From: Bacillota bacterium
Lineage (GTDB): Bacteria; Bacillota; JADQBR01
Length of the DNA stretch: 64,000 bases
Direction: 5' to 3'
Assembly: GCA_016278515.1 (NCBI GenBank)
Contig: JADQBR010000019.1
Coordinates: 1-64,000, forward strand
The notes under the pieces were generated by a model. That model saw only the letters and a program-made list of their open reading frames with translations, did not search any database and was not told the origin of the DNA. Below, piece after piece: positions 1-64,000 of the stretch. The first letter of the stretch is position 1. Each line of letters starts with the position of its first letter. Made by a program: the position numbers and the translations under genes.

Positions 1-59
1 TCATGACCAATTTAACACATAAAATTCGTTTTGTCTACTATTTTTTTATGTCACGTTAA

Positions 60-83
60 ATATATCACGCTGTAGTGATATAT
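60..83. promoter_or_regulatory. inverted repeat, putative operator
   Basis: Nine-base arms (60-68 and 75-83) are perfectly complementary around a 6-base spacer. A TATAAT-like -10 (81-86) overlaps the right arm and the next gene starts at 117, so binding here would block its transcription. Autoregulation by the helix-turn-helix product is an inference. Confidence 0.4.
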
Positions 84-116
84 AATTAATCTTTCTATGA
101 TGGGCGATGGGATAAT

Positions 117-668
117 ATGAACGATATACAAGCCATATTTGATCAAGATGTAAAAGATAAGAAACGTATTGGATCTGGCATCTATAACAAAACCGGTAAA
201 AAGGGCTATGTGGGGAAAATGAGAACTCCATATGACTTAATGAGCGCTCATGAGAGAAAACAATTAAATGAAAAGGTGGTGTCTTATTCTGTGTACGATA
301 CAATCATGCCCTATGAAGACTTCAAGATGCTTGAAAAGAAAGCACGTGTAAGAACATTGGAAGAATACATAAAACGTTTTTCACGAAAAGAAATAGCTGA
401 GGCTTGGGGGGTACAGACGTATTCAGTCCATGATTGGGTTTCTAGGTTGGGTCTGAGTAGTCCCAAGCAAACAGAAAAAACTAATGCTCAGCAAAAAAAG
501 GACGAAGGGCCAGTTGAGAAAGATGAGGGTTTTAGCATTAAACTGAGTGGCTCCTTTGACGGGAAAGAAATCCAAGATAGGCTTGTGGCCTTAGCCCAAA
601 TTCTAGTTGAAGAAAGACCTTACGATATTACTTTTGTTGTTAATGAAGTGAAAGATAAAATTAGCTAA
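117..668 (+). CDS. unrecognised protein with helix-turn-helix
   Basis: I do not recognise a family for this 183-residue soluble protein. Residues about 82-110 read as a helix-turn-helix (RKEIAEAWGVQTYSVHDW), the kind seen in small DNA-binding proteins that use a tryptophan-rich recognition helix. The N-terminal part is basic (KKRIGSGIYNKTGKKG), then a linker rich in Lys, Glu and Gln (about 118-140) leads to a C-terminal piece of mixed alpha/beta character. There is no signal peptide or membrane segment. The gene stands alone, with a palindrome over its promoter and a terminator about 115 bases after its stop, so it is probably monocistronic. A transcriptional regulator is the likeliest role, but a phage- or plasmid-derived origin cannot be excluded. 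Confidence 0.6.
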   Translation: MNDIQAIFDQDVKDKKRIGSGIYNKTGKKGYVGKMRTPYDLMSAHERKQLNEKVVSYSVYDTIMPYEDFKMLEKKARVRTLEEYIKRFSRKEIAEAWGVQTYSVHDWVSRLGLSSPKQTEKTNAQQKKDEGPVEKDEGFSIKLSGSFDGKEIQDRLVALAQILVEERPYDITFVVNEVKDKIS

Positions 669-780
669 AGGGAGATTTACAGGTATGTATAAAACCAGGT
701 TGTGCCGCCTTATATAAAGCCTTATTTTACTGGTGATATCAAGGTTATAGTTTTAGTTAAATAGTAAAGTCCAATTAATA

Positions 781-814
781 AAAGGGTTTGGCGATTATTA
801 TTGCCAAACCTTTT
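781..814 (+). terminator. intrinsic terminator
   Basis: The stem GGTTTGGC (785-792) pairs with GCCAAACC (803-810) and is followed by TTTTATT. It lies downstream of the gene ending at 668. Apart from it, I see nothing in the 300-base gap 669-968 except the weak ribosome site of the next gene. Confidence 0.75.
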
Positions 815-968
815 ATTAATGCTGCTGCATGAGCATTGACAGTAGTTTTTTTGGGATAAGATTTTCAAAAATTATTAGGTTTGCATACTAAGGCAAAAGG
901 TATGGAAAAAATAACGTAGAATTTGAAATTAAAGAAACTGATAACTTTATTTAAGTGGTGATAAGAAA

Positions 969-2234
969 ATGCATGAATTACTTTCGATAGAAAGAAATAA
1001 GACTATTATTGGCAGGGCTTTCCCACAGGCCAACTTTGCCGTGTTAAGCGATATCCATTACTATGATAGCAATCTAGGAACCGAAGGGAAAGCCTTCGGA
1101 GATTTATTTGAAAATAAGGAAATAAAAATGCTCGCCTACAGCCGGGAAATTGTCCAATCCGCTGTTAAGACTTTAAATCTGGAGAATATTGACTTCATTA
1201 TTATCAGTGGTGATTTAACAAAAGACGGAGAATTATCCAGCCATAAAGAGCTCGTCCAACAATTATCTCCATTACTTGAGAGCGGGAAAAAAATATATGT
1301 AATTAACGGTAACCACGATGTTTTAAATTCCCGAGCTAGTAGTTACTTTGGTGATACAGTTGAAAAAACGGACAATATTACGCCCCATGAATTTGCCCAG
1401 ATCTATGCTGACTTTGGCTATAACGGCGCAATTGCCCGCGACCCTAATTCACTTAGTTATGTTGCCGAACCTGTACCAGGACTCTGGCTGGTAGCCATGG
1501 ACTCTTGCCGCTGGCGAAAAGGATTTCGCGAGGATGGAAGATTTTCACGGCAAACGTTAGCTTGGATTGAAAATATGTTGTACGTAGCAGGGAAGGAAAA
1601 CAAGGCTGTATTAGGAGTGATGCACCATGGGTTGCTGGAACATTATAGGGGGAATAAAAAATATTATGGAAATTTCATTATTAAAAACAACGAAAAAATT
1701 GGCAAGCTGTTTACCCGGTTAGGTCTCCGTATTGTTTTTACCGGCCATTTCCATGCTCAAGATATTGCCTTTAAAAGTTGGGGAAACCCTAATAACTATC
1801 TCTATGATATCGAAACCGGGTCGTTGGCTACTTACCCTTGCCCCTATCGTCTCGTTACCATAAATAGTAATCAAACTCTAACAATAAAGAGTAAACGTAT
1901 AGAAACAATAGATAGGTGCCCTGGAAATTTTCAAGAATTTGCTTACCGTTATTGCTACTCTTCTGTTGAAAAATCATTGAGAAAGAATTTCAGAAGGTGG
2001 AATTTGAGCGATAGAGATATAGATTCACTGGTTCCCCAGGTAGCTGATGCATTTACCGCCCATGGTACAGGTAACCAATTTGCAAGGGAGCAAGCATTAA
2101 GTCTAAAAGGGGTTAGTTTGTGGGGTAAGGTGGTTATGCAGTCAAAAAAGAGACTCATAGAAGGCCTTTGGGAAACTAACTCCCCACCCGATAATCAGAT
2201 AACAATAGACCTAACTACGGGCAAATACTATTGA
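969..2234 (+). CDS. calcineurin-like metallophosphoesterase
   Basis: A 421-residue phosphoesterase of the calcineurin-like (metallophos) superfamily, expected to hydrolyse phosphomonoesters or phosphodiesters with a two-metal site. The ordered signature is complete: SDIHYYD near residue 27 (D-x-H), SGDLTKDGE near 80 (GD), INGNHD near 113 (GNHD), MHHG near 216 and TGHFHAQD near 256 (GHxH). No signal peptide or membrane segment is visible, so it appears cytoplasmic. The C-terminal 130 residues after the catalytic domain do not match anything I know and may set specificity. The start has only a weak GGTGATAA ribosome site. It is alone between two promoters; the substrate is unknown. Confidence 0.85.
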   Translation: MHELLSIERNKTIIGRAFPQANFAVLSDIHYYDSNLGTEGKAFGDLFENKEIKMLAYSREIVQSAVKTLNLENIDFIIISGDLTKDGELSSHKELVQQLSPLLESGKKIYVINGNHDVLNSRASSYFGDTVEKTDNITPHEFAQIYADFGYNGAIARDPNSLSYVAEPVPGLWLVAMDSCRWRKGFREDGRFSRQTLAWIENMLYVAGKENKAVLGVMHHGLLEHYRGNKKYYGNFIIKNNEKIGKLFTRLGLRIVFTGHFHAQDIAFKSWGNPNNYLYDIETGSLATYPCPYRLVTINSNQTLTIKSKRIETIDRCPGNFQEFAYRYCYSSVEKSLRKNFRRWNLSDRDIDSLVPQVADAFTAHGTGNQFAREQALSLKGVSLWGKVVMQSKKRLIEGLWETNSPPDNQITIDLTTGKYY

Positions 2235-2365
2235 CTGTCCCCTTACCAGGTAAGTGGGAACCAGCATCAGTCCCTCTTCTTATAGTTTTCTTCGTTCCCC
2301 TGTAAGAAGGGTAAAATCCTTAAGCCCTACGCTCAATTATAAATGGTTTAACCCACTTAATAATT

Positions 2366-2395
2366 TTGCAAAAACCGTAGATACTATGGTATATT
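2366..2395 (+). promoter_or_regulatory. sigma-A-type promoter for prfC
   Basis: TTGCAA (2366-2371), an 18-base spacer and TATATT (2390-2395), with a TG one base ahead of the -10 (extended -10). It lies 31 bases before the prfC start. Confidence 0.55.
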
Positions 2396-2425
2396 TAGTA
2401 GGAATTTTTAACTGGAGGAATAGTT

Positions 2426-4027
2426 TTGAATAAAGCACAAGCTGAACTTAAATCAAGCATCGAAAAACGACGGACCTTTGCAATCATTTCCCACCCTGAT
2501 GCCGGTAAAACCACTTTGACCGAGAAACTGCTCCTTTTTGGAGGAGCGATTCGCCTGGCAGGGTCAGTAAAAGGCAGAAAGACTAAAAAATTTGCTACAT
2601 CTGATTGGATGGAAATTGAAAAACAACGTGGTATTTCTGTTACATCCAGTGTGATGCAGTTTCCCTATCAAGGGCACCTCATTAATATTTTGGATACTCC
2701 GGGGCACCAGGATTTTAGTGAAGATACTTACCGTACACTGATGGCAGCGGATAGCGCAGTGATGTTGATAGATGCTGCCAAAGGGGTGGAACCCCAGACC
2801 ATAAAACTGTTTGAGGCATGCCGCCTGCGACAGATTCCTGTATTTACTTTTATTAATAAGATGGACCGTTTTGGTAAAGACCCGTTGGGCTTGTTGGAAG
2901 AAATTGAACAGGTACTGGGCATGCGGTCCTGCCCTTTAAATTGGCCCATTGGCATGGGATCTGATTTCCGTGGCATTTATGATCGGCATACTGATCAGGT
3001 GGAATTATTTAAAGGTAACGATGAAAGGGAAATTATGCCGGCAGTTGGCCCGTGGCAGGAAAATACCAGGCTTAGAGAGGTCTTGGATAACGACCAAATA
3101 AAACAGCTTGAAGACGAGATAGCTTTGCTGGACATAGCTGGTGACCCCTTTGATCAGGAGAAAATAAATGCAGGGAGGTTGACGCCGGTCTTTTTTGGTA
3201 GTGCTATTAATAATTTTGGGGTACAAACCTTTTTAGACCAGTTTTTAAAGTTGGCGCCACCACCACAGCCTCAAAAAAGCAATCAAGGCTATATTAATCC
3301 CGCTGAACATGGTTTTTCCAGCTTTGTTTTTAAGATCCAGGCCAATATGGATCCTGCTCACCGAGACCGGATTGCCTTTATGCGTATCTGCTCAGGGCAG
3401 TTCCAGCGAGGCATGACAGCTACTAACGCGAGCAAGGGTAAGAAAATCAAATTGTCTCAACCGCAGCAATTTTTTGCGCAAAGCCGTGATATCATTGAGG
3501 AAGCATGCGCAGGAGATATAGTCGGGGTATATGATCCGGGAATATTTCAAATCGGCGATACCTTGTATGTGGGAAAACCTCTCCGTTACGAAGAAATGCC
3601 TCAATTTTCACCGGAGCATTTTGCCAAGGTATCAATTCATGATGCTATGAAACATAAACGATTTTATAAAGGATTAAAGCAGTTAGCGGAAGAAGGGGCT
3701 GTGCAGGTTTTTAAAACCTTTCTGAACGGCATAGAGGATACAGTCTTGGGCGTTGTTGGGGAACTGCAGTTTGAGGTTTTCCAATTCAGACTTCGCCACG
3801 AATATGGCGCTGAAGTGATGCTGGAGAGGCTGCCTCATAGACTGGCCCGCTGGGTTCACGGGGAGAAAATAGACACCCAGAATCTAAAGAGTCTCAATAG
3901 TTTGCTTGTCAAAGATCAATCAGGGCAATTGGCAGTGCTTTTTAAAAATGAAATAGCTCTTGAATGGACACAAGAAAAAAATCTTGAACTAACTTTTGAG
4001 ACAACGGATAAAAAAACTCTAACGTAA
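2426..4027 (+). CDS. prfC: peptide chain release factor 3
   Basis: RF3 is the translational GTPase that removes RF1/RF2 from the ribosome after termination. The 533-residue length is normal. The G domain motifs are visible: G1 HPDAGKTTLTEK (about residues 24-35), G2 RGIS, G3 DTPGHQDF and G4 NKMDR, followed by EF-Tu-like beta-barrel domains and the RF3-specific C-terminal domain (VVGELQFEVFQFRLRHEY). The RF3-typical stretch between G1 and G2 (KGRKTKKFATSDWMEIEKQRGIS region) separates it from EF-G. Translation starts at a TTG with GGAGG seven bases upstream. The gene is monocistronic with its own promoter and is unrelated to the catabolic genes that follow. Confidence 0.95.
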   Translation: MNKAQAELKSSIEKRRTFAIISHPDAGKTTLTEKLLLFGGAIRLAGSVKGRKTKKFATSDWMEIEKQRGISVTSSVMQFPYQGHLINILDTPGHQDFSEDTYRTLMAADSAVMLIDAAKGVEPQTIKLFEACRLRQIPVFTFINKMDRFGKDPLGLLEEIEQVLGMRSCPLNWPIGMGSDFRGIYDRHTDQVELFKGNDEREIMPAVGPWQENTRLREVLDNDQIKQLEDEIALLDIAGDPFDQEKINAGRLTPVFFGSAINNFGVQTFLDQFLKLAPPPQPQKSNQGYINPAEHGFSSFVFKIQANMDPAHRDRIAFMRICSGQFQRGMTATNASKGKKIKLSQPQQFFAQSRDIIEEACAGDIVGVYDPGIFQIGDTLYVGKPLRYEEMPQFSPEHFAKVSIHDAMKHKRFYKGLKQLAEEGAVQVFKTFLNGIEDTVLGVVGELQFEVFQFRLRHEYGAEVMLERLPHRLARWVHGEKIDTQNLKSLNSLLVKDQSGQLAVLFKNEIALEWTQEKNLELTFETTDKKTLT

Positions 4028-4033
4028 AAAAGT

Positions 4034-4056
4034 GATTATACTTGATAGGTATAATC
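4034..4056. repeat. hairpin after prfC
   Basis: GATTATAC (4034-4041) pairs with GTATAATC (4049-4056) around a 7-base loop just after the prfC stop. It lacks a clear T-run on the plus strand, so it is at best a weak terminator. The rest of the 293-base gap holds only the palindrome listed next and the ribosome site of the following gene. Confidence 0.4.
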
Positions 4057-4240
4057 AAGAAATAAAAGACTGAATATTATGATATATTACCGTTTGCTGC
4101 TATTCCAATTGAATCCCGCAATAAACAATGGAAGATCATTCGACGCTCCGCCAAAATCAAAGCTAAATAAAAGCTAAAATAGTATTCCGAGGAAGGAATT
4201 TTTCTATTTATATGGAATACTCATTAGAAGATGGGAAACG

Positions 4241-4261
4241 CTGTTCGGCGATGACGAACAG
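4241..4261. promoter_or_regulatory. palindrome upstream of mhpF, putative operator
   Basis: CTGTTCG (4241-4247) and CGAACAG (4255-4261) form a perfect inverted repeat with a 7-base spacer, about 60 bases ahead of the first gene of the hydroxy-acid block. The geometry suits a dimeric regulator. No cognate regulator can be assigned from the sequence. Confidence 0.45.
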
Positions 4262-4320
4262 ACATTCAGTTTATATAACGGTTCTCATTTCTTAACTAAT
4301 TGCAAAAGGAGTGATAGGTA

Positions 4321-5208
4321 GTGGTAAAAAAAATTAAAGCGGCTATTATCGGCCCCGGGAACATTGGCATGGACTTAATGTTCAAATTAATGGGATCGGA
4401 TAGCATAGAGCTAGATACTGTGGTGGGGATTATCCCGGAATCCGAAGGGTTAGCTCTTGCTCGGGAAAAAGGCTATAATGCTTCCCATCAAGGCATTGAA
4501 TCAATCTTAGGTAATAAGGAAATAAAAATAGTATTTGATGCAACCGGAGCTAGGCCTCACTTAATGCATGCGCCGTTGTTGGAGAAAGATGGGAAAATTG
4601 CTGTGGATTTAACCCCAGCGGCCATAGGCCCGTATGTGGTTCCGGCGGTTAATGCAAGTGAACATATCAACTGTAATAATATCAATATGGTAACCTGTGG
4701 TGGCCAGGCAACAATTCCCATCGTGGCTGCCATTAACAAAGTAGCCGATGTGAAGTATGCGGAAATAGTTGCAACAATTTCTAGTAAGAGCGCGGGACCG
4801 GGCACTAGGCAGAATATCGATGAATTTACTCAGACAACGTCAAACGGCTTAGAAAAGGTAGGCGGCGCGGATAAGGGTAAAGCGATCATAATACTTAATC
4901 CTGCAGAACCGCCAATCTTAATGAGAGATACAATCTATGCTCGGGTGGTAAACCCTGATGAACAGGCTATTAATGAGGCTGTTTCAGAAATGGTTGCTAC
5001 TGTTCAACAATATGTACCGGGATATCGCCTGAAAGTGCCGCCAATTGTGGATGGGGATAAGGTAACGGTTATGGTCGAGGTAGAAGGAGCCGGGCATTAC
5101 TTGCCCAAGTATTCAGGGAACTTAGATATAATGACTTCGGCGGCTAAAGCTGTTGGAGAGAAAATTGCCCAGAAGCTTATGAACGAAGCGGAACAGGGGG
5201 TAGGGTAA
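4321..5208 (+). CDS. mhpF: acylating acetaldehyde dehydrogenase
   Basis: This 295-residue enzyme converts acetaldehyde, CoA and NAD+ to acetyl-CoA and NADH and normally forms a channelling complex with the aldolase encoded by the next gene (the MhpE-MhpF / DmpG-DmpF pair). The N-terminal Rossmann motif is [12 protein letters not shown]; the catalytic Cys lies in [10 protein letters not shown] (about residue 127), and [17 protein letters not shown] is characteristic of the family. Length is typical. The start is GTG with AGGAGTGATAGG upstream. The stop abuts the ATG of the aldolase, so the two are translationally coupled. The usual ring-cleavage and hydratase genes of aromatic meta-cleavage clusters are absent; the neighbour on the other side is an IlvD-type dehydratase. 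Confidence 0.95.
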
Positions 5209-6213
5209 ATGAAAAAGTTTATTCGAATAGTGGATTCAACGTTGAGAGACGGAATGCATGCAGTTAGCCATCAGTTTACACCGGATGACATGGTGGAAAT
5301 AGCCCAAGGCTTAGATCAGGCCGGGATTGATACAATTGAAATCGGCCATGGCGATGGATTGGCTGGGGCATCATTTCAGTACGGTTTTGCCGCGGCTACA
5401 GATGAAGAGTATCTGGCAGCGGTATCCGGTGTCCTAAAAAATGCTAAGCTGGATGTTTTATTGCTACCTGGTATTGGCACCATGAAAGAACTGGAAGTAG
5501 CAGCTAAGTATAATGTTAAAGTGGCAAGAATTGCGACCCATGTGACGGAAGCTGATATCGGTGAACAGCATATTAAACTGGCAAAAGAATTGGGAATGGA
5601 AGCCATAGGCTTCCTAATGATGTCTCACATGGCAACGCCGGAAAAAATTGCGGAGCAGGCCAAATTGTACGAAAGCTATGGTGCTGATAAGCTGTACGTC
5701 ACTGATTCTGCAGGCGCACTGGCGCCGGAAGGGGTGGCTGCTAGGATTAAAGCGGCGAAGGAAGCTATATCCATCCCTGTTGGCCACCATGCACATAATA
5801 ACTTAAGCTTGGCTATGGCCAACACACTGGCAGCAATTGAAGCTGGTGCAGATATGGTGGATGGCTGTTGTAAAGGCATGGGAGCCGGTGCTGGTAATGC
5901 CCAGACAGAAGTGTTGGTAGCAGTGCTGGATAAATTAGGGTATGAGACCGGTGTGGATCTTTATAAAATCATGGATGTAGCTGATGATATTGTTGTCCCT
6001 AAAATGAAACGGCCTCAGGTAATTGATAAGAACTCTCTCAGTATCGGATACGCAGGGGTTTATGGTAGCTTTCTGCTGCATGCTCTTCGTGCTTCCGAAA
6101 AGTTTGGTATAGATACCAGGGATATCTTAATTGAACTGGGCAGGCGTAAAACTGTAGGCGGACAGGAAGATATGATAGTGGATGTAGCCTATGAGTTAAG
6201 TAGAAAGCAATAG
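5209..6213 (+). CDS. mhpE: 4-hydroxy-2-oxovalerate aldolase
   Basis: A class II HMG-like (DRE-TIM) pyruvate aldolase that cleaves 4-hydroxy-2-oxopentanoate to pyruvate and acetaldehyde and passes the aldehyde to MhpF. The 334 residues include the N-terminal STLRDGMHA (metal-binding Asp and catalytic Arg), VTDSAGAL, and the HAHNNLSLA metal-binding histidines (about residues 190-200). The C-terminal domain, which contacts MhpF, is complete. It starts directly after the mhpF stop. Since no aromatic-ring cleavage genes are present, the 4-hydroxy-2-oxo acid may come from a dehydrated deoxy sugar acid made by the IlvD-type enzyme 110 bases downstream (inference). Confidence 0.95.
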   Translation: MKKFIRIVDSTLRDGMHAVSHQFTPDDMVEIAQGLDQAGIDTIEIGHGDGLAGASFQYGFAAATDEEYLAAVSGVLKNAKLDVLLLPGIGTMKELEVAAKYNVKVARIATHVTEADIGEQHIKLAKELGMEAIGFLMMSHMATPEKIAEQAKLYESYGADKLYVTDSAGALAPEGVAARIKAAKEAISIPVGHHAHNNLSLAMANTLAAIEAGADMVDGCCKGMGAGAGNAQTEVLVAVLDKLGYETGVDLYKIMDVADDIVVPKMKRPQVIDKNSLSIGYAGVYGSFLLHALRASEKFGIDTRDILIELGRRKTVGGQEDMIVDVAYELSRKQ

Positions 6214-6227
6214 ACTGTTTACTCGAT

Positions 6228-6287
6228 AGCTAAACGCCACTAATACCCTCGCTTCAATTATGGAAAGGGGATAAGTGGCGCTAAGCT
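6228..6287. promoter_or_regulatory. long imperfect stem-loop ahead of dehydratase
   Basis: A 17-base arm at 6228-6244 pairs with 6271-6287 with three mismatches (core CGCCACT / AGTGGCG), enclosing 26 bases. There is no T-run, so it is not an ordinary terminator. It may be an operator, an mRNA processing or stabilising element, or an attenuator between mhpE and the dehydratase gene. Confidence 0.4.
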
Positions 6288-6326
6288 TCTGGATATGCTT
6301 AACTAAATATCAGATGGGGTGATGAT

Positions 6327-7997
6327 ATGCGCAGTGAAAAAATCCTTAACCGCCCGGACTATTCGTTCAACAGATCGGTTTTTAAATCCATGGGTTATTC
6401 TGATGATGATCTCAGTCGTCCAATTGTGGGCATTGTAAATTCATGGAACACACTTGTGCCTGGACACTTTAATTTGAAGGAAATAAGCGAATATGTGAAA
6501 AGGGGAATATACCGCGGCGGCTGTACGGCTGCCGAGTTTGGCGTTATTGCTGCATGTGATGGTACTGCTCAGGGGCACAAAGGTATGCATTATATTCTTC
6601 CTTCTCGGGAGTTAATCGCCAACGACATAGAAACTATGGTTGAGGCTCATCAACTGGATGCCATAGTGTTATTGGGTTCTTGTGACAAGATTGTTCCCGC
6701 TATGCTGATGGCTGCAGCTCGGCTGGATATTCCGGCAATCTTAGTGCCCGGGGGGCCGATGCTTGGCGGTGCTGAGTTTGGCGGCAGAAAGTCAGATCTC
6801 ACTTCTGTCTCCGAAGGTTTAGGTATGCTGAAAGCCGGAACAATAAATGAACAAGAATATGCTCTGCTGGAGGAAAGTTGTTGTCCTTCATGCGGGTCTT
6901 GTGCCTTTCTGGGAACAGCTAATACCATGTGCTGTTTATCAGAGGCCATGGGTATGACTTTGCCAGGTGGCGCGTTAGCTCCCGCACCCCATCCGGATCG
7001 TTTGCGTATTGCTCAAGATACAGGTATAGCTGTTTGCCAAATGATAAAAGAGGGTATTACAGCTAGGGATATTATTACGGAAAAATCCATGGAAAATGCC
7101 ATTAGGGTTTGCTTAGGTATCAGCGGTTCCACAAATGCAGTGCTGCACCTAACGGCTATTGCCTACGAGGCGGAGTTAGAGGTGGATGTTCTAGATATGT
7201 TTGATAAGTTAAGCAGAAAAACGCCCCAGGTAGCCAAGGTCAATCCTGCGGCCAAATGGGATATGGAGGACTTTTGGATGGCAGGCGGTATTCCCAAAGT
7301 ATTAGAGGAAATGCAACCTCTGCTTAATGGGGATGCACTGACATGTAGCGGTAGCTCTTTGGCAGAAAATATCATAAATTACCAGTATAAGTTTCCTCAT
7401 AATACGGAGATAATCAGTTCTTTAGATAAACCTTTCGGTTTTACCGGTGGTGTTTCCGTATTACGGGGTAATTTGGCTCCGGATAGTGGTATTAGCAAAC
7501 CCGGTGCTATTGACGCGAGTCTCCATAATTTTACGGGAACTGCGAAGGTGTTTAATTCAGAAGAGGAGGCAGAAGAAGCTATACTGGGTAATAAAATTAA
7601 AGCCGGAGATATTGTAGTTATTCGCTATGAAGGGCCTAAAGGCGGCCCCGGTATGCGGGAAATGTACAAGGCAATGAAGTATCTTTATGGTTTAGGTCTG
7701 GGGGAAAAAACTGCTTTGGTTACCGATGGTCGCTTTTCCGGAACTAATAATGGTTGTTTTGTAGGTCACGTATCTCCAGAGGCAGCCGAGGGCGGACCGA
7801 TAGCTATTGTCAAAAACGGAGATAAGATAAGTATTGATGTGATTGAAGGCAGTCTCCACCTGCATGTATCTGATGAGGAAATACAGCAGAGACTGGCTGA
7901 TTGGCAGCGGCCTAAACCCAAGTTTACCAGGGGATACCTGGGCATATATTCAAAAATGGCATCTTCTGCCGCAGAAGGGGCCATTATAAGACCATAA
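6327..7997 (+). CDS. IlvD/Edd-family sugar-acid dehydratase
   Basis: A 556-residue dehydratase of the IlvD/Edd family, which removes water from 2,3-dihydroxy acids to give 2-oxo-3-deoxy acids using an Fe-S cluster and Mg2+. Conserved segments are present: VGIVNSWNTLVPGH (about 35-48), AACDGTAQGHKGMHY, LLGSCDKIVPAMLMAA, CCPSCGSCAFLGTANTM, GSTNAVLHL and [12 protein letters not shown]. Two cluster cysteines are clear (in GSCDK and SCGSC). It differs from the second copy at 14564, which reads like a normal branched-chain IlvD, in the Cys-rich CCPSCGSC motif. Context with mhpFE suggests a sugar or deoxy-sugar acid rather than isoleucine/valine precursors. ATG start with GGGGTGAT upstream. Exact substrate unknown. 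Confidence 0.85.
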   Translation: MRSEKILNRPDYSFNRSVFKSMGYSDDDLSRPIVGIVNSWNTLVPGHFNLKEISEYVKRGIYRGGCTAAEFGVIAACDGTAQGHKGMHYILPSRELIANDIETMVEAHQLDAIVLLGSCDKIVPAMLMAAARLDIPAILVPGGPMLGGAEFGGRKSDLTSVSEGLGMLKAGTINEQEYALLEESCCPSCGSCAFLGTANTMCCLSEAMGMTLPGGALAPAPHPDRLRIAQDTGIAVCQMIKEGITARDIITEKSMENAIRVCLGISGSTNAVLHLTAIAYEAELEVDVLDMFDKLSRKTPQVAKVNPAAKWDMEDFWMAGGIPKVLEEMQPLLNGDALTCSGSSLAENIINYQYKFPHNTEIISSLDKPFGFTGGVSVLRGNLAPDSGISKPGAIDASLHNFTGTAKVFNSEEEAEEAILGNKIKAGDIVVIRYEGPKGGPGMREMYKAMKYLYGLGLGEKTALVTDGRFSGTNNGCFVGHVSPEAAEGGPIAIVKNGDKISIDVIEGSLHLHVSDEEIQQRLADWQRPKPKFTRGYLGIYSKMASSAAEGAIIRP

Positions 7998-8012
7998 AAT
8001 TAGCATATATAG

Positions 8013-8050
8013 CCTGCCGATTATGAGTTGAATTGGCAGGTTTATTATTT
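8013..8050 (+). terminator. intrinsic terminator
   Basis: CCTGCCGATT (8013-8022) pairs with AATTGGCAGG (8031-8040), including one G-U pair, followed by TTTATTATTT. It closes the mhpF-mhpE-dehydratase unit. Confidence 0.8.
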
Positions 8051-8339
8051 TCAATTGGAGTCTAGGGGCATATGGCATTAGGCAAGAAGTTATAGGTTAG
8101 GGTCAAAAGATTACAGAGGGAATAATTGCCTCTATAGGAAAATATAAATAAAATTCATAAAATTATAAATAATAAAAAATTCTGGAACCATAGGAAGGAG
8201 GGATTAGTAAAAATATTATGGGAGGTGATTAGCGCATTCGATGTAAAGGGTTTTGTACAGGCGAAATGAGCATCTAGTTCTTTTCGTTCTTTGCTGGAAG
8301 GACAACATTGATAAAATTATAGTATGGGAGGTATTTTTA
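8051..8339 (+). other. gene-free leader of the NRAMP-like gene
   Basis: No convincing gene. The stretch is AT-rich with two good ribosome-site-like sequences (GGAGGG near 8195 and GGGAGG near 8220) that lead only into very short reading frames, and then the real site GGGAGG at 8326-8331. No known riboswitch consensus was recognised by eye. Confidence 0.4.
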
Positions 8340-9743
8340 ATGACGGAAATTACTTCTGAAGTGAACCAGGATCAAGTACCAGAAATTATAAGAGATGACT
8401 ATGAAAGCCGCGAGCGTACTGTAGAGGATGCCAAGGAACCACCTAAATCTTGGAAGGGTATAATGAAGCACTTTGGCCCCTCCTTTGTTATTATGGGTGC
8501 TACCGTAGGGTCCGGTGAGCTTATTGCCACCACCATCATGGGTGCTAAGGTTGGCTATGTTATGCTTTGGATGCTGATTTTAGGAATTGTTGTCAAGGCG
8601 TCCATTCAGGAAGTGTTTGCCCGTTACACTATTTCCTCCGGGCAAACTTTAATGGATACTCTGGACGAGGTTCCGGGACGTATTTTTGGGGTCTCGTGGG
8701 CTGTCTGGTGGGCTGGCTTATTGATGCTTTCCCTGTTAGTTGTTATGGCAGGAATTGTAGCATCAATGGGGATTGCAGTCCAAGCTTTCTTCGGATTTGG
8801 TAATGCTAATATTTGGGGCCTTATTTTGATTGTTATCGGTATTTTGCTGTTAATAAGGGGACTTTATGCTGACATTGAAAATATTACAGTAATACTTGTC
8901 GGTATCTTCTCTCTTATTACAGTTGTCATTGCATTTTTCTTAATTCAAGCAACACCTTATGCTTACACAGCCAGTGACATTGCCTCAGGGCTTACCTTTT
9001 CATTCCCGGCGGAGGGCTGGTTTGTAGCATTGGCTGTTTTCGGGGTAACGGGTATCTCGGCAAACGAGGTCCTAACCTATACCTACTGGGTGCGAGGTAA
9101 AGGTTATGCTGCCTGGAGCGGTCCTAGTGATAGTCAAGGCTTTCTAGGCCGTGCAGAAGGTTGGACCAAGGTAATGCGGTCTGACTTGGTGGCGGGTGCA
9201 ATCTTAGTATCCATCGTAACTGTAGCATTTTATATTCTTGGTGCTGGCGTTCTGTATGCTGTAGGGAAAGTACCAGGTGGATTTGACGCTATTGAAACTA
9301 TCAGTATGATTTTTACGGAAACGGTAGGTGGATGGACTCGACCATTATTTATGGTGGCTGCTATTAGTATCCTATTCACCACTTACATGGTTAATACTGC
9401 GGGTATTGCTCGGATAGTTGGTGACTGCCTCATTAAGGCAAAAGTTATTAAGGCTGAGGATCAAATGAAACGTATGGCTGTCCGCCGTGTGTTTACTGTA
9501 CTTGCACCTATAGCTATGCTGCTGCTCTATTATGTAGTGGGCAATCCTACACAATTGATCATGGTTGGTAGTTTTGTACTGAGTTTGTCAGTTCCTGTTG
9601 CAGCTGTTATTGCATTAATATTAGAAAACAAGTTGAAAAAAGAAGGCAACCAGCTGCGCTTTGGTGGGGTGGGAACCATCTATCTATGGATGAGCGCAAT
9701 TGCCATTATTGCTTTGATATTAGGTAGTCAATTTCTCGGCTAG
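8340..9743 (+). CDS. NRAMP-related membrane transporter
   Basis: A 467-residue, roughly eleven-helix membrane protein of the NRAMP superfamily, after a hydrophilic N-terminus of about 50 residues. The family fold is recognisable from GPSFVIMGATVGSGE in helix 1 and the following MGAKVGYVMLW. The canonical metal ligands are not there: the DPGN of helix 1 reads GSGE, and the MPH motif of helix 6 reads SAN (GISANEVLTYTYW). Metal selectivity therefore cannot be assumed; it may move Mg2+, another cation or an organic solute. I chose ATG 8340 because GGGAGG sits nine bases upstream; an upstream frame extension has no ribosome site. It stands between two terminators, next to LarA-superfamily genes. 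Confidence 0.8.
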   Translation: MTEITSEVNQDQVPEIIRDDYESRERTVEDAKEPPKSWKGIMKHFGPSFVIMGATVGSGELIATTIMGAKVGYVMLWMLILGIVVKASIQEVFARYTISSGQTLMDTLDEVPGRIFGVSWAVWWAGLLMLSLLVVMAGIVASMGIAVQAFFGFGNANIWGLILIVIGILLLIRGLYADIENITVILVGIFSLITVVIAFFLIQATPYAYTASDIASGLTFSFPAEGWFVALAVFGVTGISANEVLTYTYWVRGKGYAAWSGPSDSQGFLGRAEGWTKVMRSDLVAGAILVSIVTVAFYILGAGVLYAVGKVPGGFDAIETISMIFTETVGGWTRPLFMVAAISILFTTYMVNTAGIARIVGDCLIKAKVIKAEDQMKRMAVRRVFTVLAPIAMLLLYYVVGNPTQLIMVGSFVLSLSVPVAAVIALILENKLKKEGNQLRFGGVGTIYLWMSAIAIIALILGSQFLG

Positions 9744-9747
9744 AGGT

Positions 9748-9780
9748 ATATAGGGGGCTTAAGCCCCCTATATTTAATTA
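9748..9780 (+). terminator. palindromic terminator
   Basis: A 26-base perfect palindrome (9748-9773) with core GGGGGCTTAAGCCCCC, followed by a TA-rich tail, ends the transporter unit. Confidence 0.7.
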
Positions 9781-9805
9781 AACCTTAGAGAGGGGTGGCA
9801 TAAAA

Positions 9806-11062
9806 GTGGGCTTTCCCAAAATGTTAAAAGTTAGGCAAAAACTATCTGAACTGGTTGTGGAAGATATACCGAACGAGGTTAAAAAGCAGCTATCAAGTAT
9901 CCAAATTGATCAAAAGGTCAAACCGGGAGAAAGTGTGGCTGTTACTGTAGGTAGTAGAGGAATTAACAATATAGATATCATTACGAAAGCGGTTGTCGCT
10001 TACTTGCGTGAATTGGGCACTAGGCCTTTTGTTGTTCCAGCAATGGGGAGTCATGGAGGTGCAACTACTGAGGGCCAAAAAGATGTTTTGGCTCATTACG
10101 GGATAACAGGGGATTCTGTAGGGGCGCCGGTCAAAGCAACCATGGATGTTGTGGGAATCGGTGAAACAGAAGATGGTATCACGGTCTACCTGGATAAATA
10201 TGCTGCAGAAGCTGATCACATTTTAGTAATGAACAGGATAAAGCCCCATACCGATTTTAACGGAGACCTTGAAAGCGGATTGCATAAAATTATGACCATT
10301 GGATTGGGTAAGCATAAAGGGGCTCAGTATTATCACCAGGCAGCGGTTGAATATGGTTTGGACAGAGTAATTTATACCGTGGGGCAAAAAGTACTGAAAG
10401 AAGCCAACATTTTATGCGGGTTAGGTATTGTAGAAAATGGTCATGATGAAACTGCAATTTTGAGAGGATTGCTGCCGGAACAGTTTGACCATGGTGAAAG
10501 AGATTTATTGTGCAAATCCAAGGAATTATTTGCTGCTCTGCCATTTGATGATATTGATATCCTTATCATTGATCAAATAGGGAAAAACATTAGTGGGACC
10601 GGCATGGATACTAATGTGGTAGGGCGGTTGATGAGCATCTACTGCCCTGACCCTGAGCTGCCAAGAATTAAGCGTATTGTTGTCAGCGACTTAACGCCGG
10701 AGACAGAGGGCAATGCGCTGGGTATCGGTGCGGCTGATTTCTGTAACGGCAGAATAATAGATAAATTAGATAGAAACGCAATGTACACCAATGCTATCAC
10801 TGGCTTGTGTCCTGAAAAGGCCAGGCTGCCTATATCCTTTCCTTCGGACAAAGAGGTGCTCCGGGCTGCTTTAAAAACAATTGGTTTCATCGCTTCAGAG
10901 CAGGCAAAAGTGGTACATATAAGATCTACGCTGCATTTGGGAATTATGGAAATTTCCACTGCGTATGCTAAAGAGGTGGAACAAAACCATGATATATCTA
11001 TAATAGATGGTCCAAATGAAATAAAGTTTGATAATCAGGGAAATTTTGTTTCTATAAAGTGA
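9806..11062 (+). CDS. LarA-superfamily isomerase, first paralogue
   Basis: A 418-residue protein with the lactate-racemase N-terminal domain (DUF2088 / LarA superfamily), whose studied members use a nickel-pincer nucleotide to racemise or epimerise 2-hydroxy acids. Key segments are TVGSRGINNI (about 47-56), PAMGSHGGATTEGQ with a His in the LarA catalytic position, NRIKPHTDFNG with the second His, and SGLHKIMTIGLGKHKGA with Lys and His. It belongs to a long, divergent branch together with the paralogue at 25207, distinct from canonical LarA (20522). GTG start with GGGGTGG upstream. Its own terminator follows. The substrate is unknown; location in a hydroxy-acid block suggests a 2-hydroxy or sugar acid. 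No nickel-pincer biosynthesis genes (larB, larC, larE) are in the window. Confidence 0.8.
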   Translation: MGFPKMLKVRQKLSELVVEDIPNEVKKQLSSIQIDQKVKPGESVAVTVGSRGINNIDIITKAVVAYLRELGTRPFVVPAMGSHGGATTEGQKDVLAHYGITGDSVGAPVKATMDVVGIGETEDGITVYLDKYAAEADHILVMNRIKPHTDFNGDLESGLHKIMTIGLGKHKGAQYYHQAAVEYGLDRVIYTVGQKVLKEANILCGLGIVENGHDETAILRGLLPEQFDHGERDLLCKSKELFAALPFDDIDILIIDQIGKNISGTGMDTNVVGRLMSIYCPDPELPRIKRIVVSDLTPETEGNALGIGAADFCNGRIIDKLDRNAMYTNAITGLCPEKARLPISFPSDKEVLRAALKTIGFIASEQAKVVHIRSTLHLGIMEISTAYAKEVEQNHDISIIDGPNEIKFDNQGNFVSIK

Positions 11063-11091
11063 AACAAGCAATCATAATAGGAAAGACGCAT

Positions 11092-11136
11092 AAGGGGTTG
11101 AGCTCTCATATTGAGTTTCAACCCCTTATTTGTTAT
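11092..11136 (+). terminator. intrinsic terminator
   Basis: AAGGGGTTGA (11092-11101) pairs with TCAACCCCTT (11118-11127) with an inner CTC/GAG extension, followed by ATTTGTTATT. A possible TTG start of the next frame at 11130 lies inside this T-run, which argues that the kinase really starts at 11235. Confidence 0.8.
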
Positions 11137-11234
11137 TGTTATTTCATAAGTCTGGGAAAAAACTGGCTGAAGGGAATCATGAACAAAAAGCGAAAGATAT
11201 ATGCATAATCAAACTAAAAGGTTTTGGTGATATT

Positions 11235-12833
11235 ATGGAATTACGCAATAAGGCTGACGAAATACTCAATGCAAAGATTACTAATGAGCATGCCTTCCCC
11301 TGGGGAAGAACTTTTTGGTTGGAACCGGGAACTGACGCGCAAAGCTGCCATAGCACTGTTTCAGTAGCAATGTATTATCCGGGGCAAACCCAGCCGTCGC
11401 ATCAGCATGTAGGATATGAGGAAGTTATGTTGGGCTTGCAGGGTGAAACCACCCATATTTGTGATGGTAGGGAATTTGTTTTGAAAGAGGGTGAGCTGGG
11501 GCACATTCCTAATGCTGCTGATCACACCATTACCAACAGGACAGACACAACTGCGGTTTTTTTCAGTGTTATTAATGCAGTACCGCCCAAATCTCTGCCT
11601 GAAATGGCTAATATGGAAGATATAGATCTTCGTAGTATAGCAGATTTAGTTAATTTAGATGCTATTGTAGTAAATTTTTCCAACAGTGTTAATTTACCAG
11701 TAGTCCTTATTGATGTTTCCGGAAATATCTTAAAAGAATCCAGTACATTCCCTGAATTTTGTCGTTTGTGCTGTAAACATCAAGTGGGGGACTGTCCCTT
11801 ATGCATTGGCTCTCATAGAGGAAATGTAAAAAATCAAAAAATTTTTCATTGCAAATTTGGCCTTTATTCCATCTACTCCCCTATTATTGATAATGATAGG
11901 GTGTTGGGGCACTTGGCCTGTGGTTATGGTAAAATGGCAGTGCCTGAGGAACAGGGAGCAGATCTTGCAACCCAAAGTATTCCAGAGCAGGACCAAATTT
12001 TTGCGGCAAGAACTTATGACCAGGTAGACATCTTGAACCGAAATCATTTAAAATCTGTATCAGAGACCCTATCTCTTTTTAGTACAACCCTAGTGCAAAT
12101 GCTAATTCAGTCATTCCGGGGGAAACAGCTTAACGAATATAAACTGAGTCTTGCACGGGAAAAACAAAGGCAGGCAGAATTGGAGAACTCTCTTAATGAA
12201 GCAAGATTAAAATTCTTAGAATCTCAGGTTAATCCTCATTTTTTATTTAACACATTAAATACTATCGCTCAGGCATCTCTTATGGAAGGGGCAGATACAG
12301 CTTCGGGTCTTACCTTTGCTTTATCTAATATGCTCAGACGCAGTCTGGGTAAGGCAGAGACACTGATAACTGTTGACGAAGAACTAACTCATATTAATGA
12401 CTATCTGTTAATTCAGCAAACGAGGTTTCCTGAAAAATTTACTATAGAAATTGAAATTTCCAATGACGTGAAGCAGGTAAAAGTACCATTTATGACTTTG
12501 ATGATTTTGGTCGAGAATGCCATTGTTCATGGATTTAAGGATATCTTCAGGCAAGGAAAGCTGCTTATTAGAGGCGATATTCAAAAAGGTCAGGTGGTGC
12601 TGGAAGTGATTGATAATGGGTGCGGTGTGGATGTATCGGTGGCGGAATCTATTAAGACATTGGCCAACGACTTTAGTTTGCCTGCAGTGAAAGGAATAGG
12701 CTTAAAAAACATCTATAAACGTTTGGAATATTATTACGGTCCGAGTTTTGAATTGGAATTAGTACCATTGCCGGGAAAGGGAACCAAAGCAGTCATCAAA
12801 TTGCCTTGGAGTGAGTCTAAATCAGTGCAATAA
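11235..12833 (+). CDS. cupin-PocR-LytS sensor histidine kinase
   Basis: A 532-residue soluble sensor kinase with an unusual layout. Residues about 20-120 form a cupin (PSHQHVGYEEVMLG, then EGELGHIPNAADHTI), residues about 135-285 a PocR ligand-binding domain with a Cys-rich centre (CRLCCKHQVGDCPLC), then a coiled coil and a LytS/YehU-type kinase. The phospho-acceptor His is in ESQVNPHFLFNTLN (about residue 335), with N-box LVENAIVHGF and G-box GIGLKNIYKRLE. No membrane segment, so it would sense an internal metabolite. The response regulator follows 13 bases later. PocR domains bind small diols or hydroxy compounds in known cases (PocR, propanediol), which fits control of this hydroxy-acid block. 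ATG 11235 has GGTGAT upstream. Confidence 0.85.
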   Translation: MELRNKADEILNAKITNEHAFPWGRTFWLEPGTDAQSCHSTVSVAMYYPGQTQPSHQHVGYEEVMLGLQGETTHICDGREFVLKEGELGHIPNAADHTITNRTDTTAVFFSVINAVPPKSLPEMANMEDIDLRSIADLVNLDAIVVNFSNSVNLPVVLIDVSGNILKESSTFPEFCRLCCKHQVGDCPLCIGSHRGNVKNQKIFHCKFGLYSIYSPIIDNDRVLGHLACGYGKMAVPEEQGADLATQSIPEQDQIFAARTYDQVDILNRNHLKSVSETLSLFSTTLVQMLIQSFRGKQLNEYKLSLAREKQRQAELENSLNEARLKFLESQVNPHFLFNTLNTIAQASLMEGADTASGLTFALSNMLRRSLGKAETLITVDEELTHINDYLLIQQTRFPEKFTIEIEISNDVKQVKVPFMTLMILVENAIVHGFKDIFRQGKLLIRGDIQKGQVVLEVIDNGCGVDVSVAESIKTLANDFSLPAVKGIGLKNIYKRLEYYYGPSFELELVPLPGKGTKAVIKLPWSESKSVQ

Positions 12834-12846
12834 GGGTGGGATGCAA

Positions 12847-14391
12847 ATGTACAAAGTAGTAATAGTAGATGATGAACCCGCTGTGTTAAAGTATCTGCGT
12901 TATGTGATAAATGAATTTAAACTGCCCTTATATATTTGCGCGGAGGGTAAAAATGGTGAAGAAGCCATAGATTTAGCCCATAGATACAAGCCGGACTTTC
13001 TGATTATAGATGTCGGCATGCCCGTTAAAGACGGATTGGCTGCAGCCGAGCAAATTAAAAAAGACTATCCCCATATGAAGATTTACCTCCTAACGGCACA
13101 TGAACAGTTTGACTACGCCAGAAAAGGGATTAGAATCGGAGTGGAAGATTATCTCTTAAAGCCAATCAGCCCTGAGCAGTTGTCCGCTGTGCTGCAAAAG
13201 GGGTTAGGTGCTGTTCTTGAAGCTGAAATAGAAAAGAAAAAGGCTGTCCAGGTAGATGAGCAAATGGAGGAGCTGAAGCCGGCATTAAGAGAGCAGGTAG
13301 TTTACGATTTGGTTTTCAATAGAGACAGTCAGATGTTGGACAGTGCCGCCCAAGTGCTCTCTTTGGATAATTTGGACTTTTCCGAAGTGGTTATCGGGTT
13401 GCTGTGGAATAAAAAATTTAAGGAAAGCATAGCTGAAGAGTTGGCCCAAGAATTGGATAGGGAAATTGGCTTTGGTTTATATACGGTGTTACCTGATTAT
13501 AAATTTGTAATTCTTTGTAATAAAGCTAATATCAAAAAAATGGATAAATTAGTGATAAAATGGGAATTGGAGCGGGAAATATTAGTCAGTGGTGGGGTGG
13601 CAACCACATCACATTACGATAATGCTACCCATGCCTTTATTGAGGCAAATAAGATTAGCAACGCTGCCAGGTTTTGGCTACAAAAGGGTTTCGTCTCTAG
13701 CAGGGATATGGGAGAAAAAGGCTATAGTTTCCCTAAGTTGCTTCTGCTGCAAAAGGAAATTCTGAATTTTATGTTGGGACGCGAAGTTAATGAAGCTTTC
13801 CAGGTGTTGAAAAAAACGTTGGTGGGGATGGAGAACCTTTATTGTCCACCAGAGCAGGTGGTTAACTTTGCTGCTGACCTGGTTACCTTGCTTTTAGGTG
13901 AGGTTTCTCACGATTTAATTAATGATGAACAGTCGGAAACCTTTCGTAAAAAAATCACCAGGAGCATAGAAGGAGTAGAAGCAATAGACCAATTGGAAGA
14001 AGGCTTAAAACAATTCTTAACGGAGTTAAACGACAAAATTGTCGGGTCAGGGGAATCCCCAACGAAGCAGTCTATAAAGTATGCAGTTGAATATATTAAT
14101 CAAAATTGCCATTCGGAGTTGAATCTGGAAAAAGTTGCCGGTAAGTTATATCTCAGCCCTAGTTACTTTAGCCGGGCTTTTAAAAAGCATACAGGTAGGG
14201 GTTTTGCCAGCTATTTAGTTGAGGTGCGTATGGAAAAAGCATACAAATTATTGCTTTCTGGAAAATTCAATGTCGCTCAGGTTGCTGAAAAGGTCGGCTA
14301 TCATGACTCTAATTATTTCAGTAGTGTCTTTAAGAAACAGTATAATATTCCTCCCAGTCAGGTTTACGGGGGAGATAGACAAAAATCCTAA
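12847..14391 (+). CDS. YesN-type response regulator, AraC output
   Basis: A 514-residue partner of the preceding kinase. The receiver (residues 1-125) has the acidic pair at VDDE, phospho-acceptor Asp55 in LIIDVGMP, Thr in LLTAHE and Lys in LLKPIS. A long middle region (about 130-400) of the kind common in YesN proteins joins a C-terminal AraC-type DNA-binding domain with two helix-turn-helix units (LEKVAGKLYLSPSYFSRAFKK and VAQVAEKVGYHDSNYFSSVFK). ATG 12847 is preferred over 12841 because AGGGTGGG then lies six bases upstream. It is likely to activate the surrounding uptake and catabolic genes, for example the genes starting at 14564. Confidence 0.9.
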   Translation: MYKVVIVDDEPAVLKYLRYVINEFKLPLYICAEGKNGEEAIDLAHRYKPDFLIIDVGMPVKDGLAAAEQIKKDYPHMKIYLLTAHEQFDYARKGIRIGVEDYLLKPISPEQLSAVLQKGLGAVLEAEIEKKKAVQVDEQMEELKPALREQVVYDLVFNRDSQMLDSAAQVLSLDNLDFSEVVIGLLWNKKFKESIAEELAQELDREIGFGLYTVLPDYKFVILCNKANIKKMDKLVIKWELEREILVSGGVATTSHYDNATHAFIEANKISNAARFWLQKGFVSSRDMGEKGYSFPKLLLLQKEILNFMLGREVNEAFQVLKKTLVGMENLYCPPEQVVNFAADLVTLLLGEVSHDLINDEQSETFRKKITRSIEGVEAIDQLEEGLKQFLTELNDKIVGSGESPTKQSIKYAVEYINQNCHSELNLEKVAGKLYLSPSYFSRAFKKHTGRGFASYLVEVRMEKAYKLLLSGKFNVAQVAEKVGYHDSNYFSSVFKKQYNIPPSQVYGGDRQKS

Positions 14392-14563
14392 GATACTTGT
14401 CAAGAATACTTCAAGGCGTTTCAGCATTAACTGAGAATACCTAATTAATCAGTTTTTCTGAATTTTAGTGAGAGCGTAATGTTTTTAGGAAGCTTTCATG
14501 GTATATTGGCAGGTGGTCTTAGGATTTTAGTGTTTTTAACAATAAAAAGGGGGGCAAGTATTA

Positions 14564-16228
14564 ATGAAAAGTCATGCGACAACAAAGGGGTTGGAAAGAG
14601 CTACCCATAGAGCTTTATATTATTCAATGGGGATGCTGCCGGAGGATTTGGACAAGCCGCTGGTTGGCATAGTTAATACGCAGAATGAGACTATGCCTGG
14701 TCACATTCATTTGGACGACATTGCTAAAGCAGTAAGAGAGGGAGTGCTGGCGTCGGGGGGGACCCCTATTGAGTTTTCCACCATTGCAGTTTGTGATGGT
14801 ATTGCTCAAGGCAACTACGGCATGCATTATCCGCTGGCTAGCAGGGAACTGATAGCGGATTCGATAGAAGTTATGATGAATGCCCATTCTTATGACGCTA
14901 TGGTGTTAATTACAAATTGCGATAAGATTACTCCTGGTATGCTGATGGCAGCGGTGAGGCTAAATATACCGACTATTATGGTCAGCGGCGGGCCGATGGC
15001 TAATGGGTATGTAAACGGAGAAGTCTGTTGCTATAATGACTTGATGGCCGCCCAAGGGGATGTGGCCAAGGGCGATATGACACTTGAAGAATTGGGTGAA
15101 ATGGAAAGAGAGGCCCTGCCTGGGTGTGGTGCCTGCAATATGTTAGGGACAGCAAATTCAATGAATTTTCTTGCCGAGGCATTGGGAATGGTGCTGCCTG
15201 GCAGTACAACTCCTGCAGCGACTGGGCGGAGGAAGGCATTGGCCAAGCAAACTGGTATAAAAATAATGGAACTATATAAGAAAGATATTAAGCCAAAGGA
15301 TATTATTACAAAAGATGCTATTGAGAACGCCATAACCGTAGATCTGGCTATTGGTGGTTCTACCAATACCGTACTTCACCTCACAGCATTGGCTCACGAG
15401 GCGGATATTGAGTTTGACATTAATACTTTTGCAGACATGGCTAAGAAAGTTCCCCACTTGGTTAAAATGAAGCCTGCAGCGGGCGGTTACCCTCCTGCAG
15501 ATGTACACCAGGCCGGGGGTATAACTGCCGTGATGAAACAATTGTGTGATAATGGTTTGCTGCATGAGGAATGCTTGACTGTAACCGCCGCCAAAGTAAA
15601 AGAGAATGTAGCAGGGGCGGTAGTAATTAATGAAGATATAATTAGACCAATGGATAATCCGTATTCTGAGACAGGTGGACTGCAGCTGCTATATGGCAGT
15701 CTTGCTCCTGAAGGCTCTGTATGCAAGGTTGCGGCGGTTAAAAAAGAGATGCTAAAGCACAGAGGGCCGGCTCGCATCTTTGACCAGGAAGAACCGGCGG
15801 TGGAAGCGATTTATGGTGGAAAAATCAAACCGGGTGATGTGGTAGTGGTTAGATATGAAGGACCTACCGGCGGCCCCGGAATGCGAGAAATGTTGACACC
15901 TACCGCTGCGATAGTTGGTATGGGGTTGGATGAAGAAGTTGCATTAGTAACTGACGGCAGATTTTCCGGTGGTACTTCAGGTGCGGCTATTGGGCATGTG
16001 TCGCCTGAGGCTGCTGATGGAGGCCCCATAGCATTAATAGAAGATGGCGATATAATAAGTATAGATATTCCGGCCGGTGAAATTACCTTGGAAGTAAGTG
16101 AAGAGGAATTACAACGGAGAAAAGCTAATTGGAAGAAACCTGAACCTAATGTACCTAAAGGCAGTTATCTGGATCGTTATGCAAAACAAGTTATGTCGGC
16201 AATGTCCGGTGCTGTGTTTAAGAGATAG
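14564..16228 (+). CDS. ilvD: dihydroxy-acid dehydratase
   Basis: A 554-residue IlvD of the branch found in clostridia and methanogens. It dehydrates 2,3-dihydroxy-3-methyl acids to 2-oxo acids in branched-chain amino acid synthesis, or other 2,3-dihydroxy acids in catabolic relatives. Conserved parts are [16 protein letters not shown] (about 37-52), [55 protein letters not shown] and [12 protein letters not shown]. The PGH in place of PCN in the first motif is usual in this branch. No other ilv or leu gene is nearby; instead it is followed by a GlcD/GlcF oxidase, so a catabolic role in hydroxy-acid breakdown is at least as likely as biosynthesis. ATG start after AAAGGGGGG. Confidence 0.85.
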
Positions 16229-16337
16229 GCTGTATGATGAGCAATAAATGCGTTTAATTTATTAGCTGTTAAGGAATGTAGCATAATGGAACTTAATAGT
16301 TTTGGCCTGGAGTTCAGCCTTAGGAGGGACAAAATTA

Positions 16338-17741
16338 GTGCAAGATAATATTATCAATGAGTTGTATCAAGTTATCGGGAAAGAAAATGTATTAACTGAT
16401 AAGGAAGACTTAATCTGCTATTCCTATGATGCGACCAGCTATTCCCATCTGCCGGAAGTGGTGGTTGTGCCGAGTAGTGCTGAGGAAATTTCCCTGGTAT
16501 TAAAAGTAGCTAATAAACATCGTATGCCGGTGGTTGCCAGAGGTGGAGGTACTAATCTTTGTGGTGCTAGTGTGCCCATTAAAGGCGGTATTGTCTTGGC
16601 CATGCATCGACTAAATAAGATTATAGAAATTGATGGCGATAACTTGGTAGCCACAGTTGAGGCTGGGGTAAATACGGAAAAGTTTCAACAAGCGGTTGAA
16701 GCTAAGGGGTTATTTTATCCTCCTGATCCGCAAAGTGCTAAAATGTCTACCATGGGGGGCAATGTTGCCCAAAATGCTGGAGGCCCCAGAGGCTTCAAGT
16801 ATGGAGTGACCAGGGATTTTGTTCTTGGTATGAAAGTGGTACTGGCTGACGGTACCATACTGGATATTGGCGGAAAAACAATCAAAAATGTTACCGGGTA
16901 TGACTTAACTAAGTTTTTTACCGGTTCTGAGGGGACTTTAGGTGTTATTATTGCAATAACATTCCGGCTGCTGCCTTTACCAGAGGCGAAGAAAACAATG
17001 CTGGCTGTGTTTGGTGACCTGATGGATGGAGCAAGAACTATATCAAGTATTGTGAAAAATAAGATCATACCGGTTACCCTAGAAATGATGGATCAAGAGA
17101 CCATGGGCTTGATAGAGAAGTCTAAGCCGGTAGGGCTGCCGACGGACGCTGCGGCTGCTATTCTCATTGAGGTTGATGGTAGTGAACATGAGGTTGAACG
17201 CCAAATGAAGAAAATTGAGAAGGTTGCCCGGGCGGAAGGCGCTACTGACGTTGTAGTGGCCCGTACTGAGGAGGAAGCCGCGAAATTATGGGAAGGTAGG
17301 AAGGCGGCTTTCGGTTGTATGGCCTTAAGTGCAGTAACTCCAATTACTGAAGATGCCACAGTGCCTCGTAGTAAACTGCCGGAAATGGTTAAGTTTATTA
17401 AGGATGTAGCGAAGAAGTATTCTCTCTCAATACCGGTATTGGGTCACACCGGTGATGGTAATCTACACCCGATTATCTGCACTGATGAAAATAACTTGGA
17501 AGAAATGGAACGGGTAGAGAAAGCAATCGATGAAATATTCAAAGAGACGCTACGTTTAGGTGGAACATTAAGTGGTGAACATGGTATCGGCTTGGCAAAG
17601 CAAAAGTACATGGAACTGGAAGTAGGGCAGGATGGCCTTAATTTGATGCGGCAGCTAAAAAAAGCTGTTGACCCCAATAATATTCTCAATCCTGGGAAAA
17701 TTTTTCTCCAGGAGACGGAGCAAATAAATGAAAAAGCTTGA
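16338..17741 (+). CDS. glcD: FAD-linked 2-hydroxyacid dehydrogenase, GlcD type
   Basis: A 467-residue VAO/PCMH-family flavoprotein of the GlcD/D-lactate dehydrogenase group, oxidising glycolate, D-lactate or another 2-hydroxy acid to the 2-oxo acid. The FAD-binding half carries VVARGGGTNLCGASVPIKGG (about 65-84), MGGNVAQNAGGPRGFKYG and TGYDLTKFFTGSEGTLG; the C-terminal half carries GHTGDGNLHPI and SGEHGIGLAKQKYM with conserved histidines. GTG 16338 was chosen since AGGAGGG lies eight bases upstream; the longer in-frame reading starts before that site. Its last 14 bases overlap the glcF-like gene, so the two subunits are coupled. Electrons would pass through the GlcF-like Fe-S protein to menaquinone or an electron-transfer protein. 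Confidence 0.9.
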   Translation: MQDNIINELYQVIGKENVLTDKEDLICYSYDATSYSHLPEVVVVPSSAEEISLVLKVANKHRMPVVARGGGTNLCGASVPIKGGIVLAMHRLNKIIEIDGDNLVATVEAGVNTEKFQQAVEAKGLFYPPDPQSAKMSTMGGNVAQNAGGPRGFKYGVTRDFVLGMKVVLADGTILDIGGKTIKNVTGYDLTKFFTGSEGTLGVIIAITFRLLPLPEAKKTMLAVFGDLMDGARTISSIVKNKIIPVTLEMMDQETMGLIEKSKPVGLPTDAAAAILIEVDGSEHEVERQMKKIEKVARAEGATDVVVARTEEEAAKLWEGRKAAFGCMALSAVTPITEDATVPRSKLPEMVKFIKDVAKKYSLSIPVLGHTGDGNLHPIICTDENNLEEMERVEKAIDEIFKETLRLGGTLSGEHGIGLAKQKYMELEVGQDGLNLMRQLKKAVDPNNILNPGKIFLQETEQINEKA

Positions 17742-18960
17742 ATCATATCATGATGAAATAAAGCACTGTATCAGATGTGGTGCTTGCCAAGCAGTATGTC
17801 CAGTTTTTGAGGTAATGGAACGGGAAATGGCTGTGGCCAGAGGCCGGCTGCGGTTAATTCGTGAAGCGTTGGAGGGTAAGTTGGATTTAACGGACAAGAT
17901 GCGTGACTATATTGACTTATGTGTAGGTTGTAGATTATGTGTCGATAATTGTCCGGCAAAGGTAAATACAGATCAGATAGTGATAAGTGCTAGGCATAAA
18001 TTTGTAGATGTTAAGGGTTTGCCTTTCCTTCACAGAATAATGCTGGAACAAATACTGAGTAAAAAAGGTAATTTTAACATGGCCCTGAAATCCTTGGGAC
18101 TGGCTAGAGGAACCCGTTTAAACAAATTGCTTCCGGAACAGTTGAAGAAGAAAGAAGAGATACTCCCAACTATTCCTCAGCGCACTTTTGTCGATAAGAT
18201 GAAGGAAATGACGCTTGATACTGGTGCGCCAAAAAAAGTCGGTTTCTTTTTGAGCTGTATGGATAACTTTATGTTCCCTGAAGTAGTGGAGGCAGCCATT
18301 AAGGTATTGCAAAAAAATGATTGGGATGTTGTTATTCCCACTGATGTAAACTGCTGTGGTGCGCCCCACCATGTATACGGTGATTGGGAAACTGCAGCCA
18401 AACTGGCGAAGAAAAATATTGAGGCGTTTCAAGATGCAGAAGTTGATTATATTATCACTGATTGTGCCACCTGTGGGTCTGTTCTCAAGGAGTATGGGGA
18501 AATGCTGTCAGGTGATGCCATGGAGCAGAAGGGTAAAGAATTCGCGGCAAAAATCATGGATATTAATGCATTCTTAATAGATGTCGTTAAAATGAAACCG
18601 GGACAAAATAAGGTTTCGCAAACTGTCACTTATCATGACCCCTGCCATTTGGTGCGGCATCAAATGGTTTCCGAGCAGCCCAGAGAAATACTCCAGGCTG
18701 TAGACGGTTTGGAATTTAGAGAATGCAGTGATGCCGACCGCTGTTGTGGCGGCGCTGGAACCTACAATATCAATCACTACGATGTATCTATGAAGATTTT
18801 AGATAAAAAGATAGAAAATGTAAAAGACACCACAGCTGATATTTTGGCAACCAGCTGTCCGGCCTGCAGGATACAATTAAGTTACGGGATGCGGCGTGCC
18901 GGGTTAAATGACATGGTCGTTCATCCAGTTGAACTTCTGGCCCGTTCATATGAAGATTAA
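17728..18960 (+). CDS. glcF: Fe-S electron-transfer subunit, GlcF type
   Basis: A 410-residue partner of the GlcD-like flavoprotein. The N-terminus has two [4Fe-4S] motifs, CIRCGACQAVCP (about 14-25) and CVGCRLCVDNCP (about 71-82). The C-terminal half has two CCG domains with NCCGAPHHVYGDW and RCCGGAGTYNI, expected to bind a further cluster or contact the quinone side as in HdrD/GlcF. There is no membrane helix, so it is a peripheral protein. It overlaps the glcD-like gene by 14 bases. Confidence 0.9.
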   Translation: MKKLESYHDEIKHCIRCGACQAVCPVFEVMEREMAVARGRLRLIREALEGKLDLTDKMRDYIDLCVGCRLCVDNCPAKVNTDQIVISARHKFVDVKGLPFLHRIMLEQILSKKGNFNMALKSLGLARGTRLNKLLPEQLKKKEEILPTIPQRTFVDKMKEMTLDTGAPKKVGFFLSCMDNFMFPEVVEAAIKVLQKNDWDVVIPTDVNCCGAPHHVYGDWETAAKLAKKNIEAFQDAEVDYIITDCATCGSVLKEYGEMLSGDAMEQKGKEFAAKIMDINAFLIDVVKMKPGQNKVSQTVTYHDPCHLVRHQMVSEQPREILQAVDGLEFRECSDADRCCGGAGTYNINHYDVSMKILDKKIENVKDTTADILATSCPACRIQLSYGMRRAGLNDMVVHPVELLARSYED

Positions 18961-18997
18961 CGCCGTGCTTAGTAGATAAGTTAGGGGGTGGCAGTAT

Positions 18998-19294
18998 ATG
19001 TCGGCGAGACTGATGGTGATGAACAAGAAAGATAATGTAGCTACTGCAGTCGTGGGTTTAGTTCAGGGTGATATTATTGAGGTTAAGGTTGCAGATAAGA
19101 CAATAAGTTTTGAATTACTTGATAAGATACCTTTTGGCCACAAGGTGGCTCTTAAGGATATCGCCGCTAATAGCGAAGTATTAAAGTATGGCCAAGTCAT
19201 TGGTATGACAAATAAAGATGTAAAACAGGGACAACATGTGCATGTCCATAATACGGATAGCAAACGGGGTCGTGGAGACATTCATAATGAATAA
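18998..19294 (+). CDS. SAF-domain small subunit of UxaA-type dehydratase
   Basis: A 98-residue SAF-domain protein matching the N-terminal domain of altronate dehydratase. In many bacteria it is fused to, or acts as small subunit of, the large subunit encoded just downstream. The segments VGLVQGDIIEVKV and IPFGHKVALKDIA are characteristic, as is VIGMTNKDVKQGQHVHVHN near the end. Together the pair would dehydrate a sugar acid such as altronate, galactarate or a shorter analogue. The closely related SuyAB pair (3-sulfolactate sulfo-lyase) has the same two-subunit layout and cannot be ruled out. ATG with GGGGGTGG upstream. Confidence 0.85.
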   Translation: MSARLMVMNKKDNVATAVVGLVQGDIIEVKVADKTISFELLDKIPFGHKVALKDIAANSEVLKYGQVIGMTNKDVKQGQHVHVHNTDSKRGRGDIHNE

Positions 19295-19314
19295 ATCTCA
19301 TGGGGGTTTTAAAT

Positions 19315-20472
19315 ATGCAGTTGAAAGGTTATAGGCGGCCTGATGGTAAGGCAGGAATTAGAAATCATATTCTTATTATTTCTTCAGTAGTATGCGCCAA
19401 TAGAACCGTAGAAATGATTGCAGCCCAGGTACCTGGTGCGATTCCGTTAACTCATCCCCACGGATGTGCGCAACTGGGGATTGATAAAAATCAGACTGCC
19501 AGGGTTCTTGGCGGGTTTGGTGCCAATCCTAACGTGGCTTGTGCACTAGTAGTTGGTTTGGGTTGTGAGACGGTACAGCCAGACATTATAGCTGAGGTAA
19601 TCGCTAAAACAAAGAAGACTGTTGACAGTATTACCATTCAACAGTGTGGTGGAACGTTAAAGGCGGTTGCTCGCGGTGCGGAGCTTGCTGCACAAATGGC
19701 TGCCACTGCTGCCGTTCAAGAGAGAGAAGAAATAGCATGGTCAGAGATTGTTTTAGCTACTGAATGCGGGGGTTCTGATACTACATCTGGTCTGGCCGCC
19801 AATCCAGCTTGTGGTCACGCCTCGGATTTAGTTATAGAGGCTGGAGGCACCGTTATTTTATCGGAAACAATGGAACTGGTAGGTGCTGAACACCTGTTAG
19901 CGGAAAGAAGTAAAACTAAGGCTATTGGACAAGGGATATACGATATTACCCAGCAGGCAGAACAAGGAGCCATGGCTTTAGGTGAAGATATTAGAGGAGG
20001 TCAACCGACTCCGGGTAATATTGCTGGGGGACTTACAACAATAGAGGAAAAATCTTTAGGTTGTATTTACAAGGCCGGCAACACTATAATTAATGAAGTG
20101 GTAGACTATGCTTGCGCTCCTACTCAAAAAGGATTGGTAGTAATGGATACGCCTGGTCATGATGTTGAATCAGTAACAGGTATGGTTGCCGGTGGAGCTC
20201 ATTTGGTTGTTTTTACTACTGGACAAGGAACGCCTACAGGCTGTCCCATAGCGCCCGTAATAAAAGTCACTGGTAATTTCAATACAGCTCTTACCATGGC
20301 GGATAATATTGATATTAATGCTGGGGAAATTTTACAGGGCACTGCTACTAAAGAAAGTATCGGTAATAAGATTTACGAGGAATATCAACAAGTAATTAAT
20401 GGTAAGCAGACCAAGGCTGAGCTTTTTGGCCAAAGGGACTTTGCAATTAATAGGATTGGACCGACACTTTAG
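19315..20472 (+). CDS. UxaA-type dehydratase large subunit
   Basis: A 385-residue protein of the altronate/galactarate dehydratase (UxaA/GarD) C-terminal family. Recognisable parts are YRRPDGKAGIRNHILI (about 6-21), LTHPHGCAQLGID, VGLGCETVQP, QQCGGTLKA, ATECGGSDTTSGLAANPA and MDTPGHDVESVTGMVAGG. These carry the conserved His and Cys residues that hold the catalytic Fe2+ in the family. ATG 19315 is chosen because GGGGGT sits nine bases ahead; an ATG 15 bases earlier overlaps that site. It lies between the SAF subunit and LarA: LarA may set the C2 configuration of the acid before dehydration (inference). Alternative: SuyB-like sulfo-lyase. Confidence 0.85.
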   Translation: MQLKGYRRPDGKAGIRNHILIISSVVCANRTVEMIAAQVPGAIPLTHPHGCAQLGIDKNQTARVLGGFGANPNVACALVVGLGCETVQPDIIAEVIAKTKKTVDSITIQQCGGTLKAVARGAELAAQMAATAAVQEREEIAWSEIVLATECGGSDTTSGLAANPACGHASDLVIEAGGTVILSETMELVGAEHLLAERSKTKAIGQGIYDITQQAEQGAMALGEDIRGGQPTPGNIAGGLTTIEEKSLGCIYKAGNTIINEVVDYACAPTQKGLVVMDTPGHDVESVTGMVAGGAHLVVFTTGQGTPTGCPIAPVIKVTGNFNTALTMADNIDINAGEILQGTATKESIGNKIYEEYQQVINGKQTKAELFGQRDFAINRIGPTL

Positions 20473-20521
20473 CAGTAGCTAAGTCAGGGAAATATGCGTT
20501 TGCAAAAGGGGGTTTACCCTA

Positions 20522-21820
20522 ATGGGTAACGTTAGTTTTGAATTAAAATACGGTAAAGGTACCGTTCAGTTTACTCTTCCTGAAAAGCAGGTTCAAGAGG
20601 TTATTAAAGGAGTTTCTTATCCAGCTGTTGAAAATGTTCAAGCGGCTGCGCGACAAGCATTAAATCATCCTATAGCTTCACCGCCTTTGCGAGAGGTAGT
20701 TAAAGAAGGCGATAAGGTGGTTGTATTGGTCAGTGATATAACCAGAGGGTGGCAGAAAATGCATCTGGTACTGCCGGTCATGCTGGAAGAGTTAAATGCC
20801 GGGGGAGTTGCAGATAAGGATGTAACTATTATTATTGCTATCGGTGGACACCGTAAGAATACAGAAGCGGAGTTCAAGGAGCTTTGTGGTGAAGAGGTCT
20901 ATAAACGAGTTAAGATCGTTAATCATGATTCCCGAGACAAAGATAATATGGTGTATCTAGGTAAGACCAGCCGCGGTACTGAAGTCTCAGTCAGTAGAAC
21001 TGTGGCAGAAGCGGATAAAGTTGTTATGACCGGTGGAGTAGTTTATCACTATATGGTTGGCTATGGTGGCGGGCGTAAAAGTATTTTACCTGGTATTGCC
21101 GCGTTGGAAACCATCCAACAAAACCATCTACATGCTTTGAATAAGGAAGTTGGTACAGGTTCCAATCCTATGTCTAACTCAAAGGTAACCAAAGGGAATG
21201 CCGCCCATGAAGATATGATGGAGATAGCAGCTTTTGTGCAACCGGACTTTCTTATCAATATGGTTCCTAATACGGATGGGGACTATGCCGGTGTTTTTAC
21301 AGGAAACTGGGTTGCTGCATGGCAGGAAGCTACTGAGCTTGTTGATGAAATCTATGGCGTTAACATCAATAATAAGTCGGACATTGTTATTGCAACCTGT
21401 GGTGGATATCCCAAGGATATTAACCTCTATCAAACTGGTAAAACCATGGATAATGCCAGCTATGCGGTGAAAGAGGGCGGTGTGGTAATTATCTTAAGTG
21501 AATGCCCGGATATCATGGAACCTAAAGAATTTACCGGGTGGTTTAATTTTGAGTCACTATTGGAAATGGAAAAAGGATTAAGAGCAAACTTTACCATTCC
21601 GGGTTGGTGCGCATTCCGAGAATTAGAGTGTAACTTGTCAGCAAAATATATTTTATTAACTAAGTCAGAGAATGCAGAGTTTGTTAGGAAAACTGGTATG
21701 ACTCCCGTAAGTACTATAGAGGAGGCATTGGAGCTAGCCTTGAAGCATTGCAATATTGACAACCCAACTTATACAGTGATGCCTCAAGCGGCAAATACGC
21801 TGCCTCTTTTGAAAGAATAA
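20522..21820 (+). CDS. larA: LarA lactate racemase family protein
   Basis: A 432-residue canonical LarA-family enzyme, which uses a covalently bound nickel-pincer nucleotide to racemise lactate or epimerise related 2-hydroxy acids by hydride transfer. Visible motifs are VSDITRGW (nucleotide site), IAIGGHRKNT (catalytic His region), VVYHYMVGYGGGRKSILPG (second His and the cofactor Lys) and a conserved C-terminal domain. It is the last gene before a long leader and the TRAP genes. Together with UxaA and the kinase/PdxA2 genes it may convert a 2-epimer into the dehydratase or kinase substrate. Known relatives act on malate, gluconate and other 2-hydroxy acids, so lactate is not certain. The maturation genes larB, larC and larE are not in the window. 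Confidence 0.88.
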   Translation: MGNVSFELKYGKGTVQFTLPEKQVQEVIKGVSYPAVENVQAAARQALNHPIASPPLREVVKEGDKVVVLVSDITRGWQKMHLVLPVMLEELNAGGVADKDVTIIIAIGGHRKNTEAEFKELCGEEVYKRVKIVNHDSRDKDNMVYLGKTSRGTEVSVSRTVAEADKVVMTGGVVYHYMVGYGGGRKSILPGIAALETIQQNHLHALNKEVGTGSNPMSNSKVTKGNAAHEDMMEIAAFVQPDFLINMVPNTDGDYAGVFTGNWVAAWQEATELVDEIYGVNINNKSDIVIATCGGYPKDINLYQTGKTMDNASYAVKEGGVVIILSECPDIMEPKEFTGWFNFESLLEMEKGLRANFTIPGWCAFRELECNLSAKYILLTKSENAEFVRKTGMTPVSTIEEALELALKHCNIDNPTYTVMPQAANTLPLLKE

Positions 21821-22197
21821 CTATGTAGGGTTAATAGCTAAGCACTCAAACGGCTTTATTGTCGAAAAGACATTTCATTATGCAATTCTAAAGGGTTTTA
21901 ATAATAACTACTATTTAGGACAGCAAGGCTAGAAACTATATTTGGTGAAATCAGTTTGCTCTGATACGTCTTTTAAAGGAGGTGGTTGTCCAAAGGGAGG
22001 TAAGCTGTAATTTCTACTGCATGAGGTTTTGGAGGAGATCAAAAATCGATACAGTAGAAAGAAACGGGAGTGATTAACCGCTAACAGGCAGTATTAAGCT
22101 GCTGGCTAATTACCCCGAACCAAAGTGGTTAACGATAAGTTGGTTAGAGAAAAGTAAATCAAGCTACATTTGTTTTTAATTCAAGGAGGGTAAATTA
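21821..22197 (+). other. 377-base leader before TRAP genes
   Basis: No gene longer than a few codons. It contains three strong ribosome-site-like runs (AAAGGAGG near 21975, GGGAGG near 21995, GGAGGAG near 22031), an inverted repeat TTTCTACTG / CAGTAGAAA (22011-22019 and 22052-22060), and AACCA-AAG-TGGTT (22118-22130). The organisation suggests a structured 5' leader or operator region controlling the transporter, but I recognise no known riboswitch. Confidence 0.45.
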
Positions 22198-23241
22198 ATG
22201 AAAAAGTTTTCAAAATTAGTTGTTATTTTTGCGATGTTTGCTTTAATGTTAGGTGCATTAGCCGGCTGTGGCGGCGATTCAGATAATGGTTCCAATAGTA
22301 ATGCCGGTAATGAAGGCGGCAACCAGGAAGTAGTTAAGTTAAAAGCTGGTAGTACACCTAACGCAGACCATGCTTACAACGTAGGTCTAGAAAAGTTTGC
22401 TGAATTAATTAACGAACGCAGTGATGGTAAAATTGAAATTGAAATTTATCCAGCTTCTCAGCTAGGTAGTGAGCGTGAATTAGTTGAAGGACTGCAAATG
22501 GGTACAGTTGACATTACTGTTGTATCCTCTGCACCGGTATCTGGTTTCTCCGATGCGTTCTTAGTAACTGACCTGCCTTTCATGTTCAAAAACCGTGACC
22601 ATGCGTATGATGTACTAGATGGTGAAATTGGCCAAGGTCTACTAAAAGAATTAGAAGGAACTGGTATCAAGGGTCTAGCAATTTGGGAAAATGGTTATCG
22701 TAACATTACCAACTCCGTAAGACCTATTGAGGTTCCTGCTGATATGGAAGGTATCAAGATCCGTACAATGGAAAATCCGATTCATATGGATTCCTTTTCA
22801 CAAATTGGAGCGGACCCCACTCCTATGGCATTTGGTGAATTGTTCACAGCCTTACAGCAGGGTACTGTAGATGCTCAGGAAAACCCACTGGCGATTATTG
22901 AAGTTTCCAAGTTTTATGAAGTTCAGGACAACTTGGCTTTAACTGGTCACGTTTATGCAGCTGCACCGATGTTAATCAGTCAAGAAACTTGGGACGGCCT
23001 GTCCGCAGAAGATCAAGAAATGTTCCAGAAGGCAGCGGACGAAGCGCGTGATTTTGAGCGTCAGTTGTTGATTGATGCAGATGCAGAGCTGCTTCAGAAG
23101 TTGAAAGACGAAGGCATGCAGGTAACAACCCCTGACAAAGGTCCATGGCAGGAAGCTATGGCTCCAGTATATGATAAGTGGGCTGATAGAATTGGTCAGG
23201 ACTTAATTGACTCTATTAATGAAGTCGGTACTAACTACTAA
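22198..23241 (+). CDS. dctP: TRAP transporter solute-binding lipoprotein, DctP family
   Basis: A 347-residue binding protein of a TRAP transporter. It starts with a lipoprotein signal (hydrophobic stretch ending LAGCGG, Cys at about residue 24) and a Gly/Asn/Ser-rich linker. The DctP core shows HAYNVGLEKFAELINERSDG, IYPASQLGSERELVEGLQMG, the carboxylate-binding Arg region GIKIRTMENPIH, and TVDAQENPLAII. DctP proteins of this type take up dicarboxylates, sialic acids or aldonic/uronic acids; in this block a sugar or hydroxy acid is likely. It is separated from dctQ by a strong hairpin that probably gives higher expression of the binding protein. Confidence 0.92.
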   Translation: MKKFSKLVVIFAMFALMLGALAGCGGDSDNGSNSNAGNEGGNQEVVKLKAGSTPNADHAYNVGLEKFAELINERSDGKIEIEIYPASQLGSERELVEGLQMGTVDITVVSSAPVSGFSDAFLVTDLPFMFKNRDHAYDVLDGEIGQGLLKELEGTGIKGLAIWENGYRNITNSVRPIEVPADMEGIKIRTMENPIHMDSFSQIGADPTPMAFGELFTALQQGTVDAQENPLAIIEVSKFYEVQDNLALTGHVYAAAPMLISQETWDGLSAEDQEMFQKAADEARDFERQLLIDADAELLQKLKDEGMQVTTPDKGPWQEAMAPVYDKWADRIGQDLIDSINEVGTNY

Positions 23242-23266
23242 AATTAGTGATAATATTCTTTTGAGA

Positions 23267-23301
23267 GAATACGGCTTTGTCTTTATGACATAGCCGTATT
23301 C
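23267..23301 (+). repeat. hairpin between dctP and dctQ
   Basis: GAATACGGCT (23267-23276) pairs with AGCCGTATTC (23292-23301), with an inner TGTC/GACA stem and a TTTAT loop. There is no T-run, so it looks like an mRNA stability or partial-termination element. The second TRAP system has an equivalent hairpin in the same place. Confidence 0.6.
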
Positions 23302-23327
23302 AACCTTATTTGCTAGGAGGGAAATAA

Positions 23328-23843
23328 GTGGAAGAAAAAAAGCCTGCTCTTTTTTGGCGGGGTCTTAAGAATTTTGAGGATATCTCTGTTGCGGTCCTCT
23401 ATATCATAATGACTATCGTTATTTTCTGGCAGATAATTGCTCGGTTTGTACTCCAATCTTCACTACCTTGGTCGGAGGAACTGGCTCGTTATTTAATGGC
23501 TTGGGCGGTATTTATTGGAGCTTCAATTGCTGCAGCAGACGGGGCCCATATTGGTATTACTGCAATGGTAGACAGATTGCCTAAGAAGTCATCTCATAAG
23601 GTGCGCCTTGTTGCAGTAATTTTATCACTAATTTTTGCCATACTGATGGTTTACTTGGGTATTATTATTATCGGTTTTTTAATAAAGACCGGCCAGCAGT
23701 CACCATCCATGAGAATACCAATGTACATTCCCTATGGATCAGTAGCATTTGGCGGTTTATTAATGACAATTCGTTTTGGCCGTAGAGCTTATGAAATGAT
23801 AGTCAACCCTCCCAAGGACGACAATAAGGAAGGGGTGGTGTAA
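23328..23843 (+). CDS. dctQ: TRAP transporter small permease, DctQ family
   Basis: A 171-residue membrane protein with four predicted helices, the small subunit that links the binding protein to the large permease. The DctQ signature WSEELARYLMAWAVFIGAS (about 44-62) and DGAHIGITAMVDRLP are present. GTG start eight bases after an AGGAGGG site. The stop TAA is directly followed by the TTG start of dctM. Confidence 0.9.
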   Translation: MEEKKPALFWRGLKNFEDISVAVLYIIMTIVIFWQIIARFVLQSSLPWSEELARYLMAWAVFIGASIAAADGAHIGITAMVDRLPKKSSHKVRLVAVILSLIFAILMVYLGIIIIGFLIKTGQQSPSMRIPMYIPYGSVAFGGLLMTIRFGRRAYEMIVNPPKDDNKEGVV

Positions 23844-25130
23844 TTGGTTTCAGCATTATTGTTTGGTGGGTTTGCAGTGCTGGTACTTATTAATGTTCCC
23901 ATTGCTTTTGCCTTAGGTATGGCGATAGTTATAGCTATACTAACAACAGATGTCATGGCCATGCAGGTACTGGCCCAGCGTATGTTTACGGCTGTGGACT
24001 CTTTTCCGCTGATGGCTGTACCTTTCTTTATGATTGCTGGTAGCATCATGGAAAAAGGTGGTATTTCCAAGCGGCTCATTCGTTTTGCGAACTCATTGAT
24101 AGGTTCATTGCCAGGTGGTTTGGCATTGGTGACGATTATGGCCTCTATGTTTTTTGCTGCTATTTCCGGTTCCAGTCCGGCAACGGTAGCTGCCATTGGC
24201 GGGATTATGATTCCTGCTATGGTTAGAAATGGGTATGATGAAGAGTTCGCTACTGCTACTCAGGCTAGTGCCGGCTATATCGGTGTTATTATTCCACCTA
24301 GTATTCCTATGGTCACCTATGGTGTTGTTACCGGTGCTTCAATCGGCGGGATGTTTATGGGTGGATTTATTCCCGGGATTTTTATTGGCTTAATGATGGC
24401 TATTGTGGCTTTCTTTACTTCAAAAAAGAAAAATTACCGCGGCCGTTCAGAAAAGCCATCTGTTAAGGAAGTTGGAACCTCTTTTGTAGATGCCATTTGG
24501 GCGATTCTAATGCCTGTTATTATTCTTGGCGGTATATACGGCGGGGTGTTTACTCCTACTGAAGCAGCTAACGTAGCAGTAGTGTACGGGCTATTTGTTG
24601 GACTGTTTATTTATAAGGAATTTAGAATTAGGGATTTACCTCAGGTGTTGCGCGCTTCAGCAATTAACGCGTCCCTGGTACTGTTAATCGTTTCTGCCGC
24701 CTCTGTGTTTGGATTATTACTGACAAGAGAGAACATTCCTGATGCAGCTGCAAACTTGCTGATTTCGATTACAGATAATCCTTTTTATTTCTTGATGCTG
24801 ATTAACGTACTGCTGTTAGTCGTAGGTACTTTCATGGAAACAAATGCAGCAATTTTAATTCTGGCACCTATCTTGTATCCAGCTGTAATGCAAATGGGTA
24901 TTGATCCAATTCATTTTGGTATCGTTATGGTTATCAACCTGGCGATTGGTATGATTACACCACCGCTTGGAGTTAACTTGTTTGTGGCCGCCAGTATGCG
25001 GCAGATGTCACTAGAAAGACTTGTTCATGCCAACTGGAAGTATTTGTTTGTATCAATCTTTGCACTTATTGTCATCACATACTTCCCGCAGTTGACGTTA
25101 TGGTTGCCTAATCTATTGATGGGTAAATAA
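23844..25130 (+). CDS. dctM: TRAP transporter large permease, DctM family
   Basis: A 428-residue permease with about twelve hydrophobic segments, the Na+- or H+-driven subunit of the TRAP system. Family features are LMAVPFFMIAGSIMEKGGIS, MFFAAISGSSPATVAAIGG, ASAGYIGVIIPPSIPMV and TPTEAANVAVVYG. TTG start immediately after dctQ, with AAGGGGTGG upstream. Only a short gap separates it from the next LarA-superfamily gene, so they may be cotranscribed. Confidence 0.93.
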   Translation: MVSALLFGGFAVLVLINVPIAFALGMAIVIAILTTDVMAMQVLAQRMFTAVDSFPLMAVPFFMIAGSIMEKGGISKRLIRFANSLIGSLPGGLALVTIMASMFFAAISGSSPATVAAIGGIMIPAMVRNGYDEEFATATQASAGYIGVIIPPSIPMVTYGVVTGASIGGMFMGGFIPGIFIGLMMAIVAFFTSKKKNYRGRSEKPSVKEVGTSFVDAIWAILMPVIILGGIYGGVFTPTEAANVAVVYGLFVGLFIYKEFRIRDLPQVLRASAINASLVLLIVSAASVFGLLLTRENIPDAAANLLISITDNPFYFLMLINVLLLVVGTFMETNAAILILAPILYPAVMQMGIDPIHFGIVMVINLAIGMITPPLGVNLFVAASMRQMSLERLVHANWKYLFVSIFALIVITYFPQLTLWLPNLLMGK

Positions 25131-25163
25131 ATTTTTTTTATTTTGGGTGAAAATAAACTTAAA

Positions 25164-25192
25164 TCATACCAGCAACGTTGTTGCTGGTATGA
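25164..25192 (+). promoter_or_regulatory. perfect 13-bp hairpin touching a ribosome site
   Basis: The arms 25164-25176 and 25180-25192 are fully complementary with a three-base loop. The ribosome site GAGGAGGG starts at the next base and the gene starts at 25207. In RNA this would be a very stable stem directly 5' of the Shine-Dalgarno, suitable for blocking RNase entry or for a translational regulator. Confidence 0.55.
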
Positions 25193-25206
25193 GAGGAGGG
25201 CTAAAA

Positions 25207-26475
25207 ATGATATCGTCTAGAGAAATTGCTCTACCAAAGTTTGTCAAAGTACACCAGCGCTTTCCGGTAACACAGGTAGAAAATGTAGAAAAAGAAGTAG
25301 CTGATCAGTTTGCTTCAGTAAATCCGGAAATTAAGCCGGGTGCGCAGATAGGTATTACAGCCGGTAGTCGTGGAATTTGTAACATGAGCAGGGTAATTGC
25401 TCAGCTGGTTAAGGAAGTGAAGGACAGAGGCGGAGTGCCTTTTATTATACCTGCTATGGGCAGTCATGGCGGAGCGACCGCAGAAGGGCAGAAAGAAGTA
25501 CTGGCCGGGTATGGTATTACTGAAGAAACCATGGGGGCCCCTATCAGGGCTACTATGGAGGTAGTGGAGATAGGTAGTCTAGAAGGCGGGCAGTCGGTTT
25601 ACATGGATAAGTATGCCATGGAGGCCGATGGCTTAATTGTTGTTAACAGGATTAAGCCCCACACGGATTTTCACGGTCTTATTGAAAGTGGTTTAATGAA
25701 AGTAATGGCCATTGGTTTGGGAAAAAAGATTGGTGCCGAGTCTATTCATGCCTACGGAGTTTATGGTCTAAAGAACCACATCCCCCAGGTAGCACGAGTA
25801 ATGTTAGAGAAGTCGGCTGTCATTATGGGATTAGGCCTAGTTGAGAATGCATATGATAAAACTGCGAAAATAATTGGTATTGCTCCGGAAAAGATAGAAG
25901 AAACAGAGAAGCAAGTAGTTGTAGATGCTAAGGAACTAATGCCTAAGCTTCCTTTTGATAGGTTGGATTTACTGGTAGTAAATGAGATTGGGAAAAACAT
26001 CAGTGGGACGGGGATGGATACTAATATTATTGGCCGTCTGCAAATCCGTGGGGAGAAGGAACCTGAATCTCCTTTCATATACCGTATTGTGGCCTTGGAT
26101 TTAACCGAGGAAAGTCACGGCAATGCAACAGGGATCGGCTTGGCGGACGCTATCAGTCAAAAGCTATCTGACAAAGTGGATAAAAGTATTACTGATCCGA
26201 ATATAATTACTTCCGGGTTTTTGTCTCGGGGTGCTATTCCCGTAACCTTACCTTCTGATGAAGAAACCATAAAAGTTGCTATCCAATCTTGTGCAAACCC
26301 AGTCCCACCCGAACAACTGCAGATGGTAATAATTAAAAATACCTTGGAATTAGCTGAGATATACGTATCCGAAGGCTTACTGGAGCAAGTGCGTAAAAAT
26401 GATATTTTAGAAGTTGAAGGGGAATTAAGGGGACTGCATTTTAACGACAAGGGAAATTTAACATTATTTGATTAA
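25207..26475 (+). CDS. LarA-superfamily isomerase, second paralogue
   Basis: A 422-residue paralogue of the protein at 9806, sharing TAGSRGICNM, PAMGSHGGATAEGQ, NRIKPHTDFHG, SGLMKVMAIGLGKK, GKNISGTGMDTN and the overall length. The Lys of the SGLxK motif and both His positions are kept, so nickel-pincer type chemistry is plausible. ATG 25207 follows GAGGAGGG by eight bases; an earlier in-frame codon at 25147 would read through the hairpin and lacks a site. It sits between a TRAP transporter and panB. Two copies of this divergent LarA branch plus a canonical LarA suggest several epimers are handled. Confidence 0.8.
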   Translation: MISSREIALPKFVKVHQRFPVTQVENVEKEVADQFASVNPEIKPGAQIGITAGSRGICNMSRVIAQLVKEVKDRGGVPFIIPAMGSHGGATAEGQKEVLAGYGITEETMGAPIRATMEVVEIGSLEGGQSVYMDKYAMEADGLIVVNRIKPHTDFHGLIESGLMKVMAIGLGKKIGAESIHAYGVYGLKNHIPQVARVMLEKSAVIMGLGLVENAYDKTAKIIGIAPEKIEETEKQVVVDAKELMPKLPFDRLDLLVVNEIGKNISGTGMDTNIIGRLQIRGEKEPESPFIYRIVALDLTEESHGNATGIGLADAISQKLSDKVDKSITDPNIITSGFLSRGAIPVTLPSDEETIKVAIQSCANPVPPEQLQMVIIKNTLELAEIYVSEGLLEQVRKNDILEVEGELRGLHFNDKGNLTLFD

Positions 26476-26528
26476 GACAACAACAGTTAGGATCATAATC
26501 CTTCTGCTAGATAAACATAACGGTTGGG

Positions 26529-26560
26529 TAATATACTAATATACTAATATACTAATATAC
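26529..26560. repeat. octanucleotide tandem repeat
   Basis: Four exact copies of TAATATAC in a row, 28 bases ahead of the panB-like start. Copy-number change would alter promoter or leader spacing; the unit also resembles a -10 element (TATACT). Confidence 0.85.
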
Positions 26561-26588
26561 TAAATAGTCGATTAGGAGGCATTTTATA

Positions 26589-27479
26589 ATGAGTATGTGG
26601 AAAAGTGAAAACAGCCAAAATGATGCGCCAAAGAGAAAGAAAGTTACAATTCCCGTTCTTAACCAGAAAAAACTAAATGGTGAGGCAATCACCATGATCA
26701 CTGGCTATGACTACCCCATGGCCTTAATAGAAGAAGAAGTAGGAATAGATATTATTTTAGTTGGTGATTCCTTAGGAATGACAGTATATGGTTATGATAG
26801 TACTCTGCCAGTAACAATGGATGTTATGGCGGTACATTCTAAGGCAGTGAGAAAAGCTGCACCGAAGGCTTTTGTCATCGGTGATATGCCGTACATGTCT
26901 TACCAGATTTCTGTTGAACAGGCCGTTACTAATGCTGGGCGGTTAATGCAGGAATGTGGTGTTGATGGTGTTAAGCTTGAGGGCGGCGTGGAAATGGCTG
27001 ATAAGATTAAAGCCATCACCAAAGCTGGTATTCCAGCTATGGGTCACTTAGGTTTGACTCCTCAATCCGTTTCCCAGCTTGGCGGCTTTAAAGCCCAGGG
27101 CCGTGATGCTGGCAATGCATTAAAGCTTATTGAAGATGCAAAGATATTAGAAGAAGCCGGTGCATTTGCTATTCTAATGGAAGCGATTCCCTCCGAAGTA
27201 GGGAAAATTATTACAGAACGCGCTAACATTCCAATTATCAGTATTGGCGCCGGTCCGCACTGTGACGGACAAGTACTGGTTGTTCATGATATCTTAGGGT
27301 TTTTCCCGGGACACAAAGCTAAATTTGTTAAGCAATATGCTCAAGTTCACGAAGTAATTAGAAAGGCCTTAACAGAGTATAAAAAAGATATAGAGGAAGG
27401 CAAATTCCCCTCTGATGAACATGATTATCCAATTGACGAAGATGTGTTGGCAGAAATAAAAGCCGCGCTGGAAAAATAG
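26589..27479 (+). CDS. panB: ketopantoate hydroxymethyltransferase-like (PanB) aldolase
   Basis: A 296-residue PanB-family TIM barrel. PanB moves a one-carbon unit from 5,10-methylene-tetrahydrofolate to 2-oxoisovalerate to give ketopantoate, reversibly. The metal ligands and catalytic residues are visible: VGDSLGM (Asp), GDMPYMSY (Asp), KLEGG (Glu) and LMEAIPSE (catalytic Glu), with TGYDYPMA at the front. A 20-residue basic N-terminal extension precedes the barrel. panC and panD are absent and the neighbours are DUF1537 kinase, PdxA2 and LarA-like genes, so a retro-aldol role on a 4-hydroxy-2-oxo acid is worth considering. ATG start after AGGAGG. Confidence 0.9.
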   Translation: MSMWKSENSQNDAPKRKKVTIPVLNQKKLNGEAITMITGYDYPMALIEEEVGIDIILVGDSLGMTVYGYDSTLPVTMDVMAVHSKAVRKAAPKAFVIGDMPYMSYQISVEQAVTNAGRLMQECGVDGVKLEGGVEMADKIKAITKAGIPAMGHLGLTPQSVSQLGGFKAQGRDAGNALKLIEDAKILEEAGAFAILMEAIPSEVGKIITERANIPIISIGAGPHCDGQVLVVHDILGFFPGHKAKFVKQYAQVHEVIRKALTEYKKDIEEGKFPSDEHDYPIDEDVLAEIKAALEK

Positions 27480-27517
27480 TAATAGCCAACTGGTATCTCT
27501 GTTTTGTTAGTTGTTAT

Positions 27518-27554
27518 GTTACGGTATGTGGATCTGAAGATCCCGTACCGTAAC
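27518..27554 (+). terminator. two-part hairpin after panB
   Basis: GTTACGGTA (27518-27526) pairs with TACCGTAAC (27546-27554), and inside it GGATC/GATCC forms a second stem with a TGAA loop. The T-run is poor (TGTTATT), so it could be a weak terminator or a processing element ahead of the kinase gene. Confidence 0.45.
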
Positions 27555-27622
27555 TGTTATTAAAGATGTAAAAATTCTAAACTACTTAAAAAGTAAGGTT
27601 TTACCTAAGAGGAGAGAGCGCA

Positions 27623-28879
27623 TTGTTCAAAGTAATTGTGGTTGCTGATGACTTTACCGGGGCCAACGACACGGGAGTACAACTAACAAAACAAGGGCAT
27701 TCCACTATCACCATACTGGATAAACATGCTATTAAGAGTTATGAGAATACCTTGGATGCTATTGTTATCGATACCGAAACAAGGACAGCCTTACCCAAAG
27801 AGGTTTATCAGGAGATTGAGGAAGTATCGCAGTTAATAAAACCATATAAAGATGCAATAATTTATAAAAAAGTGGATTCAACTTTACGCGGTCATATTGC
27901 GGTTGAGTTGAAGGCGATGCGGGATGTTTTGCAACCTAAGTTAATAGTATTTGCCCCAGCATTCCCTAATAACGGCCGAACCACGCATCGAGGTATTCAC
28001 ATGTTAAATGGTACCCCAGTAGCGAAAACGGAGTTAGCTAAGGATCCTAAAAATCCGGTGCTTACTTCAGAGTTAAAGAGTTTGTTGGAAAAAGATATGG
28101 GGGTAACGGTTAGACATATCACTCTAGACGAAATTAGAAGTGACGAATTTAATATGAAACTCCAATCGGTAGTACCGTCACATGATGTCTTGGCTTTTGA
28201 TGCCGTGGAGGATGATGACTTAGTACGTATTTGTACAACTGTGCTGAGGCAAAATAAGAAGGTTCTCTGGGTGGGCTCGGCAGGCCTGGCGGATGTGTTA
28301 ATTAATACTTGGCAGAAAGAAATTATTGCCACTTTACCGGTACTAACTGTTGCGGGTAGCGTTACTGAAGTTACCCGAAAGCAAATACATAAGGCTTTGG
28401 AAGACCCACAAGTTAAACTGGTGACAATTGGTGGAGAGAAAGTATTATCTAACCCCAAAAAGGAAGTTGAAAGAGTGGTAAATGAAAGTCTCCAATTTAT
28501 GAACCAGAAGTATGATGTGATTATTGCCTCGGCCCCCCAGGAGCATTCGGTTGAGGATGCGGTGGGGCAAGGCTATATTAATAATCTTACTGCGGAAGAG
28601 GTTAGCGAGCGTATAGCGGAAGTAATGGGGGAGACGACTGCTAGTATTGCCTCGGCTCAAAACTTAGCCGGTATGATTTTAACAGGCGGTGATACTGCTG
28701 TACATGTTGTAAAGCAGTTGTTTGCTGACGGCTGTAAGATTAATGCCGAGCTTGAAATGGGGATCCCACTTGCAACATTAATCGGAGGCCCTTTTGCCGG
28801 ACTAACTGTAATTACTAAAGCAGGTGGCTTCGGTAACCAAGAGTCTATTCTTAACAGCATAAAATTTCTTAGAAAATAG
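27623..28879 (+). CDS. DUF1537 four-carbon acid sugar kinase
   Basis: A 418-residue member of the DUF1537 kinase family (OtnK/DtnK/LtnK group), which phosphorylates tetronates (threonate, erythronate and their oxo forms) at C4. The N-terminal substrate domain shows VVADDFTGANDTGVQ (about 5-19) and KKVDSTLRGH; the nucleotide domain shows WVGSAGLAD, ILTGGDTAVHV and IGGPFAGLTVITKAGGFG. Known DUF1537 genes pair with PdxA2, which is exactly the next gene, giving a route tetronate to 4-phosphotetronate to dihydroxyacetone phosphate plus CO2. TTG start with GAGGAGAG upstream. D-threonate, L-threonate or D-erythronate cannot be told apart from sequence alone. Confidence 0.92.
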   Translation: MFKVIVVADDFTGANDTGVQLTKQGHSTITILDKHAIKSYENTLDAIVIDTETRTALPKEVYQEIEEVSQLIKPYKDAIIYKKVDSTLRGHIAVELKAMRDVLQPKLIVFAPAFPNNGRTTHRGIHMLNGTPVAKTELAKDPKNPVLTSELKSLLEKDMGVTVRHITLDEIRSDEFNMKLQSVVPSHDVLAFDAVEDDDLVRICTTVLRQNKKVLWVGSAGLADVLINTWQKEIIATLPVLTVAGSVTEVTRKQIHKALEDPQVKLVTIGGEKVLSNPKKEVERVVNESLQFMNQKYDVIIASAPQEHSVEDAVGQGYINNLTAEEVSERIAEVMGETTASIASAQNLAGMILTGGDTAVHVVKQLFADGCKINAELEMGIPLATLIGGPFAGLTVITKAGGFGNQESILNSIKFLRK

Positions 28880-28898
28880 ATTTAAGTTTCGTCGCTGA

Positions 28899-28920
28899 AC
28901 TGTATGGTGCAGTGTTTTTT
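28899..28920 (+). terminator. weak intrinsic terminator
   Basis: ACTGTA (28899-28904) pairs with TGCAGT (28908-28913) around a three-base loop, followed by GTTTTTT. The short stem suggests partial termination between the kinase and pdxA2 genes. Confidence 0.4.
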
Positions 28921-29032
28921 GCTTTTATTTTTCCAAGTGGAATTATTATTAGTTATTCTTTCGTGAATGAAAATTGTTTAGTTAATTTTAGGTTGAGAAA
29001 TGCTGGTAAAAGTGGTTTAGGAGGAGTGGACG

Positions 29033-30064
29033 ATGGTGGAAGGCAAAAAAAAGTTAATTGGAATAACTATGGGTGATCCGGCAGGCATCGGGTCGGAAAT
29101 AGCAGTTAAAGCTCTGGAAAATAATAAGTTTTATGAAGAATGCATCCCATTGGTAGTAGGCGACCGAGTGGCCATAGAGGATGCCATTGGCTTCACCAAC
29201 TCTAAGCTAAAAGTAAATGTGGTCAAGAAACCGGCTGAAGCTATGGATAAGAAAGGCACCATCAATGTGTTGGATATGAATATGTTATCACCTGGTGATT
29301 GGACATATGGACAGGTTGGGAAACTTCCGGGGAAAGCAGCTGTTAGCTACATTGAAAAAGCTATTGAACTAGCAATGAATGACGAGTTGGCAGCGGTGGT
29401 TACTGGCCCAATTCATAAAAGATCGATAAATATGGCCGGCTGCCCTCATGCAGGTCATACTGAAATTTTCGCTGAAAATACCGGCTGCAAAGATTATGCT
29501 ATGATGCTGGCCGACGATAGCTTAAGAGTAGTGCATGTCAGTACCCATGTCCCTTTACGTGTAGCTTGCGATCGGGTAAAAAAGGACCGGGTTGGTGCTG
29601 TCATAAAGTTAACTTATGATGCCATGAAAAAACTGGGTATCAGTGAACCACGAATTGCTGTAGCCGGTCTCAATCCCCATGCTGGGGAAGAAAGTCTATT
29701 TGGTGAGGAAGATACGAAAGAGATTGCACCGGCTATTGAGGAGGCCGTTTTACAGGGAATGATGGTTGAAGGTCCCATTGCCCCGGATACAGTTTTTGCA
29801 AAGGCTGTAGGCGGTCAGTATGATGCAGTGGTAGTGATGTATCATGATCAGGGTCATATTCCTATGAAGACACTAGGCTTTAAGCTTGATAACAAGACAG
29901 GAAAATGGAATGCAGTTAGCGGTGTTAATGTTACTTTGGGATTACCGATAATTCGTACTTCGGTAGACCACGGCACTGCATTTGGTAAAGCCGGTAAAGG
30001 AACAGCAAATAGTGAAAGCATGGAAGAAGCCATTGAGATGGCAATCCAAATGAGTAAAAACTAA
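29033..30064 (+). CDS. pdxA2: PdxA2-type 4-phosphotetronate dehydrogenase
   Basis: A 343-residue PdxA-family NAD-dependent dehydrogenase. Motifs are MGDPAGIGSE (about 12-21), TGPIHKRSI, AGHTEIFAE, STHVPL, GLNPHAGEE, MYHDQGHIPMK and RTSVDHGTAFG, including the three metal-binding histidines. The PdxA2 branch oxidises 4-phospho-threonate or erythronate, and spontaneous decarboxylation yields dihydroxyacetone phosphate. Pairing with the DUF1537 kinase supports this over pyridoxine synthesis, and no pdxJ is nearby. ATG with AGGAGG upstream. A bidirectional terminator follows. Confidence 0.92.
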   Translation: MVEGKKKLIGITMGDPAGIGSEIAVKALENNKFYEECIPLVVGDRVAIEDAIGFTNSKLKVNVVKKPAEAMDKKGTINVLDMNMLSPGDWTYGQVGKLPGKAAVSYIEKAIELAMNDELAAVVTGPIHKRSINMAGCPHAGHTEIFAENTGCKDYAMMLADDSLRVVHVSTHVPLRVACDRVKKDRVGAVIKLTYDAMKKLGISEPRIAVAGLNPHAGEESLFGEEDTKEIAPAIEEAVLQGMMVEGPIAPDTVFAKAVGGQYDAVVVMYHDQGHIPMKTLGFKLDNKTGKWNAVSGVNVTLGLPIIRTSVDHGTAFGKAGKGTANSESMEEAIEMAIQMSKN

Positions 30065-30128
30065 AACTTTTAGCAGAATATAAACCCAGCCCTTGGTTTA
30101 TTTACAATAACAATTATGGGTATAGGTT

Positions 30129-30167
30129 AAAGGGTAAGCAAGAGGTTTCCTCTCGCTTACCCTTTTA
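30129..30167. terminator. bidirectional terminator
   Basis: AAAGGGTAAGC(A)AGAGG (from 30129) pairs with CCTCTCGCTTACCCTTTT (to 30166), with A/T tails on both sides. It separates the convergent pdxA2 gene and the minus-strand beta-propeller gene. Confidence 0.85.
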
Positions 30168-30168
30168 A

Positions 30169-32490
30169 TTACAGCTCCAGTGAGTCTATTTCTTTTAAGT
30201 TATTTAATTGGTTAGCTTTAATCATAGCGTCTGATACAGTGTAAAGATTATTTCCTACATAAAGGATACGCTTGACACTCCTAGTGTTATTGTGATAGTA
30301 CCCCGCCTTCTGGAAGTCATCATTAGTTAAGTGGGTGATGCGTCCTTTCAGGTTAAATCCATGCTCCGTATCAAGATTATAAACATATGCCCCCTGGAAG
30401 GTAAATTCACCGTACTGGGGCCAACCGATAGTGTTTTGCTCTGGTTCTTTTATTTCCATTACTGTCACAGGGAACGCTAGTAGATTACGCTGCTCGTCAA
30501 ATAGTAACGATTTATGGTTTCTCAGCAGTTCTGAGTCTGTGCCTCGATCTCCAATTATTTCCTTGTGCAGCTCAATAGGATTAGTGACGTCGGTAATATC
30601 AAATAGGGCTATTTTCATGCCTTGGTAGAAAGCTCTTGAGACGCCATCGCCAGACTGCTCCTCGCCAGTCTCAATGGTATCTTTGCCAAAGCCGATAATG
30701 TAGTTTTCACCGTAAGGGTGTAAGTAATCACTATACCCGGGTATTTTTAATTTCCCCAAAATTTCAGGATGCTCCGGGTCCTCTAAGTCAAAAACAAATA
30801 GCGGATCAACTTTTTTAAATGTTACAAGGTAACCTCTGTTGCCCATAAAACGTGCAGAGTATATTTTCTCCCCTGGGGCAATATCTTCAATTTTCCCTAC
30901 AGTCTTTAGCTCATCGTCTAGGATATAAACATTATTTTTTGACTGGTTATCGTCTTGCCCAAAGAAATTGCCTGTTGTGGTGGCAATGCGGAAGTAGCCT
31001 TTATGTTCATCCATAGAGAACTGATTTAGTATTTTGCCTGGTACGTTACCCTTTCCTTTATATGCAATATAGCCATCCATCAGTGCAAATTTATGAATAG
31101 CGGTATTTTGATTTCTTTGTATCGGCATTGGTGGTGCAATCATTTTTTGCTGCTCAGTAGTAACCGGGGGGTCTTCAACGGATTCATTAACTGCTTCGTA
31201 TTCAGTTAAGGCAATGTATAGGTGCTCAGAGGAAGCATAGATATTTTCCCCAGCTCCTAAATAAGTAGAAATGTTTGCCTTTTCGTCAGGTTTATCAAGG
31301 TTAACTCCTATAACTGTCAGGTAATTAGGGCTTACAGCTTTCGGGAAGTAATGTATATCTGAGTAAGGTATTTCACTATATTCCTCTTCGTTATCCCGGT
31401 AGCGTAAAGCAGGAGCGTAGTCAGCTTCTTCATTCATAATATGATATCCGCCCAGGAATTTGTTGGATACAAGATAGAGAGACGAACCTATTTTTCTAGA
31501 CGATAAGTAGCTTCCTTCTATCTCCATAGCTTTAATTTCTTTGGGGTGTTCCTTATATGTCCGGTCATAGACAATAACTTTTACACTGCTGCTGAAACCA
31601 ACAGGGGGATAAATTTTGGTCTCCGACCGTTCAGTTTCTTTCATGTCAGGGACGGCAAAATGATAGTTGGTGCTCCCGATAGCAACTAAATAATTATCAT
31701 CAATATAAAGTTCTATCGGCGAAAAGTCTGAATAGTTCCCATCCTGTCCAAAAGGTATGTTTTTAACTACTTCCATATCATCTGCAGGGTAAATCTTTGA
31801 AATGACTATGTTTTGGTTTGCGATTTGGTAGAGATACTCTCCATCCGTCTTTGCAATGTCTGCTTCATCCACGCCCTGTACCTGTAGGTTGGTATCCGAA
31901 TATTCAGGAATTGCAGAGGCAGTTTTTTGTTCTACTTGGTCCATTGACTTAATAGCGCTTTCGCTTATTGCCATATCTATACCTGTGTAATAATTAGGGC
32001 CGACATTTGAGTTTTCTGTTAACAATTTTTTTAGGTTATCAAAAGAGCCCACCACAGGCAGCTGATCTGCCGTAACAATTGAGACTGTCTCGGTACTTTC
32101 CTCCCAATTTACAATTGCCCCAAACGCCTCGCTGACAAACCGTAGAGGTACGTAAGCTCGTTTATTGCTAATGTAGGGAGCAGCATCTAGTATTATGTCA
32201 GTGTCATTATGTTTAGCGGTTTTATTATCGATGGTTATTTGAACTCTCGTGCCATCGCTCGTGGCCGTAACGGTTCTGGTTGCATCATCCCAATGTACCG
32301 TTGCATCCAGCTGCTCAAAAAGTTCCCTCAATGGTACGTAAACCCGTTCATTATTTAATTGCGGAGCTGCATTAAACGACATCTTTTTGCCGTTTAAGTA
32401 TAAGGCTATGTCTGGCGTGTTGGCAAAGGACAGAGAAGTAACAACCAACAGGAGAAGTGCAACAACTGAAATAATTATTAATTTCCTCAT
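30169..32490 (-). CDS. secreted beta-propeller protein with CuAO-N repeats
   Basis: A 773-residue exported protein. A signal peptide (MRKLIIISVVALLLLVVTSL) leads to two copper-amine-oxidase N-terminal-like (stalk) domains at about 30-140, each with the pattern RVYVPLRELFE / RAYVPLRFVSEAFGA. The remainder (about 200-773) is a secreted beta-propeller family with VDEADIAKTDGEYLYQI near the start and repeated blades. The stalk domains are common in clostridial surface proteins. ATG 32490 is used since GGGTGAT lies upstream on this strand and the signal peptide begins there; the longer frame has no site. It is the only minus-strand gene between two plus-strand catabolic blocks. Function unknown; ligand binding at the cell surface is plausible. 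Confidence 0.85.
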   Translation of the reverse strand: MRKLIIISVVALLLLVVTSLSFANTPDIALYLNGKKMSFNAAPQLNNERVYVPLRELFEQLDATVHWDDATRTVTATSDGTRVQITIDNKTAKHNDTDIILDAAPYISNKRAYVPLRFVSEAFGAIVNWEESTETVSIVTADQLPVVGSFDNLKKLLTENSNVGPNYYTGIDMAISESAIKSMDQVEQKTASAIPEYSDTNLQVQGVDEADIAKTDGEYLYQIANQNIVISKIYPADDMEVVKNIPFGQDGNYSDFSPIELYIDDNYLVAIGSTNYHFAVPDMKETERSETKIYPPVGFSSSVKVIVYDRTYKEHPKEIKAMEIEGSYLSSRKIGSSLYLVSNKFLGGYHIMNEEADYAPALRYRDNEEEYSEIPYSDIHYFPKAVSPNYLTVIGVNLDKPDEKANISTYLGAGENIYASSEHLYIALTEYEAVNESVEDPPVTTEQQKMIAPPMPIQRNQNTAIHKFALMDGYIAYKGKGNVPGKILNQFSMDEHKGYFRIATTTGNFFGQDDNQSKNNVYILDDELKTVGKIEDIAPGEKIYSARFMGNRGYLVTFKKVDPLFVFDLEDPEHPEILGKLKIPGYSDYLHPYGENYIIGFGKDTIETGEEQSGDGVSRAFYQGMKIALFDITDVTNPIELHKEIIGDRGTDSELLRNHKSLLFDEQRNLLAFPVTVMEIKEPEQNTIGWPQYGEFTFQGAYVYNLDTEHGFNLKGRITHLTNDDFQKAGYYHNNTRSVKRILYVGNNLYTVSDAMIKANQLNNLKEIDSLEL

Positions 32491-32643
32491 AGATATCACC
32501 CTTCCATACGATTTACTTAATAGACGAAATGTTCTATAGCATAGTTCCCGTACAGCGGTTGCCGGTTGGGGGATTGGCATAACGTCATAGAGGACGGGGT
32601 TATGGAATGCAGGGCGGTTGGCAGAAACAAAAAATATAACAAG

Positions 32644-32672
32644 TTGACTGCTCACTATATTTGACATAAAAT
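32644..32672 (+). promoter_or_regulatory. sigma-A-type promoter
   Basis: TTGACT (32644-32649), 17-base spacer, TAAAAT (32667-32672). It is well placed for the sigma-54 activator gene that starts at 32725. Confidence 0.7.
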
Positions 32673-32724
32673 TATTAATAGGAGGACTTGATAAAACTAT
32701 TCTTCTTACCATAGGAGGTGCATA

Positions 32725-34431
32725 ATGGATCAAATGTCTTACGAATTACAGGCCGCTTTGGATGCTGTTTATAATGCCATCATAATTATTAATAAAGATG
32801 CAAAAGTTATTTATTCTAATAAGTCGGCAGAAGACATTATAGGCATATCAGCTGAAGCTATGCATGGGAAACATATTAGGGATATGGTTCCTAATACCAA
32901 ACTGCATAAGGTCTTAAAGGATGGGAAAAGGCATCTTCATGACCATCTGACTATAGGTGAACGCATTATCATTACTAACCGCACCCCTATCTTTCGGGAA
33001 GGTGAAATTGCGGGTGCAGTGGCAGTATTTCAGGATGTTACCGAACTGCAAACTGCACTGAAAGAATTAGATACTACCCGTAACATGCTGTCCAATCTTG
33101 AAACGGGCTTAGAACATGTCTCTGACGGAATAATAATGGTGGACAAGGACGGATATATTACTATGATGACTGAAGCATACGCCCGTTTTCTTAACGCCGA
33201 TTTAGAAGATATTATTGGAGAACATGTAACTAAAGTAGTGGAAAATACTCGTATGCATATAGTGGTAAAAACCGGAAAACCGGAAATAGGTGAAATTCAG
33301 CGTATTCGTGGTAAAGAGGCAGTGGTGATGCGTATACCTATAAAAAAACAAGGTGAGATAATTGGTGCAATTGGTCAAGTTATGTTCCAGGATGTATCCC
33401 AGTTAAAACAAATGGTAGAACGACTGCATTTGGCAGAGAGTAAACTAGCATACTATCAAGAAGAGTATCAACGCTGGCAGCAGTCACATTATAAGTTTAG
33501 CAATATTATTGGAGAAAGTTCGCAGATGCGCTGGGCCAAACACTTGGCCCAGCGTGTAGCACAGAGCCGGTCAACAGTATTGATCCAAGGTGAAAGTGGT
33601 ACTGGGAAGGAATTGTTGGCTCATGCAATTCATAGTGCCAGCCCAAGAAAGGATCAAACCTTTATACGTGTTAACTGTGCGGCAATTCCTAAGGAATTGC
33701 TAGAAGCAGAACTATTTGGGTACGAAGAAGGTGCTTTTACCGGTGCCAGAAAAGGAGGAAAACCTGGTAAAATTGAGCTTGCTGATAAGGGTACCATCTT
33801 TCTTGACGAAATAGGGGATATGCCCGTTGAGATGCAAGTTAAACTGCTGCGTGTGCTCCAGGAAAAGGAATTTGAACGGATTGGTGCCACAAGGGGGCGT
33901 AGAATTGATATCCGCGTTATTACTGCCACAAACCAAGACTTAAAGCAGTTGATTGCCCAACAGGCTTTTCGTAAAGATCTCTATTATCGTTTGGATGTCT
34001 TTAATATAAAAATTCCACCCCTGAGGAAACGACCTGAGGATATTACTCTGCTGGTGGAAAAACTGATTGAGAAATTAAATGATGAATTTGGGACTAAGAT
34101 ACAAGGGGTTAGTCCTGAAGTAGCCAAGCTTTTCTTAGGTCATAATTGGCCGGGGAATGTAAGGGAATTGGAGAATGTCCTTGAGAGAGCCATGAACGTA
34201 GTGGAAGGAAACCTCATACAAGTAAATGATCTGCCCATGTATTTACAGGATTATGAAAGAGAGGGTACCATTATGCTGGCAAATACTCTTCAGCAGGAGA
34301 TAGAAGAGGCGGAACGGCAGGCTATTATACGAGTGCTCGAGTACACCAACGGAAATAGGATAAAAGCAGCAGAACTTCTAGATGTCCATCGAGCAACTCT
34401 TTATCGAAAAATAGAAAAATATGGCATATAA
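32725..34431 (+). CDS. sigma-54 dependent activator with two PAS domains
   Basis: A 568-residue enhancer-binding protein. Two PAS domains (about 5-115 and 125-235) precede the AAA+ domain with Walker A GESGTGKE (about 289), the sigma-54 contact loop GAFTGA (about 336) and Walker [11 protein letters not shown] Fis-type helix-turn-helix closes the protein (NRIKAAELLDVHRATLYRKI). There is no receiver domain, so it would respond directly to a ligand bound by PAS. The next transcription unit (34750 onward) has a near-perfect -24/-12 promoter and two upstream repeats, making this protein the probable activator. ATG follows AGGAGGTG. Confidence 0.93.
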   Translation: MDQMSYELQAALDAVYNAIIIINKDAKVIYSNKSAEDIIGISAEAMHGKHIRDMVPNTKLHKVLKDGKRHLHDHLTIGERIIITNRTPIFREGEIAGAVAVFQDVTELQTALKELDTTRNMLSNLETGLEHVSDGIIMVDKDGYITMMTEAYARFLNADLEDIIGEHVTKVVENTRMHIVVKTGKPEIGEIQRIRGKEAVVMRIPIKKQGEIIGAIGQVMFQDVSQLKQMVERLHLAESKLAYYQEEYQRWQQSHYKFSNIIGESSQMRWAKHLAQRVAQSRSTVLIQGESGTGKELLAHAIHSASPRKDQTFIRVNCAAIPKELLEAELFGYEEGAFTGARKGGKPGKIELADKGTIFLDEIGDMPVEMQVKLLRVLQEKEFERIGATRGRRIDIRVITATNQDLKQLIAQQAFRKDLYYRLDVFNIKIPPLRKRPEDITLLVEKLIEKLNDEFGTKIQGVSPEVAKLFLGHNWPGNVRELENVLERAMNVVEGNLIQVNDLPMYLQDYEREGTIMLANTLQQEIEEAERQAIIRVLEYTNGNRIKAAELLDVHRATLYRKIEKYGI

Positions 34432-34450
34432 GTGGTGCATTTGAACGACT

Positions 34451-34466
34451 TGTCGCATTGTTGCGA
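34451..34466. promoter_or_regulatory. upstream activator site 1
   Basis: The sequence TGTCGCATTGTTGCGA contains TCGCA/TGCGA as an inverted repeat and resembles the element at 34523. It lies about 205 bases before the sigma-54 promoter at 34660. Confidence 0.5.
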
Positions 34467-34522
34467 AAAAATGTACACACCTAATGGTGGCCTAGATAAA
34501 GTTTAGCTAAGATATCTGGCGA

Positions 34523-34540
34523 TGTCGCAATTATGCAACA
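34523..34540. promoter_or_regulatory. upstream activator site 2
   Basis: TGTCGCAATTATGCAACA shares the TGTCGCA half and a degenerate second half with the element at 34451; the centres are about 72 bases apart (close to seven helical turns). It lies about 130 bases before the -24 box, a normal distance for enhancer binding. Confidence 0.5.
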
Positions 34541-34598
34541 AAACCTTATAGTGTTGAGTATAGTAATAAGACAAGCGCATATTATTTTTTATTGAAAG

Positions 34599-34632
34599 CA
34601 GCCTTTGTTTCCAATGACCAGGCTGTTTTTTT
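34599..34632 (+). terminator. intrinsic terminator
   Basis: CAGCCT (34599-34604) pairs with AGGCTG (34620-34625) and is followed by seven Ts. It ends the activator transcript just ahead of the sigma-54 promoter. Confidence 0.65.
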
Positions 34633-34659
34633 GTTATATATTTCCTGGAGAAGGTACTA

Positions 34660-34675
34660 TGGCATGGGGATTGCT
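34660..34675 (+). promoter_or_regulatory. sigma-54 promoter
   Basis: TGGCATGGGGATTGCT matches the -24/-12 consensus TGGCACGNNNNTTGCW at all but one defined position, with GG and GC exactly 12 bases apart. It should start transcription near 34686, about 64 bases ahead of the CoA-transferase gene. Confidence 0.8.
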
Positions 34676-34749
34676 TATATAAAAGAGTAGACTAATAAGT
34701 CTGCAAATTTAAATACTGGAAAGAAGCCAGTTGGTAATAAAGGAGGGAC

Positions 34750-36315
34750 GTGTTGAAACCGAGAATCTTAAGCCCTGATGAAGCTGTGGGACTAATTAAT
34801 GACGGAAATACTGTAGCTATTGATGGCTTTGTTGGCTGTGGTCATCCAGAAGAATTAACTGTCGCTTTGGAAGAAAGATTTAAGCGCACTGAAAGACCAC
34901 GCAATCTTACTATAGTTTATGCTGCTGGTCAGGGTGACGGAAAGACAAGAGGAATGAACCACCTGGCTCATGTGGGGTTGGTGAAACGAGTTGTAGGAGG
35001 CCATTGGAATTTGGCTCCACAGTTAGGATCCATGGCTATTGCTAATCAAATTGAGGCGTATAACTTTCCTCAAGGGGTAATAACTCATTTGTTTCGGGAT
35101 GTGGCTGCTGGAAAACCGGGCACAATAACCCATATTGGTTTGCATACATTTATTGATCCCCGTATTCAGGGAGGCAAGCTCAATGATATCACAAAGGAGG
35201 ATTTGGTGGAGCTAATCCATATTAGGGGACAAGAATATCTGTTTTACCTTGGCTTTCCTTTGGATGTGGCAATTATCCGCGGAACATCGGCTGATGAATA
35301 TGGTAACATTTCTATGGAGAAGGAAGCACTTACTCTCGAGGGGCTGCCCATAGCCCAAGCGGTGAGAAACAGCGGTGGTAAAGTAATAGTACAAGTGGAA
35401 CGGATAGTGCAGCATGGCACAATTAATCCTAAGCTGGTTAAGATACCAGGAATGCTGGTTGATGCGGTAGTAGTATCTCAACCACATAATCATATGCAGT
35501 CGTTTGGTGAACAATACAACCCGTCTTTTAGCGGTGAAGTACGGGTTCCCTTAGGGTCAATTCCACCACTACCATTTAATGAACGTAAGATTATTGCCCG
35601 AAGGGCAGCTATGGAGTTAGTGCCTGATGCTATAGTTAATTTAGGAATTGGCATGCCTGAAGGGGTTGCATCTGTTGCAACTGAGGAAGGATTTTCCCAT
35701 CGCATGATTATGACCGTTGAGGCGGGACCCATTGGAGGAGTTCCTGCAGGGGGATTGAATTTTGGAGCAGCATACAACCCGGATTGTATCATTGACCAGC
35801 CTAGCCAGTTTGATTTTTATGACGGGGGTGGCTTGGATGTGGCATTCTTAGGTATGGCTCAAGTGGATGGAAGCGGCAACGTCAACGTGAGCCAGTACGG
35901 AACGCGTATCGCTGGCGTGGGTGGTTTTGTTAATATCACGCAGACGGCAAAAAAGGTGGTTTACTGCGGAACCTTTACCGCTGGTAAACAAGAGATAAAT
36001 CCGTTTGATGGCAAGCTGGCAATAAAGACTGGCGGTACGAAACAAAAGTTTGTAAAAAATGTGGAACAAATAACATTTAGTGGAGAGTATGCACGGGAAA
36101 AGGACCAGGTAGTACTTTACGTTACCGAAAGAGCAGTTTTCCAGTTAATGCATGCAGGTTTAACTTTAATTGAAATAGCTCCCGGGATTGATTTGGAAAC
36201 CCAGGTATTGGATTTAATGGACTTTAAGCCTATTGTTTCTAAGGATTTAAAAGAGATGGACAAAAGAATATTTATGGACGAAAAGATGGATATGGCAGAT
36301 GAGATAGGTTTATAA
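34750..36315 (+). CDS. acyl-CoA:carboxylate CoA-transferase
   Basis: A 521-residue single-chain class I CoA-transferase (propionate/acetate CoA-transferase, YdiF-like), in which the alpha and beta halves are fused. It moves CoA from acetyl-CoA or another donor onto a carboxylate through a glutamyl-CoA thioester. The catalytic Glu is about residue 324 in [14 protein letters not shown], with the oxyanion loop GIGMPEGVA just before. The first half has [19 protein letters not shown]. The start is GTG 34750 or TTG 34753 behind AGGAGGG; the TTG has the better spacing. It is the first gene after the sigma-54 promoter and probably activates the acid imported by the TRAP genes that follow. Confidence 0.92.
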
Positions 36316-36413
36316 AAATAAACTTGAAATTATTCAGATAATTTTAATAATAAAAAATTTTCAACTTAGAAGGCATTTGGAAATAGACGGTGAATTTATC
36401 TTTTAAAAAAAGG

Positions 36414-36424
36414 TGGTCAGACCA
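36414..36424. promoter_or_regulatory. FadR/GntR-type operator-like palindrome
   Basis: TGGTCAGACCA is a perfect 5-1-5 palindrome and fits the TGGTCNGACCA pattern bound by FadR-subfamily GntR regulators. It lies in the 254-base gap before the second dctP. No GntR gene is in the window. Nothing else but the ribosome site is seen in this gap. Confidence 0.4.
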
Positions 36425-36569
36425 TTGAAGAGGTCGGGCCGGTGTGGCTGAAACTTGGAAAACATAAAAGAAGTTTTTATAAAGGAGGTGTGTGTAACGT
36501 AGTATAGTCTTCTGCAACGCAATCGTATTGGAGCACCATAAGTAATTTACTCTTAAGGGGGAGAAAAGT

Positions 36570-37703
36570 TTGTTAAAAAATAAGAATAATCGTATTATTG
36601 CATTATTTTTGGCTGTAATGATGCTGGGTCTTGTTGTTGGTGGTTGCGGTAGCAGTAATACTGCCCCGGCAAACAGCGATAGTAGTGGGGATAATGCAGC
36701 AAGTGCCAAGCCAGATAAGGTCTACAAAATGACCATGCCGACTACTTGGCCTGAGTCCATTTCTTTGTATAAAATGGGTGAAAGGTTTGGAGACATCCTT
36801 AACGCCACAACCAATGGGCGTATGCAGGTAGAAGTTCATCCGTCAGGTGCACTGATGGGTGCTGCAGAAGTACTTGATGCTGCCAGTTCCGGAACTGTAG
36901 AAGCATACCATGATTTTGCCGGTTACTGGATTGGTAAGATGCCAGGTGCTCCTTTCTTTGCGGCGGTACCTATGATTATGGAACCGGATATGTACTTAGC
37001 CTGGATTTATGAAGGCGGCGGCCTGGAACTATGGCAGAAAATGTATGATGAAGCTGGCTATAATGTGAAGGTATTCCCGGTAGGGATTACCCATCCCGAA
37101 TTGCTGGCTCAAGCTAATAAGCCCATGAAGAATCTTGAAGACTGGAAAGGTCTGAAGTACCGTACAGTAGGTTGGTGGGGCGAGATTCTTCGTGAAATCG
37201 GCGTTTCAGTAACTAGTCTTCCGGGCGGAGAAGTATATCCTTCCTTGGAAAGAGGAATTTTGGATGCTGCTGAATTCAGTACTCCTATGAACAACCAGGT
37301 ATTGGGCTTTGATGAAGTAACTGAATATATAAGTGGCCCGGGTATGCATCAACCGGCAACCTTATTCTCAGTGGGCATTAACAAAGATTTCTGGAATGAG
37401 CTTCCTGATGACCTCAAGCGCTCTGTGGAGGAAGCGGCCCGCGCTGCCACTCTTTGGAGCTGGATGTATGACCTGGATAAGAGTATCGATGCTATTGAAA
37501 AATCAAAAGCTGACGGGATGAAAATGGTTACTGCCAGTGAAGAAGTACAAAAAGAACTTTATGATGTAACCGTGGAATTATTAGATAAGAAAGCAGCAGA
37601 ACAAGGTGGTATATTTGCAGAGATTTGGAAGTCTATGAAAGACTATCGTGACACGTTTATTGAGTATGAAGACTTTATGATGCCAATTCGGGTCAGAGAC
37701 TAA
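36570..37703 (+). CDS. dctP: TRAP solute-binding lipoprotein, 2-oxo/hydroxy-acid type
   Basis: A 377-residue DctP-like lipoprotein: signal peptide ending VVGGCGS (Cys at about residue 28), Ser/Asn/Ala-rich linker, then the TakP-like core with TTWPESISLYKMGERFGDIL, HPSGALMGAAEVLDAASSG and the ligand region KYRTVGWWGEILREIG. This subgroup (TakP and relatives) binds 2-oxo acids, lactate and similar monocarboxylates, often as metal or dimer complexes, and differs clearly from the first TRAP protein at 22198. TTG start after AAGGGGGAG. A short branched 2-hydroxy or 2-oxo acid would suit the downstream B12-mutase pathway (inference). Confidence 0.9.
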   Translation: MLKNKNNRIIALFLAVMMLGLVVGGCGSSNTAPANSDSSGDNAASAKPDKVYKMTMPTTWPESISLYKMGERFGDILNATTNGRMQVEVHPSGALMGAAEVLDAASSGTVEAYHDFAGYWIGKMPGAPFFAAVPMIMEPDMYLAWIYEGGGLELWQKMYDEAGYNVKVFPVGITHPELLAQANKPMKNLEDWKGLKYRTVGWWGEILREIGVSVTSLPGGEVYPSLERGILDAAEFSTPMNNQVLGFDEVTEYISGPGMHQPATLFSVGINKDFWNELPDDLKRSVEEAARAATLWSWMYDLDKSIDAIEKSKADGMKMVTASEEVQKELYDVTVELLDKKAAEQGGIFAEIWKSMKDYRDTFIEYEDFMMPIRVRD

Positions 37704-37717
37704 ATATTTAAGGTGAC

Positions 37718-37742
37718 GGGGGCAGGTCTTGGGACCTCCCCC
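37718..37742 (+). repeat. GC-rich hairpin between dctP and dctQ
   Basis: GGGGG(C)AGGTC (37718-37728) pairs with GACCTCCCCC (37733-37742) with one bulged base and no T-run. It matches the position of the hairpin in the first TRAP operon and probably sets the ratio of binding protein to permease. Confidence 0.6.
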
Positions 37743-37772
37743 ATTCATCCTGTTTGACTGCTGAAAGGAGTG

Positions 37773-38300
37773 ATGACACTTTTGACTATTCTTAAGACAG
37801 TACTCCAAGCTATTGATAAATTGAATGAAGTGATAGCGAAAATCTTTTCCTGGGCCATGCTTTTGTTAGCACTGACCATGACCTACGAGGTTATTTCTCG
37901 TTATGTCTTTAATCACCCTACCATGTGGAGCTATGACGTCAGTTATTTTTTGGGTAGTATGACACTAATGTTAGGGATGGCGTACACTTTAAGAATTAAA
38001 GGACACGTTTACATTGATATAATTTATGATAAGTTTCCAAAGAGGATTCAAGCACTGCTATATGTTGTTTTCGGTTTGCTGCTCTTTTTCCCGTTATGGG
38101 GAATGTTGCTGAAAGTGATGATACCACATACCTTGCTTTCCTGGGCCAATCAGGAAAAAAGTTGGGTAGGATCCTGGCAGCCCATTGTGTACCCCTTTAA
38201 AACGTGGGTTACAGCAGGGGTGGCAATGCTCTTTCTTCAGGGCGTTGCTGAGTTTATTCGTGATTTAACAGTGCTGATAACAGGTGGTGAGCGGCCTTGA
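37773..38300 (+). CDS. dctQ: TRAP small permease, DctQ family
   Basis: About 175 residues with four predicted membrane helices. Family features are YEVISRYVFNHPTMWSYDVS (about 43-62) and LRIKGHVYIDIIYDKFP. The start is uncertain among GTG 37770, ATG 37773 and TTG 37782, all close to AAAGGAG; ATG is taken. The last four bases overlap the dctM start. Confidence 0.88.
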   Translation: MTLLTILKTVLQAIDKLNEVIAKIFSWAMLLLALTMTYEVISRYVFNHPTMWSYDVSYFLGSMTLMLGMAYTLRIKGHVYIDIIYDKFPKRIQALLYVVFGLLLFFPLWGMLLKVMIPHTLLSWANQEKSWVGSWQPIVYPFKTWVTAGVAMLFLQGVAEFIRDLTVLITGGERP

Positions 38301-39619
38301 GTCCTGAATTTATTGCATTTTCAATGATTGGTTCTTTGCTGGCTTTAGTTATATTAGGCTATCCCGTTGCATTTGTACTTGGCGGTCTGGCGGCAATCTT
38401 TGGTTTTATATATATAGGGCCGCAGGTCTCTAACCTGTTCATGCTTCGCATATTTGGCAACATGGGTGATTATATCTTACTGGCCATTCCTTTATTTGTG
38501 TTAATGGGTGTAATCATAGAAAAATCTGGTTTAGCCTCCCGACTTTATGATGCTACTTATGTTATTATGGGTCGGCTTCGTGGTGGGTTGGCCATTGCGT
38601 CTCTGGTTACCTGTACAATTTTTGCAGCGGCAACCGGCGTTATAGGTGCCTCGGTTGTAACAATGGGCTTGCTGGCCCTACCCTCAATGCTGAGGTATAA
38701 ATATGATAAGTCTCTGGCAACAGGGGCTATTTGTGCGGGCGGCACTCTGGGTATTCTTATTCCGCCAAGTGTCTTAATTCTTATTTACGGACCTTTGGCA
38801 GGCATTTCCGTGGGTAAGCTGTTTGCAGGTGCGGTTATTCCGGGCTTATTATTATCCGGGCTTTATATTCTATATGTTTTGCTTGTGGCATATCTCAAAC
38901 CGGAAAAAGCTCCGGCTATGCCTCCCGATCACCCTGATTTTAATGTAACTTTAAGTAGAAAGTTTTACCTTTTTGCTACTTCCGTTTTGCCGGTAGCATT
39001 ATTGATTGTTGCGGTATTGGGTTCCATCTTCTTTGGCGTAGCTGCTCCAACAGAGGCGGCAGGAGTGGGCGCCTTTGCTGCAGCGCTGTTGGCGGCTGCG
39101 TACAAACAGCTAAATTGGGAAAAATTGAAGGAAATTGCATACCGGACCATGACTGTTAGCTGCATGATTTACTTGGTATTGATGGCTGCAGGTATGTTTA
39201 CAGCTGTTTTCATTCAACTTGGCGGCGGGGATGTGGTGGAAAATGTTGTGCTAGGGCTGCCTCTGCCTAATTGGGGAATATTGACAGTGATGTTTTTTAT
39301 TGTTTTTATCATGGGGATGTTTATTGATTGGATTGGAGTTATGATGATAGGGGTACCTTTGTTCACTCCTATTGCTGCGGCACTAGGTTATGATCCCTTA
39401 TGGTTTGCCATGATGTTTATTGTTGTTATGCAGACTTCCTTTTTAACACCGCCCTTTGCTTACGCAATTTTCTACCTGAAGGGAATTGCGCCGCCGGAAG
39501 TTAAAACGTCGGACATTTATAAAGGTGTGGTTCCGTTTATCATACTGCAGTTCATTGGAATATTGTTGGTGGCAATCTTCCCGAAGTTAATTCTTTGGCT
39601 GCCTAGTATTACGAAATGA
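38297..39619 (+). CDS. dctM: TRAP large permease, DctM family
   Basis: A 440-residue permease with about twelve hydrophobic segments. Recognisable parts are LLAIPLFVLMGVIIEKSGLA, FAAATGVIGASVVTMGLLAL, CAGGTLGILIPPSVLILIYG and APTEAAGVGAFAA. The TTG start overlaps the dctQ stop by four bases with GGTGGTGAG upstream. A terminator follows, but the next activator gene has little room for its own promoter and may be reached by readthrough. Confidence 0.92.
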   Translation: MSPEFIAFSMIGSLLALVILGYPVAFVLGGLAAIFGFIYIGPQVSNLFMLRIFGNMGDYILLAIPLFVLMGVIIEKSGLASRLYDATYVIMGRLRGGLAIASLVTCTIFAAATGVIGASVVTMGLLALPSMLRYKYDKSLATGAICAGGTLGILIPPSVLILIYGPLAGISVGKLFAGAVIPGLLLSGLYILYVLLVAYLKPEKAPAMPPDHPDFNVTLSRKFYLFATSVLPVALLIVAVLGSIFFGVAAPTEAAGVGAFAAALLAAAYKQLNWEKLKEIAYRTMTVSCMIYLVLMAAGMFTAVFIQLGGGDVVENVVLGLPLPNWGILTVMFFIVFIMGMFIDWIGVMMIGVPLFTPIAAALGYDPLWFAMMFIVVMQTSFLTPPFAYAIFYLKGIAPPEVKTSDIYKGVVPFIILQFIGILLVAIFPKLILWLPSITK

Positions 39620-39662
39620 AGTTAGATAATGAATCATTTGAAAACTTAAAACTTACAAGGTG

Positions 39663-39690
39663 AGGTCGTTGAGGAAATCAACGACCTTTT
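39663..39690 (+). terminator. intrinsic terminator
   Basis: AGGTCGTTGA (39663-39672) pairs with TCAACGACCT (39678-39687) around GGAAA, followed by TTT. It ends the CoA-transferase/TRAP unit, probably incompletely. Confidence 0.7.
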
Positions 39691-39726
39691 CACTAGTTTA
39701 ACTTATCATAACGAGGAGGCTGCTTC

Positions 39727-41436
39727 ATGGGTGCATATGAGAATCACAAAGAGTTACAGAAAGTACTAGATAAGGCTTGGGTTGGCTTGTGGGATCACAG
39801 CTTTGACAGTCTCCTGGTTGTGGACTGCGCAGGAAAAGTAAAGGATGCTAACGCTAAAGCCAGAGTCCTGGAAAGGAAATTGGCTGCTGTCGGCCTGGAA
39901 CAACCATTGGAACAGTTGATGGTTCAGCTGGGCTTGGATTGTGACACGGTGCAAAAAAATAGGGAATTATCTTTTTATGGGCAATACTTCAAGGTTAATG
40001 TGGTCCCATTGAAGAAACAACTTCAATTGGTAATCATGAAAAATTTGAGTGAGGTCAAAGAAGTGCAGGAAAAAGCTGAGCAGACAGAAGAGACAAATAA
40101 AGAGCTGCAGGACATTATTAATCTCAGTGCCGATGGCTTGGTTAGTGTCGATGGTAATGGGGTTTTGCTGCGCATGAATGAAGCCTATGAAAAGATTGTG
40201 GGAATAAGAGCTGACGATTTTGTGGGTAAACCTGCAAGCTTGCTAAAACAACAAGGCTACTTGCCGGATATCGTCAGCCGACATGTAATGGAAGACCTTA
40301 AGCCTAAAAGTCTTGTTTTCAACATCCGGGGCAAAGATGTTTTGTTGACTGGGAGGCCGGTATTCAACGACAAAGGTAAGTTAATTCGAATTGTGGCGAA
40401 CATTCGAGACCTATCTCAGTTGAATAGGCTAAAGGATGAAATTAGCAAGTACTCTCAGCTGACCAGTCGTTATGAAACTGAACTGCAGAGATTTCGTGCT
40501 AAAGAATTTACAGGCGATTTTGTAGCAGATAGCGCAAAAATGAAGGAGTTGATTGAGCTCACCATACAGGCTGCTCAGGTTGAAGCGAATGTTTTGGTTT
40601 ATGGTGAATCAGGAACCGGCAAGGAGATGGTTGCCAAAATGATTCATAAGAGTAGCAGGAAGGAAGGTGCCTTCATAGCAGTTAACTGTGGTGCGCTGCC
40701 AGGTAATTTGTTAGAAAGTGAGTTGTTTGGGTACCAAGGGGGTGCGTTTACGGGGGCAGATAAAAATGGCAAAATTGGGTTATTTGAAGCAGCTGACGGG
40801 GGGACCCTGTTTCTTGACGAGATAGGTGACATGCCTTTGGAAATGCAGGTTAAACTATTGAGGGCAATTCAGGAGAAAAAAATAAGAAGAGTGGGGAGCA
40901 ACGAAGAGATAAGGGTGGACGTTCGTTTAGTGGCGGCAACTAATAAGGATTTAAAACCCAGGGTTGAAGCAGGGATGTTTCGTGAGGACTTATTTTACAG
41001 GCTAAATGTCATTAAACTGCATGTGACGCCTTTACGAGAACGTAAAGAGGACATTCCCGGGTTGGTAGATCATTTCTTAAGAAAGTTAAGCAAAAAGTAC
41101 GGGATGAAGAGACAGATTACCAAAGGTATGATGGCAAAATTAATGGGTTACGATTGGCCGGGAAATGTTCGGGAGCTGGAAAACACAATAGAGAGGTTGG
41201 TTGTCTTGAGTAAAGGGTTAAATTTAGAGTTTGAGCTGCTAGGGGAGGAAATTCTCAGCACAACTAGTGCCGCGTTTCCGGCAGATAAACCCTTGAAAAA
41301 AGTGCTTGCTGATGCTGAGAAAGAGATTATTCTCAAGGTCTATCAAGAGTGTGGCAGTACTCGTAAGGCGGCTAAACAACTGGGAGTGAGTCAAGCTACT
41401 GTGGCACGTAAGCTCCAAAAATATTCGGCCACATAG
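39727..41436 (+). CDS. sigma-54 dependent activator, second copy
   Basis: A 569-residue enhancer-binding protein resembling the one at 32725. The N-terminal 110 residues look like a degenerate PAS/sensor fold, followed by a coiled coil ([20 protein letters not shown]) and a clear PAS domain (about 125-235). The AAA+ domain has GESGTGKE (about 292), GAFTGA (about 339) and FLDEIGDMP; the Fis-type helix-turn-helix is [20 protein letters not shown]. No receiver domain. It lies directly upstream of the mutase operon, whose -24/-12 promoter (41592) and 20-base repeats are probably its targets. ATG 39727 with GAGGAGG upstream. Confidence 0.93.
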
Positions 41437-41440
41437 TCCC

Positions 41441-41490
41441 TTGGTGTTACAAAAATGCATCACTTCGGTGATGCATTTTTGTAACACCAA
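41441..41490. terminator. long hairpin: terminator made of two inverted regulatory repeats
   Basis: Perfectly complementary 23-base arms (41441-41463 and 41468-41490) with a TTCG tetraloop. The inner part, GCATCAC-TTCG-GTGATGC with flanking A5 and T5 runs, works as a terminator on either strand. Each arm also contains one copy (41444-41463 and, inverted, 41468-41487) of a 20-base element that recurs at 41535. Confidence 0.75.
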
Positions 41491-41534
41491 TTACCCCGTT
41501 GGAACTGCATGAAGGTAGCCTTAGTTGATTCCGG

Positions 41535-41554
41535 GTGATACAGAAATGTATCGC
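41535..41554. promoter_or_regulatory. upstream activator site for mutase operon
   Basis: The 20-base element here contains GATACA-GAAA-TGTATC and matches 16 of 20 bases of the copy at 41444-41463. It lies 38 bases ahead of the sigma-54 promoter. Confidence 0.55.
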
Positions 41555-41591
41555 AGATGACTATGAGGCTTGAGGTAAGTGGGTTTATTTC

Positions 41592-41607
41592 CGGTACGCG
41601 TTTTGCA
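41592..41607 (+). promoter_or_regulatory. sigma-54 promoter of mutase operon
   Basis: CGGTACGCGTTTTGCA matches the TGGCACGNNNNTTGCW consensus with two changes; GG and GC are exactly 12 bases apart. Transcription should begin near 41617, about 48 bases before the gctA-like gene. Confidence 0.7.
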
Positions 41608-41664
41608 ACTAAAATAAGGTGTAAGTTTAGGTGTAAGAAAAACGTGCGGGAAAGGAGTGAATTA

Positions 41665-42663
41665 ATGAGTGGTTCCAACAAGAAAATTTTATTGGAACAG
41701 GTTGCTGACTATGTAAAAGATGGCGATAGGGTCTGGACAGGTGGATGGACTGTTGTTCGCAAGCCAATGGCAATGGTTTATGAAGTTATTAAGAAAAGGA
41801 AGAAAAACCTTCACCTGGTGGGTAACCCTGGAGGGCCGGAGACGGACCTATTGATTGGTGCCGGTTGTGTGATTAAGACTGAGACCAATTATATTGGCCA
41901 TGAGGTTTTTGGCCATCCGTACAACTTTCGCCGTAAAATGGAGGACGAGAAACACCAAGGAGAATTATTTCACGATGATTGGACTGTGGCTACCGGTGCA
42001 TTACGCATCATGGCGGGCGCTATGAATATCCCTTTTATTCCTACCAGATCTCTAAAAGGGTCAGACATTATAAACCCGTCCTTGGATGGATTTCAGGCTT
42101 TAAGGGGCAGCGATGATAAGGTGCCTAAGAAGAAAGTAGTATTGATGGAGGATCCTTTTTGGGAGGGGGATACGGTAGCATTAATTCCGGCTTTGAAGCC
42201 TGATGTTTGCCTGATTCACGCTCAAGAAGCGGGTGATGATGGGACTGTCTCCATTACCGGTGGAGCATTTTTGGATTACTATGCAGCAGTTGCTTCGGGC
42301 ATTACTATTGTATCTGCAGAAAGAATTGTTCCTAGGGAAGCTTTAGAACAAACTGCCGAGTCCAATGTTATTCCTGGCGAGGTAGTCAATGCAGTCCTAG
42401 AGGTCCCTAATGGTGCGCATCCCACTGCACTGCACCGGTTTTACGATAATGACCCGTGGTGGTTCAAAGAATACTTAGAGGCTTCAAAGGATGAACAAAG
42501 GATGGAGGAGTGGTTGGAAAAGTGGGTGTACAGCATGGACCATTTTTCTGATTACCTGGAAAAGATAGGATTTAAGCGATTGCAGAAACTACGGGCCAAT
42601 CCTGTATACGGTTATAATCCGGATATAAAAAGACGGTTGGATAAGCTTGGAGGGGTGACGTAA
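41665..42663 (+). CDS. GctA-like CoA-transferase alpha subunit
   Basis: A 332-residue class I CoA-transferase A subunit of the glutaconate CoA-transferase / IpdA family. Recognisable parts are VKDGDRVWTGGWTVVRKPMA (about 14-33), HLVGNPGGPETDLLIGAGCV and LIHAQEAGDDGTVSITGGA. ATG 41665 was chosen because AAAGGAG lies seven bases upstream; an earlier ATG at 41557 has no site and would lie ahead of the sigma-54 promoter start. The stop overlaps the next ATG by one base, so it forms a coupled heteromer with the B subunit. Role: CoA activation of the pathway acid or an exchange step. IpdAB-like hydrolase chemistry is the main alternative. Confidence 0.85.
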   Translation: MSGSNKKILLEQVADYVKDGDRVWTGGWTVVRKPMAMVYEVIKKRKKNLHLVGNPGGPETDLLIGAGCVIKTETNYIGHEVFGHPYNFRRKMEDEKHQGELFHDDWTVATGALRIMAGAMNIPFIPTRSLKGSDIINPSLDGFQALRGSDDKVPKKKVVLMEDPFWEGDTVALIPALKPDVCLIHAQEAGDDGTVSITGGAFLDYYAAVASGITIVSAERIVPREALEQTAESNVIPGEVVNAVLEVPNGAHPTALHRFYDNDPWWFKEYLEASKDEQRMEEWLEKWVYSMDHFSDYLEKIGFKRLQKLRANPVYGYNPDIKRRLDKLGGVT

Positions 42664-43490
42664 TGAATGTAGAAGAACAAGCTCCGGATAAGACGGGCAA
42701 AAATAAGACCTCTTACAGCCAACTAGAAATGATGGTTATTGCTTCCAGTAGGCTATTGGAAGATCAAGAACGGGTTTTGGTAGGAACCGGTCTTCCCCTT
42801 GTGGGAGCGGGGCTTGCAAAAAAGACTCACGCTAAGGACATGGTAGTAATTATGGAGGCAGTGGCTTTTGACAGCAATCCCCAGTCACTTCCCTTCTGTG
42901 TAGCCGATGCCAGGGCCGTTTATAAGACAAGATGGGTGCCAACCGCGGCGGAAGTGATGGGCCATTTTCTGCAAGGCGGCAGGATAGATGTGGGTTACTT
43001 GGGCGGGGCTCAGGTGGATCAATATGGTAACTTGAATTCCACTTGTATAGGTGATTACTATTCTCCTACGAAGCGTTTTGAAGGGTCCGGAGGTGCCAGT
43101 GATATTGCTGCTTTAGCAAAGAAGACCATTATCATAATGGCCCATGAGAAAAAACGTTTTGTGGAAACTGTGGATTACATTACCAGCACTGGTTGGAAGT
43201 GTCGTTCTTATGATGGTAAATCGTTGGTGTACAGATGGGAGTTAGGCTTGGACGGAGGGCCTTTTGCAGTGGTTTCTACCATGGGGGTAATGAAGTTTGA
43301 TGCTAATACTCATAAGATGTATGTTGATTATTACTATGCAGATTTAGGAGTAACATTAGGGGAAATAATCAATGCTACTGGGTTTGACATTGATACCTCC
43401 AGGGCCAAACCAATGGAACCGCCAACTCTTTTGGAATTAGAATTGCTGCGGACTAAAGTGGACCCTGAAGGAATTTATATGAAATATTAA
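42663..43490 (+). CDS. GctB-like CoA-transferase beta subunit
   Basis: A 275-residue B subunit of the same family, sharing VGTGLPLVGAGLAKKTHAKD (about 40-59) and GGAQVDQYGNLNST with GctB/IpdB proteins. In glutaconate CoA-transferase the catalytic Glu is in the B subunit in an E-x-G setting; here the aligned segment reads VIMEAVAFD (Glu about residue 65), so the Glu is kept but the Gly is not. Whether it is a transferase or an IpdAB-like hydrolase is therefore open. It overlaps the A gene by one base and precedes meaB. Confidence 0.8.
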   Translation: MNVEEQAPDKTGKNKTSYSQLEMMVIASSRLLEDQERVLVGTGLPLVGAGLAKKTHAKDMVVIMEAVAFDSNPQSLPFCVADARAVYKTRWVPTAAEVMGHFLQGGRIDVGYLGGAQVDQYGNLNSTCIGDYYSPTKRFEGSGGASDIAALAKKTIIIMAHEKKRFVETVDYITSTGWKCRSYDGKSLVYRWELGLDGGPFAVVSTMGVMKFDANTHKMYVDYYYADLGVTLGEIINATGFDIDTSRAKPMEPPTLLELELLRTKVDPEGIYMKY

Positions 43491-43516
43491 TACTAGTGCC
43501 GTAGGGGGTGAAGTGA

Positions 43517-44479
43517 ATTAAGAATGAACTGCTAATTAATTTTGATCGAGGGGATTTGGTAGCTCTGGGAAGAGCATTGAAGGAAGTGGAAAATCAGACT
43601 CCTTTGGGCTATGAAATAATAAAGCATACAGTCACCAAAAAAGGTAATGCCCATGTTGTGGGTGTTACAGGGCCCCCTGGAGTAGGGAAAAGCACACTGA
43701 CAGGGAAACTGTGTCGATTCTGGGCGGATATGGGATTGAGCGTAGGTGTGATATGTGTGGATCCTACCAGTCCCTTTAAGGGCGGAGCCTTGCTAGGGGA
43801 TAGAATTCGGATGCAGGAATTAGCGAAGTTACCTAATGTATTCATCAAAAGCTTAGCTACCCGCGGAAATGTTGGCGGCATTGCGGCTTCTACAGGGGAT
43901 ATCGTCCAAGTGATGGATGCCTTTGGTAAAGATATTATTATTGTAGAAACTGTGGGTGTTGGACAAGTAGAATTTGACGTAATGGATGTTGCAGATACGG
44001 TTGTCCTGGTAACCGTACCTGGATTGGGAGATACAATTCAAACCCTGAAAGCTGGTATTATGGAGGTTGCAGCGGTTTATGTGGTGAATCAGGCTGACCG
44101 GCCAGGAGCGGATGAAAGTGTTTCGGACTTACAGATGATGATAGAGGAAAGCGCTGCTAGTACATGGAAGCCGTCAGTGCTGAAAACTGTGGCTATCGAT
44201 AATGATGGCACAGAACAGCTGCTTGATGAGGTTGAGCGCCATAAGGAATATTTGAAGGAGACGTGCTTATGGGTTGGGAATCGCAGGGAGCGGAATATAA
44301 AGCAATTGTTTAAGGTTATCCAGAACAGTTTTAAGCAGCAGTTGAATGAATATATTGAAACCAATGGAGAACTTCAGAAACTCGTTTCCCAGGTTGGGGA
44401 GGGAAAACTGGATCCCCACAGTGCCGCTGAAGATATCATTGCGAATCTTATAAGGAAAACGCCTTTAGGGGGTAATTAA
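43517..44479 (+). CDS. meaB: MeaB/ArgK-type GTPase chaperone of B12 mutase
   Basis: A G3E-family GTPase that loads and protects adenosylcobalamin in the partner mutase. Motifs: Walker A TGPPGVGKST, CVDPTSPFKGGALLGDRIRM (switch), ETVGVGQVEFDV and NQADRPGADE (base recognition). The C-terminus carries the dimerisation region. The frame opens after a stop at 43514 and has no ATG or GTG before the conserved N-terminal motif. The best ribosome site, AGGGGGTG (43503-43510), points to ATT at 43517, which yields the family-typical LLINFDRGDLVALGRALKEV (320 residues). A TTG at 43556 would cut into this motif. Its stop is followed at once by the mutase ATG. Confidence 0.88.
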   Translation: MKNELLINFDRGDLVALGRALKEVENQTPLGYEIIKHTVTKKGNAHVVGVTGPPGVGKSTLTGKLCRFWADMGLSVGVICVDPTSPFKGGALLGDRIRMQELAKLPNVFIKSLATRGNVGGIAASTGDIVQVMDAFGKDIIIVETVGVGQVEFDVMDVADTVVLVTVPGLGDTIQTLKAGIMEVAAVYVVNQADRPGADESVSDLQMMIEESAASTWKPSVLKTVAIDNDGTEQLLDEVERHKEYLKETCLWVGNRRERNIKQLFKVIQNSFKQQLNEYIETNGELQKLVSQVGEGKLDPHSAAEDIIANLIRKTPLGGN

Positions 44480-46174
44480 ATGACTAAAGAAAAGCAAAAG
44501 CTTTTTGATCAGAAAGTGGTAGAGCAGCTAGGAACAAAAAAAGAACGTTGGCATGAAGAGACATTAAAAGGAAAGGTGGGGGATAAGAAGTATTACACAG
44601 AGTCGGGGATACCCATTGATATTCTATATTCGCCTTCAGATATTAAGGATTTAGACTTTCAAAAAGATATTGGTTTTCCTGGTGAAGCACCATATACTCG
44701 GGGAGTCTATCCCAATATGTACCGGGGCCGGCTGTTTACAGTGCGGCAGTTAGCTGGGTTCGGGGCACCGGAAGATTGCAATCAGCGCATAAAATATTTA
44801 TTAGATAATGGAGCAACCGGAGTAAATATTGTTTTTGACTTGCCCACTGTCAGGGGCTATAACTCTGATGATCCGGAGGCAGAAGGGAATGTGGGAGCTT
44901 GTGGAGTTGCCATTGATTCCTTGGAAGATATGGAAACCTTATTCAATAGTATCCCAATTGATGAAATTTCTTCGTCAGTGGTAACTCATATGCCCAGTAC
45001 CACAGTTGTGCTGCTTGCTATGTACATGGTAATGGCGGGAAAAAGGGGTATCGCACTGGAAAAGCTGTCAGGGACCAACCAAAATGACTTTTTAATGGAA
45101 ACGGTAGTAGGCAGTGCTCCGGAAATTCTTCCACCAAAAGCGTCTTTTAGGCTTCAGTGTGATGCTATAGAGTATGCGAGCAAGCATTTGCCTAGATGGA
45201 ATGCGGTCAGCTATAACGGTTATAATTTGCGTGAAGCAGGAACTAGTGCGGTACAAGAAGTAGCAGTTGGCATCGCCAACGCTATAGCCACTGCCGAAGA
45301 ATTAATCAGCAGGGGGAACAGCGTTGACGATTTTGCCAAAAGGATGTCCTTCTTCTGGGATCTGTGTAACGATTTCTTTGAGGAAATCGCCAAGTGCAGG
45401 GCATCAAGAATTGTATTCCAAGAGGTCATGCGGGACCGTTTCCAGGCAAAAAACCCTAAGTCACAGATGATGCGTTTTCATGTTCAAACCTCAGGAATTA
45501 CCCTCACTGCAGTTGAACCCCTAAACAACATTGCTAGGTCATCAATTCAAGGGTTGGCAGCCATACTGGGTGGGGCCCAGTCACTTCATATTGACTCTTA
45601 TGATGAAGCTTATTCTGCTCCGACAGAAGAAGCCGCCCTTGTGTCTTTGCGCACTCAGCAAATATTGCAGGCGGAAACCAATGTAGTTAACACTGTTGAT
45701 CCCCTCGCAGGGTCATACTACGTTGAGAATCTCACTCGTGAGATGGCCCAACGTATTCGTGATTACATTGAAGAAATTGAGCGAAAGGGCGGATTGGTAG
45801 CAGTTACGGAGAGTGGTTGGCTCCATAGAGAGATTTCAGATTTTGCATATAAGCAGCAAAAGGCAATAGAAAATGGAGAGCAAAAAATCGTTGGTGTTAA
45901 TCATTTTCCTGCGGAGAAGAAAAAAGCAGCAGAAATAGAGGTTTTTAGGTATCCGGAAACAGCAGTTAGACAGACAGAAAAGCTGGCACGGTTACGAAAA
46001 AAGAGAGACCAAGCGAAACTGGATAAGGCCTTAGGTAATCTTAGGGAGAAATGTCTATCGGATGAAAACATTATGCCTTATGTTAAAGAGGCGGTACTTG
46101 CTTTGGCTACCTTAGGTGAAATTGAAGAAATTTTCCGTGAAGAGTTTGGTTTGTGGCAATTTCCGCTAGCTTAG
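44480..46174 (+). CDS. B12-dependent acyl-CoA mutase large subunit
   Basis: A 564-residue catalytic TIM-barrel subunit of the methylmalonyl-CoA mutase superfamily, of the two-chain kind used by isobutyryl-CoA mutase and 2-hydroxyisobutyryl-CoA mutase. Shared parts are FPGEAPYTRGVYPNMYRGR, VFDLPTVRGYNSDDP and QTSGITLTAVEPLNNIARS. By eye alignment to methylmalonyl-CoA mutase, Tyr89 is Leu91, Ala116 (Asp in 2-hydroxyisobutyryl-CoA mutase) is Val118, Arg207 is Gly211 and His244 is Asn249. Loss of Arg rules out a carboxylated substrate. The pocket looks suited to branched, uncharged acyl chains. The B12-binding subunit follows 25 bases later. Substrate inferred from context: 2-hydroxyisobutyryl-CoA or pivalyl-CoA type. 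Confidence 0.88.
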   Translation: MTKEKQKLFDQKVVEQLGTKKERWHEETLKGKVGDKKYYTESGIPIDILYSPSDIKDLDFQKDIGFPGEAPYTRGVYPNMYRGRLFTVRQLAGFGAPEDCNQRIKYLLDNGATGVNIVFDLPTVRGYNSDDPEAEGNVGACGVAIDSLEDMETLFNSIPIDEISSSVVTHMPSTTVVLLAMYMVMAGKRGIALEKLSGTNQNDFLMETVVGSAPEILPPKASFRLQCDAIEYASKHLPRWNAVSYNGYNLREAGTSAVQEVAVGIANAIATAEELISRGNSVDDFAKRMSFFWDLCNDFFEEIAKCRASRIVFQEVMRDRFQAKNPKSQMMRFHVQTSGITLTAVEPLNNIARSSIQGLAAILGGAQSLHIDSYDEAYSAPTEEAALVSLRTQQILQAETNVVNTVDPLAGSYYVENLTREMAQRIRDYIEEIERKGGLVAVTESGWLHREISDFAYKQQKAIENGEQKIVGVNHFPAEKKKAAEIEVFRYPETAVRQTEKLARLRKKRDQAKLDKALGNLREKCLSDENIMPYVKEAVLALATLGEIEEIFREEFGLWQFPLA

Positions 46175-46199
46175 CTAATATTCTGAAGGAGGTAATGGC

Positions 46200-46589
46200 A
46201 TGAGTAGACCAATAAAGGTAGTAATGGCAAAGTTAGGCTTAGATATACATTGGCGGGGTGCAGTAGCTGTTTCCAGGATGCTAAGAGATGAAGGAATGGA
46301 GGTGGTTTACTTAGGAAATCAGTTTCCAGAACAGATAGTAAATGCAGCAGTTCAAGAAGGTGCTGACGTAGTAGGGTTAAGTACTCTGGGCGGTAACCAC
46401 AATTCGTTAGGACCGAAGGTGGTAGAACTACTCAGGAAAAAAGGTCTAGAAGATATACTGGTCTTGATGGGCGGGGTCATTCCTCCAGAGGACATTCCTG
46501 CCCTAAAAGAAAAGGGCATTGCAGCAGTGTTTGGACCTGAAAGTAAAATTGTGGACATAGCTTCATTTATTCGGGGTAAGGTATCATAA
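46200..46589 (+). CDS. B12-binding small subunit of acyl-CoA mutase
   Basis: A 129-residue cobalamin-binding flavodoxin-like domain, the stand-alone small subunit of the mutase. The base-off/His-on motif is complete: KLGLDIHWRG gives Lys11, Asp15, His17 and Gly20, followed by GLSTLGGNH and LMGGVIPPEDI for the nucleotide tail. ATG with GGAGG upstream. Confidence 0.93.
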   Translation: MSRPIKVVMAKLGLDIHWRGAVAVSRMLRDEGMEVVYLGNQFPEQIVNAAVQEGADVVGLSTLGGNHNSLGPKVVELLRKKGLEDILVLMGGVIPPEDIPALKEKGIAAVFGPESKIVDIASFIRGKVS

Positions 46590-46619
46590 TTACTAATTTT
46601 GTTTAAGGGGGAAAAATCG

Positions 46620-47357
46620 ATGAGGTTAGAGGGAAAGGTTGCGTTAATTACCGGAGGGGCTAAAGGAATTGGGCAGAAGACTGCTGAGGCTTTTCTCCGG
46701 GAAGGGGCTAAGGTTATTATCGCAGATTATGATGAGCAGGCTGGTCAATCTGTGATTAAGGAATTAGGGAATAGTGATGATATAAAGTTTATTAAGGTGG
46801 ATGTTACTTCAAGTAAACAGGTGGAGCAAATGGTGTCTGTGGCTAAAGATAGTTTCGGCAAGATTGACATACTTATTAACAATGCCGGAATTACCATAGA
46901 CGGCTTCCTGACGAAAATGACTGATGATGCTTGGGAGAAAGTCTTGGCAGTTAATTTGACCGGTGTTTTCAAATGCACTAAAGCAGTGGTGCCCTTAATG
47001 ATGGAGCAGGGCTCGGGAGTTATTCTTAATGCATCTTCAGTAGTGGGGGTTTATGGAAACATTGGACAGACAAACTATGCTGCTACCAAATCTGGTGTTA
47101 TAGGTATGACAAAAAGTTGGGCAAAAGAATTTGGGCCTAAAGGTATACGGGTGAATGCTGTAGCGCCAGGATTTATTGTCACCGATATGACTGCAAAGGT
47201 ACCGCAAAAAGTACTGGACATGATGGAATCTAAAACACCGCTAAATAGGTTGGGATATCCGGAAGATATATCGGCAGCATACCTATACTTAGCTTCCGAT
47301 GAAGCGAGTTTTGTTAATGGCGTTGTGCTTAATGTAGACGGTGGTTTGGTTCCCTAA
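46620..47357 (+). CDS. SDR 3-hydroxyacyl-CoA dehydrogenase (FabG/PhaB-like)
   Basis: A 245-residue classical short-chain dehydrogenase. It has the TGGAKGIG nucleotide motif (about 11-18), NNAG, the Ser in NASSVVGVYG, the YxxxK pair in TNYAATKSG, and a C-terminal NVDGG. It resembles FabG and acetoacetyl-CoA reductase PhaB, which act on the (R)-3-hydroxyacyl form. Between the mutase and thiolase genes it should oxidise the mutase product to the 3-ketoacyl-CoA. ATG 46620 is preferred as AAGGGGG sits eight bases upstream; a codon at 46599 has no site. Confidence 0.9.
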   Translation: MRLEGKVALITGGAKGIGQKTAEAFLREGAKVIIADYDEQAGQSVIKELGNSDDIKFIKVDVTSSKQVEQMVSVAKDSFGKIDILINNAGITIDGFLTKMTDDAWEKVLAVNLTGVFKCTKAVVPLMMEQGSGVILNASSVVGVYGNIGQTNYAATKSGVIGMTKSWAKEFGPKGIRVNAVAPGFIVTDMTAKVPQKVLDMMESKTPLNRLGYPEDISAAYLYLASDEASFVNGVVLNVDGGLVP

Positions 47358-47415
47358 GGAAGTTTGAAAGTTATCAAAAGAGTCTTGAATTGTAATAGGA
47401 GGAGGATAAATAGCT

Positions 47416-48591
47416 ATGAGTCGAGCGGTAATAGTCAGTGCTGTAAGGACAGCTGTAGGAAGTTACGGTAAGAGTTTAAATAATTATCCTGCTGTTGATT
47501 TAGGAGCGGCAGTGATTAAAGAAGTAGTACAGCGAATAGACTTAGATCCAGAGGAAGTGGATGAAGTAATCATGGGGAATGTACTGCAGGCAGGACTAGG
47601 ACAGAATCCTGCCAGACAGGCATCTATAAAAGCAGGCTTGCCGGTGGAAATACCTGCGTACACTGTAAATAAAGTGTGCGGTTCAGGATTAAAAACTATT
47701 GCCCAGGCTGCTCAAATCATTAAAGCAAAAGATGCTGAAGTAGTAATAGCCGGTGGAATGGAAAACATGAGTTTAGCGCCGTATCTTTTAGAAAAAGCCC
47801 GTTGGGGCCACCGGATGGGTGACGGAAAAGTTGTGGATGAAATGATAACAGACGGGTTATGGTGTGGCCTTAATGATTATCACATGGGTATTACAGCTGA
47901 AAATGTAGCTGCAAAATTTGGTATCACTAGAGCAGAACAAGATGAATTTGCCTTGGAAAGCCAAAAGCGGGCGGCATTGGCAATAGGACAAAGGAAATTT
48001 GAGAATGAGATTTTACCCCTTGACATTCCTCAACGAAAAGGAGATTATAAGCTATTTAAAGATGATGAGCACCCACGTTCAACTACACTGGAAAAGCTAA
48101 CATCCTTACGTCCCGCATTCAAAAAGGATGGGACCGTAACAGCAGGGAACGCGTCCGGGATTAATGACGGGGCAGGCGCAGTGGTAATTATGTCAGAAGA
48201 GAGAGCAAAAAGTCTTGGTTTAAATCCATTGGCCTATATTAAGAGCAGCGGCAGTGCGGGTGTAGACCCGGCCTTAATGGGCATTGGCCCGGTTCCTGCT
48301 TCAAGGAAAGCTTTGCAGAAAGCGGGTTTAAGAGCGGAAGACATGGATTTGATAGAAGCAAACGAAGCCTTTGCCTCCCAGGCTATAGCCGTATGCCGGG
48401 AGTTGGGCCTGAATAGAGAAAAAGTAAATGTTAACGGTGGTGCCATAGCCCTAGGACATCCCATCGGTGCTAGCGGTACTAGGATATTGATAACCTTGCT
48501 TTATGAAATGATAAGACGGGAAAGTGAGTTGGGGCTAGCTACACTTTGCATTGGCGGGGGACAAGGTGCTGCTGTTATCCTAGAGAGGTAA
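47416..48591 (+). CDS. acetyl-CoA acetyltransferase (thiolase)
   Basis: A 391-residue thiolase II that cleaves acetoacetyl-CoA (or a homologue) with CoA to acetyl-CoA, or runs in reverse. The nucleophilic Cys is in [12 protein letters not shown] (about residue 88), the GHPIGASG motif carries the active-site His (about 349), and the second Cys is in [10 protein letters not shown] (about 379). It is the last gene of the operon, followed by a strong terminator. It supplies the end product, acetyl-CoA, and hence the energy yield of the proposed pathway. ATG after AGGAGGAGG. Confidence 0.93.
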
Positions 48592-48615
48592 ACTTAAAAG
48601 AAAGTAATGCTGGAG

Positions 48616-48661
48616 GAGAGTTATAAGGGTTTATTAAAGAACCCTTATAACTCTCTTTTTT
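48616..48661 (+). terminator. strong intrinsic terminator
   Basis: A 16-base arm (48616-48631) pairs perfectly with 48640-48655 and is followed by TTTTTT. It ends the mutase operon. Confidence 0.9.
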
Positions 48662-48780
48662 AAGTTATTATTGGAATGAGAGATGAGATAATTTGGGAGT
48701 GGTGAAAAGAAGGAATAGAGAGTTTATAGATAGAATATTGTGATAATACAAAAAACTTGCATTTTGGAGGCCTAGAGCCC

Positions 48781-50229
48781 ATGCACGGTATTTTGGAACT
48801 TAACTTATTAGGATTATTCTTTATATATGGACTTTCCTTTTATACTATGGGAGCAGCTATTGCCTTGCAGTATCGGAGCTATAGCAGCTTCCGATTGGCA
48901 TATAGTCTGAGTCTTTTGGCAGCATTTGGTCTGTTTCACGGTTTAAGCGAATGGGGAAATGTCTTTGTCCCTGTCAATGTACCCTATTTGGGGGAATTCC
49001 CCACCTGGAAGTTAATTGCCCTTCAACGTCTTCTCCAGGCTTTATCCCACTTCTTTTTGCTTCTTTTCGGCACAAAGCTAATATCTGATACTAAAGGAAA
49101 AAATCCATGGTGGTTTTTCTTTCCCATAGTGGTATTACTGGTATGGTTAATTCAGTTTGCCCGTTTTATTCCTTTAATAGAAAATCCTGATGTGATTGAC
49201 TGGCTGGTAATTAGTGAAAGCTGGTCTAGGTATCTATTGGCTTTTCCCGGTGGATTACTGACCGCTTACGGCCTGGCACTACAGATGCCTGAGGTAAAAG
49301 AACTCAATAATAAATCAGTGAGAAGTAACCTTTGGTGTTCTGTTGCGGCATTTCTAATGTTTGCATTCTTCAGTGGTCTTGTAATGCCACAAAGTGTAGG
49401 AATAATGGGAACAACCATAAGCGGAGAAGCTTTTCGGCGAATTGTGGGCCTGCCTGTAGAGTTGTTTCGCACCTTGGTTGCTGTAATTATAATGTATTGT
49501 ATTACTCGAATGTTAACTGTTTTTGATATAGAAAAGCAGAGGGAGTTAGAGGACAGTCATCATTTACAAGCGGTTTTACACGAGCGAGAGCGATTTGCCC
49601 ATGATCTGCATGATGATGTGATACAAGCTATTTATGGGATCGGAGTAAATTTACAGACGGTATCTCACGTTATAAAGAAGGATGGGGTAGAGGCGGAAAA
49701 GAAGGTGAAGATGTCTGTTGAACGATTAAATCAAGTAATTCATGCCCTGAGGTCATATATTCACGAACTGGAGATGGGTGGGGACAGTAGTGACCTGGAG
49801 GAAATGCTTGAGCAGCTTGTTGACGGGTTTCGCCGGCAGTACAATATGGATATAAAAGTTCGGATACTGGGCAAAAAACCACCTGGGGAGCAGCTGGAGT
49901 TTAAGATTATTCAGTGGCAAAAGCAAATTCAGCAGATAGTACGCGAAGCATTAAATAATATAGTTAAACATGCTAATGCAACTATGGCTGGTGTGACACT
50001 AAATTATAGGTTAAATTCCTTATTGATAGAAATAGCAGACAATGGCGAGGGCTTTTGTGAGCTAGAGACCGACAATCAGAGTACTCATCGGGGGCTTTCT
50101 AATATGCGTGCCAGAGCTGAACTGCTGGAAGGCACATTGAAAGTGGAAGCCACTGAAAAATCCGGAACCAGGGTGGAACTTACTATTCCCTATAGAAAGG
50201 TGCCGGGAGGTGTCAAATGTCCTAAATAA
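48781..50229 (+). CDS. NarX/DegS-type sensor kinase, multi-TM input
   Basis: A 482-residue histidine kinase of the HisKA_3 type. The N-terminal 245 residues form about seven membrane helices with aromatic-rich loops and no recognised sensor family, so the signal is likely sensed in or near the membrane. The kinase core starts near 260: HDLHDDVIQAIYGIG (phospho-His about residue 277), REALNNIVKHANA (N box), DNGEGF and GTRVELTIPY. ATG 48781 follows GGAGG by about ten bases. The response regulator follows 85 bases downstream. It probably controls the cytochrome/Fe-S/NrfD genes that come next. Confidence 0.87.
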   Translation: MHGILELNLLGLFFIYGLSFYTMGAAIALQYRSYSSFRLAYSLSLLAAFGLFHGLSEWGNVFVPVNVPYLGEFPTWKLIALQRLLQALSHFFLLLFGTKLISDTKGKNPWWFFFPIVVLLVWLIQFARFIPLIENPDVIDWLVISESWSRYLLAFPGGLLTAYGLALQMPEVKELNNKSVRSNLWCSVAAFLMFAFFSGLVMPQSVGIMGTTISGEAFRRIVGLPVELFRTLVAVIIMYCITRMLTVFDIEKQRELEDSHHLQAVLHERERFAHDLHDDVIQAIYGIGVNLQTVSHVIKKDGVEAEKKVKMSVERLNQVIHALRSYIHELEMGGDSSDLEEMLEQLVDGFRRQYNMDIKVRILGKKPPGEQLEFKIIQWQKQIQQIVREALNNIVKHANATMAGVTLNYRLNSLLIEIADNGEGFCELETDNQSTHRGLSNMRARAELLEGTLKVEATEKSGTRVELTIPYRKVPGGVKCPK

Positions 50230-50314
50230 TGCAGTACAGTTGACAGTTGTACATGGAATCCTGGTGTGTTACAGTTACCATTAACAGAATATTTTAAAAA
50301 AAGGCGGGGTGCGG

Positions 50315-50974
50315 ATGAATGACATTAAGATTATGATTGTTGATGATCATGAAATAGTGCGTTTTGGGTTAACGCATCTCTTTGAAGAATATGACGGATT
50401 ATCAGTTGTAGCGGTTGCCAGCACTTTAGCTGAAGCGCTTCGAAAGGTGGAGGAATTTCATCCTGATATTTTGGTGATGGATATCAGACTTGGAAGGAGT
50501 AACGGAATTGAGGCTTGCCAGGAAGTATCTAATCGATATCCGAATACTAAGACCATTATGCTTACTTCTTACGGGCAAGAGGACTTAGTGTTTGATTCCA
50601 TTCTTGCTGGTGCTAGAGGGTATGTACTAAAGGACGTTGGTAATGAGGAAATTATCAGGGCAGTTAGGGCGGTTTATAAAGGGGAGTCTCTACTGGATCC
50701 GGTGGTCACTAAAGGGTTGTTGGAACGTATGCGTAGGACGGCTCAGAAGCCCAACGATGATTTACAGCGCTTAACTGAAAGGGAACGTAAAGTACTGGGA
50801 TTTGTAGCTGAGGGAAAAACAAATAAGGAAATTGCCACCGCAATATACCTTAGTGAAAAAACTGTGAGGAATTATGTTAGCAGTATCCTGGCGAAGTTAA
50901 ATTTAGCTAACCGTACGGAAGCGGCAGCGTTTGCTGCCCGCAGAAATATGGCTGACAATACAAATAATTTATAG
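50315..50974 (+). CDS. NarL/LuxR-type response regulator
   Basis: A 219-residue regulator: receiver with VDDHE, phospho-acceptor Asp56 in LVMDIRLG, Thr in MLTSYG and Lys in YVLKDV; then a LuxR-type helix-turn-helix at about 150-205 (LTERERKVLGFVAEGKTNKE). Partner of the membrane kinase upstream. ATG 50315 lies six bases after GCGGGG. A terminator follows about 50 bases after the stop. Confidence 0.92.
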   Translation: MNDIKIMIVDDHEIVRFGLTHLFEEYDGLSVVAVASTLAEALRKVEEFHPDILVMDIRLGRSNGIEACQEVSNRYPNTKTIMLTSYGQEDLVFDSILAGARGYVLKDVGNEEIIRAVRAVYKGESLLDPVVTKGLLERMRRTAQKPNDDLQRLTERERKVLGFVAEGKTNKEIATAIYLSEKTVRNYVSSILAKLNLANRTEAAAFAARRNMADNTNNL

Positions 50975-51022
50975 TTATCGGTTTTATACCTAAGTTAAAT
51001 GTGAACTTAATTAGCTATTTCT

Positions 51023-51045
51023 AAAACACCTTCGGGTGTTTTTTT
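51023..51045 (+). terminator. intrinsic terminator
   Basis: AAAACACC-TTCG-GGTGTTTT with a T-run, a UUCG-type tetraloop hairpin, ends the kinase/regulator unit. Confidence 0.85.
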
Positions 51046-51351
51046 AAATGGAGAAAAATATTGCGAAATATTTTAAGAAATCCGGCAGGACAAATGTCCC
51101 TTGCGAAAATAAAAACGCCCCGTTACATACCGGGCTAATTGTACCAGCTAAGGCTAAATATAATGTTCAAATGTACCTGACATTACCAGGGATATTAGGG
51201 ATATCTGACATCTGACTAATTTGCAGCAAAAACTTTATAATGCAGGTAAGGCAATAATGCATTTTGCGTAATGAATAGGGAGCTCCTTTGTTATTCACTG
51301 CAGTTAATTTACGGAATTATCCGACTAATTTCATGGACAGGGGGGTAAGTA
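51046..51351 (+). other. gene-free upstream region of the cytochrome operon
   Basis: About 300 bases without a convincing gene. It holds GGACA-AA-TGTCC (51088-51099), a near-direct repeat AGGGATAT near 51188 and 51199, and the TTG start region of the cytochrome gene with a GGGGGG ribosome site. Sites for the adjacent NarL-type regulator are expected here, but none is identifiable with confidence. Confidence 0.4.
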
Positions 51352-51852
51352 TTGAAAACGGAAAAAACAAAGAGTGGGAATAAACTATCTCAACAACCCA
51401 TTTTTCGGGTAGGAGTTGTACTGGTCTTGGTATTAGCTTCATTTGCCCTGGTGCAGCAGATTTCAGTCCCGGAATCTTTTGGACAGTACGGTTATTACCG
51501 TGGTGATAGTGTTAGCGAATGGGCTGATATGGAAGTGGCATTTGCAGATGAGAGCACAAGTTGTGCCGCATGTCATACTGACAGGTTTAATAACATAAAA
51601 ACAACAACCCATAAGGGGTTGAACTGTCAAACTTGTCATGGGCCGGCAGAAAAACATGCTAAGGATCCTGGAGGGAGTAAGCCGACGATTGAAGCCAGTA
51701 GAGAATTTTGCGGAACCTGCCACTTTCAGGTTCAAGGAAGGCCAGAAACAGCTGTTAAGCAAGTTAATTTAGACCACAATGGGCAGGTAAATTGCGTTCA
51801 GTGTCATCCGGCTCATGCTCCATGGTCCAAATTTGGGGGTGGAACAAAATGA
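51352..51852 (+). CDS. membrane-anchored tetrahaem cytochrome c
   Basis: A 166-residue exported cytochrome. One N-terminal membrane helix (about 18-37) anchors it, and the extracytoplasmic part carries four CxxCH haem sites: CAACH, CQTCH, CGTCH and CVQCH. Haem-rich and short, it is not NrfH, and it resembles the small multihaem subunits that accompany Fe-S/NrfD membrane complexes (compare DsrJ, which has three haems). TTG start with GGGGGGTAAG upstream. Its stop overlaps the ATG of the ferredoxin gene (ATGA). Confidence 0.9.
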   Translation: MKTEKTKSGNKLSQQPIFRVGVVLVLVLASFALVQQISVPESFGQYGYYRGDSVSEWADMEVAFADESTSCAACHTDRFNNIKTTTHKGLNCQTCHGPAEKHAKDPGGSKPTIEASREFCGTCHFQVQGRPETAVKQVNLDHNGQVNCVQCHPAHAPWSKFGGGTK

Positions 51853-52628
51853 AGCATGGAATGGACCGTAGAAGTTTTTTGAACCTAGGAGGAAAAGTGA
51901 TTATTGGAAGTGTTGTTTCATCCACTGCTGTCTTGCTGGTGCCCAATAGTATTAAGGCAGCGGATAAAGGGGACAACGACACTGTTAACTGGGAACAGGT
52001 ATGGCAACAGCAGGAATGGGGCTTTGCCATTGATACAAAGAAGTGTATTGGTTGTGCCCGATGCGTTAAAGCTTGTAAGGAGGAGAATAGCGTTCCTATG
52101 GATGAAGAGGTATACCGCACTTGGGTAGAGCGTTATATGCAGAAAACAAACGGGCAAATGTCTATTGAGTCTCCCGGTGGGGGACTGGAATTTACTCCAC
52201 GAAACGAGGAAGATGTGACAAAAAGCTACTTTGTTCCTAAGTTGTGTAACCAGTGTAACAAGCCACCGTGCACAAAAGTATGCCCGGTAGGGGCAACTTA
52301 TAAAACTGGTGATGGAGTAGTGCTTGTGGACAGAAAACGCTGTGTGGGCTGCGGTTATTGTATCCAGGCATGTCCCTACGGCGCAAGATTTCTACATCCA
52401 GAATTAAAGGTTGCAGATAAATGCACATGGTGCTACCACCGAATAGTTAAAGGACTGCTCCCGGCTTGTGTGCAAGTTTGCCCAACTGGGACCAGGGTTT
52501 TCGGCAATTTAGCAGATCCGGATAATCCTGTAACACCTATTCTAAAAGATCGCATTGGGGTGCTTAAACCCGCAATGGGGACTCAGCCAAGAGTATTTTA
52601 CAGAGATTTGGATCAGGGGGTGGTTTAA
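51849..52628 (+). CDS. Tat-exported four-cluster ferredoxin, DmsB/DsrO-like
   Basis: A 259-residue electron-transfer subunit. The N-terminal twin-arginine signal (MDRRSFLNLGGK) targets it to the outside. Sixteen cysteines form four [4Fe-4S] sites: CIGCARCVKAC, CNQCNKPPCTKVC, CVGCGYCIQAC and the split CTWC...CVQVC motif. That is the standard pattern of DmsB, PsrB, HybA and DsrO. It is coupled to the cytochrome gene (ATGA) and the NrfD gene (one-base overlap), so cytochrome, ferredoxin and NrfD should form one complex. No catalytic subunit is encoded in the unit. Confidence 0.93.
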   Translation: MKHGMDRRSFLNLGGKVIIGSVVSSTAVLLVPNSIKAADKGDNDTVNWEQVWQQQEWGFAIDTKKCIGCARCVKACKEENSVPMDEEVYRTWVERYMQKTNGQMSIESPGGGLEFTPRNEEDVTKSYFVPKLCNQCNKPPCTKVCPVGATYKTGDGVVLVDRKRCVGCGYCIQACPYGARFLHPELKVADKCTWCYHRIVKGLLPACVQVCPTGTRVFGNLADPDNPVTPILKDRIGVLKPAMGTQPRVFYRDLDQGVV

Positions 52629-53812
52629 TGGCAGGTTATGTATTCCCCAATGAGTTAGAAGTTCACTGGCGCTTGTTTGTTGTGATATATCCTTATATAA
52701 CCGGCTTGGTGGCAGGTGCGTTCATAGTTTCGTCGCTCTACCACGTGTTCGGTAAAAAGGAATTAAAACCAGTATTTCGTTTATCTTTAGTTACCGCTTT
52801 ATCATTTCTGCTTGTGGCACCGCTTCCGCTGCTGTTTCACCTTGGGCAACCTTTAAGGGCCTTTAACATAATGTGGACACCCAATCCCACTTCGGCCATG
52901 GCGGGTTTCGGGTATATTTACGGCTTCTATTTGATAGTGGTGCTATTGGAAGTTTGGTTTATTTTTCGACAGGATTTGGTTAAATATGCAGGTGAGACAT
53001 CTGGAGCCGCAAGGATCGGCTATAACCTGCTTACTCTTGGTGCCAAGGATGTCTCAGAAAGTACTCTGGCATTGGACCGGAAGATCATTAATGCTTTGGC
53101 TGTAATAGGAATACCTTCCGCAGTGCTGCTGCATGGTTATGTTGGGTTTATCTTTGGCGCCGTTAAGGCAAATGCATGGTGGTCCAGCCCGCTGCAACCG
53201 GTAATATTTTTACTGTCAGCTATTGTATCGGGTATAGCATTGTTGGCCTTGGTTTATACAGTATCAAGTTATTTTCGCGGTAAGAAAATTGATAGGGAGT
53301 GTTTGCTGGCCCTGAATAAATATCTTTGGGCATTTCTACTGGCTGCCATAGTCCTGGAACAACTGGATGTAATGCAAAAGGCTTACGAAAGTCGCGCAAC
53401 TTGGCCAGTGTTGCACGCATTATTGGAAGAAGCGATACCTGTCACCCATGCGTTACAAATATATGTTGGAGCAGCTATTCCTCTTGTATTGTTGTTGATT
53501 GCCAGATGGAATAAAGTTTCTTTTAAGATGAGTTACTGGCTAACGAGTCTTTCCAGTCTTATGGTATTAATCGGGGTCCTTTCAATGAGGTTTAACGTGG
53601 TGGTAGGAGGGCAGTTGGTATCCAAAAGCAGCCAGGGACTGACAGAGTTTCATCCACAAGCATTTGCTGGAGAAGGAGTTATACCAACAATTGCCTTACT
53701 AGCACTACCGGTAGTGATATTGGCGGTAATGACTAGACTGCTTCCTCCATGGTCTGGCGAGGAACAAGATGTTATTACTACACCTGAAAAAGAAACTGTA
53801 GTTGCTTCTTAA
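52628..53812 (+). CDS. NrfD/DsrP-type membrane quinone subunit
   Basis: A 394-residue protein with about ten predicted membrane helices, of the NrfD/PsrC/HybB family, which exchanges electrons between menaquinone and the exported ferredoxin. It is longer than the eight-helix form, like HybB and DsrP. HLGQPLRAFNIMW (about 76-88) is characteristic. ATG overlaps the ferredoxin stop by one base, with GGGGGTGG upstream. Confidence 0.9.
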   Translation: MAGYVFPNELEVHWRLFVVIYPYITGLVAGAFIVSSLYHVFGKKELKPVFRLSLVTALSFLLVAPLPLLFHLGQPLRAFNIMWTPNPTSAMAGFGYIYGFYLIVVLLEVWFIFRQDLVKYAGETSGAARIGYNLLTLGAKDVSESTLALDRKIINALAVIGIPSAVLLHGYVGFIFGAVKANAWWSSPLQPVIFLLSAIVSGIALLALVYTVSSYFRGKKIDRECLLALNKYLWAFLLAAIVLEQLDVMQKAYESRATWPVLHALLEEAIPVTHALQIYVGAAIPLVLLLIARWNKVSFKMSYWLTSLSSLMVLIGVLSMRFNVVVGGQLVSKSSQGLTEFHPQAFAGEGVIPTIALLALPVVILAVMTRLLPPWSGEEQDVITTPEKETVVAS

Positions 53813-53854
53813 AATGAGTGTTTAAATAAAAGACGAAAAGGAGGTTTGCTTCAA

Positions 53855-54181
53855 GTGTGGGTCATATTAATAACAATTGGTTTGGCAGCACTATTGGGAT
53901 TTTATCTTGCAATTAATTTTTTCTTTAAGCTCAGGTTGAAACCAGCATGGCGTTGGTTGGGAGCAGTTGTAGGAGGATTAATAACGGCGGTGCTCTTTGC
54001 GGTAACGGCTTTTATGGTTATTTGGCCGCCTATAAACTGGGCCACCACTATTCTGGGATTGGTTGTTGCAGGAGTGGTAACTGCTGCAGCGCTATATGGT
54101 AGTAATGCTAAAAAGGAGGCTGCATCCCATGATGACCTGGATGGTTATAATTTCGATATTAACTCTCGCACTGGGTCTTAG
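53855..54181 (+). CDS. small three-helix membrane protein, unrecognised
   Basis: A 108-residue membrane protein with three predicted helices and a short hydrophilic tail. No family recognised. The middle helix ends in VIWPPINWATT, similar to AFWPPYDTLS in the next gene, so the two look like paralogues. GTG 53855 is chosen because AAGGAGG lies ten bases upstream; a TTG at 53846 is too close to it. It follows the NrfD gene by about 40 bases and may be an accessory subunit of that complex. Confidence 0.65.
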   Translation: MWVILITIGLAALLGFYLAINFFFKLRLKPAWRWLGAVVGGLITAVLFAVTAFMVIWPPINWATTILGLVVAGVVTAAALYGSNAKKEAASHDDLDGYNFDINSRTGS

Positions 54182-54449
54182 TGTAGGTGGTCTGGTTCTG
54201 GGTTATCGTCAAGGACTTTGGAATAATATAGTGCGCTATTTGTTTATGGGTCTGCTTGGAGTTGTAATTGCTACTATCTTAATGGTTCTGACAATCATAG
54301 CTTTTTGGCCTCCGTACGATACATTGTCAGTAATGCTACCAATAGCTTTTATTGTTCTATTGGTAGGTGGTATCTATTTTGTACAAAATACTGCTGCAGA
54401 GCAGGGAGAGGATTATATTTTCTTTAAATCGGAGAAAAATATTTTATAA
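54129..54449 (+). CDS. second small three-helix membrane protein
   Basis: A 106-residue membrane protein overlapping the previous gene by 53 bases in another frame, with its own AAGGAGG nine bases before ATG 54129. Three predicted helices with a WPP motif in the same place as the preceding protein (IAFWPPYDTL). No known family. The overlap and pairing argue for coordinated production of two related subunits. Confidence 0.65.
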   Translation: MMTWMVIISILTLALGLSVGGLVLGYRQGLWNNIVRYLFMGLLGVVIATILMVLTIIAFWPPYDTLSVMLPIAFIVLLVGGIYFVQNTAAEQGEDYIFFKSEKNIL

Positions 54450-54545
54450 TGATTGTTCGGGAGATTATAGGGTTGAACTGAAAGTGGCCTATACGGGAAC
54501 ACATTGATTCCGGGAGAGTAGATGTTAAACTTAATAGTTTTGAAG

Positions 54546-54574
54546 AAACGCCCTCTAAACAGAGGGCGTTTTAA
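54546..54574 (+). terminator. intrinsic terminator
   Basis: AAACGCCCTCT (from 54546) pairs with AGAGGGCGTTT around AAAC and is followed by TTAAAAA. It ends the cytochrome/NrfD operon. Confidence 0.85.
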
Positions 54575-54695
54575 AAATGTTAAGACATATAGTCTTTGTA
54601 TGTTGGATACACCACCCGTCATTGCTATGAGAGAAATGACCTGAAGAGATTAGGAAGAATGGCCTTACGAGGTTATGTGTTCTGTCCTAGTACTA

Positions 54696-54704
54696 TGTTA
54701 TAAT
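54696..54704 (+). promoter_or_regulatory. extended -10 promoter
   Basis: TGTTATAAT is a perfect extended -10 element, 36 bases before the next gene. The -35 region is poor. Confidence 0.6.
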
Positions 54705-54740
54705 TTACACAAACAGATAAAGAAAGGGGCTAGGTCGATC

Positions 54741-54974
54741 ATGGCAGCCAAAGCTGAAAATTTTAAAGGTGTTGTGGTTTTTGATGAGTGGGAGATAAAA
54801 TGGATGGAACAGGCATTAACAGAGAAAATAAGGACAGAGCAGAACAAATTGTATTTTTTGCGGGATACGTTTGAATTAGCTGATGATTATAATATTCATT
54901 GGGGGCAGATTTACTTACAGCAGGAGATATTGGCGGCGCATGGGAGATTGCTTGAAAAATTTAAGGATTGCTAA
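54741..54974 (+). CDS. small unrecognised helical protein
   Basis: A 77-residue soluble protein, mostly helical by pattern (WMEQALTEKIRTEQNKLYFL), without cysteines except the last residue. I do not recognise it. ATG 54741 follows AAAGGGG. A zinc-ribbon membrane protein gene follows within 20 bases, so the two are cotranscribed. Confidence 0.6.
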   Translation: MAAKAENFKGVVVFDEWEIKWMEQALTEKIRTEQNKLYFLRDTFELADDYNIHWGQIYLQQEILAAHGRLLEKFKDC

Positions 54975-54991
54975 GTAGCGGGGGTGGTAAA

Positions 54992-55417
54992 ATGCTTGGT
55001 TCTACTAGAGAAGAAGTAGAGGAAAGACTGAAAGAAGCTGCTGCCTGGGTAACAGCAGGTATCGTTGGGATTGGTGTAGCAGTCTCGTTGACAATAATTT
55101 TTGTTTCAGTTGGAATGAAACTAATTTTGATTGGAGCTGCGGTAGGGTGTTTTGGTTGGATTGGAGCTAAGACATTTCCCTTGTTGTTGAAATATCATGT
55201 GATAACGTGTCCAAAATGCGCCACAAGTCATCAAGTGTGTTACGGAGCAGCTATCTTTTACTGCAGTCAATGCGGTAAAACACTCCGGGGCCAAGGGTTT
55301 TGGAGAAATGGAACAGACAAGAGACATGTACGAACTTTAGTTTCTGGAACGAAACTTACTTCTATTACAAAAAAATGGGATCAGTTGGGAGTAGATACGG
55401 AAAAAGAAGCAACATAG
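54992..55417 (+). CDS. membrane protein with C-terminal zinc ribbon
   Basis: A 141-residue protein. An amphipathic N-terminus (STREEVEERLKEAAAWV) is followed by two membrane helices (about 20-65) and a zinc-ribbon: CPKC, then CSQC about 20 residues later. The tail is basic. No function is recognised. ATG 54992 with GGGGGTGG upstream. It faces a convergent kinase gene with no clear terminator between. Confidence 0.65.
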   Translation: MLGSTREEVEERLKEAAAWVTAGIVGIGVAVSLTIIFVSVGMKLILIGAAVGCFGWIGAKTFPLLLKYHVITCPKCATSHQVCYGAAIFYCSQCGKTLRGQGFWRNGTDKRHVRTLVSGTKLTSITKKWDQLGVDTEKEAT

Positions 55418-55487
55418 GTCGTTTATTGTGAAAGTGAGTACAATAGCAATACCTTACCAAAATATTTTTAGATGAATGCCTGGAGGT

Positions 55488-56930
55488 TTAAGAAGTTGAT
55501 ATAAGTGCTTCTGTCAGGGGTATAGTAAACTCCAAAGTTGTACCGTCACCAGGGCTGGATTTAATGGAAAAGGATCCATTAAGTAGCTCCACCCGTTCAC
55601 GTATCCCAAATAGGCCAACACTCTTCTTGCCCTGTTTATCCAGGGCTTCTTTTATGTCAAAGCCTAGGCCATCATCCTCCACCTTTACTTGGAGTAAATT
55701 GCCTGTTGTTTCTATAATAATAGTTATTTTGCTGGCTTTGGCGTGTTTAGCAGTGTTAGTTAGGGCCTCTTGAATGACCCTGAATACGGTTATTTCCACT
55801 TCGCCGGACTGCCGGGGGATAAGACGGGGCAAGTTTAAGCACACTTCCATACCGCTTCTTTTTTGAAATTGATTGCCATATTGCCTGATGGCAGGTATTA
55901 ACCCCAGGTCATCTAACATACTGGGTCGTAAGTCCAGGGAAAGGTTATGGATGTCCTCCATTGTGGATACGGTAAGGTTTTTTAATTCCTGTACCATCTG
56001 TTCAAGTTCTTTGTTAGGGGTCAGTTTTTGTAAATGTGCCAGCCCTAGTTTTAAGCCAGTCAAGGCTTGGCCGCCTTGATCATGCAGTTCTCTGGCTACG
56101 CGCTGCCGTTCGTCTTCTTGTGCCTTTACAGTTTGAGATAGTCGTTCTCTTAATAAGCGAATTCTTTCTTCATTAATTTTAATAGTCTTTTTATGAAGCT
56201 CCACGTTCTCCTCATTGGTGATTTGCAATGACCGTAACATGGCGTTAAAAGCGCGGGCCAGGAAACCAAATTCATCTTTAGAGTACCAACTAATAGGATG
56301 GCTAAAATCTCCTTGGGCGACTTTTCTAGTAGCGGATAGGAGTGTATTAAGGCCCCTGCTGATAGAACGAGCCAGGTGCCAGCCGAGAACTACCTCAATC
56401 ACTGTCACAAGAAATAGCGCCGTAGATAAAAGATAACGGGTCCGCACTACTACCTTTTGGGTTGTCAAACTATAGTCGTTTATTTGTTCAGTACTTTTCT
56501 GCTGAAATTCTTTAACCTGTTGTAAGACTTGGTTGTAGCTTTGGGTTAGTTTATCAACTGCCAATGAGTGATTACTTTCGGTATTTAATAAAAATAGTTT
56601 ATAATTTTCAGTAAATTCGTTATAATTAGTCTTGAAGGCGTTTAGTTTTTCCTGTGAACCGGTATAGTGTAAAGAGAAGGCAGAAATGTCTGATTCTAAT
56701 TCTTCAAGGTTACGGTTGTTTGATGTAGGAGATAGGGAATTAACCTCCATGTTCAGAGAGGTAAGGTCGTCATAGATGCTGTCAATTCTCTTTATCTGTG
56801 CTAACTGAGCAGTAATGTCTGTAGATAAATTAGCGATACGGCTAGTGAGACTAACAGTTATTATTACTTGGCTGGTCATCAAAGCTAGCAGCATTGATAA
56901 CGTGAAAATTAGGCGGGTGCGAATGGACAT
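55488..56930 (-). CDS. NarX-like sensor histidine kinase
   Basis: A 480-residue membrane kinase. Two membrane helices (about 5-28 and 168-190) enclose a long, helical, extracytoplasmic coil-rich domain of about 140 residues, with no recognised ligand fold. A HAMP domain (HLARSISRGLNTLLSATRKV) and HisKA_3 core follow: RELHDQGGQALTG (phospho-His about 282), SMLDDLGLIPAI, QEALTNTAKHAKAS, DDGLGF. ATG 56930 is used since the preceding in-frame ATG at 56951 has no ribosome site. It is transcribed divergently from its probable partner regulator at 56976, which is less common than a kinase-regulator operon. Confidence 0.9.
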   Translation of the reverse strand: MSIRTRLIFTLSMLLALMTSQVIITVSLTSRIANLSTDITAQLAQIKRIDSIYDDLTSLNMEVNSLSPTSNNRNLEELESDISAFSLHYTGSQEKLNAFKTNYNEFTENYKLFLLNTESNHSLAVDKLTQSYNQVLQQVKEFQQKSTEQINDYSLTTQKVVVRTRYLLSTALFLVTVIEVVLGWHLARSISRGLNTLLSATRKVAQGDFSHPISWYSKDEFGFLARAFNAMLRSLQITNEENVELHKKTIKINEERIRLLRERLSQTVKAQEDERQRVARELHDQGGQALTGLKLGLAHLQKLTPNKELEQMVQELKNLTVSTMEDIHNLSLDLRPSMLDDLGLIPAIRQYGNQFQKRSGMEVCLNLPRLIPRQSGEVEITVFRVIQEALTNTAKHAKASKITIIIETTGNLLQVKVEDDGLGFDIKEALDKQGKKSVGLFGIRERVELLNGSFSIKSSPGDGTTLEFTIPLTEALISTS

Positions 56931-56975
56931 GCAGATCACAACCTTTGCCATAAAATTTTTTCAGGAGGAATTTTA

Positions 56976-57644
56976 ATGGGGAATAAACAAGGTGCTATTA
57001 GTGTATTTTTAGCTGAAGACCATGCAGTTGTTCGCTCAGGATTGCGGCTGCTGATCAATTCTGAACCTGATATGTCAGTAGTTGGTGAGGCTCAAAATGG
57101 CCGGGAAGCTGTGGACCAAGTACTAGAGCTTATTCCTCAGGTAGTGTTAATGGATGTTAGCATGCCAAAACTTAATGGTTTGGAAGCTTGCCGGAAAATA
57201 ACTCAAATAAACGAGAATATTCAAATATTGATGTTGACCATGCATGATAATGAAGAATATTTTCTTGAAGCTCTGCAGTGTGGTGCAATGGGGTATGTGC
57301 CGAAAGCTGCGCCTGAAGAAGATGTTCTAGGGGCAATTCGCTGCGTGGCCCAGGGGCAGAAGTACATTCACCCATCGGTGACCCACCTGCTTGTAGGGCA
57401 ATATCTAGATCATGGACTGAAAAAGAATGGTGGCATTAAGTATGATAACTTAACTAAAAGGGAGATAGAAGTTCTCCGTTTGGTAGCGATGGGTTATACC
57501 ACAAAAGAAATAGCCGAAAAACTTACAATTAGTGCACATACTGTACATAATCATAGGAACAATATCATGGATAAATTGGATATTCACGACCGCCTGGGTT
57601 TGCTGAAATATGCTTTAAAAAAAGAGATATTGGATTTGGATTGA
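56976..57644 (+). CDS. NarL/LuxR-type response regulator
   Basis: A 222-residue regulator with receiver (AEDHAVVR, Asp60 in VLMDVSMP, Thr in MLTMHD, Lys in YVPKAA) and a C-terminal LuxR helix-turn-helix (LTKREIEVLRLVAMGYTTKE). Starts 45 bases from the divergent kinase gene, so the promoters overlap. ATG with AGGAGG upstream. Confidence 0.92.
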   Translation: MGNKQGAISVFLAEDHAVVRSGLRLLINSEPDMSVVGEAQNGREAVDQVLELIPQVVLMDVSMPKLNGLEACRKITQINENIQILMLTMHDNEEYFLEALQCGAMGYVPKAAPEEDVLGAIRCVAQGQKYIHPSVTHLLVGQYLDHGLKKNGGIKYDNLTKREIEVLRLVAMGYTTKEIAEKLTISAHTVHNHRNNIMDKLDIHDRLGLLKYALKKEILDLD

Positions 57645-57745
57645 TTGTACCCTGATATTACTATTGTAAACCGAATAAAACGATATTTCCCTATGTCAAA
57701 TATCCTAATTCATAAGGAGTAATAACCCATGTCAAAAGGGCAAAA

Positions 57746-57774
57746 AAGGGGACGGTTTTTTAAACCGTCCCCTT
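57746..57774. terminator. bidirectional terminator
   Basis: AAGGGGACGGTTT (57746-57758) pairs perfectly with AAACCGTCCCCTT (57762-57774). It separates the plus-strand regulator gene from the minus-strand thioredoxin-like gene. Confidence 0.85.
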
Positions 57775-57781
57775 GCTTCAG

Positions 57782-58015
57782 TTATTTTTGAAGTAGTTGT
57801 TTAATTTCTTCTTTATTAGGTACCCGGCCTGCTGTTAAAACTTTTCCATCAATTACAAGAGCCGGAGTCGACATAACGCCAAACTTCATGATTTCGGCCA
57901 TATCTTCGACCTTTTGAATATCTGCATCAAGGTTAAGTTCCGCAGCAGCGTTAAAGACGTTTTGTTCCAGCTGCTTACAGTTAATACATCCTGCTCCCAA
58001 CACTCTGATTTCCAT
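57782..58015 (-). CDS. thioredoxin-like small redox protein
   Basis: A 77-residue thioredoxin-fold protein of the small 'redox-active disulfide' type, with active site GAGCINCKQLEQ and the cis-Pro in STPALVIDGK. It is known in many genomes beside ArsP-like permeases and ArsR regulators, as here, and probably reduces a metalloid or thiol substrate. ATG 58015 lies after AGGAGGTGAACC. Confidence 0.88.
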   Translation of the reverse strand: MEIRVLGAGCINCKQLEQNVFNAAAELNLDADIQKVEDMAEIMKFGVMSTPALVIDGKVLTAGRVPNKEEIKQLLQK

Positions 58016-58053
58016 ATGGTTCACCTCCTGATTTTAAAATGAACTTATCGAAC

Positions 58054-58073
58054 AACATTTTAAATTAAATGTT
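58054..58073. promoter_or_regulatory. inverted repeat between permease and thioredoxin genes
   Basis: AACATTT-TAAATT-AAATGTT, 7-base arms around a 6-base centre in a 68-base gap. Possible ArsR binding site or weak transcript end. Confidence 0.35.
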
Positions 58074-58083
58074 AGACAACATC

Positions 58084-59031
58084 TCAAAGTATGAAGTTAA
58101 AGAGGTACCCAACTAGTATGATACTCACACCGGTAATGGAGACAAAGATGCCTATTAGTCTGGGCTTAATTACTTTTCTAAGAATAATCATTTCAGGCAA
58201 AGAAAGGGTTGTAATGGCCATCATAAAGGCCAGTGCTGTACCTACTGCAACACCTTTGCCGATTAACGCTTCAATGATGGGGATAGTCCCGATTGCATTT
58301 GAGTAGAGCGGGATGCCCAGGGCGACACCTACAAATACTGCAAACGGGTTACCTTTTCCAGCATATTGAGTAAGCAGTTCTTCCGGTGCATAACCGTGGA
58401 TTGCGGCGCCAAGAGCAATCCCTATTAACATGTATATCCAAACGCGATTAACAATATCTTTGACGTTTTGCTTAGCGAACTGCACCCGGGCCCTCCAGTT
58501 CAAACTCTGGATTTGGGTTTCTCCCATGGCTATTTCATAGACGTACTCTTCCACGTACTTTTCTAGGCCTAACTTACCGATAATGATACCGCCTATGGTA
58601 CCGATGAGGACCCCGGCAATCACATAAATAATTGCGATTTTAGCACCAAAGAGGCCAATAAGCATTACCAACGCTACTTCGTTTACAATAGGTGATGTGA
58701 TTAAAAATGAAAATGTGACACCTAATGGGATGCCTGCTTCTACGAAACCGATAAAAAGCGGCACAGAGGAACATGAACAAAATGGCGTGACAATTCCTAA
58801 CAATGATGCCATTAGGTGGGCTACAGGGCCGCTGACTTTACTAAGCAGCTGCTTAGTTCTTTCGGGTGGGAAGAAGCTTCGAATATAAGAAATAGCAAAA
58901 ATCATCAAACTTAATAAAAGGATAATTTTAAGGGAATCATAGATAAAGAAATGGACGCTTCCGCCCAATTTTGTAGCCATACTAAGGCCGAATACCTTCT
59001 CCACAAGAAACTCAATAGAATTATATAGCAT
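58084..59031 (-). CDS. ArsP/DUF318-type permease
   Basis: A 315-residue membrane protein with about eight helices, of the permease family COG0701 (ArsP-like). It carries the hallmark TPFCSCSSVPLF with three cysteines (about 86-97), ITSPIVNEVAL, and the second-half GIPLYSNAIGTIP repeat. Related proteins export organic arsenicals, or act on metals and thiols. It is coupled with the thioredoxin-like gene and faces an ArsR gene. ATG 59031 after GCGAGGTGATT. Confidence 0.88.
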   Translation of the reverse strand: MLYNSIEFLVEKVFGLSMATKLGGSVHFFIYDSLKIILLLSLMIFAISYIRSFFPPERTKQLLSKVSGPVAHLMASLLGIVTPFCSCSSVPLFIGFVEAGIPLGVTFSFLITSPIVNEVALVMLIGLFGAKIAIIYVIAGVLIGTIGGIIIGKLGLEKYVEEYVYEIAMGETQIQSLNWRARVQFAKQNVKDIVNRVWIYMLIGIALGAAIHGYAPEELLTQYAGKGNPFAVFVGVALGIPLYSNAIGTIPIIEALIGKGVAVGTALAFMMAITTLSLPEMIILRKVIKPRLIGIFVSITGVSIILVGYLFNFIL

Positions 59032-59161
59032 TACAATCACCTCGCTACCATTTAACTATATTCGCAAATACTTATATGCTATCTATTATGATAATATACT
59101 GGTTTTAAATTAGCAAGGAAAATTTAAAGGTTTTTCAGACCTAAGTTGTGAAATAATATAA

Positions 59162-59190
59162 TTGACGTTTACCATATAAATAACTAAAAT
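59162..59190 (+). promoter_or_regulatory. promoter of the arsR-like gene
   Basis: TTGACG (59162-59167), 17-base spacer, TAAAAT (59185-59190), directly followed by the GGAGG ribosome site. The divergent permease promoter lies in the same AT-rich 172-base gap; imperfect palindromes around 59055-59075 (TATTCGCAAATA) are candidate ArsR sites. Confidence 0.6.
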
Positions 59191-59203
59191 ATGGAGGAAA
59201 AAC

Positions 59204-59569
59204 ATGGAGCAATATCAAAAAGTATTCAAAGCCTTGGGGGAAGGAACCCGCTTGAAAATTATAAAATTATTATCTGTGCAATCCTTCTGTGTCTGTGAGT
59301 TGGCGGCTGCACTGGATATGCTGCAACCAAGAATATCTCAGCATTTAAGGATACTCAAGGAAGCAGGTCTAGTGAGCGAGAGGAAGGAAGCTTATTGGAA
59401 TTATTATTCCTTAGAAACAGAATTTATCACACAAGTATTGAGTGAGTTTGAGGTGTTTTTGGATAAGCCATTGGAAGATCTACCGGAACTTGGAAATGCA
59501 GCTGAAAAAATCTCCTGTCTGGATGAAGACCAAAGAGTAAAGGAAACAAAAACTAAACTAAAGGAATAA
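59204..59569 (+). CDS. ArsR/SmtB-family metal-responsive repressor
   Basis: A 121-residue winged-helix repressor. The metal-sensing CVCEL motif (SFCVCELAAAL, about 27-37) lies in the alpha-3 site as in arsenic/antimony sensors, followed by QPRISQHLRILKEAGLV recognition helix and a wing. A further Cys is near residue 106. It probably represses itself and the divergent permease/thioredoxin pair. ATG with GGAGG upstream. Confidence 0.93.
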   Translation: MEQYQKVFKALGEGTRLKIIKLLSVQSFCVCELAAALDMLQPRISQHLRILKEAGLVSERKEAYWNYYSLETEFITQVLSEFEVFLDKPLEDLPELGNAAEKISCLDEDQRVKETKTKLKE

Positions 59570-59717
59570 AGTGCTTAGATTACTTGGCATGTATCAAGAA
59601 AATATAGCTAATGTAGGTTAAGAACGAGTAAGATGCTAAAAGAATTACACCTTATTTATAGCTACTGGGAGTGCTAATTTTTTGGCATTATTTTTTACCA
59701 ACATAGTTTATTTTGTA

Positions 59718-59726
59718 TGATATACT
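59718..59726 (+). promoter_or_regulatory. extended -10 promoter
   Basis: TGATATACT, an extended -10 element 29 bases before the binding-protein gene; the -35 match is poor. Confidence 0.5.
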
Positions 59727-59754
59727 AAAAACACAAGCCTAAAGGGGTGGTGCT

Positions 59755-60693
59755 ATGTCAAGTAAAATGAATCGGTACTTAACGATACTCATATTTGTTC
59801 TTTTATTCACATTCCTTGTAAGCGGATGTGGCCAAACAGAGAATCCCCCGTATATTGACTTTCAAGATCGGGAAGTCATCCAAAATACTAAATTGACGCC
59901 TGAACAAATACCGCTAAAGATATCTTTAGCATCTATTACTTCCACTCAAAACAGTGTTTCCTATTATGAAGAGTTGTTGGATTTATTATCGGAAACCATA
60001 GAACGGCCTGTTAAACTAGTTCAAAGAAATACGTATGCAGAAGTAAACGAACTGCTGCGCACCGGCCAGATTGATGTGGCGTTTATTTGTACAAATGCGT
60101 ATGTTACAGGACATGATCAGTTTGGTTTAGAACTGATAGCTGCACCGGCAAAGGATGGACAGGCTAGTTATCGTTCTTATATTATTGTACGACGGGATAG
60201 TGAAATTAAGTCATTTCAAGATCTAAAGGGACAAAGATTTGCATTTACTGACTCTATGTCTACTACTGGTTATCTATACCCTTTAAGCATAGTTAGTGAA
60301 TTAAATTATTCCTTAGAGAGTTTTTTTAGTGATCATATTTTTACTTTTAGTCATGATAATTCAGTTAAAGCGGTTAGCCATGGAATTGTTGATGGGGCTG
60401 CAGTGGAAAGCATGGTCTTTAGCCATATGGTTGAAAACCAGCCAGAAATAACCAACAATGTGAGAATTATCAAGCAATCCATAGATTTTGCCTCCCCCCC
60501 AATAGTAGCTCGGGCAGACCTGGATGACGAAACCAAAAACAAGATAACAGATTTTATAACTACTCTGGATGAGACCAAAAAAGGGCAGGCCATTTTAGCT
60601 GAAATGGGGATAGATGAATATAAAAAAGTGGACGATGAGGCATATGATAGTGTTAGAACGATTGGAAAGGTTTTGAGTCTAGATGGGGAATAA
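59755..60693 (+). CDS. PhnD-like solute-binding lipoprotein
   Basis: A 312-residue lipoprotein with signal peptide ending LVSGCG (Cys about 24), followed by a type 2 periplasmic-binding fold of the PhnD/phosphonate-phosphite group: SVSYYEELLDLLSETIER, GQIDVAFICTNAYVTG, FQDLKGQRFAFTDSMSTTGYL and a C-terminal helix. No ABC permease or ATPase is nearby; instead the gene overlaps a histidine kinase by 11 bases. That points to a sensory rather than transport role. PhnD relatives of this kind accompany three-component systems. Ligand unknown. Confidence 0.85.
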   Translation: MSSKMNRYLTILIFVLLFTFLVSGCGQTENPPYIDFQDREVIQNTKLTPEQIPLKISLASITSTQNSVSYYEELLDLLSETIERPVKLVQRNTYAEVNELLRTGQIDVAFICTNAYVTGHDQFGLELIAAPAKDGQASYRSYIIVRRDSEIKSFQDLKGQRFAFTDSMSTTGYLYPLSIVSELNYSLESFFSDHIFTFSHDNSVKAVSHGIVDGAAVESMVFSHMVENQPEITNNVRIIKQSIDFASPPIVARADLDDETKNKITDFITTLDETKKGQAILAEMGIDEYKKVDDEAYDSVRTIGKVLSLDGE

Positions 60694-62194
60694 ACTGCCG
60701 ATTAGGATATTCAGGAAACTATTTAATTTAGTTGGTGTTAAAGCAAAAATAATGGGTATTGCCGTAATGCTAATATTATTACTGGGCACTCTGCTGATAT
60801 GGCAGGCGGAACAGACCTATTCCAAAGTATTGCGAGAAGACTTAACTAAGCAGGGGATTTCTTTGGGAAATTATTTAGCTGCCCGAAGTGAAAACCCTAT
60901 CCTTACCAATAATATATATGCCCTGCATGAGTTACTTCGAGATACCATGGACAATAATCCTGAAGTATCCTACGTTTTAATTACTGACTTCCATGGTCAG
61001 GTGGTAATTGACAGTTTTGATAATGGTATACCGAAAGGACTTAGTGACTTTAATCAGGTTGCAGGTGGGCAAGACTTTAGCTTGCGGACATTTAATAGTC
61101 AATATGGCTATATTCAAGACATAGCCATATCTATCTTGGAAGGAAAAGCCGGGCAAGTGCGGTTGGGCTTATCTGAAAAAAGAGTCTTTAATACCATTGA
61201 TGCGCTTTTAAGCAAGCTTTGGGCTAGTACCATACTTATTTCATTGGTTGGAATACTACTTGCTTATCTATTATCAACTCTTATAACAAAACCACTACAG
61301 GAATTAGTACTGGCAGCAAAAAACATTGGAGAAGGTAAGCTAAGCTATCGAGTATCTTTAGATTGGGCTAAAGATGAATTGGGCCATTTAGGTGTGGCAT
61401 TCAATGAGATGGCGGGAAAACTACAAGATGCGGAAAAAGAAAGACAAAAATTATGGCAGCAGATTATGCATAAGGAAAAGATGAGACGTTTTCTTCTAAA
61501 TAAGGTGATAACTGCTCAAGAAGAAGAGCGGCTTCGCATTTCTCGTGAATTGCATGATGAAACAGGGCAGGCTCTAAGTAGTATCAATTTGGCACTAGCA
61601 TCATTGGAAGGTGCCGAAACACAGGAAGAGTTTCGAAAAAGGGTATCCTTAATGCAAAAGACTGTTAGAAAAGTTTTAGAAGGAATCCACTTATTAGCAC
61701 GTCAATTGCGCCCAAGTGTCTTGGATAAATTGGGATTAGGAGCCGCAGTGGAGCGGTTTATTAAGGACTGTTCTGCTCACTGGGGTAAGGATATTGGGCT
61801 GACAACGGTTGGGCGTATCCCACAGGAGATGCCTTCTGAAATTAAAATTACTGCTTATAGAATTGTTCAGGAAGCACTAACCAATGCTTTAAGACATGCT
61901 GAAGCGGAGAATATCAGTGTAGTTTTGCAAAATAGTAGTGGTAAATTTCAGGTGATTATTGAGGATGATGGGAAAGGGTTTAATCTTGACGAGACTTTTA
62001 ATAAATCAGAAGAAACGAATCATCTTGGTTTGTTTGGTATGCAGGAGAGGGTGGACATGCTGGGAGGGAATTTAAGCATCGAAACGTCTCCGAGCAATGG
62101 CACCACTATTTATGCAGAGATTCCGTTGGATGGGAGGGAAACCATTGGAACAGAAATACAGCAAGGACCGGCTTCGGGTATTGTTAGTGGATGA
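60683..62194 (+). CDS. NarX-like sensor kinase, partner of binding lipoprotein
   Basis: A 503-residue membrane kinase: helix (about 22-42), an extracytoplasmic domain of about 125 residues (single-Cache-like), helix (about 178-198), HAMP (TKPLQELVLAAKNIGEGK), and HisKA_3 core with RELHDETGQALSS (phospho-His about 291), RPSVLDKLGLG, QEALTNALRHAEA and DDGKGF. It overlaps the lipoprotein gene by 11 bases and the regulator gene by 50 bases. The three proteins probably work as one system with the lipoprotein presenting a ligand to the sensor domain. Confidence 0.9.
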   Translation: MGNKLPIRIFRKLFNLVGVKAKIMGIAVMLILLLGTLLIWQAEQTYSKVLREDLTKQGISLGNYLAARSENPILTNNIYALHELLRDTMDNNPEVSYVLITDFHGQVVIDSFDNGIPKGLSDFNQVAGGQDFSLRTFNSQYGYIQDIAISILEGKAGQVRLGLSEKRVFNTIDALLSKLWASTILISLVGILLAYLLSTLITKPLQELVLAAKNIGEGKLSYRVSLDWAKDELGHLGVAFNEMAGKLQDAEKERQKLWQQIMHKEKMRRFLLNKVITAQEEERLRISRELHDETGQALSSINLALASLEGAETQEEFRKRVSLMQKTVRKVLEGIHLLARQLRPSVLDKLGLGAAVERFIKDCSAHWGKDIGLTTVGRIPQEMPSEIKITAYRIVQEALTNALRHAEAENISVVLQNSSGKFQVIIEDDGKGFNLDETFNKSEETNHLGLFGMQERVDMLGGNLSIETSPSNGTTIYAEIPLDGRETIGTEIQQGPASGIVSG

Positions 62195-62807
62195 TCATGC
62201 AGTTTTATTGAGCGGATTAAAATTATTACTTGGTAATACTAATGACTTAGAAGTAATTGGCGAGGCTAAAAACGGATCGGATGCAGCAGAGGCCTCTAAA
62301 TTTCTAAAACCGGATGTGATAGTATTAGATATCAATTTAGGTGATACCAATGGACTGGAGTTGGTTCCTCAAATTAAGAGCCTTACTCCTAAGACAAATA
62401 TTTTGGTGTTGACTATGTATGGCGAAGAGGAATATCTACAAAAAGCATTAGAGTTAGGTGCTAAAGGATATGTTTTAAAAAAGGCATCCGATAATGAATT
62501 ATTAACAGCTATTAGAACTGTTGGAAGAGGTGAAACCTACCTTGATCAGACAGTTGCAAAGACTTTAGTGACTATGGCGCTAGGGTCTAATGCACTTAAA
62601 AAAGAGGCTGATAGGGAGCTATTAAGCTCTAGGGAACAAGAAGTCTTAGCTTTGGTAGCTTTAGGATACACCAATAAGCAAATAGCTGGAGAATTAATCA
62701 TAAGCATTAAAACTGTGGAAACCCATAAAGCTAACATTAAAATAAAACTTGGACTTAATAAACGTTCTGAATTGGTAAGGTATGCCATGGATAATAATTT
62801 AATTTAA
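62145..62807 (+). CDS. NarL/LuxR-type response regulator
   Basis: A 220-residue regulator: VDDHA, Asp62 in IVLDINLG, Thr in VLTMYG, Lys in YVLKKA, then a LuxR helix-turn-helix (SSREQEVLALVALGYTNKQ). TTG 62145 is preferred as GGAGG lies eight bases upstream. It overlaps the kinase gene by 50 bases. A terminator follows. The nearby NrfD/Tat protein operon is an obvious target. Confidence 0.9.
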   Translation: MEQKYSKDRLRVLLVDDHAVLLSGLKLLLGNTNDLEVIGEAKNGSDAAEASKFLKPDVIVLDINLGDTNGLELVPQIKSLTPKTNILVLTMYGEEEYLQKALELGAKGYVLKKASDNELLTAIRTVGRGETYLDQTVAKTLVTMALGSNALKKEADRELLSSREQEVLALVALGYTNKQIAGELIISIKTVETHKANIKIKLGLNKRSELVRYAMDNNLI

Positions 62808-62816
62808 GAATCAGGG

Positions 62817-62854
62817 AAAAACCCCTACCACCGTACATGATGGTAGGGGTTTTT
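62817..62854 (+). terminator. intrinsic terminator
   Basis: AAAAACCCCTACCA (62817-62830) pairs with TGGTAGGGGTTTTT (62841-62854). Confidence 0.88.
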
Positions 62855-63011
62855 CTGTATTTATATCAATAAATTACCCGATAGTAGAAGGAAACTTGAC
62901 ATGGGATAATTGACCTAGGATATTAAATAAATTGTAAGGCTAGTATGAAAGGAGGAAAGTAACGGTTGGCAACTCAACTAATTGTAACTATTTTCACGAG
63001 GAGGTTTGAGA

Positions 63012-63926
63012 ATGAATTCATTTGTTCCCTGGGATATGAGGGTAACCATTGATCTATTTTTAGGAGGCATGGGAATCGGCGCATTCTTATTAGCGTTAGT
63101 GGCCGGATACCTTGGAGAGCCTTATCGTCTCCTAAAGAAAACAGCTGCAATAGTTTCTCCCATAGCCGTTTGCACAGGATTGTTGTTTTTAATTTCTGAA
63201 CTTGGGCGTCCTGGAAGGTTTATCACCACATTATTTAACAACAATTCGGCTTCAGTTATGTCATGGGGGGTATATCTGCAAACCGGTTTTGTTATATTTG
63301 CAGTAGTTTATGCATTGCTGATTCTTAAGCAGCGAGATGATGAAGGAATTGCGGGGTTAATCAAGTGGGTAGGCGGCTTGTTAGCCGTAGGAGTAGGTAT
63401 CTATCATGGTTTTTTATTGAGTTCTAATGTTGGGGCAGGTCTTTGGAATAATGGTGCGCTGCCGATAATGATTTTTGTGTCCTCCCTATTAACGGGCATT
63501 TCTTTGGTGGTAGTAATAAATGCAGCTATTTCAACAAACCTCGCTAGCAGTACAGCAGCTAACGAAGCTGCTGCTGGGAAAGAAGGCAGCACTTTATTTA
63601 ATATTAACTTAATAAATGCTGTGCTGTTGGTAGTTGAATTAATAGCAGTATTGGCGTGGCTGTTTACCCTAGCTAGAGGAAGCCAAATTATGTCTTTTGG
63701 TTTAAATAACCTGCTTTCAAACTATCCGGTACAATGGTGGCTGGGTGCGGTAGTGGTAGGGATTGTTATCCCATTATTGCTTAGCTTGTATGGTCTGAAA
63801 GTGGGCAAAAACGAGCAAGAAAGTACTACCATTATTGCAGCAGGTGCGGTTTTAATATTAATTGGAGGATTTGTATTAAAAAACGTTATCTTAGTAGCAG
63901 GGCAAATCAAGTATCCTCTATTTTAA
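63012..63926 (+). CDS. NrfD/PsrC-family membrane quinone subunit
   Basis: A 304-residue protein with about eight to nine helices, the short form of NrfD used by polysulfide, tetrathionate or thiosulfate reductases. Signature parts: LFLGGMGIGAFLLALVAG (about 17-34) and SELGRPGRFITTLF (about 64-77). ATG 63012 after GAGGAGG. It precedes a Tat-exported protein gene, so it is the membrane anchor of a new oxidoreductase that continues outside the window. The gap before it (62855-63011) has one strong AAAGGAGG near 62950 leading to a 28-codon TTG frame that runs into this gene, which I do not accept as a gene. Confidence 0.9.
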   Translation: MNSFVPWDMRVTIDLFLGGMGIGAFLLALVAGYLGEPYRLLKKTAAIVSPIAVCTGLLFLISELGRPGRFITTLFNNNSASVMSWGVYLQTGFVIFAVVYALLILKQRDDEGIAGLIKWVGGLLAVGVGIYHGFLLSSNVGAGLWNNGALPIMIFVSSLLTGISLVVVINAAISTNLASSTAANEAAAGKEGSTLFNINLINAVLLVVELIAVLAWLFTLARGSQIMSFGLNNLLSNYPVQWWLGAVVVGIVIPLLLSLYGLKVGKNEQESTTIIAAGAVLILIGGFVLKNVILVAGQIKYPLF

Positions 63927-63953
63927 ACAGTCAAATTAAGGAGGGTTGTTTTA

Positions 63954-64000
63954 ATGAAATTAACTAGAAGGTCTTTTATAAAAGCTGCCGGGGCTACCGG
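63954..64000 (+). CDS. start of a Tat-exported protein (cut by window end)
   Basis: Only the first 15 residues are present: MKLTRRSFIKAAGAT, a textbook twin-arginine signal. AAGGAGGG lies upstream. Directly after NrfD, the likely product is the catalytic molybdopterin subunit of a DMSO-reductase-family enzyme, or its exported Fe-S partner; the rest lies outside the window. Confidence 0.75.
   Translation, partial: MKLTRRSFIKAAGAT

Follow-up and report, generated by a model that had tools for sequence, protein, structure and literature searches.

The window (a contiguous stretch of 64,000 nucleotides) contains a five-gene unit that encodes a tetrahaem cytochrome, a Tat-exported iron–sulfur (FeS) protein with four clusters, an NrfD-type membrane subunit and two small membrane proteins (Table 1). 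An earlier note on this DNA had described the first three as overlapping genes for such a module, and motifs, Pfam matches and gene overlaps all agree: the cytochrome gene starts with TTG and encodes an N-terminal transmembrane (TM) segment followed by CXXCH motifs at residues 71, 92, 120 and 148; the ATG of the FeS gene overlaps the cytochrome stop codon as ATGA; the FeS protein begins with a twin-arginine-type DRRSFL sequence; and the NrfD start codon in turn shares a base with the FeS stop (TAATG). The small protein genes share 53 bases. For small protein 1, GTG 53855 is the probable start; 53846 is also possible but is disfavoured because a GGAGG lies only 1 base away from it. The two small proteins are indeed paralogous, with a profile–profile E-value of 9.9e-8 over 83 columns and a common WPP motif, and neither had a Pfam or NCBIfam match above cut-off. 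No reductase was found in the unit with the probes used, as the note had stated.

Table 1. Genes of the unit and of its immediate neighbourhood.
Feature	Position	Strand	Supporting evidence
Sensor histidine kinase	48757..50229	+	HisKA_3 and HATPase_c; N-terminal half multi-TM; start is TTG 48757 or further downstream
Response regulator, NarL/LuxR-type	50309..50974	+	Response_reg and GerE
Tetrahaem cytochrome c, N-terminal membrane anchor	51352..51852	+	Four CXXCH; PF14537, PF13435 and PF14522 above cut-off
Tat-exported FeS protein, four [4Fe-4S], NrfC/TtrB/DsrO-like	51849..52628	+	16 Cys; twin-arginine N-terminus; Fer4_11 93.2 bits
NrfD-type quinone-interacting membrane subunit	52628..53812	+	PF03916 137.7 bits; H71 and S89 invariant
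Small membrane protein 1, 3 TM, WPP motif	53855..54181	+	Conserved directly 3' of NrfD; homologue of small protein 2
Small membrane protein 2, 3 TM, WPP motif	54129..54449	+	Start within small protein 1 gene; profile matches near NrfD type
Small soluble ORF, accessory neighbour	54738..54974	+	Homologue in equivalent position in locus L017
Two-TM protein, zinc-ribbon-like CxxC...CxxC tail, accessory neighbour	54968..55417	+	Homologues beside unit in L017, L179 and L180

The identical five-gene order is present in other genomes, and the linked neighbourhood exceeds 51352–54449: homologues of the kinase and regulator (48757–50974) and of the two small downstream genes (54738–55417) also lie near the unit elsewhere. 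The two-TM protein has no Pfam match, and a homologue of it also adjoins a second NrfD type (locus L218). Two terminator-like inverted repeats are visible in the sequence near 51026 and 54547, both absent from the listing of a promoter scan that was itself uninformative (12 promoter-like sites versus 15.5 expected).

The NrfD subunit matched PF03916 far above the cut-off of 25.8 bits, and its close relatives display 8–10 hydrophobic segments by a simple count. Residues H71 and S89 are invariant in all 66 rows of the alignment and, by motif reading rather than by computed alignment, appear to correspond to His74 and Ser92 of the Escherichia coli NrfD quinone site (PMC8076601). This assignment rests on motif position, since a search of solved structures with the 66-row NrfD profile gave nothing at E ≤ 0.1 (a 3-row profile likewise produced 0 hits). 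The Bacillota NrfDs formed a single clade (support 100/98) in a tree of 66 sequences from which near-duplicates had been removed, and in which one locus (L048) carries the label HAO though its octahaem lies approximately 8 kb from NrfD.

The cytochrome–FeS–NrfD core is already widespread and not new, with 198 relatives spread over phyla and next to varied partners. Locus tables cover the best 80 of these 198, so that the counts given over 80 describe the closest relatives. Cytochrome, FeS and NrfD labels were all in order in 68 of the 80 rows by hand count, the remaining 12 being contig-end cuts, read-through ORFs or unlabelled. An HAO-like octahaem cytochrome occurred in 29 of the 80 loci, other relatives neighbour a decahaem cytochrome, and single loci combine the core with an MtrB/PioB porin and a DmsE-type decahaem (L027) or with a DsrMK-like CCG/NarI fusion (L031). 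Such partner exchange fits the role of an electron hub. A survey of 398 genomes of the phylum detected this NrfD (E ≤ 1e-160) at 15 loci in 14 genomes (class A); some of the 80 loci are the same contigs as survey loci (e.g. L021 and G013), and class A counts refer to survey loci only. All 15 have cytochrome and FeS genes upstream of NrfD and a small TM protein downstream. A decahaem-type cytochrome lies within the fetched range at 11 of them, a count that takes in one 8-haem relative approximately 6 kb away (L172), and a sensor kinase homologue together with a regulator does so at 13; the response regulator is held by 14 of the 15, the last ending at a contig edge. A molybdopterin-enzyme probe matched at none of the 15. 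The neighbourhood survey thus bore out two expectations of the note, in that a reductase does not always belong to the cluster and the small proteins do show linkage to NrfD.

A close counterpart is the nitrite reductase system NrfABCD, which has in common with the unit, through NrfBCD, a cytochrome c, a Tat FeS protein with four clusters, an NrfD and the quinone-motif His. The unit differs from it in lacking NrfA, in its tetrahaem instead of pentahaem cytochrome and in the added WPP small proteins, and it missed the cut-offs of the NCBIfam NrfC (151.5/377.6) and NrfD (59.5/347.6) models and of the pentahaem NrfB family PF22678 (12.3/27). The unit might still serve as the quinol arm of a split NrfABCD-like enzyme, with a nitrite, tetrathionate, arsenate or sulfite reductase encoded elsewhere. 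The octahaem genes of the 29 relatives are compatible with this, as is the nrf operon of Thermosulfurimonas dismutans, which lacks NrfA but encodes NrfD, NrfC and multihaem cytochromes and has been read as a nitrite reductase (PMC4911364). This operon shares the NrfD/NrfC/multihaem arrangement with the unit; no WPP protein was found in genome G416 (locus L045, labelled T. dismutans). The host genome also offers an HAO-like 7-haem protein and, just beyond the window end, an ArrA-like enzyme. However, the former adjoins its own NrfH-like gene and the latter comes with NrfD and FeS genes of its own, for which reasons both were rejected as partners of the module. Moreover, the host genome contains no strong NrfA candidate, the best PF02335 match (24.7 bits, cut-off 24.1) falling in multihaem proteins of other kinds, and such an enzyme occurs at none of the 15 Bacillota loci by the probes used. 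We consider a split reductase improbable.

The note had also likened the unit to DsrJOP. Both display the cytochrome–Tat FeS–NrfD order, similar cofactors and an outward orientation, but the unit has neither DsrM nor DsrK and carries four haems instead of the three in DsrMKJOP. The FeS protein scored 173.6 with the DsrO model (cut-off 200) and NrfD 36.0 with the DsrP model (cut-off 350), both below threshold. The note's 'no DsrMK' holds for the window; for the genome that statement fails, as DsrAB is encoded elsewhere together with a complete DsrMKJOP (DsrK-J-O-P-M), the M, K, O and P models exceeding their cut-offs only at locus L126. Kinship with DsrJOP was rejected on these two grounds, and a DsrJOP detached from DsrMK and serving sulfite reduction is strongly disfavoured.

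NhcABCD and the Hmc and Qrc complexes likewise combine a multihaem cytochrome, an FeS protein and an NrfD-like subunit without a substrate-reducing enzyme, and like the unit Nhc has an additional component, the subunit NhcD. It differs in its nine haems versus four in the unit and in an Asp in NhcC where the NrfD of the unit has His (PMC8076601). All Hmc and Qrc models were missed (HmcB 98.7/420; QrcC 96.2/400; QrcD 38/570; HmcC 29.6/550), and there was no Nhc model among the matches listed. Alternative complex III also performs quinol:cytochrome c oxidoreduction via FeS and NrfD-like subunits; the unit, with one NrfD-like and one small FeS gene, has no large ActB-type subunit and no ActE and is not counted as such a complex.

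On the basis of the observed gene order and cofactor motifs, and of what is conserved and linked, we infer quinone oxidation, its direction, the partner and the role of the small proteins as follows. The unit is likely (probability about 0.68) to be an NrfBCD-like menaquinol:cytochrome c oxidoreductase, with no substrate-reducing subunit of its own, which would feed extracytoplasmic multihaem cytochromes and carry lineage-specific accessory membrane proteins. Menaquinol would be oxidized at a site on the outer face of NrfD, and electrons would pass through the four clusters of the FeS subunit to the anchored tetrahaem cytochrome, then to separately encoded extracytoplasmic multihaem cytochromes (decahaem in most Bacillota relatives) and across the cell wall. 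The quinone-linked exchange complex proposed in the note thus survives as an outward-facing module without catalytic subunit, but not as a relative of DsrJOP.

The same chain could run in reverse, from extracellular or periplasmic cytochromes (supplied by Fe(II), a cathode, a syntrophic partner or a sulfur compound) to menaquinone, which is the direction published for the reductase-less NrfD complexes Nhc and Qrc in sulfate reducers (PMC8076601). The core is also present in Gallionella- and Ferrovaceae-labelled loci, and the MtrB/DmsE conduit next to one relative is usable both ways. Against this stands the His at the NrfD motif position, where NhcC and QrcD have Asp, a difference that does not settle the direction. 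A second point against it is that the host encodes proteins related to 6qvm (E = 1.1e-33) and to 6i5b, the structures of OmhA and OcwA, which act as terminal reductases of Fe(III). On balance we regard reverse operation as unlikely.

These relatives, together with an SLH-anchored 9-haem protein of the host, are plausible candidates for terminal cytochromes of the proposed menaquinol-oxidizing route. A CXXCH scan of the host genome gave 26 matches, part of which were inspected and at least one of which (window position 24997) lies in a non-cytochrome gene. As a counterpoint to the decahaem route, no decahaem gene adjoins the unit in the window genome, nor in three further class A loci; the host's sole homologue of the decahaem partner is encoded on a different contig next to a different NrfD, with a reading frame disrupted close to the C-terminus. 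The pointers to a possible role in extracellular electron transfer are gene linkage and the likely surface cytochromes of the host. Decahaem genes do adjoin this module in Thermincola-labelled MAGs. The published Thermincola pathway, likewise from Bacillota and with decahaems between quinone pool and wall, comprises ImdcA, PdcA, CwcA and OcwA, ImdcA itself being the proposed quinol oxidase (PMC7911101), and a word search found no 'NrfD' in its text.

Strong profile matches to small protein 2 (E < 1e-16) in the 398 genomes all lie within approximately 2 kb of this NrfD type (10/10). Its AlphaFold2 model has three helices at low confidence (mean pLDDT 70.8; pTM 0.42), too low to support a search by fold. 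The WPP loop contains 2 K/R in 226 residues, whereas the loop before it has 83 in 407; all 30 rows show this bias in the same direction, and the motif is predicted to lie at the outer membrane face. The wider WPP family, often in tandem, also occurs beside a heptahaem/cytochrome b561 module (class B, 22 loci) and beside a second NrfD type with a monohaem cytochrome (class C, 3 loci), classes being assigned with simple probes within a distance of 5 kb. Profile A5 at E ≤ 1e-10 found 33 of 33 loci beside a quinol/multihaem or NrfD module, a figure that includes training rows and whose independent part consists of the 3 class C loci plus 19 out of 22 in class B (12 out of 15 at E ≤ 1e-10). As a counterpoint to a respiratory role, a divergent form lies between ftsZ and spoIIGA at 5 loci and 5 further weak loci fell in no class, all without a respiratory module.

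The note's suggestion that the small proteins are subunits stands as regards linkage, kept at 15/15 Bacillota loci, but they are neither NrfD-specific, which the 22 class B loci rule out, nor a general part of the complex, which is ruled out by 50 core-bearing non-Bacillota genomes (49 without match, one with a weak partial match; the test took in 50 of the 68 non-Bacillota loci). They may instead be lineage-specific accessory subunits or assembly factors, whose WPP turn, on the outer side of the membrane, would provide a docking place for redox subunits. More tentatively, and with some doubt on our part, the WPP proteins could be a common membrane adaptor of Gram-positive electron export, a tandem whose outer-face WPP turn docks on several unrelated quinol-oxidizing modules (NrfD/tetrahaem, NrfD/monohaem and heptahaem/cytochrome b561) and helps to link them with multihaem cytochromes that cross the wall. 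In that case, the divergent form found between ftsZ and spoIIGA would suggest that the family acts more widely in positioning membrane complexes.

For the handover of electrons from the quinone pool to wall cytochromes in Gram-positive bacteria, the published Thermincola scheme relies solely on a decahaem cytochrome (PMC7911101). An NrfD module that is conserved beside such decahaems and comes with a regulator pair of its own would constitute a second entry point, possibly an energy-conserving one, and the WPP proteins provide a marker that points to three kinds of quinol–cytochrome module within one phylum.

The five genes of the unit lie where the earlier note had placed them and are densely arranged. 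Start and stop codons overlap at the cytochrome-FeS and FeS-NrfD junctions, and the last 53 bases of small protein 1 are shared with the beginning of small protein 2. Four CXXCH motifs and a hydrophobic N-terminal anchor characterise the cytochrome; the FeS protein carries a twin-arginine start and 16 cysteines in four groups, and the NrfD scored 137.7 bits against PF03916. Small proteins 1 and 2 matched no Pfam or NCBIfam family above cut-off, and their proposed paralogy was borne out by mutual homology (hhalign E 9.9e-8).

Window-type NrfD (E<=1e-160) was detected at 15 loci, in 14 of 398 genomes surveyed from the host's phylum. Every one of these loci encodes the tetrahaem cytochrome and FeS protein upstream and one or two small transmembrane proteins downstream, so that the suspected linkage of the small proteins to NrfD held throughout. 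A sensor kinase and regulator fall inside the fetched range at 13/15 loci (the regulator is at the contig end in one more) and a decahaem-type cytochrome at 11/15; TatA is also encoded at L011 and L017, and TatC at L011. Three more NrfD matches from the same survey (E 1e-61 to 1e-76) adjoin molybdenum-enzyme genes, and the small proteins are absent there. Genes similar to the second sensor-kinase/regulator pair of the window also occur close to the unit at L179 and L180. The window further contains a B12-dependent mutase gene row (see table) that may encode a mutase route for 2-hydroxyisobutyryl-CoA or isobutyryl-CoA.

WPP loci by class, and other features of the window genome (G000; C79 and C156, its contigs; L numbers, fetched loci)
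Feature	Loci	Coordinates in the window genome
Class A: WPP proteins at window-type NrfD module	15	window 51352-54449
Class B: at heptahaem cytochrome + cytochrome b561-like gene	22	L235:4303-4741 (G000:C156), tandem short WPP pair, then the two genes
Class C: at another NrfD type + monohaem protein	3	
Class D: short WPP-type transmembrane protein between ftsZ and spoIIGA	5	L236:4784-4987
WPP loci outside classes A-D	5	
CoA-transferase pair, MeaB-like GTPase, B12-dependent acyl-CoA mutase (two subunits, 564 and 129 aa), dehydrogenase, thiolase, in row		window 41557-48591
Second sensor-kinase/regulator pair, divergent, after the unit		window 55488-57644
Second NrfD gene, opening cluster with ArrA-like molybdenum enzyme and FeS subunit		window 63006-63926 (L013:2955-6855)
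Decahaem-type gene, frame break near 3' end		L097:9750-10616 (G000:C156)
HAO-like 7-haem protein adjoining NrfH-like tetrahaem gene		L254:6322-8081 (G000:C79)

The unit had been likened to DsrJOP. The 4.27 Mb genome, window included, does encode a dissimilatory sulfite reductase (DsrA, 553.5 bits) and a K-J-O-P-M cluster, of which K, O, P and M passed the NCBIfam cut-offs, but the proteins of the window module fall below these cut-offs; kinship with DsrJOP was therefore not upheld, and the window module is a second one, different from K-J-O-P-M. The ArrA-like molybdenum enzyme encoded beyond the window end (1155.2 bits, below the cut-off of 1600) has its own NrfD and FeS genes, and a TorD-like chaperone was assigned by eye in its cluster.

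The double-CXXCH pattern gave 26 matches in this genome versus 0 in a reversed control. The multihaem cytochromes include relatives of the entries 6qvm ('multiheme cytochrome cf'; OmhA) and 6i5b (OcwA), together with an SLH-domain 9-haem protein and NapC/NrfH-like proteins. The HAO-like 7-haem protein of L254, with a molybdenum oxidoreductase close by, probably acts as a reductase, of the nitrite or a related type, and would have a quinol link of its own. A single decahaem homologue was found, with a broken frame and on another contig, where its neighbours are an OmpR-type regulator and a further FeS-NrfD pair.

Scanning species genomes yielded 198 NrfD relatives, the closest 80 of which were fetched. 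Among these 80, the order cytochrome, FeS, NrfD occurs in 68 (counted from the table of loci), the core cytochrome has mostly four haems (elsewhere six, eight or nine) and an HAO-like octahaem lies within the locus in 29, PF13447 being present in both of two tested. L027 has other partners immediately after NrfD: a decahaem of the DmsE type, scoring 236.8 bits against a cut-off of 192.2, and an MtrB/PioB porin, scoring 347.5 bits against 240.05. In L031 the partner is a CCG/nitrate-reductase-gamma fusion resembling DsrMK, and loci including L034 and L041 have a gene of like size and motifs at this position. In a tree of 66 NrfDs, the rows from Bacillota group in one clade (100/98), those linked to HAO in another (100/100). 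The partners are thus exchanged around a constant part, a quinone-cytochrome hub. In L045, L051 and other Desulfobacterota loci the HAO-like octahaem gene lies directly 3' of the core, in a separate NrfD clade and with a molybdenum-enzyme gene nearby in several loci; this combination is a candidate NrfA-free ammonifying system.

NrfD-like subunits are described as binding quinone near the outer face, close to the FeS cluster of the partner (PMC8076601). H71 and S89 of NrfD are invariant (66/66 rows), and motif comparison suggests that they match the published His/Asp and Ser positions. We infer, in path and direction, that electrons would likely pass from menaquinol through NrfD and the four FeS clusters to the tetrahaem cytochrome and on to further multihaem cytochromes; for this family, NrfD has been proposed in the literature to translocate protons.

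All ten strong matches (E<1e-16) to a small protein 2 profile in the 398 genomes lie about 2 kb or less from window-type NrfD, as does one of six weaker ones (E 1.5e-5 to 8.3e-5). A 30-member profile of this family of small membrane proteins (WPP proteins, named for their motif), whose training rows include three class B loci, gave 74 matches at 50 loci in 27 genomes. At E<=1e-10, 33/33 loci belong to classes A, B or C, and this exclusivity falls at weaker scores. Matches are paired at 11/15 class A and 13/22 class B loci, and classes A, B (as a pair) and D are all represented in the window genome, the other class D copies being in L230, L234, L237 and L240 (five genomes in all). Across 50 core-holding genomes of other phyla, 49 had no match; the sole match (E 1.6e-4) lies within a frame of 267 residues and spans the model incompletely. 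Lys/Arg make up 83/407 residues of the first loop and 2/226 around WPP, in the same sense in 30/30 rows, and because of this distribution the WPP turn is predicted to face outside.

The core is of a known kind, already in print without NrfA for T. dismutans (PMC4911364). Searches of the open-access literature on NrfD listed no paper whose title or abstract opening mentions the window-type module in Bacillota; what is new is the Bacillota form, in which WPP proteins, a pair of regulatory genes and a neighbouring decahaem gene accompany the core. The greater surprise is the WPP family itself, a set of small proteins recurring beside unrelated electron-transfer modules.
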